The notes beneath the pieces are model-generated. The model was not told the origin of the DNA. It ran no database searches and worked only from the letters and a program-made list of their open reading frames with translations. A stretch of 64,000 bases of DNA from an uncultured Prevotellaceae bacterium. GTDB lineage: Bacteria; Bacteroidota; Bacteroidia; Bacteroidales; Muribaculaceae. Both the position numbers and the translations under genes were made by a program. Positions 1 through 64,000 of the stretch are shown here, in pieces. The stretch lies in assembly GCA_900319525.1 (NCBI GenBank), contig ONOU01000006.1, positions 50,692 through 114,691 on the forward strand, in the 5' to 3' direction. Positions within the stretch are counted from its first letter, which is position 1, and the number at the start of each line of letters is the position of its first letter.

Positions 1-1
1 G

Positions 2-640
2 AGCAACGACAACAGGATTATACTTCCCGAGCCAACTATCAGGCGCTTGCCATGGTATCTGTCCTATGTGCGCATGTTGGATCACCTGCATGTGGAATAT
101 GTGTCATCGACGCAGATTTCTAAGGAACTCAACGTGCAGTCATCGCAGATTGCCAAGGACTTGTCGTTTCTCAACATCAGGGGTAAGACTCGCATTGGCT
201 ATGAGGTTCGCGCACTGGTGCGCGGGCTGGAGGACTTTCTGGGCTTTAACCGCCATCACGATGCGGTGGTCATCGGCACGGGTAGTCTGGGAACGGCACT
301 GATGCAGGATCATGGTCTGGAGCATTATGGGCTTAACATTGTCGCCGGCTTTGACGTGCGTAGTGAGGTCATAGGCCAGGAACTGGGCGGCGTGCCCGTG
401 TTTGCCATCAGCGAGTTGAAATCGTGGCTGGCCGAGCACCATGTCCCCATTGCCATCCTCACGGTGCCTGTCGAGAGCGCTCAGGAAACAGCCGACCTGG
501 CAATAGCCAGCGGCGTGACCGCCTTATGGAATTTCACCCCTTATCGCATCAAGGCTCCCGACAGCGTGGTGATAGCCAACACGTCAATCTATGCCCACCT
601 GGCGATTATTTACAATAGGATGCAAGGACAGACGAATTGA
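2..640 (+). CDS. rex: Redox-sensing transcriptional repressor Rex (5' end outside window)
   Basis: Rex is a dimeric repressor that senses the NADH/NAD+ ratio and controls fermentation and respiration genes. The open frame runs back to base 2 and already reads LPEPTIRRLPWYLSYV, the conserved start of the Rex winged helix, so the start codon must lie just upstream of the window; an internal TTG at 47 would cut this helix. The winged-helix part continues through VSSTQISKELNVQSSQIAKDLS, followed by the Rossmann fold with its dinucleotide loop GTGSLG. The C-terminal TSIYAHLAIIYNRM is the domain-swapped helix typical of the family. The 212 visible residues are close to full length. No operon partner is visible upstream; the next gene begins 80 bp downstream on the same strand. 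Confidence 0.93.
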   Translation, partial: SNDNRIILPEPTIRRLPWYLSYVRMLDHLHVEYVSSTQISKELNVQSSQIAKDLSFLNIRGKTRIGYEVRALVRGLEDFLGFNRHHDAVVIGTGSLGTALMQDHGLEHYGLNIVAGFDVRSEVIGQELGGVPVFAISELKSWLAEHHVPIAILTVPVESAQETADLAIASGVTALWNFTPYRIKAPDSVVIANTSIYAHLAIIYNRMQGQTN

Positions 641-720
641 AAACTGCCACCCACGGCGACCGACCGCTTACCTGAGCCGATGGCGCCAAATGGGCTGATA
701 TTGAGGAAAGAGTAACTAAG

Positions 721-1296
721 ATGAAGGTAATCGGGTTCACAGGCAATTTTGGAGATGAGGGATGCGCCCCCCAGGCCTTTCTCATGGCCGATTCATCTAT
801 TCTGTACACTGGACGGCCTTTCTTTATTCCTGACTTCGCCCAGCGTTTTGTGGCTGCGCCCACAATCATCGTGCGCATGGGGCGGCTGGGCAAGTGCGTT
901 GCCCCAAAGTTTGCCCATCGCTATTGGGACGCCTTCACGGCCGGCTTCACCGTTCGGGCTGTGGAGAGTGATGACGCGCGTCTGGTGGGGTTGGACTGGG
1001 CCTTTGACGGTGCAGCCATCGTGGGCGACTGGATTGCGGCTGACCAGTGCGATGACGTGCTTCATGTGCCTGTCAAGGTGGAGATGAATGACGAGGTGGT
1101 GGCACAGCGTTGCCTGGCCGACATGAATCAGCCGCTCGAGGAGCTGATTGCCGCGACGAGCATCCGTTGCAGCATCAAGATGGGCGACCTGCTGTTTACA
1201 GGTGATGCCGGAGATGGACGTGCAGTCACTCCTGGCGACCACTTGACGGCAAGCATCGGCGGCCACAGGGTGCTGGATGTGAAGGTGAGGATGTAA
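721..1296 (+). CDS. Fumarylacetoacetate hydrolase (FAH) family protein, probably without metal ligands
   Basis: This 191-aa protein matches the short Bacteroidales members of the FAH/2-hydroxyhepta-2,4-diene-1,7-dioate isomerase family. Supporting segments are the N-terminal GRPFFIPDF, the central RLGK followed by FAHRYWDAFTAGF, and the C-terminal MGDLLFTGDAGDGRAVTPGD, the usual closing strand region. Active members bind Mg2+ or Mn2+ through an ExE pair just before VVRINRLGK and a later Asp in the 'GIDFTARD' stretch. Here the aligned positions read APTIIVRMGRLGK and AGFTVRAVE, so all three acidic ligands appear to be replaced. It may have lost classical FAH chemistry. The family call is good; the substrate is unknown. 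It sits between rex and the PorU-like genes, 46 bp before the first of them. Confidence 0.8.
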   Translation: MKVIGFTGNFGDEGCAPQAFLMADSSILYTGRPFFIPDFAQRFVAAPTIIVRMGRLGKCVAPKFAHRYWDAFTAGFTVRAVESDDARLVGLDWAFDGAAIVGDWIAADQCDDVLHVPVKVEMNDEVVAQRCLADMNQPLEELIAATSIRCSIKMGDLLFTGDAGDGRAVTPGDHLTASIGGHRVLDVKVRM

Positions 1297-1342
1297 CCCG
1301 AAATCAAAGAGATAAATAGAAAACTACTTAATAACTAGCGAT

Positions 1343-4300
1343 ATGCGCAAACTGACAAAACTTCAATTGGCATGTGTGGTTGCCTTGATGACTATGCTGT
1401 GTTCCAGCTACGCGAGTGCGTTCAACACATCGGTTTATGCCACCAGTTCCCGCCTTGCCTCAGGCAAGTGGGTCAAGGTGTCGATACCCGAGAGTGGCGT
1501 GTATGAAATTACTTACGACGAGTTGCGTGAGATGGGATTCAGCAACCCCGAGAGCGTTCACGTGTATGGCGCTGGCGGTAACCGCATCAGTGAGCAACTC
1601 AACGGCACCTATACCGATGACCTGAAACAGGTGCCCATCCTGCGAGCCAATGACAAGATCTGCTTCTACGGCAACGGCCCGATTGCTTTCTCGATCAGTG
1701 ACTTCAATTCCAACCCCCATTACACGCGCTCCTTCAACCCCTATTCACAGGTGGGCTGTTACTTCCTGACCGAGGAATCCTCGTCAGACCTGCAGCCGTC
1801 CCGCAAGACCGAGGTGACGGTGTCGTCCTATGTGAATTGCCCCACCAGCCTGGGTTACTTCTATCACGAGCGTGAGCTCATGAGCGTGTCCAACTCGGGC
1901 AAGGAGATGCTGGGCGAGGATTTCTCCAAGAGAAAGGTGCTCGTTGACTATTATCTGCCCCACTTGTCGGACAGTACCATCGTGCTGCAAACCGCCATCG
2001 CTGCCAGTGCCAGTGAGGTGAGCTACGCCAACGCTGTGATTCATAGCGGCGCTTATAACGACACGACGTCCTACTCGTTGGCCTCGTCGCGTATCTATAA
2101 GCCGTCAAACGTCTATGTTTATTACAATTACGCCTCGCCCTATGGCTCGTTAAAGCTCCGTGACCCGTCAGAACAAGGCCAGTATGAGCCCTATCTGCGC
2201 TACACTAGCGGGAGTGGTACTGCCGCCATCGCACATCTGGATTACTTTATCATAACCTATCATCACGAGAACATCCTGGCCGATGCTCCCGACAACCAGC
2301 TGGTGATGGGCTACGGCACAACCCGTGGCTCGGAGCGTTTCATGCTTCCAGGCGCGCCCGCCGGTACCGTGGTGTGGTATATCAACAACACCAAGAGCCC
2401 GATGGTGGTCGCCACCAAGTCCTATAATGACGCTACAGGTAGTGGCACCTACTTCTACTCGGCTCCGGCATCCAATTCCAATTATGTGGCCTTTAACCCC
2501 AACCAGACGCTGAAGAAGATTTCGGCCTACGAACCCGTGGCCAACCAGAACTTGCACGGCATGGCTGTGCCCGACCTGCTGATTATCACGACGCCTGTCT
2601 TGAAGGAGCAGGCCGAGCGCCTGGCCGACCTGCACCGTGCCATTGACGGCATCGATGTGGCTGTGGTGCTCCAGGAACAGGTGTTCAACGAGTTCTCAAG
2701 CGGCACACGTGACGGCATGGCTTACCGCCTGCTGTGTAAGATGCTGTATGACCGCGACAAGAACAAGTTCAAGAACCTGCTGCTGTTTGGTACGGGCTCG
2801 TTTGATAACCGTGAGCTCATGGGTAGCCATCCTAATGACCTGCTCACCTATCAGAGCGATAACAGCAACTATGAGGACTACTCCTTTGTCAGCGATGACT
2901 TCTTCGGCTTCCTGGACGACAACTCTGGTATCAACATCTCTAACGATAAGCTGCGCATTGGCGTTGGCCGCATCACTTGTGCCGACGAGGACGAGGCCCG
3001 CAGCGATGTGGACAAGATTGTCGAGTACTATGCCAACCCCGACTATGGCGTGTGGCGCAACAACACAATGGTGATGAGTGACTCGCCCGACAAAGGCAAA
3101 TACATGTTCCAGGGCCAGGGCTACAAGGATCAGATTGATAACAAGTTGAACACCGGCATGCACGTGAACACGGTTCACAACAGCATGTATCCCCGCTCGA
3201 CAACACAGCCCAGCTACGCGGTTAACCGCAAGATGGCTACCGAGGCCAAGCAGCAGCTGGCCTATCAACTGAAGGCTGGCGCCTATTTTGCCACCTATGT
3301 GGGCCATGCGGGAGCTGTCTCGTTTACCCAGACCAACAAGATGTGGACCACCGGCGACGTGTCGCGCACCGTCTATCCTCACTATCCCATCATGTCCACC
3401 GCTTGCTGTGATGTGGCCCACTACGACAACGACACGCGCGGCATCGCCGAGCTGATGTTCCACAAGCGTGACGGCGGCGCCATTGCCCTGCTGACCTCGT
3501 CGCGCATGGTGTTTGACGAAGGCAACGACCAGCTGAACACCAACTTCATCAATGCGCTGTTCAGCTATGACAGCAAGGGCTACATGCCCACGCTGGGCGA
3601 GGCCTACAAGGAGTCAAAACTAGCATTCTCGATGGCCGATACCAACAAGATGTCGTTTTTCCTGCTGGGTGACCCCGCTATGCGTATCAACTATCCCATT
3701 TCCCGCTTCAACATCACCAGCGTGAACGGCATCGACGTGACCGATACGGCCCAGATGGCTGCCATCAGCCCGCTGGGCAAGTTTGAGATCAAGGCTCAAG
3801 TGGCTGATGCCGAGGGTAATCTGGACACCAGCTTCAACGGTGATGCAACGGTGACGCTGTATGACCGTGAGAAGCAGTTCACGACGTTGTCGTTTACAGT
3901 CTTGGACGAAAAGATTGAACGCAACATCTACTTTGACCGTCCCAAGCTGGCCGAGGTGACTGGCCGCGTGGTGAATGGCCAGTTCACCGGCATGATGATC
4001 GCCCCGCAATCGCCGTTGGCGCTCAACGAGGGTGTGCTGCTGCGCGTGTATGCCCACAAGGATGGTACCGATTACATGGTGAACGGCTTGACCAAGCAGG
4101 TGAAGATGTTGCCCTATGACGAGGCAACGGCCATTAGCGACACTCAAGCTCCGGTGATCACCGCCATGTTTGTCAACGACGAGTCGACTTTTACCGACGG
4201 TGCTATGATTGCTCCCAATGCGATGCTCTATATCACAGCTAGCGATGACGAGGCTATCAATATGCAGTCTAACTCGGTGCAGAGCAGCATGAAGCTGCAA

Positions 4301-4804
4301 CTCGACGGTGGCAAGACGTCCTACAACGACGTGACCTGCTATGCGACCGTTGGCGACGATGGCAAGACCGTGAACGTCGAGTTCCCGTTGTCGAGTCTGT
4401 CTGAGGGGTTGCATTCATTGACCTACACCGTGTATGACATGCTGGGCAACAGCGACAGCCGCACGATCACGTTCATGGTGGGCACGGCATCGGTGGTGGA
4501 TCTCGTGACCGACAGACTGCCAGCCTTTGTGGACGGCGACGTCAACTTTGACATCGACACCGAGCTGGCATTGACACCCGAGCTGGTGCTGCGCGTGACC
4601 GATGCTACCGGTAAGCTGGTGTGGATGACCAAGACCAGCGATTTCCCAGTGAACTGGGACATGACTGATATGGATGGCAACAAGGTGCCTGCGGGCCTGT
4701 ACCGCTACTTTGGCACCTATAACGATGGCGTGAATTATGGTGGCACTCCCATCAATAAGCTGATCGTCCTTGACCCGTCAAGGGAACGCCAGCGGGGTGA
4801 GTAA
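1343..4804 (+). CDS. PorU-like C25 family peptidase (type IX secretion sortase type), copy 1
   Basis: This 1153-aa secreted protein has the architecture and length of PorU, the type IX secretion sortase that removes C-terminal signals from cargo at the cell surface. It has a signal peptide (residues 1-26, ending SSYASA), an N-terminal beta region with GKWVKVSIPESGVYEITYDE, a C25 gingipain-fold domain around residues 410-790, Ig-like domains and a C-terminal segment PAGLYRYFGTYNDGVNYGG. The C25 site is visible: His655 in YVGHAGAVS and Cys688/Cys689 in STACCDVAHYD, followed by IAELMFHKRDGGAIALLTSSR as in PorU. It is the first of three tandem paralogues on one strand. No porV or other T9SS gene is in the window, so a true sortase role is inferred. 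ATG at 1343 follows ACTAGCGAT. Confidence 0.88.
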   Translation: MRKLTKLQLACVVALMTMLCSSYASAFNTSVYATSSRLASGKWVKVSIPESGVYEITYDELREMGFSNPESVHVYGAGGNRISEQLNGTYTDDLKQVPILRANDKICFYGNGPIAFSISDFNSNPHYTRSFNPYSQVGCYFLTEESSSDLQPSRKTEVTVSSYVNCPTSLGYFYHERELMSVSNSGKEMLGEDFSKRKVLVDYYLPHLSDSTIVLQTAIAASASEVSYANAVIHSGAYNDTTSYSLASSRIYKPSNVYVYYNYASPYGSLKLRDPSEQGQYEPYLRYTSGSGTAAIAHLDYFIITYHHENILADAPDNQLVMGYGTTRGSERFMLPGAPAGTVVWYINNTKSPMVVATKSYNDATGSGTYFYSAPASNSNYVAFNPNQTLKKISAYEPVANQNLHGMAVPDLLIITTPVLKEQAERLADLHRAIDGIDVAVVLQEQVFNEFSSGTRDGMAYRLLCKMLYDRDKNKFKNLLLFGTGSFDNRELMGSHPNDLLTYQSDNSNYEDYSFVSDDFFGFLDDNSGINISNDKLRIGVGRITCADEDEARSDVDKIVEYYANPDYGVWRNNTMVMSDSPDKGKYMFQGQGYKDQIDNKLNTGMHVNTVHNSMYPRSTTQPSYAVNRKMATEAKQQLAYQLKAGAYFATYVGHAGAVSFTQTNKMWTTGDVSRTVYPHYPIMSTACCDVAHYDNDTRGIAELMFHKRDGGAIALLTSSRMVFDEGNDQLNTNFINALFSYDSKGYMPTLGEAYKESKLAFSMADTNKMSFFLLGDPAMRINYPISRFNITSVNGIDVTDTAQMAAISPLGKFEIKAQVADAEGNLDTSFNGDATVTLYDREKQFTTLSFTVLDEKIERNIYFDRPKLAEVTGRVVNGQFTGMMIAPQSPLALNEGVLLRVYAHKDGTDYMVNGLTKQVKMLPYDEATAISDTQAPVITAMFVNDESTFTDGAMIAPNAMLYITASDDEAINMQSNSVQSSMKLQLDGGKTSYNDVTCYATVGDDGKTVNVEFPLSSLSEGLHSLTYTVYDMLGNSDSRTITFMVGTASVVDLVTDRLPAFVDGDVNFDIDTELALTPELVLRVTDATGKLVWMTKTSDFPVNWDMTDMDGNKVPAGLYRYFGTYNDGVNYGGTPINKLIVLDPSRERQRGE

Positions 4805-4870
4805 CGCCGCTTGGCGAGGTGGACACGCATTCTGTTGCCGGCACCACCTCTAGCATCTTGATTTAACAAG

Positions 4871-4909
4871 CGCGGGAGCGAACCAGGTAAGCCTGGTGAC
4901 GCTCCCGCG
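4871..4909 (+). terminator. Hairpin terminator after PorU-like copy 1
   Basis: A perfect 10-bp stem (4871-4880 with 4900-4909, CGCGGGAGCG and its complement) encloses a second 5-bp CCAGG/CCTGG stem. It is followed by a T-rich stretch without a long T run. It lies 66 bp after the stop of copy 1, so copies 1 and 2 are probably not simply read through. Confidence 0.6.
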
Positions 4910-4985
4910 TTTGCATTTGTTTAGCAATTGTGTGAAAAGACAAAAAAACTAAGTCTTGGAGATGAGATACTAAAATCTTTTTTAT

Positions 4986-4993
4986 TACCTTTG
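4986..4993 (+). promoter_or_regulatory. Bacteroidota -7 promoter element for PorU-like copy 2
   Basis: TACCTTTG matches the Bacteroidota -7 consensus TAnnTTTG and lies 86 bp before the copy 2 start codon. No clear TTTG -33 box is seen at the usual 19-21 nt spacing. Together with the preceding hairpin it suggests copy 2 has its own promoter. Confidence 0.55.
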
Positions 4994-5079
4994 TGGTTTG
5001 AATAATTGGCACATGCAGGGCTTGTCCCGGATGAGTGTGCCATAACGAGAGTAGCAAGAAATCAACAAAAAGAGAAGAT

Positions 5080-8000
5080 ATGCGCAATCTGACGAGAATT
5101 CAATTTGTATGTGTGGTCTTGATGGCCATTCTGGGCGCTAGCTATGCGGGCGCGTTCGACACATCGGTTTATGCGACCCAATCCAGGCTCGCGACGGGCA
5201 AGTGGGTGAAAGTGACGATTCCCGAGAACGGAGTGTATGAGATTACCTATGATGAATTACGGGAGATGGGTTTCAACAATCCTGGTCAGGTCCATGTGTA
5301 TGGCCAGGGTGGTGCCCGCATCAACGAGGTGCTCAACGGCACCGCCACTGATGATCTGGTACAGGTCCCCATCCTGCGCACAGGCAATAAGATCTGTTTT
5401 TATGGCTGCGGCCCTGTCGCCTTCAGCCTCAAGGACTACAATACAGCGACACGCTTTGTGCGCGACCTCAACCCGTATTCCCAGGTAGGCTGCTATTTCC
5501 TGACCGAGGAATCCACCGCCGATCTGCAGCCCCAGGACAGAGCGGTTCCCGTGGTTTCAAACTATGTGGACAATGCGGTGAGCTTGAACTATTTCTATCA
5601 CGAGCGTGACCTCATGAGCGTCACCAACTCTGGCAAGGACATGCTTGGTGAGGATTTCTCCAAGCGCCGCATGTTCATCGACTACTACTTGCCTAACCTG
5701 GCCGACAGCAGCATTGTTGTGCATGCTACTATTGCCGGATATCCGTCAGAGACGGCCTATGCCAACGCTGTTATTCACAGTGGCGGATCAACCGATACTA
5801 CTGCCTACACCACTTCATTGTCACGAGTTAACAAAATTCCGGATTCAAACTCCTACACGAAGTATAATTCAGCATCGCCTTATGCCGCGTTGCACTTGAC
5901 TCATCCAGCCGAGCATGGCCAGTTTGAGCCCATTTTCAAGTATCCCAGCGGGAGTGGATCGGCTTCTATTGCGCGTCTGGACTACTTCATCTTGAGTTAC
6001 AAGCAAGAGAATATACTCGCTGGCGCCCCCGACAATCAGTTGTTGATGGGTTATGGTGTGTGCCGTGGAGCAGAACGCTTCTTGTTGCCAAATGCCCCTG
6101 CCAGCATGGTGCTGTGGTACATCAGCAATCCCAAGTTGCCGATGACTGTTGCCACCACCAGCTATGATGATGCTAGCGGTAAGGGCCGTTGCTTCTTTAC
6201 CTCGCCTATTGCCAGCTCTCTCTATGTGGCATTTGACCCGACACAGACGCTGAAGAAGATCACTGCCTACGAGCCCGTGGCCAACCAGAACCTGCATGGC
6301 ATGGCCGTGCCCGACATGCTGGTCATCACGACCGCGGCCCTCAAGGAGCAGGCCGAGCGTCTGGCCGACATGCACCGTGCCATTGACGGCATCGACGTGG
6401 CCGTTGTGCTCCAGGATCAAGTGTTCAACGAGTTCTCTAGTGGTGTGCGCGACGGCATGGCCTACCGCCTGCTGTGCAAAATGCTGTATGACCGCGATAA
6501 TGTGAAATTCAAGAATCTGCTGCTGTTTGGCACTGGCTCATTTGACAACCGCGAGCTCATGGGTAGCCATCCCAATGATCTGCTCACCTATCAGAGTGAT
6601 AACAGCAACTCCACTGACCGTGCCTATACGAGCGATGACTTCTTCGGACTGCTGGACGACAACAGCGGCACCAATGTGGCCAGTGCCAAGCTGCGCATCG
6701 GTATTGGCCGCATTACCTGTACCGATGTGGATGAGGCCCGCAGCGACGTTGACAAGATCGTCGAGTACTATGCCAACCCCGACTACGGTGTGTGGCGAAA
6801 TAGCGCACTGGTCATCAGCGACTCTCCCGACTGGGGCGAGTACATGTTCCAGGGACAGGGATACAAGAACTTGATTGATAACAAGTTGAATACGGGAATG
6901 AACGTGAATACGGTTCACAACAGCATGTATCCCCGCTCGACGACCGAGCCTACATTTGCTGTTGACCGCAAGACCGCAACCGAGGGTAAGCGTAAACTGT
7001 CCATGGAGTTCAAGGCAGGTGCCTATTTCGCTACCTATGTGGGTCATGCAGGTGCAGTCTCGTTCACCAAGACCAACAAGATGTGGACCACTGGTGACGT
7101 GTCACGTACGGCCTATCCCCACTATCCCATCATGTCCACGGCCTGCTGTAACGTGGCCCACTTTGACAACGACTCGCGTGGCATCGCTGAGTTGATGTTC
7201 CACAAGCGTGATGGTGGTGCTATCGCACTGCTCACGTCGTCCCGCATGGTGTTCGCGTCATCTAACGACAAGTTGAACCAGTACTTCATCAATGCCCTGT
7301 TCAGCTATGACAGCAAGGGTTACATGCCCACGCTGGGTGAGGCTTACATGGCTAGCAAGCTGGGTTTCACCTCCCAGGATATCAACAAGATGTCATTCTT
7401 CCTGCTGGGTGACCCGGCGATGCGTATCAACTATCCCGTGTCCCGCTTCAACATCACCAGCGTGAACGGTACTGACGTGACCGACACGACCCGTACAGCC
7501 TCCATCAGCCCGCTGAGCAAGTTTGAAGTCAAGGCCCAAGTTGTGGATGCCGATGGTAACATTGATACCAGCTTCAACGGCGACGCCACGGTGATGCTCT
7601 ATGACCGCGAGGATTACTTCACGACATTGAATTTCAATACATTGAATGGAACTAGAGAAGATCGTGACATCTATTGTGACCGTCCCAAGCTGGCTCAAAT
7701 CGCAGGCCGTGTGGTCAATGGCCAGTTTACCGGCATGATGATCGCCCCCAGGTCGCCGCTGGCCCGCAACGAGGGTGTGATGCTGCGCGTGTACGCCCAC
7801 AAAGATGATACTGATGTTATGGTGAACGGTTTCACCAAGCAGGTGAAAATGCTCCCTCTCGATGAGAACAACGTGATTAACGATGGCGAGTCGCCTGTAA
7901 TTACCTCGATGTATGTCAACGATGAGGCAACCTTTGCCGATGGCGCCTTGATTGCCCCCTCTGCTATGCTCTACATCAGCGCAACCGATAACGAGGCCAT

Positions 8001-8541
8001 CAGCATGCAGCCCAACTCGGTGAGCAACACGATGATCCTGCAACTCGACGGCGGCAAGCAGTCCTATGGCGAGGTGACTTATTACGCTACCGTAGGCGAG
8101 GGCGGCAAGACGGTGAACATTGAGTTCCCGCTATCGAACTTGACCGAAGGCCTGCACACGTTGACCTACACCGTGTATGACATGCTTGGGAACAGTGCCA
8201 GCCGCACCATCTCGTTCCTGGTGGGCCAGGCATCGGCTGTCGAACTGGTGGCCGACAAGCTGCCCGCCTTCCTGGATGGCGACGTCAACTTTAATCTGGA
8301 CTCTGAATTGACAACGTCTCCCGAAATGGTAGTGCGTGTGACCGACGCTGTCGGCAAACTCGTGTGGATGACCAAGACGAGCAGTTTCCCTGTTCAATGG
8401 GATATGAGAGATATGGATGGCAACAAGGTGCCTGCGGGCTTGTACCGCTACTTTGGTACCTACAATGATGGCGTGAACTATGGTGGCACGTCAATCAACA
8501 AGCTCATCATCCTTGAACCTGTCAAAACCGCTGTCAACTGA
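5080..8541 (+). CDS. PorU-like C25 family peptidase, copy 2
   Basis: This is a close paralogue of the preceding gene, with the same 1153-aa length when started at ATG 5080 (MRNLTRIQFVCVV); an upstream in-frame ATG at 5035 would put 15 polar residues before the signal peptide. The signal peptide ends near ASYAGA. The PorU-type N-terminal domain (GKWVKVTIPENGVYEITYDE), the C25 domain with YVGHAGAVSFTKTNK and STACCNVAHFDN, and the terminal PAGLYRYFGTYNDGVNYGG are all kept. The catalytic His and the Cys pair are retained, but the Asp after the cysteines (CCD in copies 1 and 3) is Asn here. Long stretches such as NLLLFGTGSFDNRELMGSHP are identical to copy 1. Substrates and division of labour between copies are unknown. 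Confidence 0.87.
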   Translation: MRNLTRIQFVCVVLMAILGASYAGAFDTSVYATQSRLATGKWVKVTIPENGVYEITYDELREMGFNNPGQVHVYGQGGARINEVLNGTATDDLVQVPILRTGNKICFYGCGPVAFSLKDYNTATRFVRDLNPYSQVGCYFLTEESTADLQPQDRAVPVVSNYVDNAVSLNYFYHERDLMSVTNSGKDMLGEDFSKRRMFIDYYLPNLADSSIVVHATIAGYPSETAYANAVIHSGGSTDTTAYTTSLSRVNKIPDSNSYTKYNSASPYAALHLTHPAEHGQFEPIFKYPSGSGSASIARLDYFILSYKQENILAGAPDNQLLMGYGVCRGAERFLLPNAPASMVLWYISNPKLPMTVATTSYDDASGKGRCFFTSPIASSLYVAFDPTQTLKKITAYEPVANQNLHGMAVPDMLVITTAALKEQAERLADMHRAIDGIDVAVVLQDQVFNEFSSGVRDGMAYRLLCKMLYDRDNVKFKNLLLFGTGSFDNRELMGSHPNDLLTYQSDNSNSTDRAYTSDDFFGLLDDNSGTNVASAKLRIGIGRITCTDVDEARSDVDKIVEYYANPDYGVWRNSALVISDSPDWGEYMFQGQGYKNLIDNKLNTGMNVNTVHNSMYPRSTTEPTFAVDRKTATEGKRKLSMEFKAGAYFATYVGHAGAVSFTKTNKMWTTGDVSRTAYPHYPIMSTACCNVAHFDNDSRGIAELMFHKRDGGAIALLTSSRMVFASSNDKLNQYFINALFSYDSKGYMPTLGEAYMASKLGFTSQDINKMSFFLLGDPAMRINYPVSRFNITSVNGTDVTDTTRTASISPLSKFEVKAQVVDADGNIDTSFNGDATVMLYDREDYFTTLNFNTLNGTREDRDIYCDRPKLAQIAGRVVNGQFTGMMIAPRSPLARNEGVMLRVYAHKDDTDVMVNGFTKQVKMLPLDENNVINDGESPVITSMYVNDEATFADGALIAPSAMLYISATDNEAISMQPNSVSNTMILQLDGGKQSYGEVTYYATVGEGGKTVNIEFPLSNLTEGLHTLTYTVYDMLGNSASRTISFLVGQASAVELVADKLPAFLDGDVNFNLDSELTTSPEMVVRVTDAVGKLVWMTKTSSFPVQWDMRDMDGNKVPAGLYRYFGTYNDGVNYGGTSINKLIILEPVKTAVN

Positions 8542-8612
8542 CACTTTCCGTGCGGCTGTTGTCAGCCCTGTTATGCTTGAAAATTATTAATCGAGAAACA
8601 TGAATTGAAGAT

Positions 8613-11600
8613 ATGCTCAAACTGAATAAACTGCAACTCGCATGCGTAATCCTGATGGCCGTCTTGTGTGCAGGACATGCGGGTGCGTTCGACACGTCAA
8701 AGTATGCGTCCCAGTCCAAGCTTGCCACGGGCAAGTGGGTCAAAGTGATGGTGCCCGAGAGTGGTGTGTACGAGATTACCTATGACGAGCTGCGCAAGAT
8801 GGGCTTTGACAACCCGTCCCAGGTGCATGTTTATGGCCATGGTGGTAACCGCATCAGTGAGGTGCTTAATGGCAAGGCTGTAGATGACTTGAAGGCTGTG
8901 CCTATCTTGCGTGTGAACGATAAGATCTGCTTCTATGGCAATGGCCCTGTAGCCTTTACCATGTCTGAATACATGAGCGTGCCCCACTACACACGCGTGT
9001 TCAATCCCTATTCACAGGAAGGCTGCTATTTCCTGACCGAGGAATCGACACCTGACGTGGTCCCCATGCGTAAAGCGGTGCCCTCGGTGAGCAGCTATGT
9101 GAACACGGCCAGCAGCATGAGTTTCTATTATCATGAGCGGGACCTGATGTCGGCAGCAAGCTCGGGCAAGGAAATGCTGGGTGAGGACTTCGCCAGAAAC
9201 CAGCTGCTGGTGGACTACTACCTGCCGCAGCTGTCTGATAGCACCCTGGTCCTGCAAACCGCCCTTGCCGCCAATGTGCTGGAGACTTCCTATGCCAACG
9301 CGGTACTGCATAGCGGCAATGGAACCGACACAACGGCTTACCCCGAAGCGTCATCAGTCCTCTACATGCCGCTGGAAAATGTGTATTACAATGTCGCTTC
9401 TCCATCTGCCGCGATCAAGCTCAGTCATCCGCAACAACGTGGACAGTTCGAGCCCATCCTGAAGAACTCCAGTGGCACGAATTCGGCCTTGTTGGCGCGT
9501 CTGGACTACTTTATCCTGACTTATAAGCACCATAATATCCTTGTCGGTATGCCCGACAACCAGATGCTCATGGGTTATGCCATGACTTCGGGCAAGGAGC
9601 GCTTGATGCTGCCCTATGCCACGTCGAGCACTGTGGTGTGGTTTATCAACAACACCCAGTCGCCCATGGTGGTGCCCACCACGGCCTATAACGAGGGAAA
9701 TACACACGGCTTGTCTTTCTTCGCTAACCCGATCAGCTATGCGACCTATGTGGCCTTCGATCCGGCTAAGACACTGAAGAAGATATCCCGTTATGAGCCG
9801 GTGGCCAACCAGAACCTGCACGGCATGCCTGAGCCCGACCTGCTGATTATTGCCTCGACGGCATTCAAGGAGCAGGCCGACCGCCTAGCCGACATGCACC
9901 GTGCCATTGACGGTATCACCGTGGCCGTGGTGACCCAGGATCAAGTGTTCAACGAGTTCTCGAGTGGCACGCGCGATGCAATGGCTTACCGCCTGCTGTG
10001 CAAGATGCTCTATGACCGTGACAATGTTAAATTCAAGAACCTGTTGCTGTTTGGCACGGGCTCATTTGACAACCGTGAACTCATGGGCAGTCATCCCAAT
10101 GACCTGCTCACTTACCAGAGTGACGAGAGCAACATCCTGGAACAGAGCTACACAAGTGATGACTTCTTCGGTATGCTGGCCGATAATTCGGGCGCTAATC
10201 TGGCAGCCGACAAGCTCAGCATCGGAGTAGGTCGCATCACTTGTGTTGACGTGGATGAGGCCCGCAGCGACGTTGACAAGATCATTGATTACTATGCCAA
10301 TCCTGACTATGGGGTGTGGCGCAACAATACCATCGTGTCGAGTGACTCACCCGACGGCGGAATGTATATGTTCCAGGCACAGGGTTACAAAGACCTGATT
10401 GAGGGAAGCCTGAATACGGGCATGCATGTGAACACGGTTCACGACAGCATGTACCCGCGTTCGCCTAACGAGCCCACATATGCGGTCGAGCGCAAGACGG
10501 CTACCGAGGCCAAGCAGCGCTTGAGCTACCTGCTCAAGGATGGTGCTTACTTTGCAACCTATGTAGGGCACGCAGGTTCAGTTAGCTTGACTAAATATAA
10601 CAAGATGTGGACCATCTCGGATGTGGCCAACACGTCTTATCCTTACTATCCCATCATGTCATTGGCTTGCTGTGACGTGGCCCACTTTGACAACACCACA
10701 CGAGGCATCGCCGAGTTGATGTTCCACAAGCGTGACGGTGGCGCTATCGCCCTGTTGACATCAGCGCGTATGGTATCCGCCATGCCTAACAATCAGTTGA
10801 ACCGTAACTTCATCAATGCCCTGTTCAGCTATGACCGCACGGGCGTGATGCCTACAGTGGGCGAGGCCTACAAGGAGGCAAAACTGTCATTCGTCGGTGC
10901 CGACATGAACAAGCTGTCTTTCTTCCTGCTGGGCGATCCCGCCATGCGGGTGAATTATCCGACTCCCCGCTTCAACATCACCAGCGTGAACGGAACCGAT
11001 GTGACCGACACGCTCAATGCCGAGGTGTACCCACTGTGTCGCTTTGAGATTAAGGCACAGGTCGTTGACGGCCAGGGTAATGTGGACCGCAGCTTTAATG
11101 GCGATGCCACGGCAACGCTCTATGGACACGAGAACCTGTTCACGACACTGAGCAACATCATGGGCACAGAGGAACGCGAAATCTATATGGACCGCACTAA
11201 ACTGGCCGAGATTTCGGGTAGGGTAGAGAACGGCCTGTTTACGGGCTCAATGATTGCTCCCCGTGTACCCTATGGCCGCTCCTCAACCGTGTTGACGTCG
11301 ATGTTGCGCGTGTATGCCCACAAAGACAGTAGCGACTGCATGGTGAATGGTGTCACCAAGCAGATCATCATGCTGCCCTATGACGAGTCTAAGGTCATTG
11401 AGGATAACGAGGCTCCCGTGATTACTGCCATGTACCTGAATGAGGAGAGCAGCTTTGGCGAGGGTGCTGTCGTTTCGCCCAATACGATGCTCTATATCAA
11501 CGTGACCGATAACGAGGGCATCAACGTTCAGGCCAATTCCCCCTCCAGCAGCATGAAGTTGTCGCTCGATGACGGCAAAGCGTCATTTGGTGACATCCTG

Positions 11601-12062
11601 TGTGGCGCTAACGTTGCCAATGGCAACAAGTCGGTGTCAATCGCTTACCCGCTGACCAACCTGACCGATGGCTTGCATACGCTCACCTATACCGTATATG
11701 ATATGCTGGGCAACAGTGCCACCCGCACCATTTCGTTCCTGGTAGGGCATGCATCAAGTGTTGACATCGTTGCAGACAAGTCGCCCGCGATGATCAACAA
11801 TCCGGTGAATTTTGACTTGCAGGCCAGCGGAATGCTGCATCCTGAGGTGACCCTGCGCGTGACCGATGCGACAGGTAAACTTGTGTGGATGACCACGACC
11901 GACACCTTCCCCGTCAGCTGGGACATGAAGGACATGGATGGCAACAAGGTGCCGGCGGGCCTGTACCGCTACTTCGGCTCCTATAACGATGGCGTGAACT
12001 ATGGTGGCACTCCCATCAACAAACTCATCGTTCTTGAGCCTGTCAAGACGGCCCGAAAGTAA
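8613..12062 (+). CDS. PorU-like C25 family peptidase, copy 3
   Basis: This third tandem paralogue has 1149 aa and begins 71 bp after copy 2. It has a signal peptide (ending GHAGA), the PorU-like N-terminal domain (GKWVKVMVPESGVYEITYDE), a C25 peptidase domain with YVGHAGSVSLTKYNK and SLACCDVAHFDN, Ig-like repeats and the same C-terminal segment (DMDGNKVPAGLYRYFGSYND). All catalytic positions are retained. It differs from copies 1 and 2 mostly in the N-terminal half and in the Ig-like region near residues 830-920, where it carries a short insertion (PYGRSSTVLTSMLRVY). No terminator is visible between copies 2 and 3, so they may be co-transcribed. The role is inferred as cell-surface proteolysis or sorting. 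Confidence 0.87.
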   Translation: MLKLNKLQLACVILMAVLCAGHAGAFDTSKYASQSKLATGKWVKVMVPESGVYEITYDELRKMGFDNPSQVHVYGHGGNRISEVLNGKAVDDLKAVPILRVNDKICFYGNGPVAFTMSEYMSVPHYTRVFNPYSQEGCYFLTEESTPDVVPMRKAVPSVSSYVNTASSMSFYYHERDLMSAASSGKEMLGEDFARNQLLVDYYLPQLSDSTLVLQTALAANVLETSYANAVLHSGNGTDTTAYPEASSVLYMPLENVYYNVASPSAAIKLSHPQQRGQFEPILKNSSGTNSALLARLDYFILTYKHHNILVGMPDNQMLMGYAMTSGKERLMLPYATSSTVVWFINNTQSPMVVPTTAYNEGNTHGLSFFANPISYATYVAFDPAKTLKKISRYEPVANQNLHGMPEPDLLIIASTAFKEQADRLADMHRAIDGITVAVVTQDQVFNEFSSGTRDAMAYRLLCKMLYDRDNVKFKNLLLFGTGSFDNRELMGSHPNDLLTYQSDESNILEQSYTSDDFFGMLADNSGANLAADKLSIGVGRITCVDVDEARSDVDKIIDYYANPDYGVWRNNTIVSSDSPDGGMYMFQAQGYKDLIEGSLNTGMHVNTVHDSMYPRSPNEPTYAVERKTATEAKQRLSYLLKDGAYFATYVGHAGSVSLTKYNKMWTISDVANTSYPYYPIMSLACCDVAHFDNTTRGIAELMFHKRDGGAIALLTSARMVSAMPNNQLNRNFINALFSYDRTGVMPTVGEAYKEAKLSFVGADMNKLSFFLLGDPAMRVNYPTPRFNITSVNGTDVTDTLNAEVYPLCRFEIKAQVVDGQGNVDRSFNGDATATLYGHENLFTTLSNIMGTEEREIYMDRTKLAEISGRVENGLFTGSMIAPRVPYGRSSTVLTSMLRVYAHKDSSDCMVNGVTKQIIMLPYDESKVIEDNEAPVITAMYLNEESSFGEGAVVSPNTMLYINVTDNEGINVQANSPSSSMKLSLDDGKASFGDILCGANVANGNKSVSIAYPLTNLTDGLHTLTYTVYDMLGNSATRTISFLVGHASSVDIVADKSPAMINNPVNFDLQASGMLHPEVTLRVTDATGKLVWMTTTDTFPVSWDMKDMDGNKVPAGLYRYFGSYNDGVNYGGTPINKLIVLEPVKTARK

Positions 12063-12163
12063 TATCCTGGAAGAGTATAATTCCCGTGAGCATGTCTCCC
12101 TTGTTGCTCTTGTGGTTTTAAACACTGTGTAACTGAAAAACTATATACAATTAATAATATTAT

Positions 12164-13948
12164 ATGTCGATAGATCAAATACTGGCACAAGCAACCGCCC
12201 AGGCGGTGAAAGAGTTATATGGCGTGGATTTCCCCGTCGAGAAGATAGTTCCCCAGACGACCAAGAAGGAGTTTGAGGGCAATGAAACGATTGTCGTCTT
12301 CCCGTTCCTGAAGGCGTCGCACAAGGCGCCAGACGTGACGGCTCAAGAGATAGGCGAGCACATGCAGGCTCACTGTGACGCGGTGGAGAAGTTCAATGTC
12401 ATCAAGGGCTTCTTGAACATCACCATCAAGCCATCATTCTGGACCAGCGTGCTCAAGCACGTGGCTTCGACACCCGACTATGGTTTCACAGCAGCTAGTG
12501 ATGATAGCCAGCTGGTGATGATCGAGTATTCCTCGCCCAACACCAACAAGCCGCTGCACTTGGGACATGTGCGCAACAACCTGCTGGGCTTCAGCCTCTC
12601 CAAGATTATGGAGGCCAACGGCTACAAGGTGGTGAAAACCAATATCGTCAACGACCGTGGTATTCACATCTGCAAGTCGATGCTGGCATGGCTCAAGTGG
12701 GGCAACGGCGCTACGCCCGAGTCTACCGGCAAGAAAGGCGACCACCTGATTGGCGACTTCTATGTGGCCTTTGACAAGCACTATAAGGCCGAAGTCAAGG
12801 AACTTGTCGAGAAAGGCATGAGCCAGGAGGAGGCCGAGAAGCAGGCTCCGCTCATTCAGGAGGCTCACGACATGCTGCGTCGCTGGGAGGCTGGCGATAA
12901 GGAGGTGCGCGCCCTGTGGGAGAAGATGAACAATTGGGTTTATGCCGGTTTTGACGAGACCTACCGTCGCATGGGCGTCTCGTTTGACAAGATTTACTAC
13001 GAGAGCGACACCTACCTGGTGGGCCGCGATACCGTGCTCAATGGTTTGGAAAAGGGTTTGTTCTACCGCAAGGAGGACAACAGCGTGTGGGCCGACCTCA
13101 CCAGTGACGGTTTGGATCACAAGCTGCTGCTGCGCAGCGACGGCACGTCGGTCTATATGACTCAGGACATCGGCACCGCCCAGCTGCGCTACAAGGACTA
13201 TCCCATTGACCGCATGGTCTATGTCGTGGGCAACGAGCAGAACTACCACTTCCAGGTGCTCTCGCTGCTGCTCGACAAGCTAGGCTTCAAGTGGGGCAAG
13301 GATCTGGTGCACTTCTCCTATGGTATGGTGGAGTTGCCCAACGGCAAGATGAAGTCCCGCGAGGGCACCGTTGTCGATGCCGATGAGCTCATGGACGAGA
13401 TGATTGCCACGGCCACCGAGATGGCCGGCGAGCCTGGACGTCTGCAGGGCGTTCCCGAGGAGGAGCGTGAGGACGTGCTGCGCATGATTGGCTTGGGCGC
13501 CTTGAAGTACTTTATTCTCAAGGTTGACCCCAGGAAGACCATGCTGTTCGACCCCAGCGAGTCTATCGACTTCAATGGCAATACGGGCCCCTTTATCCAG
13601 TACACCCATGCCCGCATCAAGTCGGTATTGCGCAAGAGTGGTGAGGATTATAACGCCGTGGACATCAGTGCTGTGGCTCCCAACGAAAAGGAGACTTCGC
13701 TCATCCAGAAACTGGCCGACTTCACTGTCGCCGTCAACGATGCCGGCCGCAACTACAGCCCCGCCCTGATTGCCAATTACGTTTATGACCTGGCCAAGGA
13801 ATACAACCAGTTCTATCATGACTACAGCATTCTCAAGGAGCAGGACGAGAAGGTGCGCGCCTTCCGTCTGTTGCTGAGCGCTACCGTTGCCGACGTCATT
13901 TGTCGCGGCATGTCGCTGCTGGGAATCGAGGTACCCGAGAGGATGTGA
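12164..13948 (+). CDS. argS: Arginyl-tRNA synthetase
   Basis: ArgS charges tRNA-Arg with arginine using ATP. The 594-aa protein is a complete class I synthetase. It has the N-terminal Arg-S additional domain (about residues 1-90), the HIGH-type signature in NTNKPLHLGHVRNN, the catalytic Rossmann domain with NIVNDRGIHICKSMLAW, the KMSKS-like loop NGKMKSREGTVVDADEL, and the C-terminal DALR anticodon-binding helices ending CRGMSLLGIEVPERM. ATG at 12164 is preceded by an A/T-rich leader. The length and all core motifs are normal for the family. It stands alone between the PorU-like genes and the Bax-inhibitor family gene, on the same strand as both. Confidence 0.97.
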   Translation: MSIDQILAQATAQAVKELYGVDFPVEKIVPQTTKKEFEGNETIVVFPFLKASHKAPDVTAQEIGEHMQAHCDAVEKFNVIKGFLNITIKPSFWTSVLKHVASTPDYGFTAASDDSQLVMIEYSSPNTNKPLHLGHVRNNLLGFSLSKIMEANGYKVVKTNIVNDRGIHICKSMLAWLKWGNGATPESTGKKGDHLIGDFYVAFDKHYKAEVKELVEKGMSQEEAEKQAPLIQEAHDMLRRWEAGDKEVRALWEKMNNWVYAGFDETYRRMGVSFDKIYYESDTYLVGRDTVLNGLEKGLFYRKEDNSVWADLTSDGLDHKLLLRSDGTSVYMTQDIGTAQLRYKDYPIDRMVYVVGNEQNYHFQVLSLLLDKLGFKWGKDLVHFSYGMVELPNGKMKSREGTVVDADELMDEMIATATEMAGEPGRLQGVPEEEREDVLRMIGLGALKYFILKVDPRKTMLFDPSESIDFNGNTGPFIQYTHARIKSVLRKSGEDYNAVDISAVAPNEKETSLIQKLADFTVAVNDAGRNYSPALIANYVYDLAKEYNQFYHDYSILKEQDEKVRAFRLLLSATVADVICRGMSLLGIEVPERM

Positions 13949-14014
13949 TCCATCGGTAGTTGGCATAGTTTTTGCAACTAAAAACCAAGAACTGAAAACT
14001 AACAACTAAAAGAC

Positions 14015-14743
14015 ATGAACAATTGGAATAATAACTTCGAGAACGGCTATCAGACTGCCGCTCAAGCTGAGAATTCGCTGACGCTTCAGCGTTATGTCGC
14101 TGGCGTGATGCGCAAGGTGTATGGAAAGATGACATTGGGCCTGTTGGCTACTGCTCTCACGTCCTATCTGATGCTGTCCAGCCCGGCTTTGTTGACCATG
14201 CTGTTCAGTAGCACATTCTCAATTTGGATCTTGTTTGCCGTCGAATTGGGCCTGGTTATCTACCTGAGTGCCCGCATCGACAAGTTGAGCACGGGCACCG
14301 CCACCGCCTTGTTCTATGCCTACAGTATCTTGAATGGTGTGTCGTTAACCCCCATCTTCCTGGTATATACTGGTGTGTCGATTGCCACGACCTTTGCGAT
14401 TACGGCAGGCACTTTTGGCGCCATGACCATTTTCGGTTATGTGACGCGTCAGGATTTGTCCAAGATCGGCTCCTTCCTGATCATGGCCCTGTTTGGTCTC
14501 ATCGTGTGCGCTCTGGTGAATCTCTTCTTCCGGAATACGATGTTTGAACTGCTCATCAGTTGCGCCGGTGTGCTCATCTTTGTGGGCCTTACCGCTTGGG
14601 ATACTCAAGCCATTAAGCGTATGAGCGCCGAGGCCGACCCTTCGATGGTGGGCAAGATTGCCACGATGGGCGCTCTGACCCTCTATCTCGACTTTATTAA
14701 CTTGTTCCTGTATCTGCTGCGCTTCTTTGGCAACCGCGATTGA
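14015..14743 (+). CDS. Bax inhibitor-1/YccA family membrane protein
   Basis: This 242-aa protein has about seven hydrophobic segments. The order is a polar N-terminus (residues 1-30), then the conserved VAGVMRKVYGKMTLGLLATALTSY entrance to helix 1, followed by regularly spaced helices and the terminal LTLYLDFINLFLYLLRFFGNRD, the closing signature of Bacteroidales BI-1 family members. Family members are membrane proteins linked to Ca2+ leak or, in bacteria, to interaction with the FtsH protease (YccA). The specific function here is unknown. A 15-bp hairpin ends the transcript just downstream. The leader carries an AACTAACAACTA string also found before the Dabb gene near 37.9 kb. Confidence 0.9.
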   Translation: MNNWNNNFENGYQTAAQAENSLTLQRYVAGVMRKVYGKMTLGLLATALTSYLMLSSPALLTMLFSSTFSIWILFAVELGLVIYLSARIDKLSTGTATALFYAYSILNGVSLTPIFLVYTGVSIATTFAITAGTFGAMTIFGYVTRQDLSKIGSFLIMALFGLIVCALVNLFFRNTMFELLISCAGVLIFVGLTAWDTQAIKRMSAEADPSMVGKIATMGALTLYLDFINLFLYLLRFFGNRD

Positions 14744-14768
14744 CCGGTCAGGAACGGTATTTGGATAA

Positions 14769-14810
14769 CAAACGGCCCCAGCTGCATCAACACTTAGCTG
14801 GGGCCGTTTG
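14769..14810. terminator. Bidirectional terminator between convergent genes
   Basis: A perfect 15-bp inverted repeat (14769-14783 with 14796-14810; CAAACGGCCCCAGCT and its complement) has a 12-nt loop. It lies between the BI-1 family stop (14743) and the GH3 stop (14831). AAA/TTT ends on both sides suit termination in both directions. Confidence 0.85.
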
Positions 14811-14830
14811 CTGTATATGGCGTGTAAACG

Positions 14831-17104
14831 TCAGCGCAGGGTGAATTGCTTGCGCTGGACGTTGCGGCTGTCGGTACCTATCATGACCTCAAAGTCGCCA
14901 GGCTCGCAAACGTAGTCAAGGTCCTTGTTGTAGAACTTGAGCAGGTCGGCGTCGATGGTGAAGGTCACCTGACGGCTCTCGCCCGGCTTGAGGTTGATGC
15001 GCTCAAAGCCCTTGAGCTCCTGTACGGGACGGGCAATGCTGCCTACCAGGTCGCGGATGTAGAGCTGGACGACCTCGGCGCCCTCGCGGCTGCCCGTGTT
15101 GGTAACGGTGACCGATGCCTGGATGCTGCCGCTAGCGCTCATCGAGTTGCTGCTCAGGGTCATCGGGCTGTAGTTAAATGTCGTGTAGCTCAGGCCGTAA
15201 CCGAAGGGGAACAGCGGCTCGTTGGGCACGTCCAGATAGTTGGAGGTGAACTTGGTGAACCACTTGGGGTTGGGACGCCCTGTGTTCAGGTGGTTATAAT
15301 AGACAGGAACCTGACCAACGCTACGGGGCATGGTGGCCGAGAGCTTGCCGCTGGGCGACACGTCGCCAAAGACCACGTCACAGATGGCATCAGCGGCCTC
15401 GCTACCGCCAAACCACACGTTCAGGATGGTGGGGATATTCTCGACCTCCCAGTCCATGACGGTAGTGCGTCCCGAGAAGTTGAGCAGCACAATGGGCTTG
15501 CCGGTGGCCAGCAGGGCCGTGAGCAGGTCCTTCTGTGCATCGAGGATCGTGAGTTCGCTGCGTGAGCTGCTCTCGCCCGACATCTCGCTGGGCTCGCCCA
15601 TGGCGGCGACAATCACGTCACACTCGCGTGCGATGCGCAGGGCCTCGTCGCGCATGACGTCAACCGGGCGCTCGTCGCGCATCTCGCGGCCAAACATCGT
15701 CGAGTTCTTCTCCAGTTCGGCATCATAGCAGACGTTGCACCCCTTGGCATACATCACCTCGCCACGATCTCCCACGGCGCGGCGCATGGCCTCGAGCAGC
15801 GTGCTGTAGCGGTCGCTGGCGGCGGCCACGCTCCAGGTGCCGGGCATGTTGGCGCGGGTGTTGGCCAGCGGGCCCACCAGGGCGATCTTGGCCGTGCGTT
15901 GCAGCGGCAGCACGTTATCCTTGTTCTGCAGCAGTACAAAGGTTTCGGTGGCCAGCTTGCGTGCGGCGGCACGATGCTCGGCCGTGTAGATTTCCTTGCT
16001 GGCACGCTTGCTGTCCAGGTAGCGGTAGGGATCGTCAAACAGGCCCAGCTTGTACTTGGCTTCCAGAATGCGGCGGCAAGCCTTATCGATGTCGTCGATG
16101 GTCACCTTGCCCTCGTCCAGCGATTTTTCCAGTGTTCCCAAGAAACCGTCGGCCACCATGTCCATGTCGGTACCCGCGTTCAGGGCAAGTGCCGAGACCG
16201 TCTGCAGGTCGCCCATGCCGTGGTTGATCATCTCGCTGATGGCGGTGTAGTCGGTCACGACAAAGCCGTCAAATCCCCAGCGGTCCCTCAGCACCTCGGT
16301 CATGAGCCAGCGGTTGCCCGTGGCGGGGATGTAGTCAATGACGTTGAACGAGGTCATGAAGCTGCCCGCTCCGGCATCGACGCCTGCCTTGTAGGGCGGG
16401 AAATACTCGTTGAACATGCGCACGTGGCTCATATCGACAGTATTGTAGTCACGGCCAGCCTCGGGGGCGCCATAGAGGGCAAAATGCTTCACGCAGGCCA
16501 TCATCGATGTCTTGTCGGCCAGGTCAGCACCTTGATACCCCTCAATCATGGCGCGGCAGATGGCAGATCCCAGAAACGGGTCCTCGCCGTTGCCCTCGCT
16601 CATGCGTCCCCATCGGGGCTCGCGGCAGATGTCCACCATGGGGCTGAAGGTCCAGCAGATGCCATCGGCAGTGGCTTCGATCGAGGCGATGCGGGCCGAG
16701 TTGCGGATGGCCTCCATGTCCCAGCTCATCGACATGGCGAAGGGGATGGGGAAGACGGTCTCATAGCCGTGAATCACATCCATGCCGAAGATAAGCGGAA
16801 TGCCCAGCCGGCTCTGCTTGACGGCGACTTCCTGCAGCTGGCGAATGCTCTTCACCCCCTTCATGTTGAACAGGCCGCCCACCTGTCCTGCCTTGATCTT
16901 GCCGACCACGTCGCCACTCACCGTGGAACCGGTGATGATGTCGCCGGTGACGGGGAGGTTGAGTTGTCCGATTTTCTCTTGCAAGGTCATCTTGCCCATC
17001 AGGTCATCGATGAAACGGTCCATCCTGGCCTGGTCCACGGCCTGTGCAGCCATCGAGATGCTCACGAGGGCCATGGCCAATAAATAAATTCTCATTCTTG
17101 TCAT
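14831..17104 (-). CDS. GH3 family beta-glucosidase, secreted
   Basis: This 757-aa exo-acting retaining beta-glucosidase of the BglX type probably releases glucose from the non-reducing end of oligosaccharides in the periplasm. A signal peptide ends near SMAAQA. The N-terminal GH3 domain includes GMDVIHGYETVFPIPFAMS, RWGRMSEGNGEDP and KHFALYGAPEAGRDYN. The catalytic nucleophile Asp is in GFVVTDYTAISEM (about residue 285). The GH3 C-terminal domain has GEPSEMSGESSSRSELTI, containing the likely acid/base Glu. A fibronectin-III-like domain closes the protein (about residues 660-757). ATG at 17104 or 17095 is possible. It is the last gene of the susC-started minus-strand PUL, 238 bp after the GH144-like gene. 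Confidence 0.93.
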   Translation of the reverse strand: MTRMRIYLLAMALVSISMAAQAVDQARMDRFIDDLMGKMTLQEKIGQLNLPVTGDIITGSTVSGDVVGKIKAGQVGGLFNMKGVKSIRQLQEVAVKQSRLGIPLIFGMDVIHGYETVFPIPFAMSMSWDMEAIRNSARIASIEATADGICWTFSPMVDICREPRWGRMSEGNGEDPFLGSAICRAMIEGYQGADLADKTSMMACVKHFALYGAPEAGRDYNTVDMSHVRMFNEYFPPYKAGVDAGAGSFMTSFNVIDYIPATGNRWLMTEVLRDRWGFDGFVVTDYTAISEMINHGMGDLQTVSALALNAGTDMDMVADGFLGTLEKSLDEGKVTIDDIDKACRRILEAKYKLGLFDDPYRYLDSKRASKEIYTAEHRAAARKLATETFVLLQNKDNVLPLQRTAKIALVGPLANTRANMPGTWSVAAASDRYSTLLEAMRRAVGDRGEVMYAKGCNVCYDAELEKNSTMFGREMRDERPVDVMRDEALRIARECDVIVAAMGEPSEMSGESSSRSELTILDAQKDLLTALLATGKPIVLLNFSGRTTVMDWEVENIPTILNVWFGGSEAADAICDVVFGDVSPSGKLSATMPRSVGQVPVYYNHLNTGRPNPKWFTKFTSNYLDVPNEPLFPFGYGLSYTTFNYSPMTLSSNSMSASGSIQASVTVTNTGSREGAEVVQLYIRDLVGSIARPVQELKGFERINLKPGESRQVTFTIDADLLKFYNKDLDYVCEPGDFEVMIGTDSRNVQRKQFTLR

Positions 17105-17342
17105 AATGGTTGATATGCTTGGATTGATTGATAATGCTGACTGTTACCACCTCGCAAAGGTAGGCAATTATCTTGAGGGGACTTCTATAAATTACCCAAA
17201 AGATAGTTTTTAGTGTTGTTGGATGTCTTTGGCCGCTTTTCGGCATCTTTTGTCTTTCCTTCTTGGACCATAGCCTGCTATGCTCCTGCGAAGTCAAGTC
17301 AAAATCTGCTCAAAAATCAATCCAAATCCATTCCAAGCTAAT

Positions 17343-18728
17343 TTATGGAAGTCCCCTTGAAACCTCAAAGCCCAGCTTCGCGAGTCCCTCTTGTACCTCG
17401 GGGCAACTCATGAACAGGCGCCACAGCAGCCCCGTGCGGTAGTTCTCGATCATCGGGGCGATGGTGCACTGGTCGATGGCCAGGTAGCGAGGCAATGTCC
17501 ATCCGCTGGCGGGGCTGAAGGCGTCATAGAAGCCATACTTGCCCCAGATGCTCTCGCCGCGGCTGTAGAAGCCCCTGAGGGCCGCCATCGACTGCTCAGG
17601 CGTGTAGGGGAACGACGACAGTGCCGCCGTGGGCGTGATCACGCCCAGGTCATTACCAGGGCTGTGAGCCGAATAGCCGTCTGTCGAGTAGCTGGCGGTC
17701 AAGCCCCAGCAGTCGGGGCCGTAGCCGCTGTAGCCCTTGGGATTGTCGATGCAATACCGGTAGTTGCTCAGCGCGTGGTTGCGCACCACATTCCAGTAGT
17801 CGGCATACTGGTCCTTCAGGCCTCGCGGGTCCAGGCCAAACCAGCTGTAATGTGCCCAAAAGAGCGGACCGCCCGTCTTCTCGGCGCCGTTGTGCTTGAG
17901 TTCCAGCGGATAACCATAAGGAGCCGCATCACTCTTGATGCCGCCACTTCGTGCCCACCCCTTGTGGTAGCACGAGGCGGGTACAGTGTGGGTGGGCGAG
18001 GCCGCTGCCAGCACATACACGATGAGACACTCGTTGTAACCCTCAAGCGGGAAATTCATGTCCCACTCATACTGGGGCGACCAGTGCCAGTAGATGACAT
18101 CCTGACCGCCGCGGGTGTACCAGTCAAATTCCATGTCCTGCCACAAGGCATTGATGCGGCTCACCAGGTCTCTCTCGGCTGCAGTGTCGCGGTTGAGGTA
18201 TTGGCGGGCGCACAGCAGTCCCTGCATCAGGAAGCAGCTCTCCACCAGGTCGCCACCGTTATCCTTTTGGCCAAAGGGTTTCACCTTGCCCGTGGGGCCG
18301 TACAACCAGTGCGGCCACACGCCGTGGAAGCGGTCGGCCCGTTCCAGGAAGCCCACGATGCGTTTCAGCCGCTCGATGCCCTGGTCGCGCGTGATGAAGC
18401 CGCGCTCCATCGCCACCACGAGGCCAGCGATGCCAAATCCGCTGCCACCCGTGGTTACCACGTCCTGATCATGCTCGGGGTATTGCCCGTCCAGATGGAT
18501 GCGCTCGCGCGCCAGTCCTGACGTGGGTTCAGCGCCATCCCACATATAGTTGAAGTGCACGCGCTCGATGTAGTCGAGCATCGCATCGTCGTTCTTGAAC
18601 GATGATGGGCGTTGCCCGGTTGACGGGGGCGTCGGTTCCTCGTTGTGGACATTGCTGCCGGTTTTGCATCCAGCAATTGTTATCAGCAGGATGAGCAGTG
18701 ACAGCGGCTTGAAGATGGTCGTGTTCAT
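17343..18728 (-). CDS. GH144-like / glycoamylase-like domain lipoprotein (probable beta-1,2-glucanase)
   Basis: This 461-aa lipoprotein has the lipobox ITIAGC (Cys21), a short polar linker, then one alpha/alpha-barrel domain of the 'glycoamylase-like' type. It begins with FNYMWDGAEPTSGLARERI and contains TTGGSGFGIAGLVVAMERGF, GVWPHWLYGPTGKV, YEWDMNFPLEGYNECLIVYV, GPDCWGLTASYSTDGYSAHSPG and FYDAFSPASGWTLPRYLAIDQ. These segments are typical of the Bacteroidota family that includes GH144 endo-beta-1,2-glucanases and sophorose-releasing enzymes. The family placement is from memory of the signature, so substrate is an inference. It is 10 bp downstream of the GH43-like gene and upstream of a GH3 beta-glucosidase, a logical chain for beta-glucan breakdown at the outer membrane. 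Confidence 0.82.
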   Translation of the reverse strand: MNTTIFKPLSLLILLITIAGCKTGSNVHNEEPTPPSTGQRPSSFKNDDAMLDYIERVHFNYMWDGAEPTSGLARERIHLDGQYPEHDQDVVTTGGSGFGIAGLVVAMERGFITRDQGIERLKRIVGFLERADRFHGVWPHWLYGPTGKVKPFGQKDNGGDLVESCFLMQGLLCARQYLNRDTAAERDLVSRINALWQDMEFDWYTRGGQDVIYWHWSPQYEWDMNFPLEGYNECLIVYVLAAASPTHTVPASCYHKGWARSGGIKSDAAPYGYPLELKHNGAEKTGGPLFWAHYSWFGLDPRGLKDQYADYWNVVRNHALSNYRYCIDNPKGYSGYGPDCWGLTASYSTDGYSAHSPGNDLGVITPTAALSSFPYTPEQSMAALRGFYSRGESIWGKYGFYDAFSPASGWTLPRYLAIDQCTIAPMIENYRTGLLWRLFMSCPEVQEGLAKLGFEVSRGLP

Positions 18729-18738
18729 AATGCAGTTG

Positions 18739-20841
18739 CTATTTTTTTAGTTTGATGGTGCGGCAAAGGGGGCTGCGGCCAGCCTCGGCCAGGGACTCGA
18801 TAGTGAAGTAGTAGTCGGTCCCTATATCCAAGCCCCGCAGGTCATACCGCGTGTCACCGTTCACCGTGATGCAGTGGTACAGCTTGTCGGGCGAGACGCC
18901 GAAGTAGATATTATAGCCATAGGCTCCCTCGACAGCCGACCAGGCGATCATCGCATTGCGCCTGTCGCGCTTGTCACGCTTGACTTCAAAGTGCTTTACG
19001 GGTTGGGGAGCAGAGCCGGTGGCCATGCCAAACACCCTGATCTCGCTCATGCAGAAGTTGCCGCCAGAGGGCATGTGCACGTTCTCGATGCGCAGGTAGC
19101 GGGCCCGCAGCGCCTGCCTCAGCTCGATGTAGTCGTGAGGTGTGTCGCGGTCGGCGTCGCTCTTGTCCACAACAAGAAACCAGTCCTTGCCGTCAAGGCT
19201 GGCCTTGATGCGGTATTGATAATAAATGTCGTTGGCTCGGTTGTGCTGCACCGTCTTGTGGTCATAGAAATTGAGTTGCAATGCACGGATGTCACGCATG
19301 CCGCCCAGGTCCATCTCAACCCATTCGTCACTGCTGCCGGTGGCTGCGCTCCAGTAGGTGCGCATGCTCTCGTCGGTGAGGCTGGCGGCGGCGAAGGTGC
19401 TATCGCTACTCGATGCGGTGCAGGGTTTGCCATAGGACAGCAGCATCCAGCCTGTGAAACGGTCGGCGGGCGACTGGATATTGTGGTCGGCATTCCAGCA
19501 GGGATAGTCGCCAAAGGCGGTTACCGTGTACATGATGCCGTCGTCGTCAAAGGCGGTGGGGTAGAGGCCGATGCGCCGCTCAAACTTGTATTTGAGCGAG
19601 AGCATGCAGGTGCCCACATGCCAGTAATTGCCATTCGAGTCGGCAAATGTGCCGCCGTGGCCCACACCTTGCACAAATCCGCCGGGCTTGTAGCTCATGG
19701 GATTGTGCTGCTGATAGGTGAACGGTCCCAGCGGGTGGTCGCCCACATAGACGCCGTCGGCATACACCTTGAACTCGGTGCCTGGCGCTCCGTATTGCAG
19801 GTAGTACTTGCCACCGTGCTTGGTCATGAAGGCGCCTTCCATAAACGGCTTGAGCGTCACCTCATCGTCGTTGTTCATCCCAAACCGTTCCCAACCGTGG
19901 CGCTCGGGATGCAGGAGCACCAGGTCGTGTATCTTGCTGATGGGGGTAAAGTCCTCGCGGCTAATCTCCACACCCTTGACGGGATACTCATTGCTCGACC
20001 CGTAGTACTCGTAGAGCCTGCCATCGTCGTCGAGAAAGACGTGAGGATCCCATGTGGGCAATGTGTTGCGCTCGACAGCGTGGCGCCAGCGTCCGCCCTT
20101 GGGGTCGGTGGTGTACCAGATGGGGAGTCCCTCGTAGGTGGAGCCGGTATAGAACAAGGTATCGCCGATGACCCACGCGGCAGGCGCACACTCGTCATCA
20201 TCGGCGGGAAAACGCTGGAACGAGGCTTGGCAAAACTCCCAGTCGCTCAAGTTGCAGGAATAGTGAAAACCGCCCTGATTGGTCGAGAACAGGAAGTACT
20301 CATCCTTGTAGGTCAGCCCCATGGGGTCGGCCGAGGAACGGAACGAGCCGCCCTGGCGGGTATTGTTGTTCCAGGGCTCATAGTTATAGCTGATGTTGAG
20401 CGGGTTACAGTAGGTGCTGGTCGTGGCGTCTTTCGGGTCATACCACCTCGTGGCCTGGGCTGCCCGCCGCTGCATGGCTATGCTGGCGCTCGTCTTGGCA
20501 GGCAGGCTGATGTTGACAGCATGCTCACTGGCAACACGGGTGATGACGGTCATTTCCTTGCCTGGATAGTGCACGCACAGCCTGGTGTCGCCGTCGGTAG
20601 CCACGAGACGGTATCGTCCCTGGGCATCAGTATTGCAGTGCGCGGGGCTGTGGAGCCACATTACGGTAGCGCCTTCGAGCGGAAGACCCTGATCATCGGT
20701 CACCACTCCCGTCACATCATATTGTGTGACCACGGGAATGTAGTAATCGCTCACCTGTCCCTTGACGACCTTAATCGAGTCGCCGCTGGCATGGGCAGGC
20801 AGCGCGGTGAGTATCGCTATTGCGGCAAGAAAATGCTTCAT
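18739..20841 (-). CDS. GH43-like glycoside hydrolase with discoidin-type and fibronectin-III-like domains
   Basis: Starting at ATG 20841 (MKHFLAAIAILTALPAHA, a signal peptide), this is a 700-aa secreted protein. A carboxypeptidase-regulatory-like Ig domain (about 40-110, VTGVVTDDQGLPLEGATV) precedes a five-bladed-propeller hydrolase domain (about 150-480). Its likely catalytic acids fit GH43: Asp in SSADPMGLTYKDEYFLFST, Asp in TWDPHVFLDDDGRLYEYYG and Glu in FMEGAFMTKHGGKYYLQYG. A discoidin/F5-8C-like module follows (about 480-620, DEWVEMDLGGMRDIRALQLNFYD), then a C-terminal fibronectin-III-like domain (about 620-700, AYGYNIYFGVSPDKL). The exact linkage hydrolysed cannot be read from the sequence. 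A hairpin separates it from susD. An alternative ATG lies at 20847. Confidence 0.82.
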   Translation of the reverse strand: MKHFLAAIAILTALPAHASGDSIKVVKGQVSDYYIPVVTQYDVTGVVTDDQGLPLEGATVMWLHSPAHCNTDAQGRYRLVATDGDTRLCVHYPGKEMTVITRVASEHAVNISLPAKTSASIAMQRRAAQATRWYDPKDATTSTYCNPLNISYNYEPWNNNTRQGGSFRSSADPMGLTYKDEYFLFSTNQGGFHYSCNLSDWEFCQASFQRFPADDDECAPAAWVIGDTLFYTGSTYEGLPIWYTTDPKGGRWRHAVERNTLPTWDPHVFLDDDGRLYEYYGSSNEYPVKGVEISREDFTPISKIHDLVLLHPERHGWERFGMNNDDEVTLKPFMEGAFMTKHGGKYYLQYGAPGTEFKVYADGVYVGDHPLGPFTYQQHNPMSYKPGGFVQGVGHGGTFADSNGNYWHVGTCMLSLKYKFERRIGLYPTAFDDDGIMYTVTAFGDYPCWNADHNIQSPADRFTGWMLLSYGKPCTASSSDSTFAAASLTDESMRTYWSAATGSSDEWVEMDLGGMRDIRALQLNFYDHKTVQHNRANDIYYQYRIKASLDGKDWFLVVDKSDADRDTPHDYIELRQALRARYLRIENVHMPSGGNFCMSEIRVFGMATGSAPQPVKHFEVKRDKRDRRNAMIAWSAVEGAYGYNIYFGVSPDKLYHCITVNGDTRYDLRGLDIGTDYYFTIESLAEAGRSPLCRTIKLKK

Positions 20842-20859
20842 TGTCATGATAGAGTAAAA

Positions 20860-20893
20860 AGGCAGGATAACACCCGCAGGTGTTACCCTGCCT
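20860..20893 (-). terminator. Hairpin with T run between susD and the GH43-like gene
   Basis: On the minus strand the stem AGGCAGG...TAACACC with GGTGTTA...CCTGCCT (one mismatch, 4-nt loop) is followed immediately by TTTTT. It lies 60 bp after the susD stop and about 19 bp before the GH43-like start. It looks like an intrinsic terminator inside the PUL and would lower transcription of the enzyme genes relative to susCD. Confidence 0.75.
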
Positions 20894-20953
20894 GAAATCA
20901 AGAATTGTTTAGCGTATGAAAAAACCTAATGGTATTTCAATGATGTGCCGGTT

Positions 20954-22402
20954 TTACTCGGCCTTGGGGTCGTTGCTCAGGGTGGGCACGGTCTGGATTT
21001 GGGTCAGAGGCAGCGGATAGTATTTCACGTCCTCGCTCCAGCCACTAAGCGTGCTGGCGGCCTTGCCAGTGCGGATGAGGTCGTTGTAACGCTCGCCCCA
21101 CTCACACACGAGCTCCATGCGGCGCTCGTCCAGAATCTGGTCAACGGTGACGTTGCTCATCGTGGGCATCTGGGCGCGGGTGCGTACTTGGTTGAACGGT
21201 TGGTCACCATTCTTGCCTTGACGAACCTTGGCCTCGGCATTGATCAGCAGCACGTCGGCATAACGCAGGATGCGGATGTTGTTGTTCGAGCCGTATTTGC
21301 TGCGACCGGGAGTCAACTGGTTGGTCGGCGTATAGGCCTTTCCGTTCCACGTGTTGGTATTGTTAACATTGCCCATCACGTTGATTTCGTCACCATCGCG
21401 GGTGGTCGTGCCGCCCACGAGTACCGAGGTCTCCAGACGGATGGTCTCACCGCGGGCTTGGGCCCAGTTGATGAAGTTGTCGGTAATGCCGACGAAGTTC
21501 CATCCACCCAGGTTGCCGGGACCCTGGAACACAAACCACATGTCGGCATCCACCATATCACCACTGCCCTGACCGAAGTCGGTGCACTGGCATTCCATCA
21601 GGCTCTCGTTACACATCTTGCCGGGAATCTTGAACAGGTTGTAGAAGTCGCCATAGAGCTGGAACTTGTTGCTGTTGATGATGTCGTCGGTCAGGGCTTC
21701 GGCCTCGGCATATTCGCCGCGGTTCAAGCGGATCTTGGCGGCGAGGGCCTCGGCAGTGTAGGCTGTGACGGCGCCAAAGTGTGTGGCCTCGTTGGGGCGC
21801 ACCTTGGGGCAATTGTCCATAGCATACTGCAAGTCCTCGAGCATGTAGCGCTCAACGGCTTCCTTGGTCGAGCGCGTCAGGTCGCTCTGGCTGTTGTCGC
21901 GCAGGATGGTCACGTCGCCAAAGGCTTGCGTGAGCCTGTAGTAGGCATAGGCGCGCAGGATGCGCACCTCACCGCAGTAGGCGCGGTAAGTCGCTCTGTC
22001 GGCATCGCTGGTGATGTGCTCGGCATAGGAGTCAAGCGATGTCAGGGCACCGTTGGCCACCTTGATCATGCCATAATACTGGTTCCACATCTCGTTCAGT
22101 CCCCAGAATGAGTTGTCGTACCTGAAGTTGCCGAAGTCAACGAGCAGACCTTGGTCATCGACACGACCGCTCCACACGTCACCGTCACGCACGATGGTCA
22201 AGGGCCAGATGACCCAGTGCATGCCACCGGTGCGCAACTTGGCATAGACGCCCGATACGGGCATATACATCTCGCTGGTCTTGGTGTAATCAACATCCGA
22301 CTCGGGAAGCGTGTTCTCGGGCAGAATGTCCATCCAGTCATTGCAGGAGGTGGCTCCCACCATCAGCAAACCTGCAATCATGATATATTTCAGAAATTTC
22401 AT
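20954..22402 (-). CDS. SusD-like outer-membrane glycan-binding lipoprotein
   Basis: SusD-like proteins cap the SusC transporter and bind the glycan at the surface. Started at ATG 22402 (MKFLKYIMIAGLLMVGATSC, lipobox Cys20), the protein has 482 aa. It has the family's N-terminal SusD-like domain (DWMDILPENTLPESDVDYT, VRILRAYAYYRLTQAFGDV, the typical 'RALRAYYY..L...FGDVP' helix) and the C-terminal RagB/SusD segment (ILRYADVLLINAEAKVRQG, QILDERRMELVCEWGERYNDLIRTG). The upstream in-frame extension to 22441 would bury the signal peptide and overlaps nothing useful. It follows susC by 39 bp and is the second gene of the PUL. Confidence 0.95.
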   Translation of the reverse strand: MKFLKYIMIAGLLMVGATSCNDWMDILPENTLPESDVDYTKTSEMYMPVSGVYAKLRTGGMHWVIWPLTIVRDGDVWSGRVDDQGLLVDFGNFRYDNSFWGLNEMWNQYYGMIKVANGALTSLDSYAEHITSDADRATYRAYCGEVRILRAYAYYRLTQAFGDVTILRDNSQSDLTRSTKEAVERYMLEDLQYAMDNCPKVRPNEATHFGAVTAYTAEALAAKIRLNRGEYAEAEALTDDIINSNKFQLYGDFYNLFKIPGKMCNESLMECQCTDFGQGSGDMVDADMWFVFQGPGNLGGWNFVGITDNFINWAQARGETIRLETSVLVGGTTTRDGDEINVMGNVNNTNTWNGKAYTPTNQLTPGRSKYGSNNNIRILRYADVLLINAEAKVRQGKNGDQPFNQVRTRAQMPTMSNVTVDQILDERRMELVCEWGERYNDLIRTGKAASTLSGWSEDVKYYPLPLTQIQTVPTLSNDPKAE

Positions 22403-22441
22403 TGTCGTTATCTTTTTAATGATTGTTGGTAATATGCTCAT

Positions 22442-25400
22442 TTAGAAGTCGATGGTTACACCAAAGGTGTAGGTCGATGTCAGCGGATAAACTTCGGTGT
22501 CCCAGCCTTCGGGATCGCTCAACTCAGGAGTGAAACTGTTGGCCTTGAACAGGGTGAGGGGACGGTCGGCGGTTGCGCTCAGTCGCAACGAGGGCAGGGT
22601 ATAGTTGCCCATCTTGATGTTCCTGAAGGTGTAGCCCAGCGTCACGTTCTGGATACGGAAGAAGTCGGCGTCCTCGACAAAGAATGAGTTGACGCGCTGG
22701 TCGCTAACGTTCCATGAGCGGATCCAACCCTCGGCCGAAGGATACTTGTTGGTCGAGCCAGAACCGGTCCAGCGGTTAACCACCTGATCGTGGTCAAAGT
22801 TGAAGTTGGACTGAGCGTAGCGCAGGGCACGCTTGCGGTTGTACATCTGGGCACCTGCGTTACCATAGGTGGTCAACGAGAAGTCAAGGTTCTTCCACTG
22901 GAAGCCCAGGTTGATGCTGTAGATGAAGTTGGGAAGATAGGAACCCAGGGTGGTGCGGTCCTCACCGTCAACGATGCCGTCACCATTCAGGTCCTTGTAC
23001 TTGAAGTCACCGGGTTGCAGGCCGTTTGCCTGGGCGGTCTTGTCGGCAGCGCATTCCTGCTCGGTCTGATAGATGCCGTCAACGACGTAGCCATAGAAGG
23101 AGTTCATCTCCTTGCCAACAAACTGGTAAGTCTTGCCACCGGCAATGTAGGGATTACCGGCGAGGCTCTTCACTTCATTCTTGAGATAGGACAGGTTGGC
23201 GCCGATGTAGTACTTGAAATCGTCGCCCACACGGTCGGCCCAATTGATGCTCACGTCAACACCGGTGTTGAGAATCTTACCGATGTTCTGCAGCAACGTG
23301 CCGTTCTCGAAGGGCAGGCGCGGAGCAATCACGGCCTTGCGGGTCATGCGGTAGAACCAGTCGATATCAACGCTCAAGCGGTTGCTGAGGGTGGCAAATT
23401 CTACACCTACGTTGGTCTCGTCAACAACCTCCCACTTGAGGTTGGTGAAGTAGCTGTTGTTCTGGAAACCGGCGATGGTGGCATTGCCAAACACGCCCGA
23501 TGACCATGTGCCCGTGGATACCGAGCGGAAACCATCGCTGGCGGGAACAGCGTTGTTACCCAGGCGTCCCCAGCTGGCGCGCCACTTCAGATAGTCAACA
23601 ACGTTCTGGTTGCTCATGAAGTTTTCCTTGCTCATCACCCAAGCAGCACCAAACGAGGGGTAGTAGCCCCAGGTCTCCTGGTACTTGCTGGTACCGTCGG
23701 CACGGAAGGTGAACATGAACAGGTACTTGCCCATGTAATCATAATTGATACGGCCAAAGTAGCTGTTGCTGCGGTAACGGGTACCTCCGTCACTGGCGCG
23801 GCGGCTGTCGCTGTCGGTGCTGATGCCGATATACTTGTAAGCGTCATCTCCATCAACGATGCCGTAGCCGATGCCATAGAGGTAATTGTACTTGTCTTCA
23901 CGTAATGACTGACCCAGCATCACACCCAGGTTGTGATCGCCAAAGGTGTCCTTGTAGGTCAGCACGTTGTCCCAAATCCAGTTGTTGTAGGTGGACTCGG
24001 TCTTGCTCACCCATGACTTGTCGTTGCGCTGAACGCTGCTCACGTAGTACTCGGGCATGTAGGTACGGTTGTGGACAGCAGTGTAGTCATAGGCATAGCT
24101 GGTCTTGAAGTTCAGCTTGCTGGGGATGAAGGTGATCTGAGCATAGAAGTTGGTCAGATACTTGTTGATGTCGTTCCTGCTGTTCTGGTAGTTGGCGGTG
24201 GCCACAGGGTTGTAGAAGTTGTTGGTGAAGCCAACCGACTCAGGTGAACCGTAGTGGGTGGGGAAGGTATTGTCGTTCTTCTCGTCCATCACGGGATAGA
24301 TGCCAGGAGCGTTGAACGCCTGCTGCCATGCGGCATTGTTGGGAGTGCGCTGTTTGCCCTTGGAGAAGATACCGTTGAAACCTACCTTCAACCAGCTGGT
24401 GGCCTCGTAGTCGAGGGCGGCACGGAAGTTCATGCGGTTGTAGTAGTTATCGACATTCATGACACCGTCCTGATGCAGGTAGTTGATACCCAGCGAGTAG
24501 GTGGCCTTCTCACCGCCACCCATGATGCTCAGGCTATGGTCGGTGATGGATGCGGTGCGCAGCAGTTCCTTGTACCAGTCGGTGTCCGAGCCGTAGGTCC
24601 AGTTGTGGAAGTCGCCGCTGTAGTTGCCGCCGTAGCGGTCAATCGATGCCTTCATCGTCGATACATAGGCGTCGTAGTTGGCCTCCATCAGCATCGTGGC
24701 ATATTCGCTGGAATTGGCCATCTTCAGCACGTTGGTGGCCTTCTGGATACCATAGTAGCCGTTGTAGGTGATCTTGGCAGGCTGGTTCTTGTTGCCATGC
24801 TTGGTGGTAATCAGGACAACGCCGTTAGCGGCGCGCACACCGTAGATAGCGGCTGCCGACGCATCCTTCAATACCGACATGTCGGCGATATCGTTGGCGT
24901 TCAAGAAGTCGATGTTGTCATAGAACATGCCGTCAACAACATACAGGGGGCTGCCGCTGGTGAAAGAGCCGTTACCGCGGATGTGTACCTTGGGGCCCTC
25001 GCCCGGGGTACCGCTGTTAACGACGTTCACACCAGCCACCTTGCCCTGCATGGCGGCCATCGGGGAGGACGACGGCGTGGCGAGCAGTTCCTCGCCCTTG
25101 ACAACAGCGATAGGGGCGGTAAGGTCCTTGGCCTGGGCCGAACCGTAACCGATGACCACGACCTCGTCGAGGTTGCGCACGTCATCCAGCAGTTGTACAT
25201 TCATTACCTCGCTGGCGGCCATTTCCACGGCTTGCATACCCATGAAAGTGAACTTCAGCGTCGCGCCGTCAGGCACGTTGGCAATCTCAAAGTTGCCATC
25301 AAAGTCGGTGACTGCCCCCATAGTGGTCCCGAGGACCTTAACGGTGGCGCCAATAACGGGTTCGTTGACCTGGTCAACGACCGTTCCTCTCACATTGATT

Positions 25401-25462
25401 GCCTGGGCACCGATTATCGTGCACAAAACAACCAGCAAGAGTGTCATGAATCTTTTTTTCAT
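22442..25462 (-). CDS. SusC-like TonB-dependent outer-membrane transporter
   Basis: This TonB-dependent receptor imports oligosaccharides together with its SusD partner. Started at ATG 25462 (MKKRFMTLLLVVLCTIIGAQA, signal peptide) it has 1006 aa. A carboxypeptidase-D-regulatory-like domain (about 22-95, INVRGTVVDQVNEPVIGATV) is followed by the TonB box region (LDEVVVIGYGS), the plug with the SusC signature (LYVVDGMFYDNIDFLNANDI, SVLKDASAAAIYGVRAANGV), and the beta-barrel, which ends with Phe (TFGVTIDF) as needed for BAM insertion. It is the first gene of the minus-strand PUL. A good promoter lies 70-105 bp upstream, and the regulator is divergent. Confidence 0.97.
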   Translation of the reverse strand: MKKRFMTLLLVVLCTIIGAQAINVRGTVVDQVNEPVIGATVKVLGTTMGAVTDFDGNFEIANVPDGATLKFTFMGMQAVEMAASEVMNVQLLDDVRNLDEVVVIGYGSAQAKDLTAPIAVVKGEELLATPSSSPMAAMQGKVAGVNVVNSGTPGEGPKVHIRGNGSFTSGSPLYVVDGMFYDNIDFLNANDIADMSVLKDASAAAIYGVRAANGVVLITTKHGNKNQPAKITYNGYYGIQKATNVLKMANSSEYATMLMEANYDAYVSTMKASIDRYGGNYSGDFHNWTYGSDTDWYKELLRTASITDHSLSIMGGGEKATYSLGINYLHQDGVMNVDNYYNRMNFRAALDYEATSWLKVGFNGIFSKGKQRTPNNAAWQQAFNAPGIYPVMDEKNDNTFPTHYGSPESVGFTNNFYNPVATANYQNSRNDINKYLTNFYAQITFIPSKLNFKTSYAYDYTAVHNRTYMPEYYVSSVQRNDKSWVSKTESTYNNWIWDNVLTYKDTFGDHNLGVMLGQSLREDKYNYLYGIGYGIVDGDDAYKYIGISTDSDSRRASDGGTRYRSNSYFGRINYDYMGKYLFMFTFRADGTSKYQETWGYYPSFGAAWVMSKENFMSNQNVVDYLKWRASWGRLGNNAVPASDGFRSVSTGTWSSGVFGNATIAGFQNNSYFTNLKWEVVDETNVGVEFATLSNRLSVDIDWFYRMTRKAVIAPRLPFENGTLLQNIGKILNTGVDVSINWADRVGDDFKYYIGANLSYLKNEVKSLAGNPYIAGGKTYQFVGKEMNSFYGYVVDGIYQTEQECAADKTAQANGLQPGDFKYKDLNGDGIVDGEDRTTLGSYLPNFIYSINLGFQWKNLDFSLTTYGNAGAQMYNRKRALRYAQSNFNFDHDQVVNRWTGSGSTNKYPSAEGWIRSWNVSDQRVNSFFVEDADFFRIQNVTLGYTFRNIKMGNYTLPSLRLSATADRPLTLFKANSFTPELSDPEGWDTEVYPLTSTYTFGVTIDF

Positions 25463-25534
25463 TGCTTTGTTTGAAAGGTTAATAAAAGTTATGAATATTA
25501 TATGTAAATTTTTCTTCTTCAGCGATTGCGCTTG

Positions 25535-25566
25535 CAAAACTACAACCATTCGGGCTGGCTGGCAAA
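25535..25566 (-). promoter_or_regulatory. Promoter of the susC PUL operon
   Basis: On the minus strand TTTG (25563-25566), 20 nt, then TAGTTTTG (25535-25542) fits the Bacteroidota promoter TTTG-N19-21-TAnnTTTG exactly. The predicted start point near 25528 leaves a leader of about 66 nt before susC. Confidence 0.8.
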
Positions 25567-25596
25567 TTAACGGCTACATCAATGCCACTTTAGGCG

Positions 25597-25645
25597 CACA
25601 ATGGTACTACGTTTTTTCTACGACAACATGATTTAACCCATTGTG
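25597..25645. promoter_or_regulatory. Inverted repeat, candidate operator of the PUL regulator
   Basis: CACAATGG (25597-25604) and its exact complement CCATTGTG (25638-25645) lie 41 bp apart centre to centre, about four helical turns. They sit just upstream of the susC -33 box, an activator-like position, in the spacer shared with the regulator gene. Function is inferred from position and symmetry only. Confidence 0.45.
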
Positions 25646-25724
25646 TGATAATGAATTGGGAAATATGGCAAAATCTTCAAATACTTCACCACTACGTCCT
25701 GCCTTTCAATTAAAATGACGATGA

Positions 25725-25756
25725 TTTGCAAGCGTGAAAATAATTGTTTACCTTTG
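25725..25756 (+). promoter_or_regulatory. Promoter of the PUL regulator gene
   Basis: TTTG (25725-25728), 20 nt, TACCTTTG (25749-25756) matches the Bacteroidota promoter consensus. It precedes the start codon at 25796 by about 40 bp. Confidence 0.85.
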
Positions 25757-25795
25757 CAAGGAGATTGATTTTTAACTAATTATGTTTGTATAAAA

Positions 25796-28675
25796 ATGAT
25801 ATTTTCAGCTGTCCAGATTGCCCGGCCAAGAACTATCCGCAATATAGCTGTCATGGCACTGCTTGTGCTGGCGGCTCTTGCCGGCACCCCAGCGGGCGCG
25901 GTTTCTTTTTTACCCCTCATCCACAACTACGGTAAGGCTGACTATGGCGCCGGATTGCAGAATTGGGATCTGGCTCAGGGCAGTGGTGGCGAAATATATG
26001 TGGGCAACTCCCAGGGTGTGCTGTGTTATGACGGCTATAGCTGGACACTGACGCCACTGCCAGCGGGCGCGGTGGCGCGATCGCTGCTCATGGTGGGTGA
26101 ACGCCTGTATGTGGGCTCATACATGGACTTTGGCTACATGGAGCGTGACATGTATGGGCAGTTGCAGTACACGTCGTTGTGGCCCCAGGGCTATGCAGGC
26201 CATGACGATGAGATATGGAATATCGTCAAGGATAGTGACGGCACGGTCTATTTTCAATCCTTCTCGGGTTACTTTTCATTTGATGGCAAGAAGGTCGTGG
26301 CCCATTACGACGGCGCGATGCACCCGCTCTATTTCCATGAGGTGAGAGGGCATGTCTATGTCCAGGTTCAGGAAGGTGACTATTATCAATTGACCCGTGG
26401 CAAGCTGGTCAAGGTCATCGGGCGCGAGCAGGTGGGTGGCGACCACATTGTCGCCGCTGTGCCCGGGCGTGCAGGGCACATCATCATGTGCTCACAGTGG
26501 CATGGGCTGTTTGACTACGATGGCCGCCGGTGTGTGCCGTTGCGCACGGCCATTGATGGGGCATTGTGCTCAACCAATATCAACCGCGCCGCTTTTGTCG
26601 CCCGTGACTCGACCCTCGTGGTGGGGACTATCCTTGGGGGGATATATGGTATCGCGCTCGACGGGAGCCTCAAGTGGCATTACCACACGGGCAACCACTT
26701 GAACAACAACTCGGTGCTGCGCCTGATGGCCGATGCTGGCGGCAATGTGTGGGCGGCGCTGGACATCGGTGTGGCATTTATCAGCACCGCTTCACCCTAT
26801 TCGCTGCTCACTCCTGACAGCGGCCACTCGTCAATAGGCATGGTCTATGACGTGTTGCAGGTGCCCCCCTACCTGTACATCGCCACCAATCAGGCAGTGT
26901 GGCGTTACAATCTTGAGGGAGAGGGTGAGCACCGGTTTGAAAAAGTAACGGGTAGTGACGGTCAAAACTGGTATGCGACCTGTGCCGACGGCCAGTTACT
27001 TATAGGCCATAACGACGGTATCAGGCATGTCACGGGAACAAACTCAGTCCCGCTCGGCAAGCACAGCAGCAGCACGTGCTTGCGCATGGCTCGGCTCAAC
27101 GGGCAGGACGTGATGATCGAGTCCACCTACTATGTGATGCGCGTCTATGTCAAGCGTGGCGGGCAATGGGTGTATAGCCACGACGTGCAGGGTTTTCACG
27201 CCCCGGTGTCACAGTTTGAGGTTGATCCGCAGGGCAACCTGTGGCTGGCGCACATGAGCCGCGGTCTGTTCAAGGTGACACTGTCCAGCGACCTCAAGAC
27301 GGCCGACGTCAAGCGGTATGACGTGCTTGAGGGTGACACGGTGCGGGGCATGGTGCACGTGATGAAGGTGTGTGGCCGTGTGCTGTTCACGCTTGGGCAT
27401 CGTTTCTACACCTACAATGACATGACCGACTCTATTGAAGCATTTGACGACATGGGCGACCTGGGGCGCGAAGTGTGTGCCGCGACGATGGTCGATGACC
27501 GCACCTTCTGGCTCGCATCGAGCGACGGGTTCATGCTCATGAGGCGGGATTCCAGCGGGTACCGGCCGGTTAACTCGGTATCCTCGAGATTCTTTGGCTT
27601 GGATTGTAATGACAACAAGAATAATGTGTACGTCTGTGACGGCATCGCTTACTTTAACCTCAACAATGGGGTAGGGCGCTTGGATATGCGTCACCTGGAC
27701 AACGTTGCCGCCACCAGGCAGAAACTCTCTATCAGGTCGGTTACCACTACCGGACGCAAGGGCGTCGGGCGCCCCATGCTGGTGAACACCAGCCAGAAAA
27801 ACCGCGCGAAGTCCTTGTCTGCCATTACCGTGACCCTGTCGTTCCCGAACTTTGATTTCGGGCGGTATGTCTTTGATTTTCACTTGAAGGGCGGAGGCAC
27901 AGACCTGACCACCGAGGCAGACCACCCCCAGGTTACCTATTCGGCGTTGGCCTATGGCGACTTTTGCCTCACGTGCCAGGTCAAGACGATGGATGGGCAG
28001 GTAGTTGATACGGTCGATTATTACTTCTGCCATCCGCGGCCTTTCTATGCCTCGTGGTGGGCATGGCTTGTTTACTTGCTGTTGCTGGGTGGCCTGGCCT
28101 ACCTGCTAGTGCGGTACCGCACGCGCAAGACCGAGGAGAAATTGCGCCACCAGTTCGAGGACATGAGGCTGCAGCAGGATTTCAAGGTGCTGGAACAGGA
28201 AAAAATCATCGCCGAGCAGCGGCATCAGCTGCTGGAAGCGCAACTCAACGACAAGGCGCGCGAGGCGGCGTCGCTGGCGCTGGATGCTGCAGCGCGCAAT
28301 CAGGCGATAGAGAGCATCCGCGAGACCCTGCGCGAGAAGCGGCGCGAGGGGGCCGTCAGCCAGCGCGACATGTCGGCCATGCTCAGTCAGCTGGGCGAGA
28401 GTGCCGATAGCGACAACTTCTGGGAGGTGTATCAGAACAACTTCAACCTCATCCACAAGAATTTCTTCAAGAACCTCAAGGCGCAGTATCCGGCGCTCAC
28501 GCCCACCGATCTGCGATTCTGCGCATTGCTGCGCCTCAACCTCTCGACCAAGGACATCGCTCAATTCACGGGCCTGAGCGTGCGTGGCGTGGAGGGCGCC
28601 CGCTACCGCCTGCGCAAGAAACTTAACTTGCCAGAGGGTGCGCACCTTGTCGATTTTCTCATCAACTACGAGTAA
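25796..28675 (+). CDS. Membrane-tethered propeller sensor / HTH transcriptional regulator (PUL regulator)
   Basis: This 959-aa protein appears to sense glycan in the periplasm and act directly on DNA. The N-terminus has a signal anchor or signal peptide (about 17-36). A long region of propeller-like repeats (about 40-670) is followed by a Y_Y_Y-type Ig domain (about 680-745), one transmembrane helix (about 752-774, WWAWLVYLLLLGGLAYLLV), a charged coiled coil (about 775-870) and a C-terminal LuxR-type helix-turn-helix (LTPTDLRFCALLRLNLSTKDIAQFTGLSVRGVEGARYRL). No histidine-kinase or receiver domain is present, so it is not a hybrid two-component system. It is divergent from susC across 333 bp that hold both promoters and an inverted repeat, so it probably controls this PUL. 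Confidence 0.88.
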   Translation: MIFSAVQIARPRTIRNIAVMALLVLAALAGTPAGAVSFLPLIHNYGKADYGAGLQNWDLAQGSGGEIYVGNSQGVLCYDGYSWTLTPLPAGAVARSLLMVGERLYVGSYMDFGYMERDMYGQLQYTSLWPQGYAGHDDEIWNIVKDSDGTVYFQSFSGYFSFDGKKVVAHYDGAMHPLYFHEVRGHVYVQVQEGDYYQLTRGKLVKVIGREQVGGDHIVAAVPGRAGHIIMCSQWHGLFDYDGRRCVPLRTAIDGALCSTNINRAAFVARDSTLVVGTILGGIYGIALDGSLKWHYHTGNHLNNNSVLRLMADAGGNVWAALDIGVAFISTASPYSLLTPDSGHSSIGMVYDVLQVPPYLYIATNQAVWRYNLEGEGEHRFEKVTGSDGQNWYATCADGQLLIGHNDGIRHVTGTNSVPLGKHSSSTCLRMARLNGQDVMIESTYYVMRVYVKRGGQWVYSHDVQGFHAPVSQFEVDPQGNLWLAHMSRGLFKVTLSSDLKTADVKRYDVLEGDTVRGMVHVMKVCGRVLFTLGHRFYTYNDMTDSIEAFDDMGDLGREVCAATMVDDRTFWLASSDGFMLMRRDSSGYRPVNSVSSRFFGLDCNDNKNNVYVCDGIAYFNLNNGVGRLDMRHLDNVAATRQKLSIRSVTTTGRKGVGRPMLVNTSQKNRAKSLSAITVTLSFPNFDFGRYVFDFHLKGGGTDLTTEADHPQVTYSALAYGDFCLTCQVKTMDGQVVDTVDYYFCHPRPFYASWWAWLVYLLLLGGLAYLLVRYRTRKTEEKLRHQFEDMRLQQDFKVLEQEKIIAEQRHQLLEAQLNDKAREAASLALDAAARNQAIESIRETLREKRREGAVSQRDMSAMLSQLGESADSDNFWEVYQNNFNLIHKNFFKNLKAQYPALTPTDLRFCALLRLNLSTKDIAQFTGLSVRGVEGARYRLRKKLNLPEGAHLVDFLINYE

Positions 28676-28693
28676 CTTTAAACAACATTGAAT

Positions 28694-29785
28694 ATGAATA
28701 CCATCGACATTGACAGGATATTGTCGCAGTTTGAAATCATTGGACAGGTGCAGAGCGTCGCTCCCCTGGGCGAAGGACTCATCAACGACACCTACCGTGT
28801 GGCTACTGCGGGTGACCAGGCGCCCGACTATGTGCTGCAGCGCATCAATAACGCTGTTTTCCAGGACGTGGACCTGTTGCAGCACAACATTGAGGTGGTG
28901 ACCGCGCACATCCGCCGCAAGCTGGAAGCCGCTGGCACCGACGATGTGGAGCGCAAGGTGCTGCAGCTGGTCAAGGCACGCGACGGCAAGACCTACTATC
29001 GTGATGACGAGGGGCGATACTGGCGTGTGACGGTGTTTATTCCCGACTCGTTCACCCATCAGGCCGTGACACCCCAGAGCGCATTCGACGCGGGGAAAGC
29101 ATTCGGCCAGTTTGAGCAGATGCTGGTGGATGTGCCCGAGCAGCTGGGCGAGACGATCCCCGACTTTCACAATATGGAACTGCGCATGCGCCAGCTGCGT
29201 GAGGCCGCACAGCGCGATGCGGTGGGTCGACTGGATGCCGTGCGAGGCATCATCGATGAGCTGGAACGTGACGCCGACTGGATGTGCCAGGCCGAGCGGC
29301 TCTACCGCGAGGGCAAGCTGCCCAAGCGCATCTGCCACTGCGACACCAAGGTGAACAATATGCTCTTTGACAGCCAGGGACGTGTGCTGTGTGTCATCGA
29401 CCTGGACACCGTGATGCCGTCGTTCATCTTCTCGGATTACGGCGACTTCCTGCGCACCGGTGCCAATCTCACCACCGAGGACGACCCCGACGAGTCCCAC
29501 GTGGGGTTCAACGCAGAGATTTTCAAGTCATTCACCACGGGGTATCTCGAATCGGCGCTCAGTTTCCTTACGCCCATCGAGGTGGAGCATCTGCCCTATG
29601 CCGTGGCCCTGTTCCCGTTCATGCAGTGCGTGCGCTTCCTGGCCGACTACATCAATGGCGACACCTACTACAAGGTCAAGTACGCGACCCACAACCTGGA
29701 CCGCGCCCGCAACCAGTTGGCACTGTACCGCGATGTGCGCAGGCACGATGCCATGATGGCCGACTTTATCAATAAGCTGCTCTAA
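28694..29785 (+). CDS. Aminoglycoside-phosphotransferase-fold sugar kinase, NahK-like
   Basis: This 363-aa protein has the APH kinase fold: an N-lobe glycine-rich start (VAPLGEGLINDTYRV) with VLQRIN as the likely ATP-binding Lys-equivalent region, the catalytic Brenner motif ICHCDTKVNNMLF and the metal-binding CVIDLDTV. Bacteroidota proteins of this type are usually annotated as N-acetylhexosamine 1-kinase-like enzymes. It probably phosphorylates a sugar or amino sugar at C1 in the cytoplasm. It follows the PUL regulator by 18 bp and is likely co-transcribed, which would link it to use of the sugars released. ATG at 28694 is preferred over an in-frame TTG at 28688. Substrate unknown. Confidence 0.8.
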   Translation: MNTIDIDRILSQFEIIGQVQSVAPLGEGLINDTYRVATAGDQAPDYVLQRINNAVFQDVDLLQHNIEVVTAHIRRKLEAAGTDDVERKVLQLVKARDGKTYYRDDEGRYWRVTVFIPDSFTHQAVTPQSAFDAGKAFGQFEQMLVDVPEQLGETIPDFHNMELRMRQLREAAQRDAVGRLDAVRGIIDELERDADWMCQAERLYREGKLPKRICHCDTKVNNMLFDSQGRVLCVIDLDTVMPSFIFSDYGDFLRTGANLTTEDDPDESHVGFNAEIFKSFTTGYLESALSFLTPIEVEHLPYAVALFPFMQCVRFLADYINGDTYYKVKYATHNLDRARNQLALYRDVRRHDAMMADFINKLL

Positions 29786-29802
29786 TCGACCCGGCGGAGA
29801 TG

Positions 29803-30198
29803 TCACATCGATTGGACAAACTCCATGGGCAGGAAAACATTGCTGGCATCAAGGGCCGCGCGGAATAGCGGGGCGATCTGTTCGTCGCGGAAGCCGGCGA
29901 TGCCGCAACCGATGCGTGTCACGAGGAACTTGAGCTCCTTGTGGCTTTTGGCAAACTCGATGAACTCGTCAACGTAGGGCTTGATGGTCTCCACGCCTCC
30001 CTGCATCGTGGGGATGGCGTAGCTGCGGCCCTGAAGACCTACGCCCTGGCCCCAAACCGCGCCAAACCGCAGTACTGCCGCGCGGGCCGCTCCACCGCCA
30101 TGCATGCCAGCAAGGTTGCTGCCAAAGACAAAAATCTCGTTCTCCTTCAACTCCGATATCATTTCCGGCGTATATTCTCTATCATACACTTTATCCAT
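29803..30198 (-). CDS. A1S_2505-like 'phage non-structural' family protein
   Basis: This 131-aa cytoplasmic protein is recognisable by NEIFVFGSNLAGMHGGGAAR, GQGVGLQGRSYAIPTMQGG and FLVTRIGCGIAGFRDEQIAPLF. These match a widespread small family named after an Acinetobacter phage protein (A1S_2505). The glycine-rich FGSN...HGGGAA and TRIGCGIAGF segments recall a macro-like nucleotide-binding fold, but the biochemical function is not known. ATG at 30198 is chosen because the predicted promoter start (about 30232) leaves no room for a useful leader before the upstream ATG at 30225. It is a single-gene unit with no phage genes around it. Confidence 0.75.
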   Translation of the reverse strand: MDKVYDREYTPEMISELKENEIFVFGSNLAGMHGGGAARAAVLRFGAVWGQGVGLQGRSYAIPTMQGGVETIKPYVDEFIEFAKSHKELKFLVTRIGCGIAGFRDEQIAPLFRAALDASNVFLPMEFVQSM

Positions 30199-30238
30199 AA
30201 TCCTCAATCTTGATTCATTACTCAATATTCCCTAAATG

Positions 30239-30269
30239 CAAAGGTATCAGTATCTTTTGAATTAACAAA
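30239..30269 (-). promoter_or_regulatory. Promoter of the A1S_2505-like gene
   Basis: On the minus strand TTTG (30266-30269), 19 nt, TACCTTTG (30239-30246). The predicted start point is near 30232, 34 bp before ATG 30198. Confidence 0.75.
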
Positions 30270-30637
30270 AAGTTTTGAGGGAAACGATAAAGATTTCCTT
30301 GTCGCAGCAGGTGGCCCTTTTGGGCATGGGTTTAATGTGATTAGACACTCTTTGAAAACAATTAAACCGCCGTATGCCGAACAGCACCTATGGTGGTGTG
30401 GGAGGAAGAGGAGCGAAAGCCAAAACTCTCGCTCCCCGAACTACCCGATTTTTTGGAGTTCCCAGGGAATGTCGATTTGTTTTGAACGAGCAATGAGTTT
30501 TGTCCAAAAAGAAGATGTTTTAATCGTTTTGGATGAAACTCATTTAGGCTTTGCAACATTTGTACTCCCAAAATTTCATCATTTCAAATTTGGTCTTTTT
30601 GATGTTAGTAATAGCATTTGGATCCAGATGCTCCAAT
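30270..30637. other. Non-coding or relic stretch upstream of the tmRNA gene
   Basis: I see no convincing gene here. A plus-strand open frame (30337-30639, 100 codons) has no recognisable motif and an unlikely composition (Trp/Ser/Arg/Phe mix), and lacks a promoter. The sequence is more A/T-rich than its neighbours. Confidence 0.4.
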
Positions 30638-30674
30638 AAAAAACAAGTAACCATCTGTATGTCAGATAGTTACT
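30638..30674 (-). terminator. tmRNA terminator
   Basis: On the minus strand, AGTAAC-ATCTG pairs with CAGAT-GTTACT (one internal mismatch, 5-nt loop) and is followed by a T-rich stretch. It starts about 10 nt after the mature tmRNA 3' end. Confidence 0.8.
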
Positions 30675-30683
30675 CGTGCTTTG

Positions 30684-31080
30684 TGGAGCTGGAGGGGTTT
30701 GAACCCTCGTCCAAACGTGGAACTAATAAGGTTTCTACATGCTTAGTCTTGGCTTGGTTTTCGACCGCCGGCAGGCCCAAGACGACCAACCGGTGGCTTA
30801 TCCTCTAAATTTCGGACTTGGCCCGAGGCTTGCCTTGTCCTATCGCCGATATTCCTGCACCACCGTTTCAACCCGCCTCGGCGCGAGGGCAGTTGGGTGA
30901 TGTCTCGTCACTGCCCCTTGGGCAGCGATAAAGCCGAACTTACTGTTCTTCGGTTAGGCAGCGAGAGCGTAGTTGTTTTCGCCATTTAATTGTGTCAATG
31001 ACTGATATTTAAGAGCATAGCCATTATCGCTCTGCATGCTTGCTTACCACCTCTACACGCTGTCAAAGCCAGTCAGCCCC
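30684..31080 (-). ncRNA. ssrA: Transfer-messenger RNA (tmRNA)
   Basis: tmRNA rescues stalled ribosomes and tags the incomplete protein for degradation. On the minus strand the RNA begins GGGGCTGACTGGCTTTGACA, a typical tmRNA 5' end, and ends with the T-arm GGTTCAAACC and acceptor strand CAGCTCCA. The seven-base acceptor stem pairs GGGGCTG with CAGCTCC (one G-U). The tag frame lies at 30954-30983: the resume codon GGC and following codons read GENNYALAA and then TAA, the Bacteroidales tag type. A CCA end is not encoded. Length is about 397 nt. It has its own promoter upstream and terminator downstream. Confidence 0.95.
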
Positions 31081-31108
31081 AATAGTATGTATCCGTGTAA
31101 ACGGCCTG

Positions 31109-31139
31109 CAAAGGTACAATAAATTTTGTGCCAAACAAT
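31109..31139 (-). promoter_or_regulatory. tmRNA promoter
   Basis: On the minus strand ATTG (31136-31139), 19 nt, TACCTTTG (31109-31116). The start point would be near 31102, about 22 nt before the mature 5' end, consistent with RNase P trimming. Confidence 0.7.
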
Positions 31140-31167
31140 CGGTTTGGCGCATTTTTTATCAGAAAAA

Positions 31168-31791
31168 TCAGATTTCCTCGACCAATTGGTGCCAGTAGGG
31201 GGAGCGCTCGGGGGTGAATGCGCCAGCCTGGAGGTGCTGGTAAATGTGCAGGCAGGCCCAGGCGTCGATAGCGGCATAGCGCTGCTGGGCGTCGGTGAGT
31301 TCTGTGGCTTCCCAGTTAGAGAGTTGCTGTCCCTTGCTGATCTTGTGCTGGAAGAGGATGGCGTAGATCTTCTGCAGGCTCATGTCGGTGATTTCATACT
31401 CCTTGACGAGTTGCTGGAGCTCGATAAAGCCTGCGGGGCGGATGTCACACAGGCGGGTGAGCTGGTGAAAGTCGTCGGTGGTCGAGAGCCCTATCTTGGT
31501 GATGCCGGGGTCCTCTAGGTATTGTTTAAGCGGGGTAGGGATACCGGTTTTGTTGAGGCGGAACAGGAAAGCGTCGGTGGCGGTGGATAGTTGCAGCAGC
31601 GCGACCTTGTGGTGCTCGCCGCGCTTGAAGCTGGGCCGGGTCTCGGTATCGAATCCGGCCATTGCCGACGTGCGCAGGGCGGTAACGGCGCTCTTGACCT
31701 GTGAGATGGCGTTAATGACATGGATGCGCCCGGGGAAGGTGACTTGGGGCATCTGGTTTATGTCTTGTTTGTCTATTGATACAACGTGCAT
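31168..31791 (-). CDS. DEDDy-type 3'-5' exonuclease (RNase D-like domain)
   Basis: This 207-aa stand-alone exonuclease domain resembles the catalytic part of RNase D and of WRN exonuclease. The DEDDy residues are visible: Asp48 and Glu50 in AGFDTETRPSF, an Asp in LSTTDDFHQL and the C-terminal YAAIDAWACLHIY (Tyr and Asp). There is no HRDC or helicase domain, so it may act on RNA or DNA; the target is unknown. ATG 31791 (MHVVSIDKQDINQMPQVTFPG) matches where Bacteroidales homologues begin; upstream in-frame codons overlap the promoter. The predicted start point lies only a few bases before this ATG. It is 22 bp from its promoter and convergent with nothing. Confidence 0.85.
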   Translation of the reverse strand: MHVVSIDKQDINQMPQVTFPGRIHVINAISQVKSAVTALRTSAMAGFDTETRPSFKRGEHHKVALLQLSTATDAFLFRLNKTGIPTPLKQYLEDPGITKIGLSTTDDFHQLTRLCDIRPAGFIELQQLVKEYEITDMSLQKIYAILFQHKISKGQQLSNWEATELTDAQQRYAAIDAWACLHIYQHLQAGAFTPERSPYWHQLVEEI

Positions 31792-31799
31792 GATGGGTG

Positions 31800-31831
31800 C
31801 AAAGGTAGCGCTTTTGGCCGAGTGCTGCAAG
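31800..31831 (-). promoter_or_regulatory. Promoter of the exonuclease gene
   Basis: On the minus strand CTTG (31828-31831), 20 nt, TACCTTTG (31800-31807). The start point would fall near 31793, giving an almost leaderless mRNA if ATG 31791 is the start. Confidence 0.65.
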
Positions 31832-31853
31832 AGGTCGTGCCGATTTTAGTTGG

Positions 31854-34076
31854 TTACATGCGTTCCACTTGCTTGACGCCCTTGACTCCCTGAATTTTCT
31901 TTACCAGGTCGTCGAGCAGCGTGATGTCACTGATGTTGACGCTGAGCACGCCCTCAAACAGGCCGCCCTCGGCCTGGACCGAGATGCTGCGCAGCAGGCA
32001 GTTATCGGTCTTGTTGATGACCGATGTGATGGACGAGACGATGCCGATGTCGTCGCGTCCGAGCACCTTGAGCGTGGCGACGAACTGGCTGCCGGCCTTG
32101 CCTGTCCAGCGGGTGCGGATGATGCGGTAGGGGTACCGTTGACTGAGGTGGCGCAGGTTCTTGCAGTCGTTGCGGTGTATCTTGATGGCTCCGTCGCTGG
32201 CGATGAATCCCGTGATGCGGTCGCCAAAGATGGGGTTGCAGCAGCGTGCCAGTTTGTAATTGACGCCCTTGACATCGTCGCCGATGGTGAGGATGTCGTC
32301 GTTGTTGTGCTGGCGCTCGTCGGCAGGGGTGGGTGGCTGCAGGACGAACTCCTCGGCGGTGCCGCGGCTCGTGGTCTCGTCCTTCTTGGCGATGAGGTCC
32401 TCGTATTGCTCGACAACGGTGTTGACGTCGATGACGTCATCCTGAATGGCCGCAAAGAATTCGGTCGATGTCTTGTAGCCCATCCTCTTGATGACGCGTG
32501 CCAGCGTGGCGTCGTCGGGCTCTATCTTGCGGTTCTTGAAACGCCGTTGCAGGGTCTCGCGCGCGAGCTGCGCCTGGCGGGCCTTGCGCTCGTTGATGGC
32601 GTTCTTGATCTTGTTGCGTGCGCGGCTGGTGACGGCGATGTTGAGCCAGTCGAGTCGGGGCGTCTGGGTGTTGGACGTGATGATCTCGACGGTGTCCCCG
32701 CTGCGCAGCCGGTAATTGATCTTCTGGTTCTTGCCATCGACCTTGCCGCCCATGCATGTGCTGCCCACGCGGGAGTGGATGTGGAAGGCAAAGTCGAGGA
32801 TGGTTGCCCCCTGCGGCAGGCGGATGAGGTCTCCCTTGGGCGTGAAGACAAACACCTCGTTGTTGTAGAGGTTGGTGTCCATGTTGCGCATGAGGCTCAT
32901 CTGGCCTTCCCGTCCGCTGGCCTCGAGCATCTCGCGCACCTCATTCATCCACTTGTCCACATCGCCGTCGCTCTTGACACCCTTGTAGCGCCAGTGTGCC
33001 GCGACGCCTCGCTCGGCGGTCTCGTCCATGCGGCGTGACCTGATCTGCACCTCGACCCATCTGTTGTCGGGGCCATAGACGGTGATGTGCAGTGACTCAT
33101 ACCCGTTGCTCTTAGGGATGGTTATCCAATCCTTGAATCGCGAGGGGTTGGCTTTGTAGATGTCGGTGACGATAGAGTAGGCGAGCCAGCAGGCGCGTTT
33201 CTCATCCTTTGGGGTGGTGTCCAGGATAATGCGTATGGCAAACAGGTCATAGATGCCGCTCAGGTCCACGCCTTGCTTTTGCATCTTCTGCCAGATGCTG
33301 TTGATGGACTTGGTGCGTCCCTTGAGTTCAAATTTGAGCCCTTCCTGTTCGAGCCGCTCCTTGATGGGCTTGATGAAGTCCTGCACATAGCGGTCGCGGG
33401 CCTCCTTGGTCTCCTGCAGGCGGTTGGCAATCTGGTCAAAGACCTTGCGGTCCAGATACTTGAGCGAAATGTCCTCGAGCTCGTTCTTGATGGCGTACAG
33501 GCCCAGCTTGTGTGCCAGTGGCGCATACAGGTAGCGTGACTCACTGGCAATCTCGTGGACAAACTTTTGGTTGGGATGGTGGTTGATGAAGCGCATGAGC
33601 GCCAGGCGATCGACGGTCATGATGAGGATGACGCGCACGTCCTCGGCAAACGAGAGCAGCAGTTTGTGGAAGTTCTCGTTCTCGACGGCGGCCTGCTTCT
33701 TGTACAGCGGGACGATGTGCAGCAGGCCGTGCACGATGGTGGCGATATCGTTGCCAAAGAGGGCCCTCACCTTGTCCACGGTCAGGTAGTCGCCGCGGCA
33801 CAGGTTATAGATCATCGTAGCGATGACCATAGTACGGTCGGGGGCGATGCTGTCACACAGGGCGTTGGCCGTGCGCAGGTGGCGCAGCACAGGGTTGAGG
33901 CCATACTGGTCGCGCTTGAAAATCCCTGCCACAGTGATGCCGTCATGGATGAGCCGGTGCACTGTGTCGATGTCTTGGCGGGTCAACTGGCGGCCCAGCT
34001 TGTCGTGCAGTTCCTTGACCAGCCGCAGCAGTTCTTGTTGCTCCTCATGTGTGAAATATGGTTGCTTTATCTCCAT
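31854..34076 (-). CDS. RelA/SpoT family (p)ppGpp synthetase with degraded HD hydrolase site
   Basis: This 740-aa long RSH enzyme makes the stringent-response alarmone (p)ppGpp. Domains in order are HD (about 20-200), RelA_SpoT synthetase (about 240-355; RTKSINSIWQKM, SRFKDWITIPKSNGYESLH, EVQIRSRRMDETAERG), TGS (about 405-465; VFVFTPKGDLIRLPQGATIL), a conserved helical region and a C-terminal ACT domain (about 665-740; LKVLGRDDIGIVSSITSVI). In bifunctional enzymes the HD motif reads LLHDVVEDT; here the aligned segment is MIYNLCRGDYL, so the metal-binding His-Asp pair is gone. The synthetase loop keeps RFKD. It therefore looks synthetase-only, like the RelA-type partner of the two RSH proteins common in Bacteroidales. 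Confidence 0.93.
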   Translation of the reverse strand: MEIKQPYFTHEEQQELLRLVKELHDKLGRQLTRQDIDTVHRLIHDGITVAGIFKRDQYGLNPVLRHLRTANALCDSIAPDRTMVIATMIYNLCRGDYLTVDKVRALFGNDIATIVHGLLHIVPLYKKQAAVENENFHKLLLSFAEDVRVILIMTVDRLALMRFINHHPNQKFVHEIASESRYLYAPLAHKLGLYAIKNELEDISLKYLDRKVFDQIANRLQETKEARDRYVQDFIKPIKERLEQEGLKFELKGRTKSINSIWQKMQKQGVDLSGIYDLFAIRIILDTTPKDEKRACWLAYSIVTDIYKANPSRFKDWITIPKSNGYESLHITVYGPDNRWVEVQIRSRRMDETAERGVAAHWRYKGVKSDGDVDKWMNEVREMLEASGREGQMSLMRNMDTNLYNNEVFVFTPKGDLIRLPQGATILDFAFHIHSRVGSTCMGGKVDGKNQKINYRLRSGDTVEIITSNTQTPRLDWLNIAVTSRARNKIKNAINERKARQAQLARETLQRRFKNRKIEPDDATLARVIKRMGYKTSTEFFAAIQDDVIDVNTVVEQYEDLIAKKDETTSRGTAEEFVLQPPTPADERQHNNDDILTIGDDVKGVNYKLARCCNPIFGDRITGFIASDGAIKIHRNDCKNLRHLSQRYPYRIIRTRWTGKAGSQFVATLKVLGRDDIGIVSSITSVINKTDNCLLRSISVQAEGGLFEGVLSVNISDITLLDDLVKKIQGVKGVKQVERM

Positions 34077-34122
34077 CTGACGCTCTTTTTTGGGGCAAAT
34101 TTAGTCTTTTTGTGACAAATTG

Positions 34123-34154
34123 CTTGCAGGAACATGACTAAAAATGTAATTTTG
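34123..34154 (+). promoter_or_regulatory. Promoter of the DUF4301 gene
   Basis: CTTG (34123-34126), 20 nt, TAATTTTG (34147-34154) fits the Bacteroidota consensus. It is 26 bp before ATG 34180. A minus-strand -7 candidate for the RelA gene (TAAATTTG at 34096-34103) lies in the same spacer. Confidence 0.7.
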
Positions 34155-34179
34155 GGACATAATTTAAAATCCTATCGCT

Positions 34180-35703
34180 ATGATGAATGAGAAAGACCAA
34201 CAACTGATTGCCGGCAAGGGCATCACCGAGCCCATGATTGAGGCTCAACTCAAGCGCTTTGAAACTGGTTTTCCTTGGCTCAAATTGGAGTCAGCCGCTA
34301 CCGTTGGAAACGGAATCACCTGTTTGGACCCCAAGCAGCAGATGCAGTGCATCAAGCTGTGGAAGGGATTTCAGTCGGGTGGGGCGTCAATAGAGAAATT
34401 CCAGCCTGCCTCGGGCGCGGCCAGCCGCATGTTCAAGAATCTGTTTGCCTTCATCAATGAGGGCAAGAAGGAGCCCGAGAGCGACTTCGAGCGCCAGTTC
34501 TTTGAGGGCATCACCCAGTTTGCGTTTTATCCCCAGCTCAACAAGACGTGCGTGAACTTGTACAAGAGCAATGTGGAAGAGCTGATGGCATCAGGTCGCT
34601 ATGCCGACGTGCTCAAGGCCCTGTTGATGCCCGAGGGCATGAACTACGGCTCCTTGCCCAAGGCCCTGTTGCGCTTTCACCGTGCCGCTGCAGGCACCGT
34701 GCACACGCCTCTCGAGGAGCACCTCGAGGAGGGTGCCCAGTATGCCGCCGACAGCCATCGCCGCGTGCGCATCCACTTCACCGTTTCGCCTGAGCACCGC
34801 GCGGGGTTTGAAAAACTCATTAAAGCCAAGGTGCCCCTGATGGAGAAGGTGTGGGGCGTGAAGTATGACATCTCGTTGAGCGAGCAGAAGGCATCGACCG
34901 ACACCATCGCCGTCAATATGGACAACACGCCCTACCGTGACGCCAGCGGCAACCTGCTCTTCCGTCCCGCCGGGCATGGTGCCTTGCTCGAGAACCTCAA
35001 CGAGCGCGATGCCGATGTCGTCTTCATCAAGAATGTGGACAACGTGGTGCCCCTGCGCCTGCGCAGCGTCAGCACACGCTACAAGAAGATCATTGGCGGC
35101 TACCTGGTACAGGTGCAGCGACAGGTGAAAAAATACCTCGAAACGTTAGACCGGGGCAATGTCAAGAGCAGCGATCTCAAGGCCATGCTGCGCTATGCCC
35201 GCCAGACCTTGTGCATCAGCGGTGGCGGCACCGACGGCATGGATGATGCGGCCCTGGCTGCATGGTTGCATGACAAGTTCAACAGGCCCATTCGCGTCTG
35301 TGGCGTTGTGCCCAACGAGGGTGAACCCGGCGGTGGCCCCTATCTCGCTTACAATGCCGACGGCACCGCCTCCCCCCAGATTCTCGAGTCGGCCCAGATC
35401 AACCCCGACGACCAGGCCTCCGTCGAGATGATGAAGAGCGGCACGCACTTCAATCCCGTTGATCTTGTGTGCTACATCAAGGATTACAAGGGCATCAAGT
35501 TTGACCTGCGCAAGTTTGTCGACCCCGAGACGGGCTTCATCAGCATCAAGAGCAAGGACGGCGTTGACATCAAGGCGCTGGAGTTGCCCGGTTTGTGGAA
35601 CGGCTCGATGAGCGATTGGATCACCATTTTTGTCGAAGTGCCCATCGACACCTTCAATCCTGTCAAGACCGTCAATGACCTGTTGCGCAAGTCCCATCAG
35701 TAG
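34180..35703 (+). CDS. DUF4301 family protein (Bacteroidota-conserved, nucleotidyltransferase-like)
   Basis: This 507-aa cytoplasmic protein matches the DUF4301 family, conserved in Bacteroidota but of unknown function. Characteristic segments are GASIEKFQPASGAASRMFKN, the central FRPAGHGALLENLNERDADVVFIKNVDNVVP, and the late VCGVVPNEGEPGGGPYLAYN. The central phrase resembles the sugar-nucleotide pyrophosphorylase layout in which a 'FKPGGHG..L..L' and 'NIDN' pair bind the substrate sugar and metal, so a nucleotidyltransferase-like fold is inferred. There is no signal peptide. It has its own promoter and is followed 47 bp later by a thioredoxin gene. Confidence 0.82.
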   Translation: MMNEKDQQLIAGKGITEPMIEAQLKRFETGFPWLKLESAATVGNGITCLDPKQQMQCIKLWKGFQSGGASIEKFQPASGAASRMFKNLFAFINEGKKEPESDFERQFFEGITQFAFYPQLNKTCVNLYKSNVEELMASGRYADVLKALLMPEGMNYGSLPKALLRFHRAAAGTVHTPLEEHLEEGAQYAADSHRRVRIHFTVSPEHRAGFEKLIKAKVPLMEKVWGVKYDISLSEQKASTDTIAVNMDNTPYRDASGNLLFRPAGHGALLENLNERDADVVFIKNVDNVVPLRLRSVSTRYKKIIGGYLVQVQRQVKKYLETLDRGNVKSSDLKAMLRYARQTLCISGGGTDGMDDAALAAWLHDKFNRPIRVCGVVPNEGEPGGGPYLAYNADGTASPQILESAQINPDDQASVEMMKSGTHFNPVDLVCYIKDYKGIKFDLRKFVDPETGFISIKSKDGVDIKALELPGLWNGSMSDWITIFVEVPIDTFNPVKTVNDLLRKSHQ

Positions 35704-35750
35704 ATGACAGTTACATAGATATTCAGATAATAGAATAATACATAATAATA

Positions 35751-36191
35751 GTGAAGAGGATATTATTTGCCCTTTTGTTGGCGTTGGCTGCAATGAGTGT
35801 CAATGCTCAACAGCGTGTTGATAACCCCGATACTGTCTATACCGTCCATTCAATCGATCAGGACAGGTTCAAGGATGTGATTGCCGACTGGGGCGCAGCC
35901 GACTGGAATATGGTGAGCCCCAGGCCCGTAGTTGTCGATTTCTATGCTGACTGGTGTATGCCTTGCCGCCGTTTGGCACCCATCCTGCGCGATGTGGCCC
36001 AAAACTATCATGGTGAGGTGGACTTTTACCGCATCAATGTCGATGATAATCCCGACATCGCCAGCGCGTTTGAGGTGCGCAGCATCCCCATGCTGCTCAT
36101 CTGCCCCTTGCAGGGCGACCCCAGAAGCCTCGTCGGCCTCTATACCATGCAGGAATACATCCGTGTCATCGACCAGACCCTGAAGAAGTAA
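35751..36191 (+). CDS. Periplasmic thioredoxin family protein
   Basis: This 146-aa protein starts at GTG 35751 with a signal peptide (MKRILFALLLALAAMSVNAQ). A thioredoxin domain follows with the redox motif Trp68-Cys69-Met70-Pro71-Cys72 in VVVDFYADWCMPCRRLAP, then NVDDNPDIASAFEVRSIPMLL carrying the cis-Pro loop (SIPML). It probably keeps exported proteins in the right disulphide state or supplies reductant in the periplasm. The WCMPC variant is common in Bacteroidales. It follows the DUF4301 gene by 47 bp and may be transcribed with it. The partner is unknown. Confidence 0.9.
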   Translation: MKRILFALLLALAAMSVNAQQRVDNPDTVYTVHSIDQDRFKDVIADWGAADWNMVSPRPVVVDFYADWCMPCRRLAPILRDVAQNYHGEVDFYRINVDDNPDIASAFEVRSIPMLLICPLQGDPRSLVGLYTMQEYIRVIDQTLKK

Positions 36192-36313
36192 CTGATTGAG
36201 ATAAACCCGTTTCAGCTTGTCCGCTTTCATGCCCAATGCGTGAAGGCCGTAACGGGCTACAGTATTTCAAGAGTATTAATTTCAGGAAGAAACGAGAAAA
36301 AGAGGCGAAATCG

Positions 36314-36344
36314 ATTGTAGATTCAGAAAATTGTTGTAACTTTG
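36314..36344 (+). promoter_or_regulatory. Promoter of the rpsF-rpsR-rplI operon
   Basis: ATTG (36314-36317), 19 nt, TAACTTTG (36337-36344). The leader before rpsF is about 45 nt and A/T-rich. Confidence 0.75.
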
Positions 36345-36394
36345 CCCCGCTTTTTTGGCACAACAATTATTAATTAACTTATTTTTAGCTATTT

Positions 36395-36841
36395 ATGAAC
36401 AAGTACGAAACCGTTTTCATTTTAACTCCCGTTTTGTCTGATGATCAGATGAAGGAAACGGTAGAAAAGTTCAAGGATGTGCTCACCAGCAATGGCGGTA
36501 ACATCGAGAACGAAGAGAACTGGGGATTGCGCAAGCTCGCTTATCCCATCGAGAACAAGAACACTGGTTTTTACACCCTGATCGAGTTTGAGGGTGAGCC
36601 CACCATCGTGGACAAGCTGGAGACCGCTTTCCGTCGCGATGAGAAGGTCATCCGATTCCTCACCTTCCGTCTGGACAAGTACGCTGCCGAGTACGCTATC
36701 AAGCGTCGTGCCGTGCGCAAGGCCAAGCAGGAAGAGCGCGCCGCTCAGGAAGCTGCCGAGAAGGAGGCCGCTGCTGCTGAGCCCGCAGTAGTTGAGGAGG
36801 CTCCTAAGGCCGAGGACGCAGCACCCGCTGCCGAGGCATGA
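36395..36841 (+). CDS. rpsF: 30S ribosomal protein bS6
   Basis: bS6 binds 16S rRNA as a pair with bS18 on the small-subunit platform. The 148-aa protein begins [20 protein letters not shown] and contains [19 protein letters not shown], both typical of S6. The core ends near residue 105 ([17 protein letters not shown]). After it comes a 40-residue Ala/Glu/Lys-rich tail ([18 protein letters not shown] and on), longer than in most bacteria. It is the first gene of the rpsF-rpsR-rplI operon, with 42 bp before rpsR. In other bacteria the S6:S18 complex can bind a hairpin in its own leader; no such structure is obvious in this short leader. Confidence 0.96.
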
Positions 36842-36883
36842 GAAAAACCAACGAGTAAAACTTAATTAAGGAAGTAAAAAACA

Positions 36884-37171
36884 ATGGCACAAGAACAACA
36901 AAGGCCCTATAACCAGGGCGAAATCCGTTATCTGACTCCCCTGTCGGTTGACACCCGCAAGAAGAAATACTGCCGTTTCAAGCGCAGTGGTATCAAGTAC
37001 ATCGACTACAAGGACCCCGAGTTCCTGAAGAAGTTCCTCAACGAGCAGGGCAAGATCCTGCCTCGCCGCATCACTGGTACCTCGCTGAAGTTCCAGCGCC
37101 GTGTGGCTAAGGCCGTTAAGCGTGCCCGTCATCTGGCATTGCTGCCCTATGTGACCGACTTGATGAAATAA
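36884..37171 (+). CDS. rpsR: 30S ribosomal protein bS18
   Basis: bS18 is a small basic ribosomal protein that forms a heterodimer with bS6. The 95-aa sequence contains [39 protein letters not shown] and [17 protein letters not shown], which are diagnostic. A Bacteroidota-style N-terminal extension ([19 protein letters not shown]) precedes the core. It is the middle gene of the operon, 42 bp after rpsF and 32 bp before rplI. Confidence 0.97.
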
Positions 37172-37203
37172 ACAACACGATTACACAAAGGAGGAAACAA
37201 ACT

Positions 37204-37803
37204 ATGAAGATTATTTTGAAAGAAGATATCGTCAATCTTGGTTTCAAGAACGACGTTGTGGAAGTGAAGAACGGCTATGGCCGCAACTATCTCATCCCCA
37301 CTGGCAAGGCCGTCCTGGCTACCCCCAGCGCACTGAAAATTCACGCCGAGAATCTGCGTCAGCAGGCTCACAAGCTGGCTAAGGTGAAAGCCGATGCCGA
37401 AGAGGCTGCTAAGGCATTTGACGGTGTATCGCTCACCATCCCCGTAAAGGTCAGCCCCACGGGCACCATCTACGGTTCGGTTGGCGCTAACCAGATTCAC
37501 GAGGCTCTGCTCGCTGCTGGTCACAATGTTGACCGCAAGATCGTCAGCGTGCACGAGACCGTGAAGACCCCTGGCAAGTACACCGCCATCGTACGCCTGC
37601 ACAAGGAGGTCGCTGTCGAGATTCCCTTTGAGGTGATCGCCGAGAACGCCGAGGAACTCGCTGCCGAGCGTGCCGCTCGCAAGGCCGAGGAGGCTGCTCA
37701 CCAGGCTGCCCTCGCTGCCGCTAAGGCTGCTGAGGAAGGTGCCGAAGAGGCTCCCGCCGAGGGTGAGGCTCCCGCTGCCGAGGAAGCTCCCGCCGCAGAG
37801 TAA
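37204..37803 (+). CDS. rplI: 50S ribosomal protein bL9 with long C-terminal tail
   Basis: bL9 is a two-domain protein at the base of the L1 stalk. The N-terminal domain is standard (MKIILKEDIVNLGFKNDVVEVKNGYGRNYLIPTGKA region, the 'GDvVeVkdGYaRNyLiPkg' signature). A central helix and the C-terminal domain follow (TIYGSVGANQIHEALLAAGH, EIPFEVIAEN). Ordinary L9 ends near residue 150; this protein has 199 aa because of a tail of about 50 residues made almost only of Ala, Glu and Pro. It closes the ribosomal operon and is followed by a terminator hairpin. A good SD (AGGAGG at 37190-37195) precedes it, unusual in this phylum. Confidence 0.96.
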   Translation: MKIILKEDIVNLGFKNDVVEVKNGYGRNYLIPTGKAVLATPSALKIHAENLRQQAHKLAKVKADAEEAAKAFDGVSLTIPVKVSPTGTIYGSVGANQIHEALLAAGHNVDRKIVSVHETVKTPGKYTAIVRLHKEVAVEIPFEVIAENAEELAAERAARKAEEAAHQAALAAAKAAEEGAEEAPAEGEAPAAEEAPAAE

Positions 37804-37828
37804 TAAAACAACATGATAACGATGAAGA

Positions 37829-37862
37829 CACCGGTCCTGCTCCACATGGCCGGTGCCTTTTC
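37829..37862 (+). terminator. Terminator after rplI
   Basis: The stem CACCGGTC/GGCCGGTG (8 bp with one G-U, 11-nt loop) is followed by CCTTTTC. It lies 26 bp after the rplI stop. Confidence 0.75.
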
Positions 37863-37976
37863 ATTATATCAATTATTCATTATATCAATTATTGAAGGTA
37901 AACCGGTTCACTATGCCGCGACTTCAACAACTAACAAACAGCTAACAACTAACAACTAAACTAACAACTAACAACA

Positions 37977-38270
37977 ATGGTCAAGCACATTGTAATGTTC
38001 AAACTCCAGGGGAGCGACGAGGTCCGCCACGAGACCGCCCTGCGTTTCAAGGCTGCACTCGATGCCCTGCCCGCCCAGATCGACGTTCTCCAGAGCATTG
38101 AAGTCGCCCTGAACGAGAATCCTGCCGAGGACTGGGACATCGTCCTCACCGCCATCGTCCCCACCATGGCCGACGTCTCCATCTATGCCAAGCATCCGGC
38201 ACACGTTGCCGCCGCAGCTATCATCAAGGATGTGAAAGAACTGCGCGCTTGCGTGGACTACAACTGTTAA
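37977..38270 (+). CDS. Dabb (stress-responsive alpha/beta-barrel) domain protein
   Basis: This 97-aa protein is a single Dabb domain: MVKHIVMFKL at the start (the conserved His of the ferredoxin-like barrel), IDVLQSIEVALNENP in the middle, and the family's closing KHPAHVAAAAIIKDV. Dabb proteins form dimeric alpha/beta barrels; some act on polyketides or in stress response, but most are uncharacterised. The leader carries tandem CTAACAACTA repeats, and a 13-bp terminator hairpin follows the gene, so it is a single-gene unit after the ribosomal operon. Confidence 0.88.
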   Translation: MVKHIVMFKLQGSDEVRHETALRFKAALDALPAQIDVLQSIEVALNENPAEDWDIVLTAIVPTMADVSIYAKHPAHVAAAAIIKDVKELRACVDYNC

Positions 38271-38294
38271 GCAAGACGTAACAACCGATAAAGT

Positions 38295-38331
38295 AAAGGC
38301 GGAGCACAGATTGAAGGTGCTCCGCCTTTTT
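38295..38331 (+). terminator. Terminator after the Dabb gene
   Basis: A perfect 13-bp stem (38295-38307 with 38317-38329, AAAGGCGGAGCAC and its complement) has a 9-nt loop and a T run. The flanking A run may also let it act for the convergent gene ending at 38370. Confidence 0.88.
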
Positions 38332-38369
38332 AGGATTCTCTAAAGCCTGTGCTTAGAGGATGAGCGTTC

Positions 38370-40544
38370 TTACTGCTGCTTGGTAGCGGTGAAGGTGATC
38401 TTGCTCTTGTCTTCGGCGTTGGGGTCGAAGGTGATCACGAAGTTGTAGATACCAGCCTCGGTGATCTCGGCCCACCAGTTGCTCGAAGGCCATGCATAGG
38501 TCCAAGCATGGTCCTGAACGACCTTAAACTCGATGGTGGCATAGTCGGTGAACTCTACATCCTCCTTGGTCCAGGTGTAGATGCCATTCTCGCCCTTGAC
38601 CATGTCGTTGGCCTCGTCGGCGGCATTCCAGTTGCTGCCAAACAGGTTCTCGGTACCGGCAACAGTGTAAACGTGCTCAATGGGGTCAACGTCACCGGTC
38701 TTGGTCAGCGTGCAGCTGATGCGCTCAGCATCGTCGGCCTCGGGATTGAAGGTGATGAGGATGTCATAAACGCCTTCCTCGGCTACGTTGGCTACCCAGT
38801 TGTTCATGCCGATGGGCCACTCATAGACGCTCCAGTCGTGGTTACCCACAACCTTGAACTCGAAGTTGCCGTACAGGCTGACACCCGTCTTGCTCCAGGT
38901 GTAGATGCCGTTCTCCTCAACCATGTTGTTGGCCTCGTCGGCGGGATCCCAGTTGCTGCCGAATACGCTCTTGTCACCTACAACGGTGTAAACCATTTCC
39001 TCAACGGGCCAGTTGCCACTCAGCAGGTAGTCAATCAAGGTGGTCACGTCGGCGATATTCACGGTGCCGTCCATGTTGCAGTCGGCCGAAGCGGGAGCTT
39101 GACCGTTGCTCAGCAGTAAGTCGATGAGGGCGGTAACGTCAGCGATGTTGACATTGGTGTCACCATCTACATCACCACGAGCGGCGGAAACCTCCTCATG
39201 CTTTGCAGCGATGAAGTTAACCTCCTCGGTCTCGGGGTTGAAGGTGATGGTCAGGTCATAGATGCCATCAGCATCGCACTCATAGTGCCAGTTGCTCTCG
39301 GGATAGCAGGTGCTCCAGTTGGCGTTCTTGACAACTTTGAACTCAATCACGTCGCCTGCAGCCATCTCAACATCGTTCTTGGTCCAGGTGTAGATGCCAT
39401 CCTCGCCCTTGACCATGTTGTTGGCGGTGTAGCTGGGATTCCACTCGGCGCCGAAGATGGCCTCGGGTTCACCGGCAACGGTGTAGAAGTCCTCGGTAAC
39501 CTCAACGGCGGTTGCGTTGAAGGTGATTTCCTGGGTCTCGGCGTTGAAGGTGATCTTCACGTCATAGTTACCATTCTCGTCGATGGTGGCAATCCAGTTC
39601 TGGCTGGGATAAGCGATGTTCCAGTTGTGGTCTTCAACGACCTTGAACTCGATGTTGCCAGCGGTGAGCTCAACATTGTTCTTGGTGAAGGTGTAGAGAC
39701 CCTCAACAAGCTTCATGTTGTTGTCTTCGTTAGCAGCGTCCCACTCGGTGCCGAACAGGGCAGCGCTGCTACCGGCTACGGTGTAGGTGTGAACGTCGGT
39801 GTCGGGAATTTCCTCAACGAGGGTCAGCTCGCAAGCCACATCCTTGGTCTCGGCGTTGAAGGTAATCTTCACGTTGTAGATACCCTTAACAGCAACAGTC
39901 TGAATGTAGTTGCTGGCGGGATAAGCCTCACCCCACGAGTGGTTAACGACAACCTTGAATTCGAACGAGCCTTTAGAGAGCTCAACATTGTCTTTGCTCC
40001 AGGTGTATAGGCCGTCAACCAGGGTCATGTCGTTTTCGGCATTACCCTGAGCCCAAGTGGTGCCGAACAAAGCAGCGTTGCTACCGGCTACAGTGTAAGT
40101 GTCGCCGCCAACGTGGGGCTGCTCAAAATTGCCGTCAACCTTGAATTTGCTGTTGGACGAATCGTAGGTCACGGTGTAGCTCTCGCCCTTAATACCCATG
40201 AAGTAGTAAGCGCCATTGTCGCCGCCGGCCTTCTGGGTCTCGATCCAGTTGGTATCTTCAATTTTGATGTTGCCACTGGTGGGGCCAATACGCATGGTGT
40301 TGTTGAACTCGGTCCAGTCTGTGCCGCGGCCGTCAGCAAACACAAAATAAACGGTTGCACTTTCAGCATCCTCGGCAATGGTCATATCGTAGGTGTAAAC
40401 ACCATTGCCACTATCGAACATCTCATGGCCGCCGTTAAAAGCCCAGCCGCCCAGAGGTCCGTCACCCACAATGTAGACTGCCGCATTGGCATTCAGGCCA
40501 ACGAGGGCAATCATGATGGATAAAACAAACGTTAATTTCTTCAT
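38370..40544 (-). CDS. Secreted multi-repeat protein with internal dockerin-like module
   Basis: Started at ATG 40544 (MKKLTFVLSIMIALVGLNANA, signal peptide) this is a 724-aa secreted protein. An N-terminal beta domain (about 22-145, VYIVGDGPLGGWAFNGGHEM) resembles SusE/F-like starch-binding Ig modules. Five related repeats of about 100 residues follow, each starting YTVAG/YTVVG and holding ...FG..W....NM...GIYTW.K..VE....EFKVV..H.W...YP..NW (starts near 147, 252, 351, 517 and 625). Between repeats 3 and 4 (about 455-515) sits a dockerin type I-like pair: RGDVDGDTNVNIADVTALID and CNMDGTVNIADVTTLIDYLL, with two Ca2+-loop Asp patterns. The repeats may bind carbohydrate; the function is not known. 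It is convergent with the Dabb gene. Confidence 0.78.
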   Translation of the reverse strand: MKKLTFVLSIMIALVGLNANAAVYIVGDGPLGGWAFNGGHEMFDSGNGVYTYDMTIAEDAESATVYFVFADGRGTDWTEFNNTMRIGPTSGNIKIEDTNWIETQKAGGDNGAYYFMGIKGESYTVTYDSSNSKFKVDGNFEQPHVGGDTYTVAGSNAALFGTTWAQGNAENDMTLVDGLYTWSKDNVELSKGSFEFKVVVNHSWGEAYPASNYIQTVAVKGIYNVKITFNAETKDVACELTLVEEIPDTDVHTYTVAGSSAALFGTEWDAANEDNNMKLVEGLYTFTKNNVELTAGNIEFKVVEDHNWNIAYPSQNWIATIDENGNYDVKITFNAETQEITFNATAVEVTEDFYTVAGEPEAIFGAEWNPSYTANNMVKGEDGIYTWTKNDVEMAAGDVIEFKVVKNANWSTCYPESNWHYECDADGIYDLTITFNPETEEVNFIAAKHEEVSAARGDVDGDTNVNIADVTALIDLLLSNGQAPASADCNMDGTVNIADVTTLIDYLLSGNWPVEEMVYTVVGDKSVFGSNWDPADEANNMVEENGIYTWSKTGVSLYGNFEFKVVGNHDWSVYEWPIGMNNWVANVAEEGVYDILITFNPEADDAERISCTLTKTGDVDPIEHVYTVAGTENLFGSNWNAADEANDMVKGENGIYTWTKEDVEFTDYATIEFKVVQDHAWTYAWPSSNWWAEITEAGIYNFVITFDPNAEDKSKITFTATKQQ

Positions 40545-40753
40545 GTTAAAATAGTTTATTAAGTTGAACAAAAAAGTTGGTTTGTTTCGTGTACCTGAAA
40601 CAGTTAATGTCGCTCAAAATTACAATAAGTTTAAATAATACATTATAAAAAAAGAGCTTTTTGTGTTAATTTGTTGCGCAAACGATTGCACGATAGCGGG
40701 CTGATGCCATCGTGTTATCATGTGTGAAAACGAGCAAAATGATACTTCCTCAA

Positions 40754-42049
40754 TTATTCGGCTTTGCCCATCAATTCAAACGGCAGTGCCTGGGTGATGC
40801 GTACGTCGGCAAACTGGCCGATGGCAAGGGGCTTGTCCTTGCTGATAAGTACTTCGGGATCGACCTCGGGGCTGTCCCACTGGGTGCGGCCCACATAATA
40901 ATCTTCTTCTTCGCGATCAACAATCACCTTGAGGGTCTGGCCCACCTTCTGCTCCTGGATTTCCATCGAGATGCCCTCTTGTAGGGCCATGAGTTGCTGC
41001 AGGCGTTCCTGTTTCACCTCCTGCGGGATGTCGTCGTTCAGGTGCTCGGCGGCCCACGTCCCGGCCTCTTCGCTGTAGGCGAACGCGCCCATGCGCTCAA
41101 ACCGTGCCTCGCGCGTGAAGTCCATCAGTTCTTCAAATTCCTTCTCACCTTCGCCAGGGAATCCCACCATCAGGGTGGTGCGGATGTGGATGCCTGGTAC
41201 CTCACGGCGCAAGCGGGCCAGCAGGTCCAGGGTCTCCTTGCGGCCGATGTGACGGCGCATGTTGGCCAACACCTTGTCGCTGATGTGCTGCAAGGCGATG
41301 TCCAGGTAGCTGCACACGTTGTCGCGCTGGGCCATCACGGGCAGGATGTCATAGGGGAACTGGGTGGGGTAGGCATAGTGCAGGCGTATCCATTCCACGC
41401 CCTGGATGTCGGCCATGCGGTCGATGAGTTCGGGCAGCATCATGCGGCCCTCAAGATCCATGCCATAGGACGACAGGTCCTGTGCGATGACATTAAACTC
41501 CTTCACGCCGCTATCGGCCAGCCTGCTCACCTCGTCAAGCAACTGCTGCATCGGTACCGATGTATGGCGTCCAGTAATGAGGGGGATGGCACAGAAGGCG
41601 CAAAACCGGTTGCAGCCCTCCGAAATCTTCATGTAGCAGTAGTGGCTGGGTGTGGTCAGGAGACGCTCATGGGCCAGGTCGTCGCGGTAGGCGTGCCCCA
41701 GGTCGTTGAGCATCCCTTTCCAGTCAAACTTGCCATAGAACCGGTCCACCTCGGGCAATGCCTCGATGAGATCGGCGCGGAAGCGCTCAGCGAGGCATCC
41801 CATCACGATCAGGCTGCGTATCTTGCCCTCGCGCTTGGCTTCACCCAGTTGCAGGATGGTGTCGATGGACTCCTGCTGGGCGTCGGCGATAAAGCCGCAA
41901 GTGTTGACCACGACGGTTTCGGCGTCGATGCGGCTCGGATTGTGTTCTACATGATATCCGGCTGCTTGGAACTGGCGCATCAAGTGTTCGCTGTCCACAA
42001 GATTCTTGGAACAGCCCAGCGAGATAATGTCAATCTTGTTTTTTCTCAT
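40754..42049 (-). CDS. rimO: Ribosomal protein S12 methylthiotransferase RimO
   Basis: RimO is a radical-SAM enzyme that adds a methylthio group to Asp (position 88 in E. coli) of ribosomal protein uS12. The 431-aa protein has the N-terminal UPF0004 domain with Cys13, Cys51 and Cys85 (ISLGCSKNLVDSE, NTCGFIADAQQES, MGCLAERF), the radical-SAM triad Cys146-x3-Cys150-x2-Cys153 in GCNRFCAFCAIPLITG, and a C-terminal TRAM domain (DREEEDYYVGRTQWDSPEVD). These are diagnostic for RimO rather than MiaB. It follows ftsY by 37 bp on the same strand; the gap holds a 9-bp CTAG repeat. Confidence 0.96.
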   Translation of the reverse strand: MRKNKIDIISLGCSKNLVDSEHLMRQFQAAGYHVEHNPSRIDAETVVVNTCGFIADAQQESIDTILQLGEAKREGKIRSLIVMGCLAERFRADLIEALPEVDRFYGKFDWKGMLNDLGHAYRDDLAHERLLTTPSHYCYMKISEGCNRFCAFCAIPLITGRHTSVPMQQLLDEVSRLADSGVKEFNVIAQDLSSYGMDLEGRMMLPELIDRMADIQGVEWIRLHYAYPTQFPYDILPVMAQRDNVCSYLDIALQHISDKVLANMRRHIGRKETLDLLARLRREVPGIHIRTTLMVGFPGEGEKEFEELMDFTREARFERMGAFAYSEEAGTWAAEHLNDDIPQEVKQERLQQLMALQEGISMEIQEQKVGQTLKVIVDREEEDYYVGRTQWDSPEVDPEVLISKDKPLAIGQFADVRITQALPFELMGKAE

Positions 42050-42055
42050 GAAAGT

Positions 42056-42086
42056 CTAGATCATCTAGATATACTAGTACATCTAG

Positions 42087-42091
<5 letters not shown>
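42056..42091. repeat. 9-bp tandem CTAG repeat between ftsY and rimO
   Basis: Four units of nine bases each begin with CTAG at 42056, 42065, 42074 and 42083 (CTAGATCAT, CTAGATATA, CTAGTACAT, CTAGTTACT). They fill the whole leader before rimO, running into the ftsY stop codon. Confidence 0.8.
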
Positions 42092-43052
<961 letters not shown>

Positions 43053-43081
43053 ATTTACGTCCGTTTTTTGATATTTGGGTA

Positions 43082-43114
43082 CAAAGGTACAACTTTTTTG
43101 GCATTATAGCCAAG
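43082..43114 (-). promoter_or_regulatory. Promoter of ftsY-rimO
   Basis: On the minus strand CTTG (43111-43114), 21 nt, TACCTTTG (43082-43089). It lies 30 bp before the ftsY ATG and overlaps the divergent promoter at 43097-43128. Confidence 0.75.
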
Positions 43115-43128
43115 TTTCATTAACTTTG
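43097..43128 (+). promoter_or_regulatory. Promoter of the carboxylesterase gene
   Basis: TTTG (43097-43100), 20 nt, TAACTTTG (43121-43128), 26 bp before the ATG. It overlaps the ftsY promoter, so the two polymerase sites probably exclude each other. Confidence 0.8.
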
Positions 43129-43153
43129 CGCTCATCAATTTGTTTAGTAAGAT

Positions 43154-44935
43154 ATGAGACGCATCGCATTTTACTGTTTTTTACTGTTACTGGCAGCTTG
43201 TGGCGCCAAGCAGCAGGAGCAACCGAAAGAGCCCTCGGCCCTGGAGCAGGAGATGACGGCCCTCTATGGCGAGAACAAGGTCATTGAAGGTGATTATCCC
43301 GATTCGTTGGCCGTCGAGGTCGCCAATGGCGTCTTTGTCGGTCAGCGTGACAGCACGTTGCTGGCCTTCAAGGGCATCCCTTATGCCGTGCAGCCCACGG
43401 GCAACCGCCGCTGGCAGGTCGCACGGCCCGAGCCCGACAGCCGCCTTGTGCGTGAGGCCCGCTACTTTGGCCACACGGCCATCCAGTGGCGCAGCCAGGG
43501 CAATGCCGCCTCGCTCTATCCTCAGGGCGAGGACTGCCTGACACTGAACGTGTGGACCGCTGCCGATGGCATGCGCACGGCACGGCGCCCCGTGATGGTG
43601 TGGATTCACGGCGGCTCCTACGTCTGTGACGGTACGGCCAATCCGCGCAACTGGGGCGACCGTTTTGTCAAGGCGCATCCTGGGGTGGTGTTTGTGTCCA
43701 TCAATTATCGCCTGGGCCTGCTGGGCTTCCTCGACCTCTCGTCCTTGCCTGACGGCAAGGCCTATGCACGCAGCGGCAACTTGGGCATTCTGGACCAGGT
43801 TGAGGCCCTTCGCTGGGTAAAGCGAAACATAGCGGCCTTTGGCGGTGATCCCGACAATGTCACTATCATGGGTCACTCAGCCGGGGCGGGGAGTGTAGCG
43901 CTGCTGGCCAGCATCGACGAGGCGCAGGGCTTGTTCCGCCGCGCCATCATGCAGAGCGGCAGCGTAGCCTTCACCAGCAGCCGTGACGACTGCCAGCGCC
44001 TCACCCAGCGTGTGCTTGATGCCACGGGAGCCAAGACCGTGGCCGACCTGCAGGCGCTCACTCTAGACGAGATCATCGCCCTCAACGACAAGGTGGGCGA
44101 GTTCTACCGTTTCCCCGAGCGTGACGGCCAGTTGATTCCCGAAGACCCCTACAGCCGCTTCGACGGCTTCAATGCGGGCATCGACATGCTCATCGGCACC
44201 ACTGCCGACGAGGCGCGCTACTGGATCGACGCCATGGGCGGCGAGGAGGACTTCGACATGGCCACCTGGCTGTGGAGCCGCTACATCGTCATGTCGCTCG
44301 ACAGCGCCCAGCGCAGCAGTGCCAATCGCTTCCTGTCAGATGGTGATGTGAACAATACCTCATTCAGTTCGCCATCGGTTGAGTTCCTCAACGAACTGAT
44401 GTTCCGTGTGCCCGCCATCGAGATGGCCCAGCGTCATGCCGCATCAGGCGGTCGGACCTATCTGTACACGTGGCTGGTACCATTGGGTGGTAACGATACC
44501 AAGTATGGCGCTTGCCATGGCGCCGAGGTGTGCTATGTGCTCAACACGGGACGGCAGATCAAGCATGGGGAAGCGCCCGACCCGCAGTTGGCCGCCCAGG
44601 TGCAGCAGATGTGGGTGAACTTTGCCACGACGGGCAATCCCAGCACGCCGGGACACTACTGGCCCGCCTACGACACCACTCAGCGCGCATCCATGCTGAT
44701 CGCGAGCGATACGCTGATGGTCGAGAATGACCGCTTGGCAGGGCAACGCCGCCTCATCGCGCCGCTCATGAGGGAATACATCTCGCCCATCTTCAGCGAC
44801 CTGCTCGACAAGGCCCCGTGGTATCTCGGCATCGCCATCGGCACCCTGGTTGCCGCCCTGTTGCTGCTCACGTGGCTCATCATCCGCGTCCGCCGTCTGT
44901 TCAACCCCTCCAAAAAATCAGAATCATCCAGATAG
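43154..44935 (+). CDS. Type B carboxylesterase lipoprotein with C-terminal membrane helix
   Basis: This 593-aa alpha/beta hydrolase has a lipoprotein signal (lipobox LLAAC, Cys16). The carboxylesterase type B domain contains FKGIPYAVQPTGNRRW, EDCLTLNVWTA, VMVWIHGGSYVCDG (oxyanion hole), and the nucleophile Ser242 in GHSAGAGS. The later Glu in GTTADEARYW and His in ACHGAEVCYV are the likely remaining triad members. A hydrophobic helix near the C-terminus (about 557-580, GIAIGTLVAALLLLTWLIIR) precedes a basic tail. Lipid anchor plus C-terminal helix is an odd combination. The substrate is unknown; co-occurrence with the GH29 gene 16 bp downstream suggests removal of acyl groups from host or dietary glycans. 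Confidence 0.88.
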   Translation: MRRIAFYCFLLLLAACGAKQQEQPKEPSALEQEMTALYGENKVIEGDYPDSLAVEVANGVFVGQRDSTLLAFKGIPYAVQPTGNRRWQVARPEPDSRLVREARYFGHTAIQWRSQGNAASLYPQGEDCLTLNVWTAADGMRTARRPVMVWIHGGSYVCDGTANPRNWGDRFVKAHPGVVFVSINYRLGLLGFLDLSSLPDGKAYARSGNLGILDQVEALRWVKRNIAAFGGDPDNVTIMGHSAGAGSVALLASIDEAQGLFRRAIMQSGSVAFTSSRDDCQRLTQRVLDATGAKTVADLQALTLDEIIALNDKVGEFYRFPERDGQLIPEDPYSRFDGFNAGIDMLIGTTADEARYWIDAMGGEEDFDMATWLWSRYIVMSLDSAQRSSANRFLSDGDVNNTSFSSPSVEFLNELMFRVPAIEMAQRHAASGGRTYLYTWLVPLGGNDTKYGACHGAEVCYVLNTGRQIKHGEAPDPQLAAQVQQMWVNFATTGNPSTPGHYWPAYDTTQRASMLIASDTLMVENDRLAGQRRLIAPLMREYISPIFSDLLDKAPWYLGIAIGTLVAALLLLTWLIIRVRRLFNPSKKSESSR

Positions 44936-44951
44936 TCCCGTTTATACAGTT

Positions 44952-46262
44952 ATGAAGATCATTTCATCCCTTCTCTTGCTGTTGTCGGCGTGCCTGGGCG
45001 CCTATGCACAGCAGGCCGCTTATGTCCCCAGCCAGGAAAACCTCCAGGCTCGCCAGCAGTTCCAGGACAACAAACTCGGCGTCTTTATCCACTGGGGCGT
45101 CTATTCCATGCTCGCCGACGGCGAGTGGGTGATGCTCAACAAGCGCATCGACCGCGACGAGTATGCCCAGTTGCCGGCAGGCTTTTATCCCTCGCGCTTC
45201 GACGCCGACGAGTGGGTGCGCACCATCAAGGATGCCGGCGCGCGTTACATCACCATCACCTCGCGCCATCACGACGGTTTCGCAATGTTCAAGAGCAACG
45301 CGAGCGACTACAACATCGTGGATGCCACGCCCTTCAAGCGCGACGTGCTCAAGGAACTGGCCGACGCCTGCCAGCGTCACGGCATCAAGCTCCACTTCTA
45401 CTATTCCCACCTGGACTGGCACCGCCTGGACTACCCGCTGGGCCGCCACCAGAAGGACTTCCCGCATGACCCCTCGACCAACAACTGGCCGCAGTATTAC
45501 AAGTTCATGAACGACCAGTTGACCGAGTTGCTCACCAACTACGGCCCTGTGGGCGCTATCTGGTTCGACGGCAAGTGGGAACATGACACCGATCCCGTGC
45601 CTTTTGACTGGCAACTCGACGAGCAGTATGCCCTCATCCATCGCTTGCAACCCTCTTGCCTCATCGGCAACAACCACCATGAGGTGCCGTTCCCGGGCGA
45701 GGACATCCAGATTTTTGAGCAGGATGTGCCTGGCGAGAACACCGCTGGCTACTCGGGCGAGAACGGCATCAGCCAACTGCCGCTCGAGACCTGCATGACC
45801 ATGAACAACACATGGGGTTACCGCATCACCGACAAGAACTACAAGAGCAGTGACGACATCATCCGCACCATGGTCAAGGCTGCCGGGCGCAACGGCAACC
45901 TGCTCATCAACGTGGGCCCGCGTCCCGACGGCTGCCTGCCCACCGAGGCGGTCGAGCGACTGCATGCCCTGGGCGAGTGGATGCGCCTGAATGGCGAGAG
46001 CATCTATGGCACGCGTGGCGGCATCATCCCGCCGCATGACTGGGGCGTGACCACCCAGCGCGGCAACACGCTCTATGTCCACATCCTCGACTTGCAGGAT
46101 GATGCGTTGTACCTGCCCTTGAGCGCCAAGCGCGTCAAGCGGGTGAGCATGTTCAGCAATAAGTCCAGACTGCGCTACACCGCCACCGGCAATGGCGTGA
46201 CCATCTCCCTGCCGGCGGCCCCCACTGGTGTGGACACAATTCTTGAGATTGAGATGAAATAG
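44952..46262 (+). CDS. GH29 alpha-L-fucosidase, secreted
   Basis: GH29 enzymes release L-fucose from host mucin or milk glycans with retention. Started at ATG 44952 (MKIISSLLLLLSACLGAYAQ, signal peptide) the protein has 436 aa. Family segments are FIHWGVYSMLADGEWVM, DAGARYITITSRHHDGFAMF, YYSHLDWHR and the nucleophile Asp206 in VGAIWFDGKWEH, followed by NTWGYRITDKNYKSSDDIIR and GNLLINVGPRPDGCLP. A small C-terminal beta domain follows. A single cysteine within SACLG could also serve as a lipobox. It begins 16 bp after the esterase stop and probably shares its transcript; a terminator follows. Confidence 0.94.
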   Translation: MKIISSLLLLLSACLGAYAQQAAYVPSQENLQARQQFQDNKLGVFIHWGVYSMLADGEWVMLNKRIDRDEYAQLPAGFYPSRFDADEWVRTIKDAGARYITITSRHHDGFAMFKSNASDYNIVDATPFKRDVLKELADACQRHGIKLHFYYSHLDWHRLDYPLGRHQKDFPHDPSTNNWPQYYKFMNDQLTELLTNYGPVGAIWFDGKWEHDTDPVPFDWQLDEQYALIHRLQPSCLIGNNHHEVPFPGEDIQIFEQDVPGENTAGYSGENGISQLPLETCMTMNNTWGYRITDKNYKSSDDIIRTMVKAAGRNGNLLINVGPRPDGCLPTEAVERLHALGEWMRLNGESIYGTRGGIIPPHDWGVTTQRGNTLYVHILDLQDDALYLPLSAKRVKRVSMFSNKSRLRYTATGNGVTISLPAAPTGVDTILEIEMK

Positions 46263-46298
46263 AAAAGTATTTTTTACCGAAATTAGTAAATTATTATA

Positions 46299-46335
46299 AA
46301 AAGCGCAGAGGCGTTATCGGCTTCTGCGCTTTTCT
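46299..46335 (+). terminator. Terminator after the GH29 gene
   Basis: The stem AAAAGCGCAG/CTGCGCTTTT (10 bp, extended by A-T) around a GC-containing loop is followed by TCTTATGTTTT. It closes the esterase-fucosidase unit. Confidence 0.85.
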
Positions 46336-46494
46336 TATGTTTTATTAACAATATTACTGTAATACTTTTAAATCATTAGTAGTATTTTTGCAAATAATCA
46401 AGGAAAACTATTTTTTACCCTTGTAAATAACAATAACGAAGAGTGTATATATGTATATTTATTAACTTTGTGTTTCACTAAATATTTTTTGATT

Positions 46495-48795
46495 ATGAAA
46501 AAATTGTCTTTATTATTGATTGCCCTATTGGCAGGAGCAATCTGTATGCAGGTCGAGGCCCAACCCCAAAAGGCAAGGCGAACCCAAATTTACACCACTC
46601 TGCCTGAAGGTTATCAACAGCTGGATGATTCCAAGATGTATTATAACATCGGCAATCGCTGGTTTGCTGGTGTTACACGTTTGTTCTCGTCCGATGGCCC
46701 TGGCTATCAGTATGCTATCAGCATCTTGGGTGAGATTGACGACAGCTATTATGCTTCAACCTATGGCGATGATGAGAGGGATGACGGTTGTGGTTCCGGC
46801 TTCCTTGCCGCTTTGAAGGTTGGCAACAACAATGCTGTCTATGTGAACAGCTTGAATGGAACCACAGATCATGGCGTGAGAATGACAGCAAGACTGGAGG
46901 CTGCTGGTGAAGTGGCCGCCCGGGTCATTTACACGTTGACCAACAATAACAACCAGGCTGTGACTATCAGCGCTGGTGTTTATGGCGACGTCATGATCGG
47001 TATCAACGATTTTGCCCCACTGGAGCGCCTGATTCATGAGGGCGACACCTATGGCATGAAGATGAAGGAGAGCAATGTCGAGAATGCGCCTTTGTTCTGC
47101 GCTCTCTTTGGTGAGGGTGTTACCGGTGTGACTCCTGCCGATGACTACTGGTTCGGTGAGTACAACCACAACTTCAATCCCGGCCAGATCGTGGGTGACT
47201 ATTCCAACATTGTTATTGACCACTGGTTGCTGCCCGATGAGATCGATCCCAACTACATGGTTGAGAACGGCAGCTATGACAGCGCCCTTGGCTTCTGCTG
47301 GAAGAATCGCACCATTCCTGCTGGCGAGAGCATCGAGCTGTCTTACCTCATCAGTATTGGTGAGATTGAGTACGAGGAGCCCTTCGTGCCTGGCGACGAC
47401 CGCTTCGAGTACACCGTCGAGGCCTTTGACTTTGAGGGCTGGAATGACCTGAGCCAGGCTCATCCCGCGCACGTGTTCGGCTACTATGAGCACCCCTATG
47501 GCCAGACTGGCTATATCGAGTATCAGGTTGATGACGAGAACACTTGGCACCGCATCCCCACCGCGCTGGTATCTGGACAGGAATTTGACTTGCCCTTCGA
47601 CATGTTCTTCAACGAGGGGCGTGCTACTAACCACGTTCTCGCTCTGCGCTTCAACGACGGTCTGGACAACATCACCCCGATGGATGGTCTCACCTGGATC
47701 GACGTTCGCTCCATCCCCATCAGTGGTCTTGAGGACCGCAACTACACTGGTCAGCCCCAGACCTATGAGGTGACCATCGGCGACGGCGATCCCTTCACCA
47801 TCGGCGAGAACGGTGAGTACGTTAACCCCGGCACCTACAGCTTCGGCTTCGAGGGTGAGTTTGACAACAACACCATCGGCGTCAACGAGGTAGAGTTCTC
47901 GATCATTGCCGGCGAGACCGTTGTCAACGTGACTATCCCCGAGGATTGCGTATATGACGGCGAGCCCCATGCCGCAACTGCTGTGGTCGTTGTTGGTGAC
48001 GGCGAGGCCGTTATTACCTATGTCAACACCGAGACCGGCGAGACTTTGACTGAGGCACCCGTTGAGCCCGGCACCTATGAGGTATTTGTTGAGGTGATCA
48101 ACTCGGTTAACTTTAATGACCTGCCCAACACCTCTTACGGCACCTTCACCATCGGTCTGGCCGAGACCGTTGTCAACGTGACTATCCCCGAGGATTGCGT
48201 ATATGACGGCGAGGCTCATGCCGCTACTGCTTTGGTTGTTGTTGGTGACGGCGAGGCCGTTATCACCTATGTCAACACCGAGACCGGCGAGACTTTGACC
48301 GAGGCACCCGTAGAGCCCTGCACCTATGAGGTATTTGTTGAGGTGATCAACTCGGTTAACTACAACAACATCGAGAACACCTCTTACGGTACCTTTACCA
48401 TCGACAAGAAGCAGAGCGTGATCGAGTACACGGTTCCCGATGATTGCGTTCGTGATGGCAAGCAGCATGCTGCAACGGTAATCCTTGTTGAGGGTGACGG
48501 CGAGCTCACCGTGGTTTACGTGGATGTCGAGTCTGGTGTGGCTTCCACCGAGGCTCCCTCTGATCCCGGCACCTATGCTGTTGTTGTGACTGTGACCGAG
48601 ACCGATCACTACTATGGTATCGATGAGACCGAGATCGGCCGCTTCACCATCCACTCCTATCCCACTAGTGTTGAGGAGATCAATGCTGACAGTGAGGACA
48701 ACGGCATCTGGTACACCATCGATGGCCGTCGTGTTTCCGCTCCCAACGAGCGCGGCATCTACATCCGTAATGGCAAGAAGTATTACAAGCAGTAA
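46495..48795 (+). CDS. Secreted repeat protein with MBG-like domains and C-terminal sorting-like tail
   Basis: Started at ATG 46495 (MKKLSLLLIALLAGAICMQVEA, signal peptide) this 766-aa protein is probably surface-exposed. Residues 30-290 form a beta-rich domain of unknown type, then an Ig-like region. Next come two nearly identical 83-residue repeats (NVTIPEDCVYDGEPHAATAV and NVTIPEDCVYDGEAHAATAL; about residues 474-639) and a third, diverged one (YTVPDDCVRDGKQHAATVIL), resembling MBG/YDG-type adhesin modules. The C-terminus (GIWYTIDGRRVSAPNERGIYIRNGKKYYKQ split as 'GIWYTIDGRRV' and 'GIYIRNGKKY') is the short Bacteroidales secretion-tail pattern. A promoter -7 box TAACTTTG lies at 46463-46470. 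Function unknown; adhesion is an inference. Confidence 0.75.
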   Translation: MKKLSLLLIALLAGAICMQVEAQPQKARRTQIYTTLPEGYQQLDDSKMYYNIGNRWFAGVTRLFSSDGPGYQYAISILGEIDDSYYASTYGDDERDDGCGSGFLAALKVGNNNAVYVNSLNGTTDHGVRMTARLEAAGEVAARVIYTLTNNNNQAVTISAGVYGDVMIGINDFAPLERLIHEGDTYGMKMKESNVENAPLFCALFGEGVTGVTPADDYWFGEYNHNFNPGQIVGDYSNIVIDHWLLPDEIDPNYMVENGSYDSALGFCWKNRTIPAGESIELSYLISIGEIEYEEPFVPGDDRFEYTVEAFDFEGWNDLSQAHPAHVFGYYEHPYGQTGYIEYQVDDENTWHRIPTALVSGQEFDLPFDMFFNEGRATNHVLALRFNDGLDNITPMDGLTWIDVRSIPISGLEDRNYTGQPQTYEVTIGDGDPFTIGENGEYVNPGTYSFGFEGEFDNNTIGVNEVEFSIIAGETVVNVTIPEDCVYDGEPHAATAVVVVGDGEAVITYVNTETGETLTEAPVEPGTYEVFVEVINSVNFNDLPNTSYGTFTIGLAETVVNVTIPEDCVYDGEAHAATALVVVGDGEAVITYVNTETGETLTEAPVEPCTYEVFVEVINSVNYNNIENTSYGTFTIDKKQSVIEYTVPDDCVRDGKQHAATVILVEGDGELTVVYVDVESGVASTEAPSDPGTYAVVVTVTETDHYYGIDETEIGRFTIHSYPTSVEEINADSEDNGIWYTIDGRRVSAPNERGIYIRNGKKYYKQ

Positions 48796-48830
48796 TGCTC
48801 TCGGGTCATCTGTGACGTGAATTTTTCAAG

Positions 48831-48863
48831 GGCAGCCCTGCGTAACGGCGGGGCTGCTTTATT
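48831..48863 (+). terminator. Terminator after the MBG-like repeat gene
   Basis: GCAGCCC (48832-48838) pairs with GGGCTGC (48851-48857) with a GC-rich 12-nt loop and a TTTATTT tail. Confidence 0.75.
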
Positions 48864-48879
48864 TCGCTGTGTGTGATTG

Positions 48880-48910
48880 CTTGGGGTGTCGTGAAAAATA
48901 TTTACCTTTG
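48880..48910 (+). promoter_or_regulatory. Promoter of the C69 dipeptidase gene
   Basis: CTTG (48880-48883), 19 nt, TACCTTTG (48903-48910). The predicted start point near 48917 rules out an upstream in-frame ATG at 48869 and supports a start at 48935 or 48938. Confidence 0.8.
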
Positions 48911-48937
48911 CAATTCAATATACAGCAATTATTGATG

Positions 48938-50551
48938 ATGAGACATACCATTCTTTTTGCCATCTTGATGATGGCTCTCAATGTGAGCATGAATGCCCAG
49001 GATGCTGACCGCATGACCGAGTCGTGTACCAGCATCATGGTGGGCAAGTTGGCATCGGCCGATGGGTCGGTCATCACCTCGCACACCTGTGACGCCCGTT
49101 ACCGCACCTGGATGACGATGACGCCGGCGCGCGACTATGAGCGTGACACCGTCACCGCCGTGTATCGCGAGCGTTTCCACACCCATTCGCCAGGTGATGT
49201 CACTGGTATGGTGCAGACGGGTACCATACCCCAGGTGCGGCACACCTACCGCTTCCTGGACACCGCCTATCCCTGCATGAACGAGAAGCAGCTGGCGATG
49301 GGCGAGACTACCATCTCGGGGCGTGACACGTTGCGCAACCAGCAGGGCATGTTCATGATTGAGGAACTGGCCCGCATCGCCCTGGAGCGCTGCACCACCG
49401 CCCGCGACGCCATCCGCCTGATGGGTGAACTGATCAAGAAGTATGGCTACGGTGACAGCGGCGAGTGCCTCACCATTGCCGACAAGCAGGAGGTATGGAT
49501 CTTTGAAGTCTTTGGCGAGGGTCCCAAGAAGGTTGGCGGTGTGTGGGCTGCCGTGCGCATTCCTGATGACGAGATTGGCGTGTCGGCCAATATATCACGC
49601 ATTGGCGAGCTCGACCTGGGCAATCCTGACCGCTACATGGCATCGGACAACGTGTTTGACGTGGCCAAGAAGTTAAAACTGTGGGACGGCAAGGAGCCCT
49701 TCTGCTTCTGGAAGGCCTACAGCGGCACCAACTACCTCAAGCAGGTCAAGAACTACAGCATCCGTGAGCTCTACATCCTCCAGCAGCTGGCCCCGTCGCT
49801 TAACCTGACCGACAGCATCGAGAACCTGCCCGTGAGTGTCAAGCCCGACAAGAAGGTGAGCGTCGAGGACGTCTCGCGCCTGCTGGGCAGCTACTACGAG
49901 GGCACACCGCTCGACCTGAGCGCACGCCACAAGATCCCCAACCCCAAGCGCAAGGACAAGCAGGGCAACCTCGTCGAGAACGAGCCTGACAGCATCGTCT
50001 CGCCGGTGGCCAACCCCTGGATTACCAACGAGCAGCTGGCCATGTACTACGCCATGGGTGACTCGGCCATGAAGTGGACGCGCACCGTGAGCGTCCCCTG
50101 GTGCTCATATAGCACGGTCATCCAGCTGCGCTCATGGCTCCCCGATGAGGTGGGAGGCGTGGCATGGGTAGCCTTTGACAATCCTGGCCAGAGCCCCAGG
50201 TTCCCCATCTTCTGCGGCAATACCGACCTGCCTGCCTCGATGAAGGTGTGCGGCCACAGCGGCGAGGACGACAACACCGTCCTGTGGCAGTTCCGCAAGG
50301 CTAACCGCCTGGCATCGTTGCGCTGGGGCATCTACCGCAAGGTGCTGGAGCCCGCCCGCGACCATTTTCTCGAGAAAGGCCTGCGCGAGCTCCCCATGGT
50401 AGAAAAAACCTGGCAAGACCTCAACGCCACCGACAAGGACAAAGCCGCTCAGTACCTCAACGACTATACCGCCGATGCCCTGGGCGCCGCTGCCTACCGT
50501 TGGCAACAGATGGCCCGCGACTTCTGGCTCCAGTCCTGGAAAGGCTTCTAG
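48938..50551 (+). CDS. C69 family dipeptidase
   Basis: This N-terminal-nucleophile dipeptidase (PepD family) has 537 aa when started at ATG 48938; ATG 48935 directly before it is equally possible. A signal peptide ends near SMNAQ. The likely catalytic Cys30 is in TESCTSIMVGKLASADGSV, and family segments include YGDSGECLTIADKQEVWIFE and VSANISRIGELDL. The exported location suggests hydrolysis of dipeptides in the periplasm or at the surface. The leader residues before Cys30 (about 9 after the signal peptide) imply that a short propeptide is cleaved to free the nucleophile. It is a single-gene unit with its own promoter. Confidence 0.9.
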   Translation: MRHTILFAILMMALNVSMNAQDADRMTESCTSIMVGKLASADGSVITSHTCDARYRTWMTMTPARDYERDTVTAVYRERFHTHSPGDVTGMVQTGTIPQVRHTYRFLDTAYPCMNEKQLAMGETTISGRDTLRNQQGMFMIEELARIALERCTTARDAIRLMGELIKKYGYGDSGECLTIADKQEVWIFEVFGEGPKKVGGVWAAVRIPDDEIGVSANISRIGELDLGNPDRYMASDNVFDVAKKLKLWDGKEPFCFWKAYSGTNYLKQVKNYSIRELYILQQLAPSLNLTDSIENLPVSVKPDKKVSVEDVSRLLGSYYEGTPLDLSARHKIPNPKRKDKQGNLVENEPDSIVSPVANPWITNEQLAMYYAMGDSAMKWTRTVSVPWCSYSTVIQLRSWLPDEVGGVAWVAFDNPGQSPRFPIFCGNTDLPASMKVCGHSGEDDNTVLWQFRKANRLASLRWGIYRKVLEPARDHFLEKGLRELPMVEKTWQDLNATDKDKAAQYLNDYTADALGAAAYRWQQMARDFWLQSWKGF

Positions 50552-50581
50552 CTCACGAGCCGCATCGGCCACAAAACATGA

Positions 50582-50615
50582 GATGGCATCCGCATTGTGC
50601 TGTGCGGGTGCCATC
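50582..50615. terminator. Convergent hairpin between the dipeptidase and membrane-protein genes
   Basis: GATGGCATCCGCA pairs with TGCGGGTGCCATC (13 bp with one G-U, 8-nt loop). It lies between two convergent stops (50551 and 50647). No clear T run follows, so termination strength is uncertain. Confidence 0.55.
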
Positions 50616-50646
50616 GTCGTGTATCCACAGGGTTGCTAAGGCCTGG

Positions 50647-51201
50647 TTATTCGTTGGGTTGGGATTGTTGCGGTGTCTTGTAGGGGTTGGACTTGATCAC
50701 GTCGCTGTCGGGCTCGATGCTGGTGACCACGTGGCGTGAATTGCCGCGCCACAGCACGGTTCCCTTGTACTCGTTATAGGTGAGAATAACCCTCTTGCCG
50801 TTGCCGGCCAAGCGCATGGCATCGCGGGCCAGGCTGTCGTTGGGTATGGAGAACTTGAAGTCGCTGTGCATGGCCACGAGGGTGTCCTCGATGTAACCCT
50901 CGCTGATCATTTCGCCCTCAAAGGTCTTGAACAGCGTCCCCTCGTTGCTCACGTTCATGATCCATCCCTTCTGCTGGCTGTAGCGGTAGGGGTGGAAGTA
51001 GTGCTGCCACATCCACCATCCCAGGAACAGTACCATCGCGGCGATAATCAGGGCGAGTGTCACCTTGACCGAGTTGCCGCGGCGCTCGATAGTCGCCTCT
51101 TTGATTTCGCGTTCCTCGCGTTCCTGTTCGGTCTCCTGGTGCACCTCGGGTACCTCCTCGGGGACATCGTTGTCAAAGTAGTCGTTGAAATTGTCGTCCA
51201 T
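50647..51201 (-). CDS. Single-pass membrane protein of unknown function
   Basis: This 184-aa protein (ATG 51201) starts with a very acidic 45-residue segment (MDDNFNDYFDNDVPEEVPEV and on), followed by a basic stretch, one transmembrane helix (about 48-66, VTLALIIAAMVLFLGWWMW) and a 110-residue exported domain (GWIMNVSNEGTLFKTFEGEM, GKRVILTYNEYKGTVLWRG). I recognise it as a conserved Bacteroidales hypothetical type rather than a named family. The pattern ILTY.EY.G.LWRG.....V suggests a small beta-barrel domain. It is on the minus strand after the YbhN-like gene (68 bp apart), so the two may be co-transcribed. Confidence 0.75.
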   Translation of the reverse strand: MDDNFNDYFDNDVPEEVPEVHQETEQEREEREIKEATIERRGNSVKVTLALIIAAMVLFLGWWMWQHYFHPYRYSQQKGWIMNVSNEGTLFKTFEGEMISEGYIEDTLVAMHSDFKFSIPNDSLARDAMRLAGNGKRVILTYNEYKGTVLWRGNSRHVVTSIEPDSDVIKSNPYKTPQQSQPNE

Positions 51202-51277
51202 ATCTTGCAATTGATTGAATATACGCTGATTTTTCCCTGAATTCTTCGATAATCAGTAAACCCCAAAAAACTGAAGC

Positions 51278-52366
51278 CTAAAGCTTGATCTCGTCGTTAG
51301 TGGTATCGACAATGGTCTTGCCGCTCTCGATGCGGTTGCGGTCGATGGCCATGCTGGCAAAGGCATAGATGCCGAGCGCGATGATCAATACCTGCTGGAA
51401 GCCCCACACGAGCATGGCAAAGGCCGAGGCGCGCGGGTCAAAGTTGGAGGGCGAGAACACGCCCACGCCATAGAGCGAGAGCCCGAATATGGTGGCTACG
51501 TGCCATGCTCCCAGGCCACCATTGGTGGGAATGCCCATGCCGATGCTGCTCAGCACAAACACCACGAGCACGGCTAGCACGCTGAGCCCGCTGGTGAAGC
51601 TGAAGGCCTGGCAGGCTAGATACAGTTGCAGGAAGTAGCAACCCCAGATGAGCAGCGTCAACAGCAGGAACCACCACTTGCCTTCCATGTGGGCAATGCC
51701 GGCAAAGCCTTCCCACAGGTTGCGGGCCATGAGCTGGATCTTCTTGATGAACTTGTTCTCGGTCTTCATCACCAGCAGCCAGCCGATGGCGATGATGGCG
51801 AGGGCGGCGCCCATCCAGATGCGGGCATCGCTGGCGACGGCCATGAAGCTCTCCTTCATCTGCGGATAGGTGTCAAAGAATTTCCCGAAGGCACCCTGGG
51901 CGAGCAGGAAGGTGACAAACGTCAAGGCCAGCACGGTAACCGTGTCGGTCAGGCGGTCGGCAACCATCGAGCCCATCACCTGGGTGACCGAGGCCTTCTG
52001 CCTGTTGGCGATGTAGCCGCAACGCCACACCTCGCCCAGGCGGGGAAAGACCAGGTTCACGGCATAGGTGCCGAAGATGCTGTTGAGCAGGGCGCTGAAC
52101 GACGGCTTGACGTCGATGGCCTTGAGCTGCAGGCGCCAGCGCAGTGCCCTGAACACATGGCTCAGGATGCTCACCACGGCTACGGGCAGGAACCACCAGT
52201 AGTTGACGTCGGTCTTGAGGGTGTCCATCATCGAGTTGATGTCCACGTTCTTGTACAAGAAGTACATCAGCCCAACGCCAATGACGAGGGGGATGCCATA
52301 TTTAATCAGGTAGGATACGGTTTTTTTCACGTTTTCTCGTTTGTTGTTTAGTAAAAATGCGCCCAT
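51278..52366 (-). CDS. YbhN / lysylphosphatidylglycerol synthase-like transmembrane protein (UPF0104)
   Basis: This 362-aa protein has about eight hydrophobic helices. Family marks are SHVFRALRWRLQLKAI, the polar SIFGTYAVNLVFPRLGEVWRCG (typical 'N..lP.r.GE..R' of the YbhN/AglD/LPG-synthase membrane domain), VMGSMVADRLTDTVTV and a late GIGMGIPTNGGLGAWHVAT. It has no C-terminal catalytic domain, so it is probably a lipid flippase-like membrane protein, not an LPG synthase. The start is uncertain: ATG 52366 (or TTG 52369) gives a polar lead; GTG 52330 (VKKTVSYLIKYGIP) fits homologues better. It is divergent from rsmA. Confidence 0.85.
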   Translation of the reverse strand: MGAFLLNNKRENVKKTVSYLIKYGIPLVIGVGLMYFLYKNVDINSMMDTLKTDVNYWWFLPVAVVSILSHVFRALRWRLQLKAIDVKPSFSALLNSIFGTYAVNLVFPRLGEVWRCGYIANRQKASVTQVMGSMVADRLTDTVTVLALTFVTFLLAQGAFGKFFDTYPQMKESFMAVASDARIWMGAALAIIAIGWLLVMKTENKFIKKIQLMARNLWEGFAGIAHMEGKWWFLLLTLLIWGCYFLQLYLACQAFSFTSGLSVLAVLVVFVLSSIGMGIPTNGGLGAWHVATIFGLSLYGVGVFSPSNFDPRASAFAMLVWGFQQVLIIALGIYAFASMAIDRNRIESGKTIVDTTNDEIKL

Positions 52367-52454
52367 CAATGCAGCAAAACGGCAAAAAATGGCTACCTTT
52401 GCACAATGCTAAATGGCGCAATTGCCGCGCAAAGTTAACAATAAATGAACAAAC

Positions 52455-53237
52455 ATGCGGAAAGTTAGAGCAAAAAAGTCACTGGGCCAGCATTTCTTGA
52501 CCGACCTGTCGATTGCCGAGCGCATCGCACACACTCTTGATGACTTCAAGCACCTGCCCGTGCTCGAGGTGGGACCGGGCATGGGGGTACTCACCCAGTT
52601 CCTGCTCGAAATGGGCCTTGACCTCACGGTGGTGGAACTCGACAGCGAGAGTGTGGACTACCTCGAGGTGGCCTATCCGCAGCTGCATGGACGCATCATC
52701 GGTGAGGACTTCTTGAAGATGGACCTCAAGAAGTTGTACGGTGACCGCCCCTTCTGCGTCATTGGCAATTATCCATACAACATTTCGACTCAGATTTTCT
52801 TCAAGATACTGGACTACCGGGACCAGGTGGCATGTTGCAGCGGCATGTTGCAGCGTGAGGTGGCACAGCGCATCGCCGAGCCGCCGGGCAGCAAGACCTA
52901 CGGCATCCTCTCGGTGCTCTTGCAGGCATGGTATGACATCGAGTACCTGTTCACTGTCGATGAACACGTGTTCAACCCGCCCCCCAAGGTCAAGAGCGGC
53001 GTGATTCGCCTGGTGCGCAACGACGTTACCGACCTGGGCGTCGATGAGCGCCTGTTCAAGCATCTGGTGAAGCTCTCCTTCGGGCAGCGTCGCAAGATGT
53101 TGCGCAGTTCGTTGAAACCGGTATTCTCCAGCGCTCCTACGGTAATGGAACAAGACGTGTTCCGACAACGTCCCGAGAAATTGGGCGTTGAAGATTTCAT
53201 TGCCCTGACGCGGATGGCTATGGACCTGACGCGTTGA
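52455..53237 (+). CDS. rsmA: 16S rRNA dimethyladenosine transferase (KsgA/RsmA)
   Basis: RsmA dimethylates two adjacent adenines (A1518 and A1519 in E. coli numbering) near the 3' end of 16S rRNA. The 260-aa protein has KKSLGQHFLTDLSIAERI, the SAM-binding motif I LEVGPGMGVLT (37-47), motif IV NYPYN (105-109; the usual form is NLPYN), VQREVAQRIAEPPGSKTYG-like QREVAQRIAEPPGSKTYG, and the C-terminal FGQRRKMLRSSLK. A -7 promoter box TACCTTTG lies at 52394-52401. mgtE follows after a pyrimidine-rich spacer of 77 bp. Confidence 0.97.
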   Translation: MRKVRAKKSLGQHFLTDLSIAERIAHTLDDFKHLPVLEVGPGMGVLTQFLLEMGLDLTVVELDSESVDYLEVAYPQLHGRIIGEDFLKMDLKKLYGDRPFCVIGNYPYNISTQIFFKILDYRDQVACCSGMLQREVAQRIAEPPGSKTYGILSVLLQAWYDIEYLFTVDEHVFNPPPKVKSGVIRLVRNDVTDLGVDERLFKHLVKLSFGQRRKMLRSSLKPVFSSAPTVMEQDVFRQRPEKLGVEDFIALTRMAMDLTR

Positions 53238-53314
53238 CAGCAACCCACCTCTCCATCTCTCCACCTCTCCACATCAGAACCAAAAGACAACTAAGTAGAG
53301 ACCCTAAAACCGTA

Positions 53315-54709
53315 ATGAAAGAATTTACCGAAGAATATCTATCCAACCTCAACGAGCTCATCGACAGCAAGGACGAGGAGCGGGTGCGTGCCCAGATCCA
53401 GGACCTGCACCCCGCCGACATCGCCGAGCTGGTGGGGGACCTGGATGACGAGGAAGCGCTGTTCATCATGATGATGCTGGACGACGAGACGGCAGCCGAC
53501 GTGCTCGTCGAACTCGACGAGGACCAGCGCCATGACCTGATGGAGCTGATGCCCAACGAGGAAATCGCCAAGCAGGTCGAGCAGATGGACGCCGACGACG
53601 CCGTGGACGTGATCCAGGAGCTGGACGAGGAAGACCGCGAGGACGTCATCAGCCACATCGATGACGTGGAGCAGGCTGGCGACATCGTGGACCTGTTGCA
53701 ATATGACGAGGACACCGCCGGTGGCTACATGTCTACCGAGATGATTGTCGTCAACGAGAACATGTCCATGCCCGACTGCATCAAGGCAATGCGCCAGCAG
53801 GCCGAGGATCTGGACGAGATTTACAACATCTATGTCGTGGACGACGACAACCGCCTGAAGGGCATCTTCCCCCTGAAGACCACCATCACCAACCCCTCGG
53901 CTTCCAAGATCAAGCATGTCATGGAGCCCGACCCCATCAGTGTGCGCACCGATACCCACATCGAGGACGTCGCTCTTGACTTTGAGAAATATGACCTGGT
54001 GGCGATGCCCGTCGTCGATGGCATCGGCCGCCTCGTGGGACGCATCACCGTTGACGACATCATCGACCGGGTGCGCGAGCAGGGAGAGGACGATTACCAG
54101 ATGGCATCAGGTATCTGGGGCGACATCGAGACCGACGACAACGTCTTCCGTCAGGTGCGCGCCCGCTTGCCGTGGCTGCTCATCGGCCTGGTTGGCGGTA
54201 TCATCAATGCGCTCATCCTGGGCGGTGGTGAGGGCGATGCCGACCTGTTGCGCATCCTGCCGGGACTGGCGCTGTTCATCCCCTTGATTGGCGGTACGGG
54301 CGGTAACGTGGGCACACAGTCGAGCGCTATCGTCGTGCAGGGCCTCGCCAACGGCAGCCTGGACATCAAGCACGTGGGCAAGCACTTGTTCAAGGAGTTC
54401 AGCACGGCGCTCATCAATGCGCTGGTGATTGGTCTGCTCATTTTCCTGTACGCCCATTTCTTCCCCGTAGATGACAATCCCACCAAGTCACACATCGCTG
54501 CAGCCGCCGTGACCACGTCGCTGTTCCTGGTGGTGATGTTTGCCTCGCTCTTTGGCACCGTGGTTCCCCTGGTGCTCGAGAGGCTGAAGATTGACCCCGC
54601 CATCGCCACGGGCCCCTTCGTCACCGTGACCAACGATATTGTGGGCATCACCATCTACATGGCCATCAGCAACTGGCTCATCAACGTCTTCACCAATTTC
54701 ATGGGGTAG
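53315..54709 (+). CDS. mgtE: Magnesium transporter MgtE
   Basis: MgtE is a dimeric Mg2+ channel gated by intracellular Mg2+. Started at ATG 53315 (MKEFTEEYLSNLNELIDSKD) the protein has 464 aa. The acidic N-terminal MgtE_N domain (about 20-135) is followed by two CBS domains (about 140-265, TAGGYMSTEMIVVNENMS and IKHVMEPDPISVRTDTHI) and the plug helix, then five transmembrane helices with the pore signature GGTGGNVGTQSSAIVVQG. The upstream in-frame extension to 53234 is a low-complexity pyrimidine-rich leader and not coding. It follows rsmA on the same strand. No Mg2+-riboswitch structure is seen in the leader. Confidence 0.96.
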   Translation: MKEFTEEYLSNLNELIDSKDEERVRAQIQDLHPADIAELVGDLDDEEALFIMMMLDDETAADVLVELDEDQRHDLMELMPNEEIAKQVEQMDADDAVDVIQELDEEDREDVISHIDDVEQAGDIVDLLQYDEDTAGGYMSTEMIVVNENMSMPDCIKAMRQQAEDLDEIYNIYVVDDDNRLKGIFPLKTTITNPSASKIKHVMEPDPISVRTDTHIEDVALDFEKYDLVAMPVVDGIGRLVGRITVDDIIDRVREQGEDDYQMASGIWGDIETDDNVFRQVRARLPWLLIGLVGGIINALILGGGEGDADLLRILPGLALFIPLIGGTGGNVGTQSSAIVVQGLANGSLDIKHVGKHLFKEFSTALINALVIGLLIFLYAHFFPVDDNPTKSHIAAAAVTTSLFLVVMFASLFGTVVPLVLERLKIDPAIATGPFVTVTNDIVGITIYMAISNWLINVFTNFMG

Positions 54710-54710
54710 T

Positions 54711-54891
54711 GCGAGCGTTGCTCGCAGTTTAGAGCTCGCTGCGCGAGAGGTCTAGGGTTTAGGGTCTAGAGGGGCATTCGCGTTCTTCTTTGGTATCACG
54801 CTAAGGCGCAAAGCCGCTAAGATATTATATTTGCGAGCACTTGCGAGCAACACTTTTTAAAAAAAACTTTGCGTCTTAGCGTCTTAGCGTG
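54711..54891. repeat. Repeat-rich spacer with inverted and tandem GCGAGC/TTAGCG repeats
   Basis: A small palindrome GCGAGC-GTT-GCTCGC lies at about 54711-54726. A 17-base arm (54797-54813, CACGCTAAGGCGCAAAG) is inversely repeated with variation at 54867-54891, where CTTAGCG occurs twice. Between them is a perfect tandem TTGCGAGCA (54831-54839 and 54841-54849). No gene is seen in 54710-54955. Confidence 0.65.
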
Positions 54892-54955
54892 AGGTTTTGC
54901 GGCCGGGGTGGGGCTGTGAAGTTTTTGAGGTGGGGGAGAAAATCGCGGCAAAAAG

Positions 54956-54986
54956 ATTGCGGGTTTCTGTTTTTTTAGTATCTTTG
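54956..54986 (+). promoter_or_regulatory. Promoter of the tRNA gene
   Basis: ATTG (54956-54959), 19 nt, TATCTTTG (54979-54986). The tRNA begins about 36 bp downstream of the predicted start point. Confidence 0.75.
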
Positions 54987-55028
54987 CAGTCGCTTTTGGC
55001 GCAAAAACACTGCCGCCAGTACAAAGCA

Positions 55029-55102
55029 GGTCCTATAGCTCAGTTGGTTAGAGCACCTGACTCATAATCAGGGAGTCCTTGGTTCAAGCCCAAGTGGGAC
55101 CA
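55029..55102 (+). tRNA. tRNA with CAU anticodon (Met elongator or lysidine-modified Ile2)
   Basis: All cloverleaf arms pair. The acceptor is GGTCCTA/TGGGACC (one G-U), the D arm AGCTCAGTTGGTTAGAGC, the anticodon stem CCTGA/TCAGG with loop CTCATAA (anticodon CAT), and the T arm CTTGG-TTCAAGC-CCAAG. Discriminator A102; CCA is not encoded. CAU can be elongator Met or Ile2 after lysidine modification by TilS; the body resembles some Ile2 tRNAs, but I cannot decide. A terminator hairpin follows at once. Confidence 0.93.
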
Positions 55103-55110
55103 CAATAAAC

Positions 55111-55141
55111 CGCCGACACTTGATGGTGCCGGCGATTTTTG
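55111..55141 (+). terminator. Terminator after the tRNA
   Basis: CGCCG-CAC pairs with GTG-CGGCG (one mismatch), followed by ATTTTTGTTTTTG. It sits 8 bp after the tRNA. A GTTCGTTC tandem repeat begins at 55147. Confidence 0.85.
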
Positions 55142-55185
55142 TTTTTGTTCGTTCGTTCGTTTGTTCGTCGGGTATGTGCGTGCTG

Positions 55186-58100
55186 TTACGCCGTTTGAGG
55201 GGTGATGACACCGTGGATGGTGTCGATGTACTTGGCGAGGGGCAGCATATAGGGTGTGAAGACTGACAGCCGCTCGTCAAACGGGGCTTCGTTGACAACA
55301 ATCTCTTTGGTGATATCACCGTTCTCGCACACATAGGCGATAATGGTATTCAGGAAGTCCTCTTGCTCGGCATTCAACTCGTTGCCTGAAATGAACTCTG
55401 AGAAGCGTCTAACCGCATTCTTGCGGTCAACCCCTACCAATGAACGGACAAACATGGCAACATTGCCGCCACAGGGCATCCCTGCGGTGAACTTGTCGTA
55501 GTCATCTTTGCTACCGAGTTCTTGCCACAAGATTCGTTCAAGTTCGGTGAAGTCGGCTGCTGTCAGTTGCTCCATATCGTAGATCTTTTGGAGTACGGGC
55601 AGGTTTCTGTTCTTCGACAGGAAGTCCAATACACTCTGCTTGTAGGACACACGAGGTGTAATGCCTTCCATCGTGCCCTCGTCGCTGATTTCGTCCTCGA
55701 TGTCCACGGTGAACCATTGACCACCTTGACCAATGAGGAACTTGATGAGGTCTCTCAGGTCGTTGCGGACCTTTTCAAGCCATTTGAGTGACACGTTCTG
55801 CCAAGCGACATCAGTCAATACTTCCTTGATGGTGCCCATCTTGGCTTGTACCTGTGGCAAGGTGGCTTTCTCTTGCAGTTTCTCGGCAATCGTTTGAACC
55901 GAATGCACCGCTTTGGTGGCATTGCCCTCACCACCAATCAGCGACAATTCAATCAGCATCACCAACAGGTCAAATTTCTTGGCACTCTCGTCGAGGGTGT
56001 TCTTGGGCAGCAAGGGTGCGATGACATTGCTCAATGTGTTGACATCAACTTCCGAAATGTATGTCCATGAGTCGTTGTCCTTGAAGTGGCTTACGTCAGC
56101 CCATCTTTCCCTTACTGAGATGTGGCTGTCACTGAGCGATGCGACCTGTTCTTTCAACAGCGTCTTGATTTCGTCGTGCAGCCCCCGGGCATACTCATCT
56201 TCTTGCCATTGCTGATGCTGCAAGTGGAACGCTATCTTAGCCCGAATACTGAAAATCTTCTCGGTCAACGACGGTGCAACGGCTGCTGTCTGACCATCAG
56301 GATTCTTGTCGAAATACTCGAAGTTCCTGCACCAATCAAAGATGTAGAAATACTCCTTGTCTTTCCCAGGCCCGAAGATGCCCTGTGACAGACGTGTGCC
56401 TCGACCAATCATCTGCATGAACTTGATTTTACTCTTGACCACCTTAAAGAACACAAGGTTGAGCACATCGGGCACATCAATGCCCGTGTCAAGCATATCG
56501 ACCGAAACGGCTATCTGCGGGTTGCCGTCCCTGATTTCGAACTTGTCGATGAGGTCTTTTGAATAGGTGACATAGTTGTCGATAAGGGCACAGAAGTCTG
56601 ATGAGTATTCAGGGTATAAGTAGTAGAACCGCTCGACAATCATCTCGGCGTGGCGGTGGTTGTAGGCAAAGATGATCGTCTTGCCTATGCGCTCTCCGCT
56701 CTGCACCTTCAGACCGTTCTCCATCAGGTCTTGCAGCACACGGTCGATGGTGTCGAGATTGAAGATGTAGTTGAATATCTCCTTGGTCTCGATGTCTCGG
56801 GGTTGGGGGTCGCCTTCAATGGCCTTGATGGCCTGCTCATACTCCCACACCTTCTCGAGCTGTTCCTTTTCCTCGGCGCTCAGGTTGTTGTACTTGATGC
56901 CCTCTTTCAGGATGAGTGATCCACGCTTGAAGCCCTTGTAGTTGACAAGGTAACCCTCGGCCACAGCATCCTCCAATTCATAGGCATAATTGGGCACGCC
57001 CTGTTCCATTTGGAAGGTCTCGTAAGTGCTCTTATCCACCTCGTCTCTTGGTGTCGCGGTCAAGCCCACCAGCAGAGCGTCAAAGTAGTTGAAGATGGCC
57101 GAATACTTGCCAAAGATGCTGCGATGAGCCTCGTCAATGATAATCAGGTCAAACCGCCCTACACTGAAGGCTTTCTCGTCGGTGTCGATGTAGTTGATCA
57201 TCGTCTGATAGGTCGAGAAGGTGATGCGGGCATTGGTGTCAGGGTCTTTATCCTCGCTCAGGATTGAGGTGGTCATGTGGGGCAGCAACTTCACAAAATT
57301 CTTATGTGCCTGACTGACCAACGGAATCCTGTCGGCAAGGAACAGGACGTTCTTCACCCATCCGTTACGGGTCAACACGTCAACAAGCGAAATAGCGACT
57401 CGTGTCTTACCTGTACCTGTAGCCATCACCAACAAGCCTCGACGATGCTTGGTATTGAAGTGCTCGCACACCGATTTAATCGCCATTTTCTGATAATGGC
57501 GGTCAGTGATGCTGTCCTTCACACTGAAGTCGGTAATGTCGTGTCGTTTTCTTTTTTGGATGAGCAGTTCCAGGTCGGCCTCGGTGTGGAAAGCGAACAA
57601 CTTGCGGGGAGGGTAGCCCAGCCCGTCAATGATATGGGTCTCAAAGCCGTTGGTATAGTAGATGACGGGTCTCACCCCATATCGCTGTTCCAGGCAGTCG
57701 GCATACAGTTCGGCCTGGTGTTTGCCCTTGACGGGCGACACGCTCGTCCTTTTGGCCTCAATCACGGCAAGGGGCAGACCGTTGCTGCCGAACAGCACAT
57801 AATCGCAGAAGCCCTTGCCCTCATTGTTGGGCATTCCTTCAACCTCGACCTCTATGCAAGCCTTTGAGGGCTGTATTGCACCTTCGGTGTCCAACACATC
57901 CCAACCTGCCTCTTTCAGCATCAGGTCAATATAGAGTTTGCGGGTCTCGGCCTCCGATATGTCCGATGCCACTTCCACCACGGGGGTCTTGTCGGCAACG
58001 GCCTCTTTGTCGGCCGCCTCGACGATGGTCGATTGCGGGGTCACCGCTACCTTGGCAGGAGTGATGACCGATGCTTGGGGACTGTTGGGAATCAGGTTCC

Positions 58101-58500
58101 TGTCAAACGGAACGACCTCCTTGATAAAGGTCAGTTTGTGCAGCACGGCGGCCACCACATTATAGAGGTTGAGCAGGCAGAAGAACGACTCGCCCCGGGT
58201 GACTTTCTTGTTGTGAGCGCCGTTGTTGCCCACCTTGCGCACATAGTGCACCGCCTTCATCACCCGCTCGTCGCCAATGAACTCACGGAAAACCTCGCCA
58301 TCCACCAGTTCAAACAGGGACACCCGCTCGGGCACATCGATATGCTTCATCACATAGAGCGCCCTGACGATATACTCCAGCGCCTTCCTCGCACTGATGG
58401 CACTCAGTTCAGGATTGCTCACCTGCATCTCCTCGGCCGCCGAGCAGAAGTTGTGCAGGTCACTCAACCCCAATTCTTGTAGATAGTCGAAGTTCCTCAT
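55186..58500 (-). CDS. hsdR: Type I restriction endonuclease subunit R (DEAD/DEAH translocase)
   Basis: HsdR is the nuclease-motor subunit of a type I restriction system. The 1104-aa protein opens with a DUF4145-like helical domain (about 15-125, AISARKALEYIVRALYV, VGNNGAHNKK). The PD-(D/E)xK nuclease follows (Asp233 in GFCDYVLFGS, Glu248-Ala-Lys250 in VIEAKRTS). The helicase/translocase domain has Walker A MATGTGKTR (359-367), DEAH (456-459) in LIIIDEAHRSIFG, LVGLTATPRD and MIGRGTRLSQ. The C-terminal third is the helical HsdR region. It starts 3 bp after the hsdS stop, so the two are translationally linked. Length and residues are intact, so the nuclease looks functional. Confidence 0.94.
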   Translation of the reverse strand: MRNFDYLQELGLSDLHNFCSAAEEMQVSNPELSAISARKALEYIVRALYVMKHIDVPERVSLFELVDGEVFREFIGDERVMKAVHYVRKVGNNGAHNKKVTRGESFFCLLNLYNVVAAVLHKLTFIKEVVPFDRNLIPNSPQASVITPAKVAVTPQSTIVEAADKEAVADKTPVVEVASDISEAETRKLYIDLMLKEAGWDVLDTEGAIQPSKACIEVEVEGMPNNEGKGFCDYVLFGSNGLPLAVIEAKRTSVSPVKGKHQAELYADCLEQRYGVRPVIYYTNGFETHIIDGLGYPPRKLFAFHTEADLELLIQKRKRHDITDFSVKDSITDRHYQKMAIKSVCEHFNTKHRRGLLVMATGTGKTRVAISLVDVLTRNGWVKNVLFLADRIPLVSQAHKNFVKLLPHMTTSILSEDKDPDTNARITFSTYQTMINYIDTDEKAFSVGRFDLIIIDEAHRSIFGKYSAIFNYFDALLVGLTATPRDEVDKSTYETFQMEQGVPNYAYELEDAVAEGYLVNYKGFKRGSLILKEGIKYNNLSAEEKEQLEKVWEYEQAIKAIEGDPQPRDIETKEIFNYIFNLDTIDRVLQDLMENGLKVQSGERIGKTIIFAYNHRHAEMIVERFYYLYPEYSSDFCALIDNYVTYSKDLIDKFEIRDGNPQIAVSVDMLDTGIDVPDVLNLVFFKVVKSKIKFMQMIGRGTRLSQGIFGPGKDKEYFYIFDWCRNFEYFDKNPDGQTAAVAPSLTEKIFSIRAKIAFHLQHQQWQEDEYARGLHDEIKTLLKEQVASLSDSHISVRERWADVSHFKDNDSWTYISEVDVNTLSNVIAPLLPKNTLDESAKKFDLLVMLIELSLIGGEGNATKAVHSVQTIAEKLQEKATLPQVQAKMGTIKEVLTDVAWQNVSLKWLEKVRNDLRDLIKFLIGQGGQWFTVDIEDEISDEGTMEGITPRVSYKQSVLDFLSKNRNLPVLQKIYDMEQLTAADFTELERILWQELGSKDDYDKFTAGMPCGGNVAMFVRSLVGVDRKNAVRRFSEFISGNELNAEQEDFLNTIIAYVCENGDITKEIVVNEAPFDERLSVFTPYMLPLAKYIDTIHGVITPQTA

Positions 58501-58503
58501 AAT

Positions 58504-59675
58504 TTATCCAAAGTATTTATCCATCGTGTAGTCAAACATCGTTTGTGTCTCATCAATGGACTGTTGAACAAGTGCCTTTTGCCGCTCAATCGCCTCAACC
58601 TTTTGAACATAGTCTTTTTGAAGTTGCAATGGTGGTACGATTACCTTAGTTTTTTTAGCATTGGTGATTGTGTAAGTTCCTACTACGGCTGCATTTGCAT
58701 TGCCCTGTATTTGGCCCATAACAAACGGTGTTGCATATTGGTCTTTAATAAATCTTGATTCACAAAGACCCTTACTTTTGAACCACAATATATTACCATC
58801 TTTGAAGTAGAACCTGTCCTCGGCCTTGACTATATAGCAAACACCAAGTGTTCCTACCGCTGTAACCATAATATCTCCTTTTGACGGAACACCATATTTT
58901 CCTGCATATTCGCTATACAATTCTTCCGAAACAAATATAGGTGAATCAATTGGCTCATTTTGGGCGAATTTCACAATTTCTCTTGCTCTATAAAAGGGAA
59001 TACCTTCGTTTTGCCATTGAGATTCAAAAACTCTTTTACTTGAACCAATATCAAATAACTCAACCATACACTTGGTTTCCCATCCTTTGGGATTGTCGAT
59101 GGGGTCGCCAAACATCGTGTAGAAGATGGACTGTGCGAGTTGGTCGTAGGCTTTGAGTTGTTCTTTCTTCTTCTCGATGATGCCCTGTAGCAAGTCAAGT
59201 TCCGCAACAATCCGCTCCTGCTCCCCAATCGGCGGCACTGGAATTGGGATTTGTTCTGTGGTTCTCTTTGAAATCTCTTTAAATGTTGCACCCCTGCCCA
59301 ATGAGTTTAGGTAGTCAACTTTTCCAAAAGATACCAATAAACAAATTCGTTAAGAAGAAGATTAGAACAAATAATATTCTTGAACCCTTGATTACAATAC
59401 ATAGGTACAGTAGTGATTGCAACTTTTCCAATAGGAGCACGAGATGACAATAGTACTGTTCCAGTTGGGAGTAATTGAAGGTTGGTTTTTTGTACGGCCA
59501 AATCAGTTATTGTTCGAGGAGTTGCACCTTGATATTTATTGCCATTCAAGTCGGCAGGTGTAACCCAATAATTTGTGCCTCCCCAATACTCTTCAATATT
59601 TGATTTTGGGGTGCTACCTCCAACAATAGTTGCGACCTCTCCCAGTTTCTTATATGTCCAGTCTTGTTTGTTCAT
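58504..59675 (-). pseudogene. hsdS: Type I restriction specificity subunit HsdS, frameshifted
   Basis: HsdS sets the DNA target of the R and M subunits. The first part (start MNKQDWTYKKLGEVATIVGG, ATG 59675) covers target recognition domain 1 and stops at LLEKLTT near 59307. The second part, in the -1 frame, carries on as VDYLNSLGRGATFKEIS, the central conserved helix (PIGEQERIVAELDLLQGIIE), recognition domain 2 and the terminal helix VEAIERQKALVQQSIDETQT. Adding one base to the A run (minus strand; T run at 59320-59323 on the plus strand) gives an unbroken YWYLLEKVDYLNSLG, the expected family sequence. So a one-base deletion, a phase-variable run or a sequencing error splits an otherwise complete gene of about 390 codons. 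Confidence 0.88.
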
Positions 59676-59695
59676 CGGTTGTTTGTCGTTTGGTG

Positions 59696-59703
59696 CAAAG
59701 TTA
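59696..59703 (-). promoter_or_regulatory. -7 promoter box before hsdS
   Basis: On the minus strand TAACTTTG fits TAnnTTTG; the -33 box is weak (AATG). A start point near 59689 excludes the upstream in-frame start at 59708 and supports ATG 59675. Confidence 0.55.
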
Positions 59704-59751
59704 CACATTTATGTTTGAATGGCATTGTTTCGCAGTGGAATAATGTGCAAT

Positions 59752-59772
59752 AAAAAAGGCAGTGCCCCTTTT
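59752..59772 (-). terminator. Short hairpin terminator before hsdS
   Basis: On the minus strand AAAAGG-GGCACTG-CCTTTTTT forms a 6-bp stem with a T run. It lies downstream of the small ORF ending at 59840 and would separate it from hsdS. Confidence 0.45.
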
Positions 59773-59839
59773 GTCGAGAGCACCGCCGATGCAGGGCTGT
59801 ACGTCCGTCCGTTCGTACGGACGTACGGACGAATCAATC

Positions 59840-60061
59840 TTAAGGCTTGTTTACCGGCTCGGTCGTTTCCTCCCAGTCACCAATCTTGCAAACACCGGTG
59901 ACGGGCACCTCGAAGGTGAACTTCACCGCTTTGCCGTTCTTGAGATTGTGTACCGAAATGGTCTTTACCTCACTTTCGCTGTCGATGTTGATGTGAATGC
60001 CGGTGACAATGCAGTCGGCGAGCAGGTCAACTAATTGTTTTAAACTCATTTTCTTTTTCAT
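59840..60061 (-). CDS. Small ORF of unknown function (69-73 aa)
   Basis: The predicted protein (MKKKMSLKQLVDLLADCIVT at the start; ATG 60061 or 60049) has an amphipathic first helix and then beta-type segments (VKTISVHNLKNGKAVKFTFE, VTGVCKIGDWEETTEP). It has no known motif, no signal peptide and no transmembrane helix. It lies between the ATPase gene and hsdS on the same strand. Its codon composition is like its neighbours. It could be an antitoxin-like or structural accessory protein, but nothing in the sequence decides this. Confidence 0.5.
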   Translation of the reverse strand: MKKKMSLKQLVDLLADCIVTGIHINIDSESEVKTISVHNLKNGKAVKFTFEVPVTGVCKIGDWEETTEPVNKP

Positions 60062-60110
60062 GGTAAGTGATAAATTTAAAAGTGAATGGAAATTTATATA
60101 ACGTACAGGC

Positions 60111-60216
60111 GAACGAACGAATGAACGGATGAAAGGGTAGGAGTGTTAGTGACAGGATTGAAATTGTTGTGTCAAAACTATCGATGACACAATTTCATCC
60201 GTTCATTCGTTCGTTC
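60111..60216. repeat. 24-bp perfect inverted repeat enclosing a smaller inverted repeat
   Basis: Bases 60111-60134 are the exact inverse complement of 60193-60216. The arms contain GAACGAACGAATGAACGG-type tetranucleotide runs. Inside the loop TTGTGTCA (60167-60174) pairs with TGACACAA (60185-60192). An AATTTATATA copy flanks each side (60091-60100 and 60217-60226). It occupies the gap between the ATPase stop (60229) and the small ORF start (60061). Confidence 0.8.
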
Positions 60217-60228
60217 AATTTATATATA

Positions 60229-61314
60229 TTATAGCGGACGAACGGACGAAACGTCGGCTGCTGCCCTCTTGAGCCTTACCCTTGTCCTGTCCACCTCTTC
60301 GAGCCACCCTGCTGCCAGGGCCTGCTTGATGAGTTCGTAGCAACGGGTTCGCTGGAACGGGTGCTTCTCGGTCAGTTGCTCAACGATGTCGCTGCGCCTG
60401 ATGGGGGTCCCGTCCTGCGGAATGACGGCAGCAAGAATCTCCTTCACCTGCTGCTCGCTCTTTTGCTTCTCGAGCTGCATCTGGCGATGGAGGTCGGCTG
60501 CACCGTCCTTAGGGATGCCGTTCTCGTCGAGTTTGAAAACCAGTCCTTCGCTCTGGCGGTGGCGCGACACGGGATGGGTGACGAGAAATATCTCGCCGTG
60601 CTTCTCGACCTGGAACACATCGCTGCACTTTTGATAGAGCATGGTGCCGATGTGTCCCTTCATCATCTTGTCGTGGCTGCTCTTGTTCTGGTGCATGACC
60701 ACCACGATGCAGCAGTTATGCTTGTTGGCGAGAGCAGCCAGTTTGTTAACCATGTCCTGGCTCTCGGTCACGTCGTTGTAGTTGTAGATGAGGTCGGCAA
60801 TGCCGTCAACGATGACCAGGTCGGGGCGCTCGATCTCGATGGACTTGCGCACAAACTCATAGCGGGAAAGATCATCTCCCTCGTCATAACTGTCGATATC
60901 GGCATCACGCAGACAGCAGACCTCGATGTCGCCATGCCTGTCCTCGGGGATGATGGCCTGGATGGTCTTGAGGATGCGGGCACTGTCGTTCCTCGCCTGC
61001 TCGGTGTCGATGAATTGCACCTTGCCCTGCTTGATCAGGTTCTCGCAGTTGAGAAAAACGTCGGAGCCCAGAAAGATGGCGCTCAGGATGTCGCAGAAGA
61101 ACGTCTTGCCGTTTTTCCACTTGGCGCTCACCGCAACCAGGTTGCCCTTGGGCAGGGTGGGCACGTCACCGATGCGGATGAGGTAATCGGGGTCGGGATA
61201 ATCGACGTTGCCATCGATCACATACTTCTCTTTGATGCTGGTGAATTCTTTTACGGCCTGTTCCTCGGCCAGCAGGCGGGCTTGCCAACTGTCTTCTAAT
61301 GATGTGTCATACAT
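60229..61314 (-). CDS. RecA/KaiC-like AAA_25-type ATPase (mobile-element RepA-like)
   Basis: This 361-aa cytoplasmic ATPase has a variant Walker A AKWKNGKTF (64-72) in AVSAKWKNGKTFFCDIL, a Walker B DLVIVDGIADL (Asp170), and a hexameric-helicase-like sensor region CIVVVMHQNKS. The C-terminal 60 residues form a winged-helix-like segment (RRSDIVEQLTEKHPFQRTRC). Proteins of this kind are replication helicase loaders or RepA helicases on plasmids, prophages and integrative elements of Bacteroidota. Here it lies between the HUH-type gene and the small ORF, with its own promoter (61373-61405). No other replication or conjugation gene is visible. A defence or regulatory role inside the R-M locus is possible but unproven. 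Confidence 0.82.
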   Translation of the reverse strand: MYDTSLEDSWQARLLAEEQAVKEFTSIKEKYVIDGNVDYPDPDYLIRIGDVPTLPKGNLVAVSAKWKNGKTFFCDILSAIFLGSDVFLNCENLIKQGKVQFIDTEQARNDSARILKTIQAIIPEDRHGDIEVCCLRDADIDSYDEGDDLSRYEFVRKSIEIERPDLVIVDGIADLIYNYNDVTESQDMVNKLAALANKHNCCIVVVMHQNKSSHDKMMKGHIGTMLYQKCSDVFQVEKHGEIFLVTHPVSRHRQSEGLVFKLDENGIPKDGAADLHRQMQLEKQKSEQQVKEILAAVIPQDGTPIRRSDIVEQLTEKHPFQRTRCYELIKQALAAGWLEEVDRTRVRLKRAAADVSSVRPL

Positions 61315-61372
61315 GATAAAAAAGATTTAAAAATTAAACAAAAGTGAATTGTGTATCTCATGTTTCAGGCTG

Positions 61373-61405
61373 CAAAGATAAGGTAAAAATACCATATTTT
61401 GCAAG
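61373..61405 (-). promoter_or_regulatory. Promoter of the AAA_25-type ATPase gene
   Basis: On the minus strand CTTG (61402-61405), 21 nt, TATCTTTG (61373-61380), about 60 bp before the ATG at 61314. Confidence 0.7.
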
Positions 61406-61481
61406 AAAAATGGCGAGAAATTTGTAAATTACCAATAAATTACCGAATACGGTGGTTTTTTAATGAGTTATAGGGTAGGGG

Positions 61482-62627
61482 TTATCTCAAGATGGTGGCC
61501 TTGCCGTTGAATGTGCATATCTCGGCGGCAAGATGGTTCATGTTGTGGAAACGGCTGTAGTCGGTGTCGGCAGGCACGCCGTTGACGCCCGCCATTGCGT
61601 CGAGTCCCCAAGGTGCCAGGATGAGCAGGCTGCCGTTAGCGCAGGCCTCAAATCTCAGGCGCTCGGGTTTCCAATAGGCAGTAATCGGTTCTTTCTGGAT
61701 ATGGATGAGGGGATAGCCGTTCTTGAGACATTCGTTTTTCATCATCAGTTCGCCCTGTGAGATGCCGGGGGTGACAATCACGGTGGCCCCGCCGACGATG
61801 GCGTCCACCCATTGCTGATGCTGCCGCGCATAGTCGGCCGTGCCCTCGTAGGGCTCCCTCGTGACGGGATGCAGGCGGTGGCATTGCACTTGCACCTTGC
61901 CCGGCCACCGCAGCAAGAAGAGATTGCCGAAGGTGCCGTAGTCGCGCCCTGCAATCTGGACGTGAAGGCTGCGCTGCATCAGCTGGGGAAATGCCCGGCG
62001 CAAAATGGCGCGGCGCGGATTGTCGTGGACGTAGGCGATCATCGCCTGGCGGTGGCGCTGGTCGAGGCACACCGTGTCGTCGTAATTGTCGTCGAACAGC
62101 GGCCGCTGCTCCCTGCCCACCAGGGTGTAGTACTCCTGGCGCTGCCGCTTGGACATGGCACGGATGAGGGCGCCCTCGTTGTCGTGGAGGCGGGCCTTCT
62201 CGCGCAGCCATGCGGGGGCTTGCGGGCCGCTACATTCGACCGATATCGGGCGATTAAAGGAATGTCCCCGCCCCTGTTGCCGCTGCCAGTGGCTGGTGCA
62301 TGCCGCCTTAAAGGCCTGCATGATGTCGCCCAGGCTCCATTGCATGGGCTCCAGCACTTCAAGCACGCCGTGGAAATGGTCGGGCATGCACACGCAGGCG
62401 AGTACCGCCACACGATTGCCATGAGCCGCTTGCCGGTCGGGTATTGTTTCCCACGCCTGCTTCACCGCCTCACCCAGTGGTGAGAGCGTGATTTGGGGGT
62501 GCCTGGCATCATCGCCCAAGCGTCCAAGCAGCGGCAACCGTTCGCTCACCACCAGGGTGATGAGATAGGTTCCCTGGCCGTAATAGTCGTGGCCGGGATT
62601 GCGGGGGCGATAGGATGTCTCGATCAT
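61482..62627 (-). CDS. HUH (Y1/RAYT-like) transposase with Rossmann/SLOG-like C-terminal domain
   Basis: This 381-aa protein begins with an Y1_Tnp-type HUH domain related to REP-associated tyrosine transposases: the metal-binding pair His84-Phe-His86 in CMPDHFHGVLEV and the likely nucleophile Tyr199 in MIAYVHDNPRRA. The N-terminal YGQGTYLITLVV is the usual first strand. Residues about 277-340 add a glycine-rich Rossmann-like unit (VGGATVIVTPGISQGELMMK, GSLLILAPW) that recalls DprA/SLOG nucleotide-binding folds; this part is inferred. It starts with ATG 62627, 2 nt after the hsdM stop codon, so it is translationally linked to hsdM. No flanking inverted repeats or target duplications are seen, so it does not look like a recent insertion. 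Confidence 0.82.
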   Translation of the reverse strand: MIETSYRPRNPGHDYYGQGTYLITLVVSERLPLLGRLGDDARHPQITLSPLGEAVKQAWETIPDRQAAHGNRVAVLACVCMPDHFHGVLEVLEPMQWSLGDIMQAFKAACTSHWQRQQGRGHSFNRPISVECSGPQAPAWLREKARLHDNEGALIRAMSKRQRQEYYTLVGREQRPLFDDNYDDTVCLDQRHRQAMIAYVHDNPRRAILRRAFPQLMQRSLHVQIAGRDYGTFGNLFLLRWPGKVQVQCHRLHPVTREPYEGTADYARQHQQWVDAIVGGATVIVTPGISQGELMMKNECLKNGYPLIHIQKEPITAYWKPERLRFEACANGSLLILAPWGLDAMAGVNGVPADTDYSRFHNMNHLAAEICTFNGKATILR

Positions 62628-62629
62628 TG

Positions 62630-64000
62630 CTACAGGTACTTCTCCTTGAACTCGGCCATTGCGTCGTTGATGTCCTGTTGCAGGGTGGCTATCTTGCCGA
62701 AGATGACCTCGGGGGCCTCGTATTCCACCTTGACACGCTCCACTTCCTTGTACTTGTTGATGCTGAGGTCGTAGTCGTTGTCACGGATTTCCTCGACGGG
62801 GACGAGGAACGATTGTTCCTTGCGTGTCCTTGTCGCCTCGGCATCCATGTTCTTGAAACGGGCTATCACGTCAGGAATGTCATTCTCTGTGCACTCGGTG
62901 CGCTTTTGGTCAAGGGTATAGCCATCGGCTTTCATGTCGTAGAACCACACCTTGTCAGTGCCTCCTGCGTTGGTCTTGGTGAACACAAGAACAGCAGTGG
63001 AAACTCCTGAATAGGGTTGGAACACACCTGATGGCATCGAAATTACCGCTTGCAGCCGTTGGTTGTCGATGAGTTCTTTTCTCAATGCTTTGTGAGCGGT
63101 ACTGTTGCCGAACAATACACCATCAGGAACGATGGAGGCGCAACGGCCACCCATTTGCAGCATACGGATGAACAGGCTGACAAACAGCAATTCAGTTTTC
63201 TTGGTCTTGGTGATGGCAAGCAGCGACTTGCTCACCGCCTCATTGTCGAGGCTTCCTGTGAAAGGAGGATTTGCCAAGCAAAGCGTATATCTGTTCTCGT
63301 CGGTGTTGTCGGTCGAGAGGCTGTCCCGATATTGGATGTCGGGATTGTCAACCCCGTGCAGCATCAGGTTCATTGCACCGATACGAAGCATCGTGAAGTC
63401 GGTGTCGAAGCCGTGCAGCATCTCGTTCTTGTAGTGGTGGGCATTTTCCTTCTTCAACAGTTCGGACTTGTAATGCTCCCGCACATACTTGGCACTCTCG
63501 ACGATAAAACCCGCACTACCCATAGCAGGGTCACAGATGGTGTCCTTCAAGGTGGGCTGCATAATTTCAACCATCATACGGATGATGTGTCGAGGTGTAC
63601 GGAATTGACCGTTGTTGCCCGAAGCCGCCATCTTGCTGAGCACATACTCATAGACATCGCCCATCGTGTCACGGTTGTTCATGTCAAGATGGTCGATACC
63701 CTCGACAATCTTGGTGAGGGTTCGGGGGCTTTGAATCAGGAAGGTCGCATTCTCCATGAAACGGCTGTAAGCCGATTCCTTGCCGCTGCTCAGGTTCTTG
63801 ATGAACACAAACACGTCCTTGCTGACGATGCGGTACATCGTCTCGGGGTCATAGTTTTTGAACGTGCTCCATCGCAGGTCTTCGTAGGGCACGTTGCGGT
63901 CAGTCTCAGGATTGTGCCACGACCCATAGCCGATAGTCGGCTCAGACACTGCCACACCCATAGCGTTGGCATTGGCTTCCTTGGTGCGCTGTGCATCGTC
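62630..64000 (-). CDS. hsdM: Type I DNA methyltransferase subunit M (5' end outside window)
   Basis: HsdM is the N6-adenine methyltransferase that protects host DNA. The frame is open to the window edge (residues before 63961 read AQRTKEANANA), so the start is beyond 64000; 456 residues are visible. SAM-binding motif I is DPAMGSAGFI and the catalytic motif IV is LANPPF in ENRYTLCLANPPFTGSLD. Other conserved parts are GNNGQFRTPRHIIRMMVEIM and GRCASIVPDGVLFGNSTAH. The C-terminus (ATLQQDINDAMAEFKEKYL) is the helical end that contacts HsdS. The HUH-type gene follows at 2 nt. hsdS and hsdR lie about 3 kb further downstream, separated by accessory genes. Confidence 0.93.
   Translation of the reverse strand, partial: DDAQRTKEANANAMGVAVSEPTIGYGSWHNPETDRNVPYEDLRWSTFKNYDPETMYRIVSKDVFVFIKNLSSGKESAYSRFMENATFLIQSPRTLTKIVEGIDHLDMNNRDTMGDVYEYVLSKMAASGNNGQFRTPRHIIRMMVEIMQPTLKDTICDPAMGSAGFIVESAKYVREHYKSELLKKENAHHYKNEMLHGFDTDFTMLRIGAMNLMLHGVDNPDIQYRDSLSTDNTDENRYTLCLANPPFTGSLDNEAVSKSLLAITKTKKTELLFVSLFIRMLQMGGRCASIVPDGVLFGNSTAHKALRKELIDNQRLQAVISMPSGVFQPYSGVSTAVLVFTKTNAGGTDKVWFYDMKADGYTLDQKRTECTENDIPDVIARFKNMDAEATRTRKEQSFLVPVEEIRDNDYDLSINKYKEVERVKVEYEAPEVIFGKIATLQQDINDAMAEFKEKYL

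Follow-up and report, generated by a model that had tools for sequence, protein, structure and literature searches.

What is a RAYT-like HUH gene doing within a type I restriction-modification (R-M) operon, and is it a working part of that operon? The window (the whole 64,000-nucleotide stretch of DNA that was analysed) comes from an uncultured Prevotellaceae bacterium, and ORF calls give the minus-strand gene order (hsdM) - Y1/HUH gene - AAA_25 ATPase - 73-aa ORF - hsdS - hsdR. Pfam agrees with this order, which the initial annotation had proposed and which recurs in relatives. The methyltransferase gene hsdM (62630..64000, minus strand; Pfam N6_Mtase 2.3e-68, PADLOC MTase_I 3.7e-165) is open at its 5' end, where both the window and the contig stop inside it. 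The Y1/HUH gene (61482..62627, minus strand) encodes a RAYT-like protein of 381 aa with a C-terminal alpha/beta domain. ORF coordinates confirm the 2-nt gap that had been claimed between the hsdM stop codon (62630-62632) and its ATG at 62627. The 361-aa AAA_25 ATPase (60229..61314, minus strand; Pfam 5.7e-13) and the small 73-aa ORF (59840..60061, minus strand), which is conserved beside the ATPase in relatives, are separated by a 24-nt perfect inverted repeat (60111-60134 and 60193-60216, i.e. 60111..60216, without strand). A frameshift near 59307-59337 divides hsdS (58504..59675, minus strand; Pfam Methylase_S 8.1e-20 and 4.1e-18), placing 59307-59675 and 58504-59337 in different frames; relatives have intact homologues. 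hsdR (55186..58500, minus strand; 1104 aa; Pfam ResIII 8.7e-43 and EcoEI_R_C 7.4e-14, PADLOC REase_I 4.9e-167) completes the operon, and a tRNA-Met (55029..55103, plus strand) marks the island border, site A.

With hsdM, hsdS and hsdR in one operon this is a type I R-M locus, in a copy with a frameshifted hsdS and a contig-cut hsdM. The genes of the initial annotation are real, but hsdS and hsdR, at 55186-59675, fall outside the span of 59675-64000 that it gave for the locus. The order in the window is not due to chance, because it is present in five of 18 other genomes with a close HUH orthologue. It is complete in four of these (L049, L051, L057 and L059), and in the fifth (L048) it can be followed until the contig breaks off within the small ORF.

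The core of the HUH protein is RAYT/IS200-like, with the HUH motif and a single tyrosine in a Y1 fold. An alignment of 60 members (the window and 59 of a set of 80 Y1 loci) has H84 and H86 of the motif D83-H84-F85-H86 (62370..62381, minus strand) invariant in 60/60. The same holds for Y199 (62031..62033, minus strand), the presumed catalytic tyrosine, which lies in a Y-x-x-x-N-P motif that was compared with the tyrosine motifs in PMC6006769. The Pfam Y1_Tnp match is sub-threshold (0.018), and NCBIfam REP_Tyr_transpos (2e-10, 40.7 bits) is below its curated cut-off of 80. An AlphaFold2 model matches IS200/IS605 TnpA in Foldseek (best E = 5.8e-5) and also RAYT 4er8 (2.2e-3). The PDB structures closest in fold are the TnpA proteins of ISDra2 and IS608.

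Residues 256-381 (61485..61862, minus strand) form the alpha/beta domain (model pLDDT 88, pTM 0.76), and by our reading of the predicted model it appears Rossmann-like. A nucleotide-sensing or SLOG-like fold had been suggested for this C-terminal region, with structure prediction as the means of checking it. The full-length model points in that direction, matching ShosA 8zva (probability 0.99, E = 1.6e-3, yet with an rmsd of 21.7) and DprA structures (probability 0.77-0.89). The isolated domain does not, as its model gives no confident PDB match. HMM-HMM comparison with 12 DprA (hhalign) is not significant (probability 1.5-2.8%), and Pfam SLOG/DprA matches none of the 60 members. A DprA/SLOG identity of the predicted domain is therefore weakly supported.

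The HUH gene, ATPase, small ORF and R-M genes had been proposed to constitute a single defence module. We reject this because its parts also occur apart from one another. The pair of ATPase and small ORF is missing in L053 and L058, L056 has HUH gene, ATPase and small ORF without R-M, and L127 has R-M without any of the other three. The small ORF is 58-84% identical over its full or nearly full length in L049, L051, L056, L057 and L059. More distant ATPase relatives were examined at 20 other loci, with R-M at 0/20 by the probes used, and PADLOC-DB 2.0.0 has no family for the HUH protein, ATPase or small ORF at E <= 0.1. The ATPase and 73-aa ORF are a second, separable insert that parts the HUH gene from hsdS.

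The search for hsdM followed by a HUH gene in other genomes, which had been proposed as a check, was productive. Y1 lies directly 3' of hsdM in the window and at 11 of the 80 loci (L137, L140, L141, L142, L144, L148, L153, L158, L160, L202 and L203), and also in L245, of another family; the order hsdM-HUH-hsdS is known from at least two families. The hsdM stop codon overlaps the Y1 ATG in L049, L053 and L245, and precedes it by 1-9 nt in the other loci examined except L158 and L160, where the spacing is longer. At the other end of Y1, an overlap between its stop codon and the hsdS ATG is seen in L148. Y1 is found in or beside three further kinds of type I R-M, namely the M63 type (L148 and L246), the L066 type and a decayed one (L247), and in L058 (one locus with L164) it precedes hsdM and is flanked on both sides by a copy of the hsdM leader. 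At the GH92 site it adjoins R-M or defence-like genes in L179, L182, L188, L195, L197 and L200, as it does in L155. By comparison, R-M was present at 0/40 control loci (0/20 paralogue loci and 0/20 AAA_25 loci). The link of the HUH gene to type I R-M is thus supported as non-random, by several R-M kinds, several families and the controls. The tight packing of the gene in the operon and this non-random link are both in keeping with the initial view that the arrangement is unlike a random insertion.

The association is not obligatory. Of 20 genomes carrying a close hsdM nine have it without Y1, and the absence of Y1 was confirmed at ten R-M loci. The initial annotation held that the inserted genes would be passengers if they were found alone elsewhere and the R-M genes were contiguous in sister strains. 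Y1 does stand alone at many sites, and in the relative L127 hsdM and hsdS adjoin without it, the empty junction being an ATGA overlap at the same site as in the window. In the 80-locus set 66 loci lack the R-M kinds searched for, with Y1 less than 1 kb from a contig end in seven of them. R-M scars, counted only if at the Y1 ends and in the right order, lie beside lone Y1 genes in L138, L139, L054, L055 and L151, with a weaker one in L149; L138, L139, L151 and L149 are the four counted within the 80-locus set. For the majority of lone copies there is no trace of R-M. Weak matches in the scar scan (E = 4e-4 to 0.01) at the lone loci L170, L176, L177, L188, L198, L215 and L216, and one in L056 far from Y1, were left uncounted. 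In a second scan further loci scored slightly above the maximum of 20 control scores, which is to be expected of some because 66 loci were scanned.

Nine of the 80 Y1 copies are broken (five in two pieces, four with an internal stop), and retention of the gene is thus not universal; one two-piece copy, L203, belongs to an R-M operon. Relative to the window dN/dS is 0.10-0.145 at seven R-M loci. Among lone copies it is 0.10-0.23 (15 pairs from six copies), values that also average over time spent beside R-M. The 120 immediate neighbours of lone copies include no PADLOC family with more than two members, and mostly read as housekeeping genes.

Y1 and hsdM distances are correlated over seven lineages (r = 0.60, with 34 of 5000 permutations as high), and uncorrelated among nine close loci (r = 0.26, 941 of 5000). 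The lineage-level correlation could also reflect mere vertical descent of both genes. A Y1 tree was made without L064 (broken), L248 (29%) and loci repeating one of the 80-locus set; L179 and L200 are labelled 'no' for R-M though other R-M lies downstream. The R-M label is clustered on this tree (13 changes against a shuffled mean of 17.5), and at least seven changes are forced by well-supported branches, with some long rows unsure.

Y1 recurs beside R-M genes in related gut bacteria and is often kept at sites without them, and so has the look of a genuine partner or lodger that can be separated from R-M, not of a chance insertion. We consider it probable that it is a chromosomal, domesticated ssDNA-processing HUH gene that has repeatedly been built into R-M operons and has outlived some of them. 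This reading starts from the observed gene order, spacing, recurrence, scars, low dN/dS, and HUH fold and residues. A RAYT-like Y1 gene lies exactly at the hsdM/hsdS boundary of a type I R-M operon, as a recurrent yet separable member that presumably shares transcription and translation with hsdM. In some lineages it would long have been inherited alongside R-M, and in several places it probably stayed behind after R-M deletion. Given the HUH motif and one tyrosine, its activity is most likely nicking and rejoining of ssDNA. The C-terminal domain would bind ssDNA or a nucleotide, and the benefit to the cell would not depend on restriction.

Y1 might instead be an active single-gene mobile element, IS200-like without TnpB, that transposes into stop/start junctions with R-M operons as one landing place. 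The many chromosomal sites occupied by the clade, the unrelated R-M kinds that it adjoins, and the copied hsdM leader flanking the Y1 gene of L058 would be so explained, as would five further paralogues in the window's own genome (30-44% identical by segment, one broken). Yet that genome has one copy of this Y1 clade and no near-identical ones, and contains the spacer between Y1 and the ATPase only once. The order hsdM-Y1-hsdS also recurs, the divergence of its hsdM and Y1 genes being correlated over lineages, so that we regard present mobility as rather doubtful. A candidate hairpin after Y1 occurs in some relatives (170 nt after Y1 inspected). It has one imperfect place in the own genome against nine for a control pattern. 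This single hairpin yielded no REP-like family, and a REP partner of this kind was dropped. Carriage by phage or plasmid was likewise discarded. PLSDB plasmids contain no Y1 match, no pattern hit in viral contigs was confirmed as Y1, and the ATPase relatives on plasmids (10 of 18 listed) and in phage records (10 of 15 listed) are only about 25-31% identical among the matches listed.

Y1 might also be a dedicated defence component that, alone or together with the ATPase and small ORF, cooperates with the R-M complex, acting for instance on ssDNA that arises from HsdR translocation or from incoming phage or plasmid DNA. This reading would account for the repeated embedding in several R-M kinds, the coupled or closely spaced reading frames, and the R-M or defence-like neighbours at the GH92 site and in L155. 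It is made distinctly improbable by how common R-M without Y1 and Y1 without R-M both are, by the lack of a PADLOC model, and by the mainly housekeeping neighbours of lone copies. A related proposal is that the clade, with its putative ssDNA- or nucleotide-binding domain, is an accessory subunit of Bacteroidales type I R-M that processes ssDNA ends or loops after HsdR translocation and cutting, and survives R-M loss by acting alone against or on incoming ssDNA; this we think unlikely. Finally, a neutral neighbour trapped once beside hsdM and carried by vertical descent only would be expected to cluster on the tree as observed, and to decay as the broken copies have. But the forced label changes, the differing R-M kinds and positions, and the low dN/dS between lone copies are hard to reconcile with it, and we consider it very unlikely.

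In the established view, presented for example in PMC6006769, RAYT-like HUH enzymes are widespread and domesticated, and for most of them no function is known. A Y1 clade inside type I R-M operons offers a concrete handle on what they are selected for. A non-R-M DNA enzyme can reside in the long term inside an R-M operon, and lone Y1 genes would serve as fossils of lost restriction systems. Among the matches listed from the open PMC literature, titles and abstract openings contain no description of a HUH or RAYT gene within a type I R-M operon.

The window protein shares with RAYT (TnpA_REP) proteins the HUH and single-tyrosine core, the few copies of each kind and the lack of a match in the plasmid collection. 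It differs in scoring under the NCBIfam cut-off, in its much greater length (381 aa) and alpha/beta C-terminal domain, in the lack of a REP family for the candidate hairpin and in recurring in R-M operons. RAYT C-terminal extensions described in PMC6006769 are HTH-like and others, and the word DprA is absent from its main text. IS200/IS605 TnpA proteins provide the closest folds, but here near-identical genomic copies are absent and none of the seven window proteins scanned has a TnpB-type Pfam match. The alpha/beta domain recalls DprA and SLOG proteins including ShosA in the full-length model, but not when compared in isolation or by profile. A further parallel is with type I R-M operons that contain accessory ORFs, where extra genes lie among hsdM, hsdS and hsdR; relatives without Y1 (L127, L128, L129, L136 and others) carry other ORFs there. 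What sets the present operons apart is that the extra gene encodes a HUH enzyme, and that more than one family has it at the hsdM/hsdS junction.

The genes on the minus strand of the window lie in the order, and with the spacing, given in the initial annotation. hsdM (62630-64000, truncated at its 5' end where the contig stops) is followed, 2 nt after its stop, by the HUH gene Y1 (61482-62627), then by an AAA_25 ATPase (60229-61314), a small 73-aa ORF (59840-60061), hsdS (58504-59675) and hsdR (55186-58500). The hsdS reading frame is split by an apparent frameshift, either real or an assembly error; relatives carry intact homologues. On the plus strand past hsdR come tRNA-Met and a further gene, which we take to be mgtE-like. 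The sequence CGTTCGTTCGTTCG, allowing up to 2 mismatches, has 10 partly overlapping matches in the 64-kb window where 0.55 are expected. All 10 lie in or at the type I restriction-modification (R-M) island (55146-60248), in intergenic stretches or at a gene end, and a perfect 24-nt inverted repeat of the same kind stands ahead of the small ORF. Elsewhere in the window, 30683-31080 is a tmRNA gene with the tag GENNYALAA.

A search of 150 genomes of the genus gave some match to Y1 in 82, the window's own counted. Eighteen besides the own genome hold a close orthologue (74-90%), that of G088 being broken. Nine of these are inside a type I R-M locus or next to one (G007, G015, G025, G035, G036, G044, G045, G072 and G087). 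In the other nine genomes Y1 is not at R-M, and two of them, G083 and G069, carry an R-M locus elsewhere. One chromosomal site, site A, has the layout der - coiled-coil gene - island - tRNA-Met - WbqC - lepB, where the names der, WbqC and lepB are presumed. Here L049, L051 and L057, and L048 as far as its contig end, have hsdM-Y1-AAA_25-small ORF-hsdS-hsdR; L053 has hsdM-Y1-hsdS-hsdR; L056 has Y1-AAA_25-small ORF with no R-M; and Y1 is alone in L050, L052 and probably L061. Taking the adjoining coiled-coil gene as the reference, the R-M/Y1 island of L059 (~8582-18216) is inverted with respect to its orientation at this site in relatives. At site B Y1 is upstream of hsdM-hsdS-hsdR in L058 and alone in L055, and at site C it is alone in L047 and L054. 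Y1 follows hsdR by ~30 nt in L060, and in L063 it separates hsdM from hsdS in another kind of R-M locus (hsdM 31% identical). In L058 (= L164) the hsdM leader flanks Y1 on both sides, giving leader-Y1-leader-hsdM.

Most of the junctions are close. In L049, L053 and L245 the stop codon of hsdM overlaps the ATG of Y1, and in the window, L048, L051, L057, L059, L063, L153 and L203 it lies 1-9 nt ahead of that ATG; the gaps are longer in L158 and L160. The stop codon of Y1 overlaps the ATG of hsdS in L148, and a remnant of the hsdS start in the lone copy L055. R-M scars adjoin lone Y1 in L138, L139, L054, L055 and L151, and more weakly in L149 (score 35 vs 28), a count that leaves out weaker, unplaced matches in other loci. 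L138 retains an hsdM leader 33 bp upstream of Y1 and 119 bp of hsdS leader downstream (87%), L139 has the head of hsdM fused to its tail, and in L151 a tail of hsdM ends 8 nt ahead of Y1 (score 53 vs a control maximum of 26).

R-M operons also stand without Y1. A close hsdM is present in 20 of the 150 genomes, own included; intact Y1 is in or beside the R-M locus in nine, there is no Y1 at the locus in nine (L126-L131, L133, L134 and L136), and L132 is cut by a contig end. At L127 (site A) hsdM and hsdS overlap by ATGA with no Y1, and this is the empty state of the junction. In the remaining one of the 20, L135 (G083, site A, 7406-7705), a Y1 without its middle (residues 1-60 and 340-381 remain) lies together with a 72% ATPase upstream of an R-M operon in which hsdM and hsdR are each broken into two frames.

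The ATPase and small ORF are a separate insert. Of the 150 genomes, six besides the own have a close ATPase (85-90%), adjoined by Y1 in all six and by R-M in five. Across the genus, wider AAA_25 relatives (51-70% to that of the window) lie at many further sites on the chromosome (L106-L125); at the 20 examined of 21 such sites, a Y1 paralogue lies beside one and R-M beside none.

Scanning 84,980 species, each represented by one genome, with a sequence pattern gave 188 relatives. The best 80 of these were kept, nearly all labeled as Bacteroidales or Bacteroidetes MAGs, chiefly of ruminant guts; 14 of the 80 loci are the same as among the 18 genus loci (e.g. L148 = L063, L164 = L058, L138 = L047, L139 = L050). 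The R-M kinds searched for lie beside Y1 in 14 of the 80, comprising nine genus loci and five new ones (L145, L153, L158, L160 and L203), and in 11 of the 14 Y1 comes immediately after hsdM. They are absent from the available DNA around Y1 in the other 66, in seven of which Y1 is <1 kb from a contig end. Using the same tblastn probes, R-M was found in 0/20 HUH paralogue loci (picked from matches in the 150-genome search) and 0/20 wider AAA_25 family loci, these control stretches being 7-14 kb whereas most survey Y1 loci are longer (up to 21 kb). The own genome has five further HUH relatives (30-44% by segment, one broken), which as read adjoin ordinary chromosomal genes.

An upstream ORF, where there is one, is on the same strand as Y1 in 49 of 61 survey loci. 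Among 120 immediate neighbours of lone copies (<=900 aa) metabolism families are foremost in the 25 listed of 87 Pfam families, and 32 PADLOC families appear at E <= 1e-15, none with >2 members (25 listed). Y1 is broken in nine of the 80 copies, in two pieces in L201, L203, L206, L207 and L215 and with an internal stop in L175, L197, L199 and L200. Where Y1 follows a GH92 gene (L179, L182, L185, L188, L195, L197 and L200), the DNA after it is variable. L179 and L200 have type I-like R-M there; L182, L195 and L197 share a set made up of a PLD-helicase, AlbA_2 and an Eco57I-type methylase (domains checked in L182); L188 has a RhuM-like gene (labeled by eye); and no R-M or defence-like genes were seen in L185. 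This is a turnover site for R-M/defence-like gene sets with Y1 at its border. Downstream of Y1 there is a DUF4007 gene in L155 and, in L212, an Abi_2-like gene that falls just below cut-off.

Among 295 genomes sampled from the order, seven including the own have a Y1 match at E <= 1e-40, the other six being spread over four other families; 395 genomes sampled from the phylum gave no match except the own. Four of the six, from three families, are R-M-linked, since L245 is hsdM(78%)-Y1(68%)-hsdS, L246 is Y1-hsdM(M63 kind, a different hsdM type, 71%)-ORF-hsdS-hsdR, L247 has Y1 within a decayed R-M locus (HsdM_N 9e-17, T1R_D3-like 1.4e-13) and L066 is hsdM-two ORFs (Fic/RhuM-like by eye)-hsdS-Y1-hsdR, while L065 and L248 have no R-M at Y1.

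Relative to the window, Y1 dN/dS at seven R-M loci is 0.10-0.145 (hsdM 0.01-0.07, hsdR 0.04-0.06). Among six lone copies (15 pairs in all) it is 0.10-0.23, and 0.12 for L047 vs L054, both at site C; these lone-copy values are averages that also cover periods when the gene lay next to R-M. At the six close loci the synonymous distance from the window is 0.50-0.66 for Y1, 0.28-0.56 for hsdM and, at five of them, 0.44-0.62 for hsdR, Y1 diverging at least as much as hsdM at each; at L060 the values are 0.96, 1.32 and 2.87 respectively. Protein distances of hsdM and Y1 are correlated over seven lineages (r 0.60, 34/5000 permutations as high) and all 15 loci (r 0.92, 0/5000), results also expected if both genes were simply inherited vertically, and uncorrelated over nine close loci (r 0.26, 941/5000). 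In a tree built from 89 Y1 proteins, 19 of them R-M-linked, the R-M label requires at least 13 changes against a shuffled mean of 17.5, with 0 to 1 of 500 shuffles as low; seven changes are forced by well-supported branches, and some long rows are unsure. Taken together, these results favour a HUH gene that stands by itself and whose association with type I R-M operons is old, recurrent and repeatedly broken. They favour less the view of Y1 as an accident of insertion or as part of an obligate module. Judged from sequence, Y1 may be a useful partner of R-M or a well-placed lodger.

The HUH protein gives sub-threshold matches to Pfam Y1_Tnp (0.018) and NCBIfam REP_Tyr_transpos (2e-10, under cut-off). 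H84, H86 and Y199 are invariant across 60 aligned members, the window plus 59 survey loci picked as intact from the 80. An AlphaFold2 model (pLDDT 84.4, pTM 0.63) matches IS200/IS605 TnpA and RAYT 4er8 in the PDB, and an alpha/beta domain is predicted for the C-terminal 126 residues (pLDDT 88, pTM 0.76). The initial annotation had called the gene HUH/SLOG-like. The full-length model does match DprA (prob 0.77-0.89) and ShosA (prob 0.99), the latter superposing poorly (rmsd 21.7). However, a fold search with the isolated domain gave nothing at E <= 0.001, with DprA absent from the 50 matches listed, hhalign against 12 DprA sequences gave prob 1.5-2.8%, and the best E in a PDB sequence profile search was 1.3. 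The modeled SLOG identity should therefore be taken as a lead and not as an established result. In the R-M-embedded L063 (= L148; Y1 9364-10458) ~21 residues of the domain's conserved core are absent, in frame.

Among the open-access papers that literature searches listed, no title or opening of an abstract describes a HUH gene in this type I R-M arrangement. RAYT-like proteins have been classed (PMC6006769), and the C-terminal extensions described in that paper are others than the one here.
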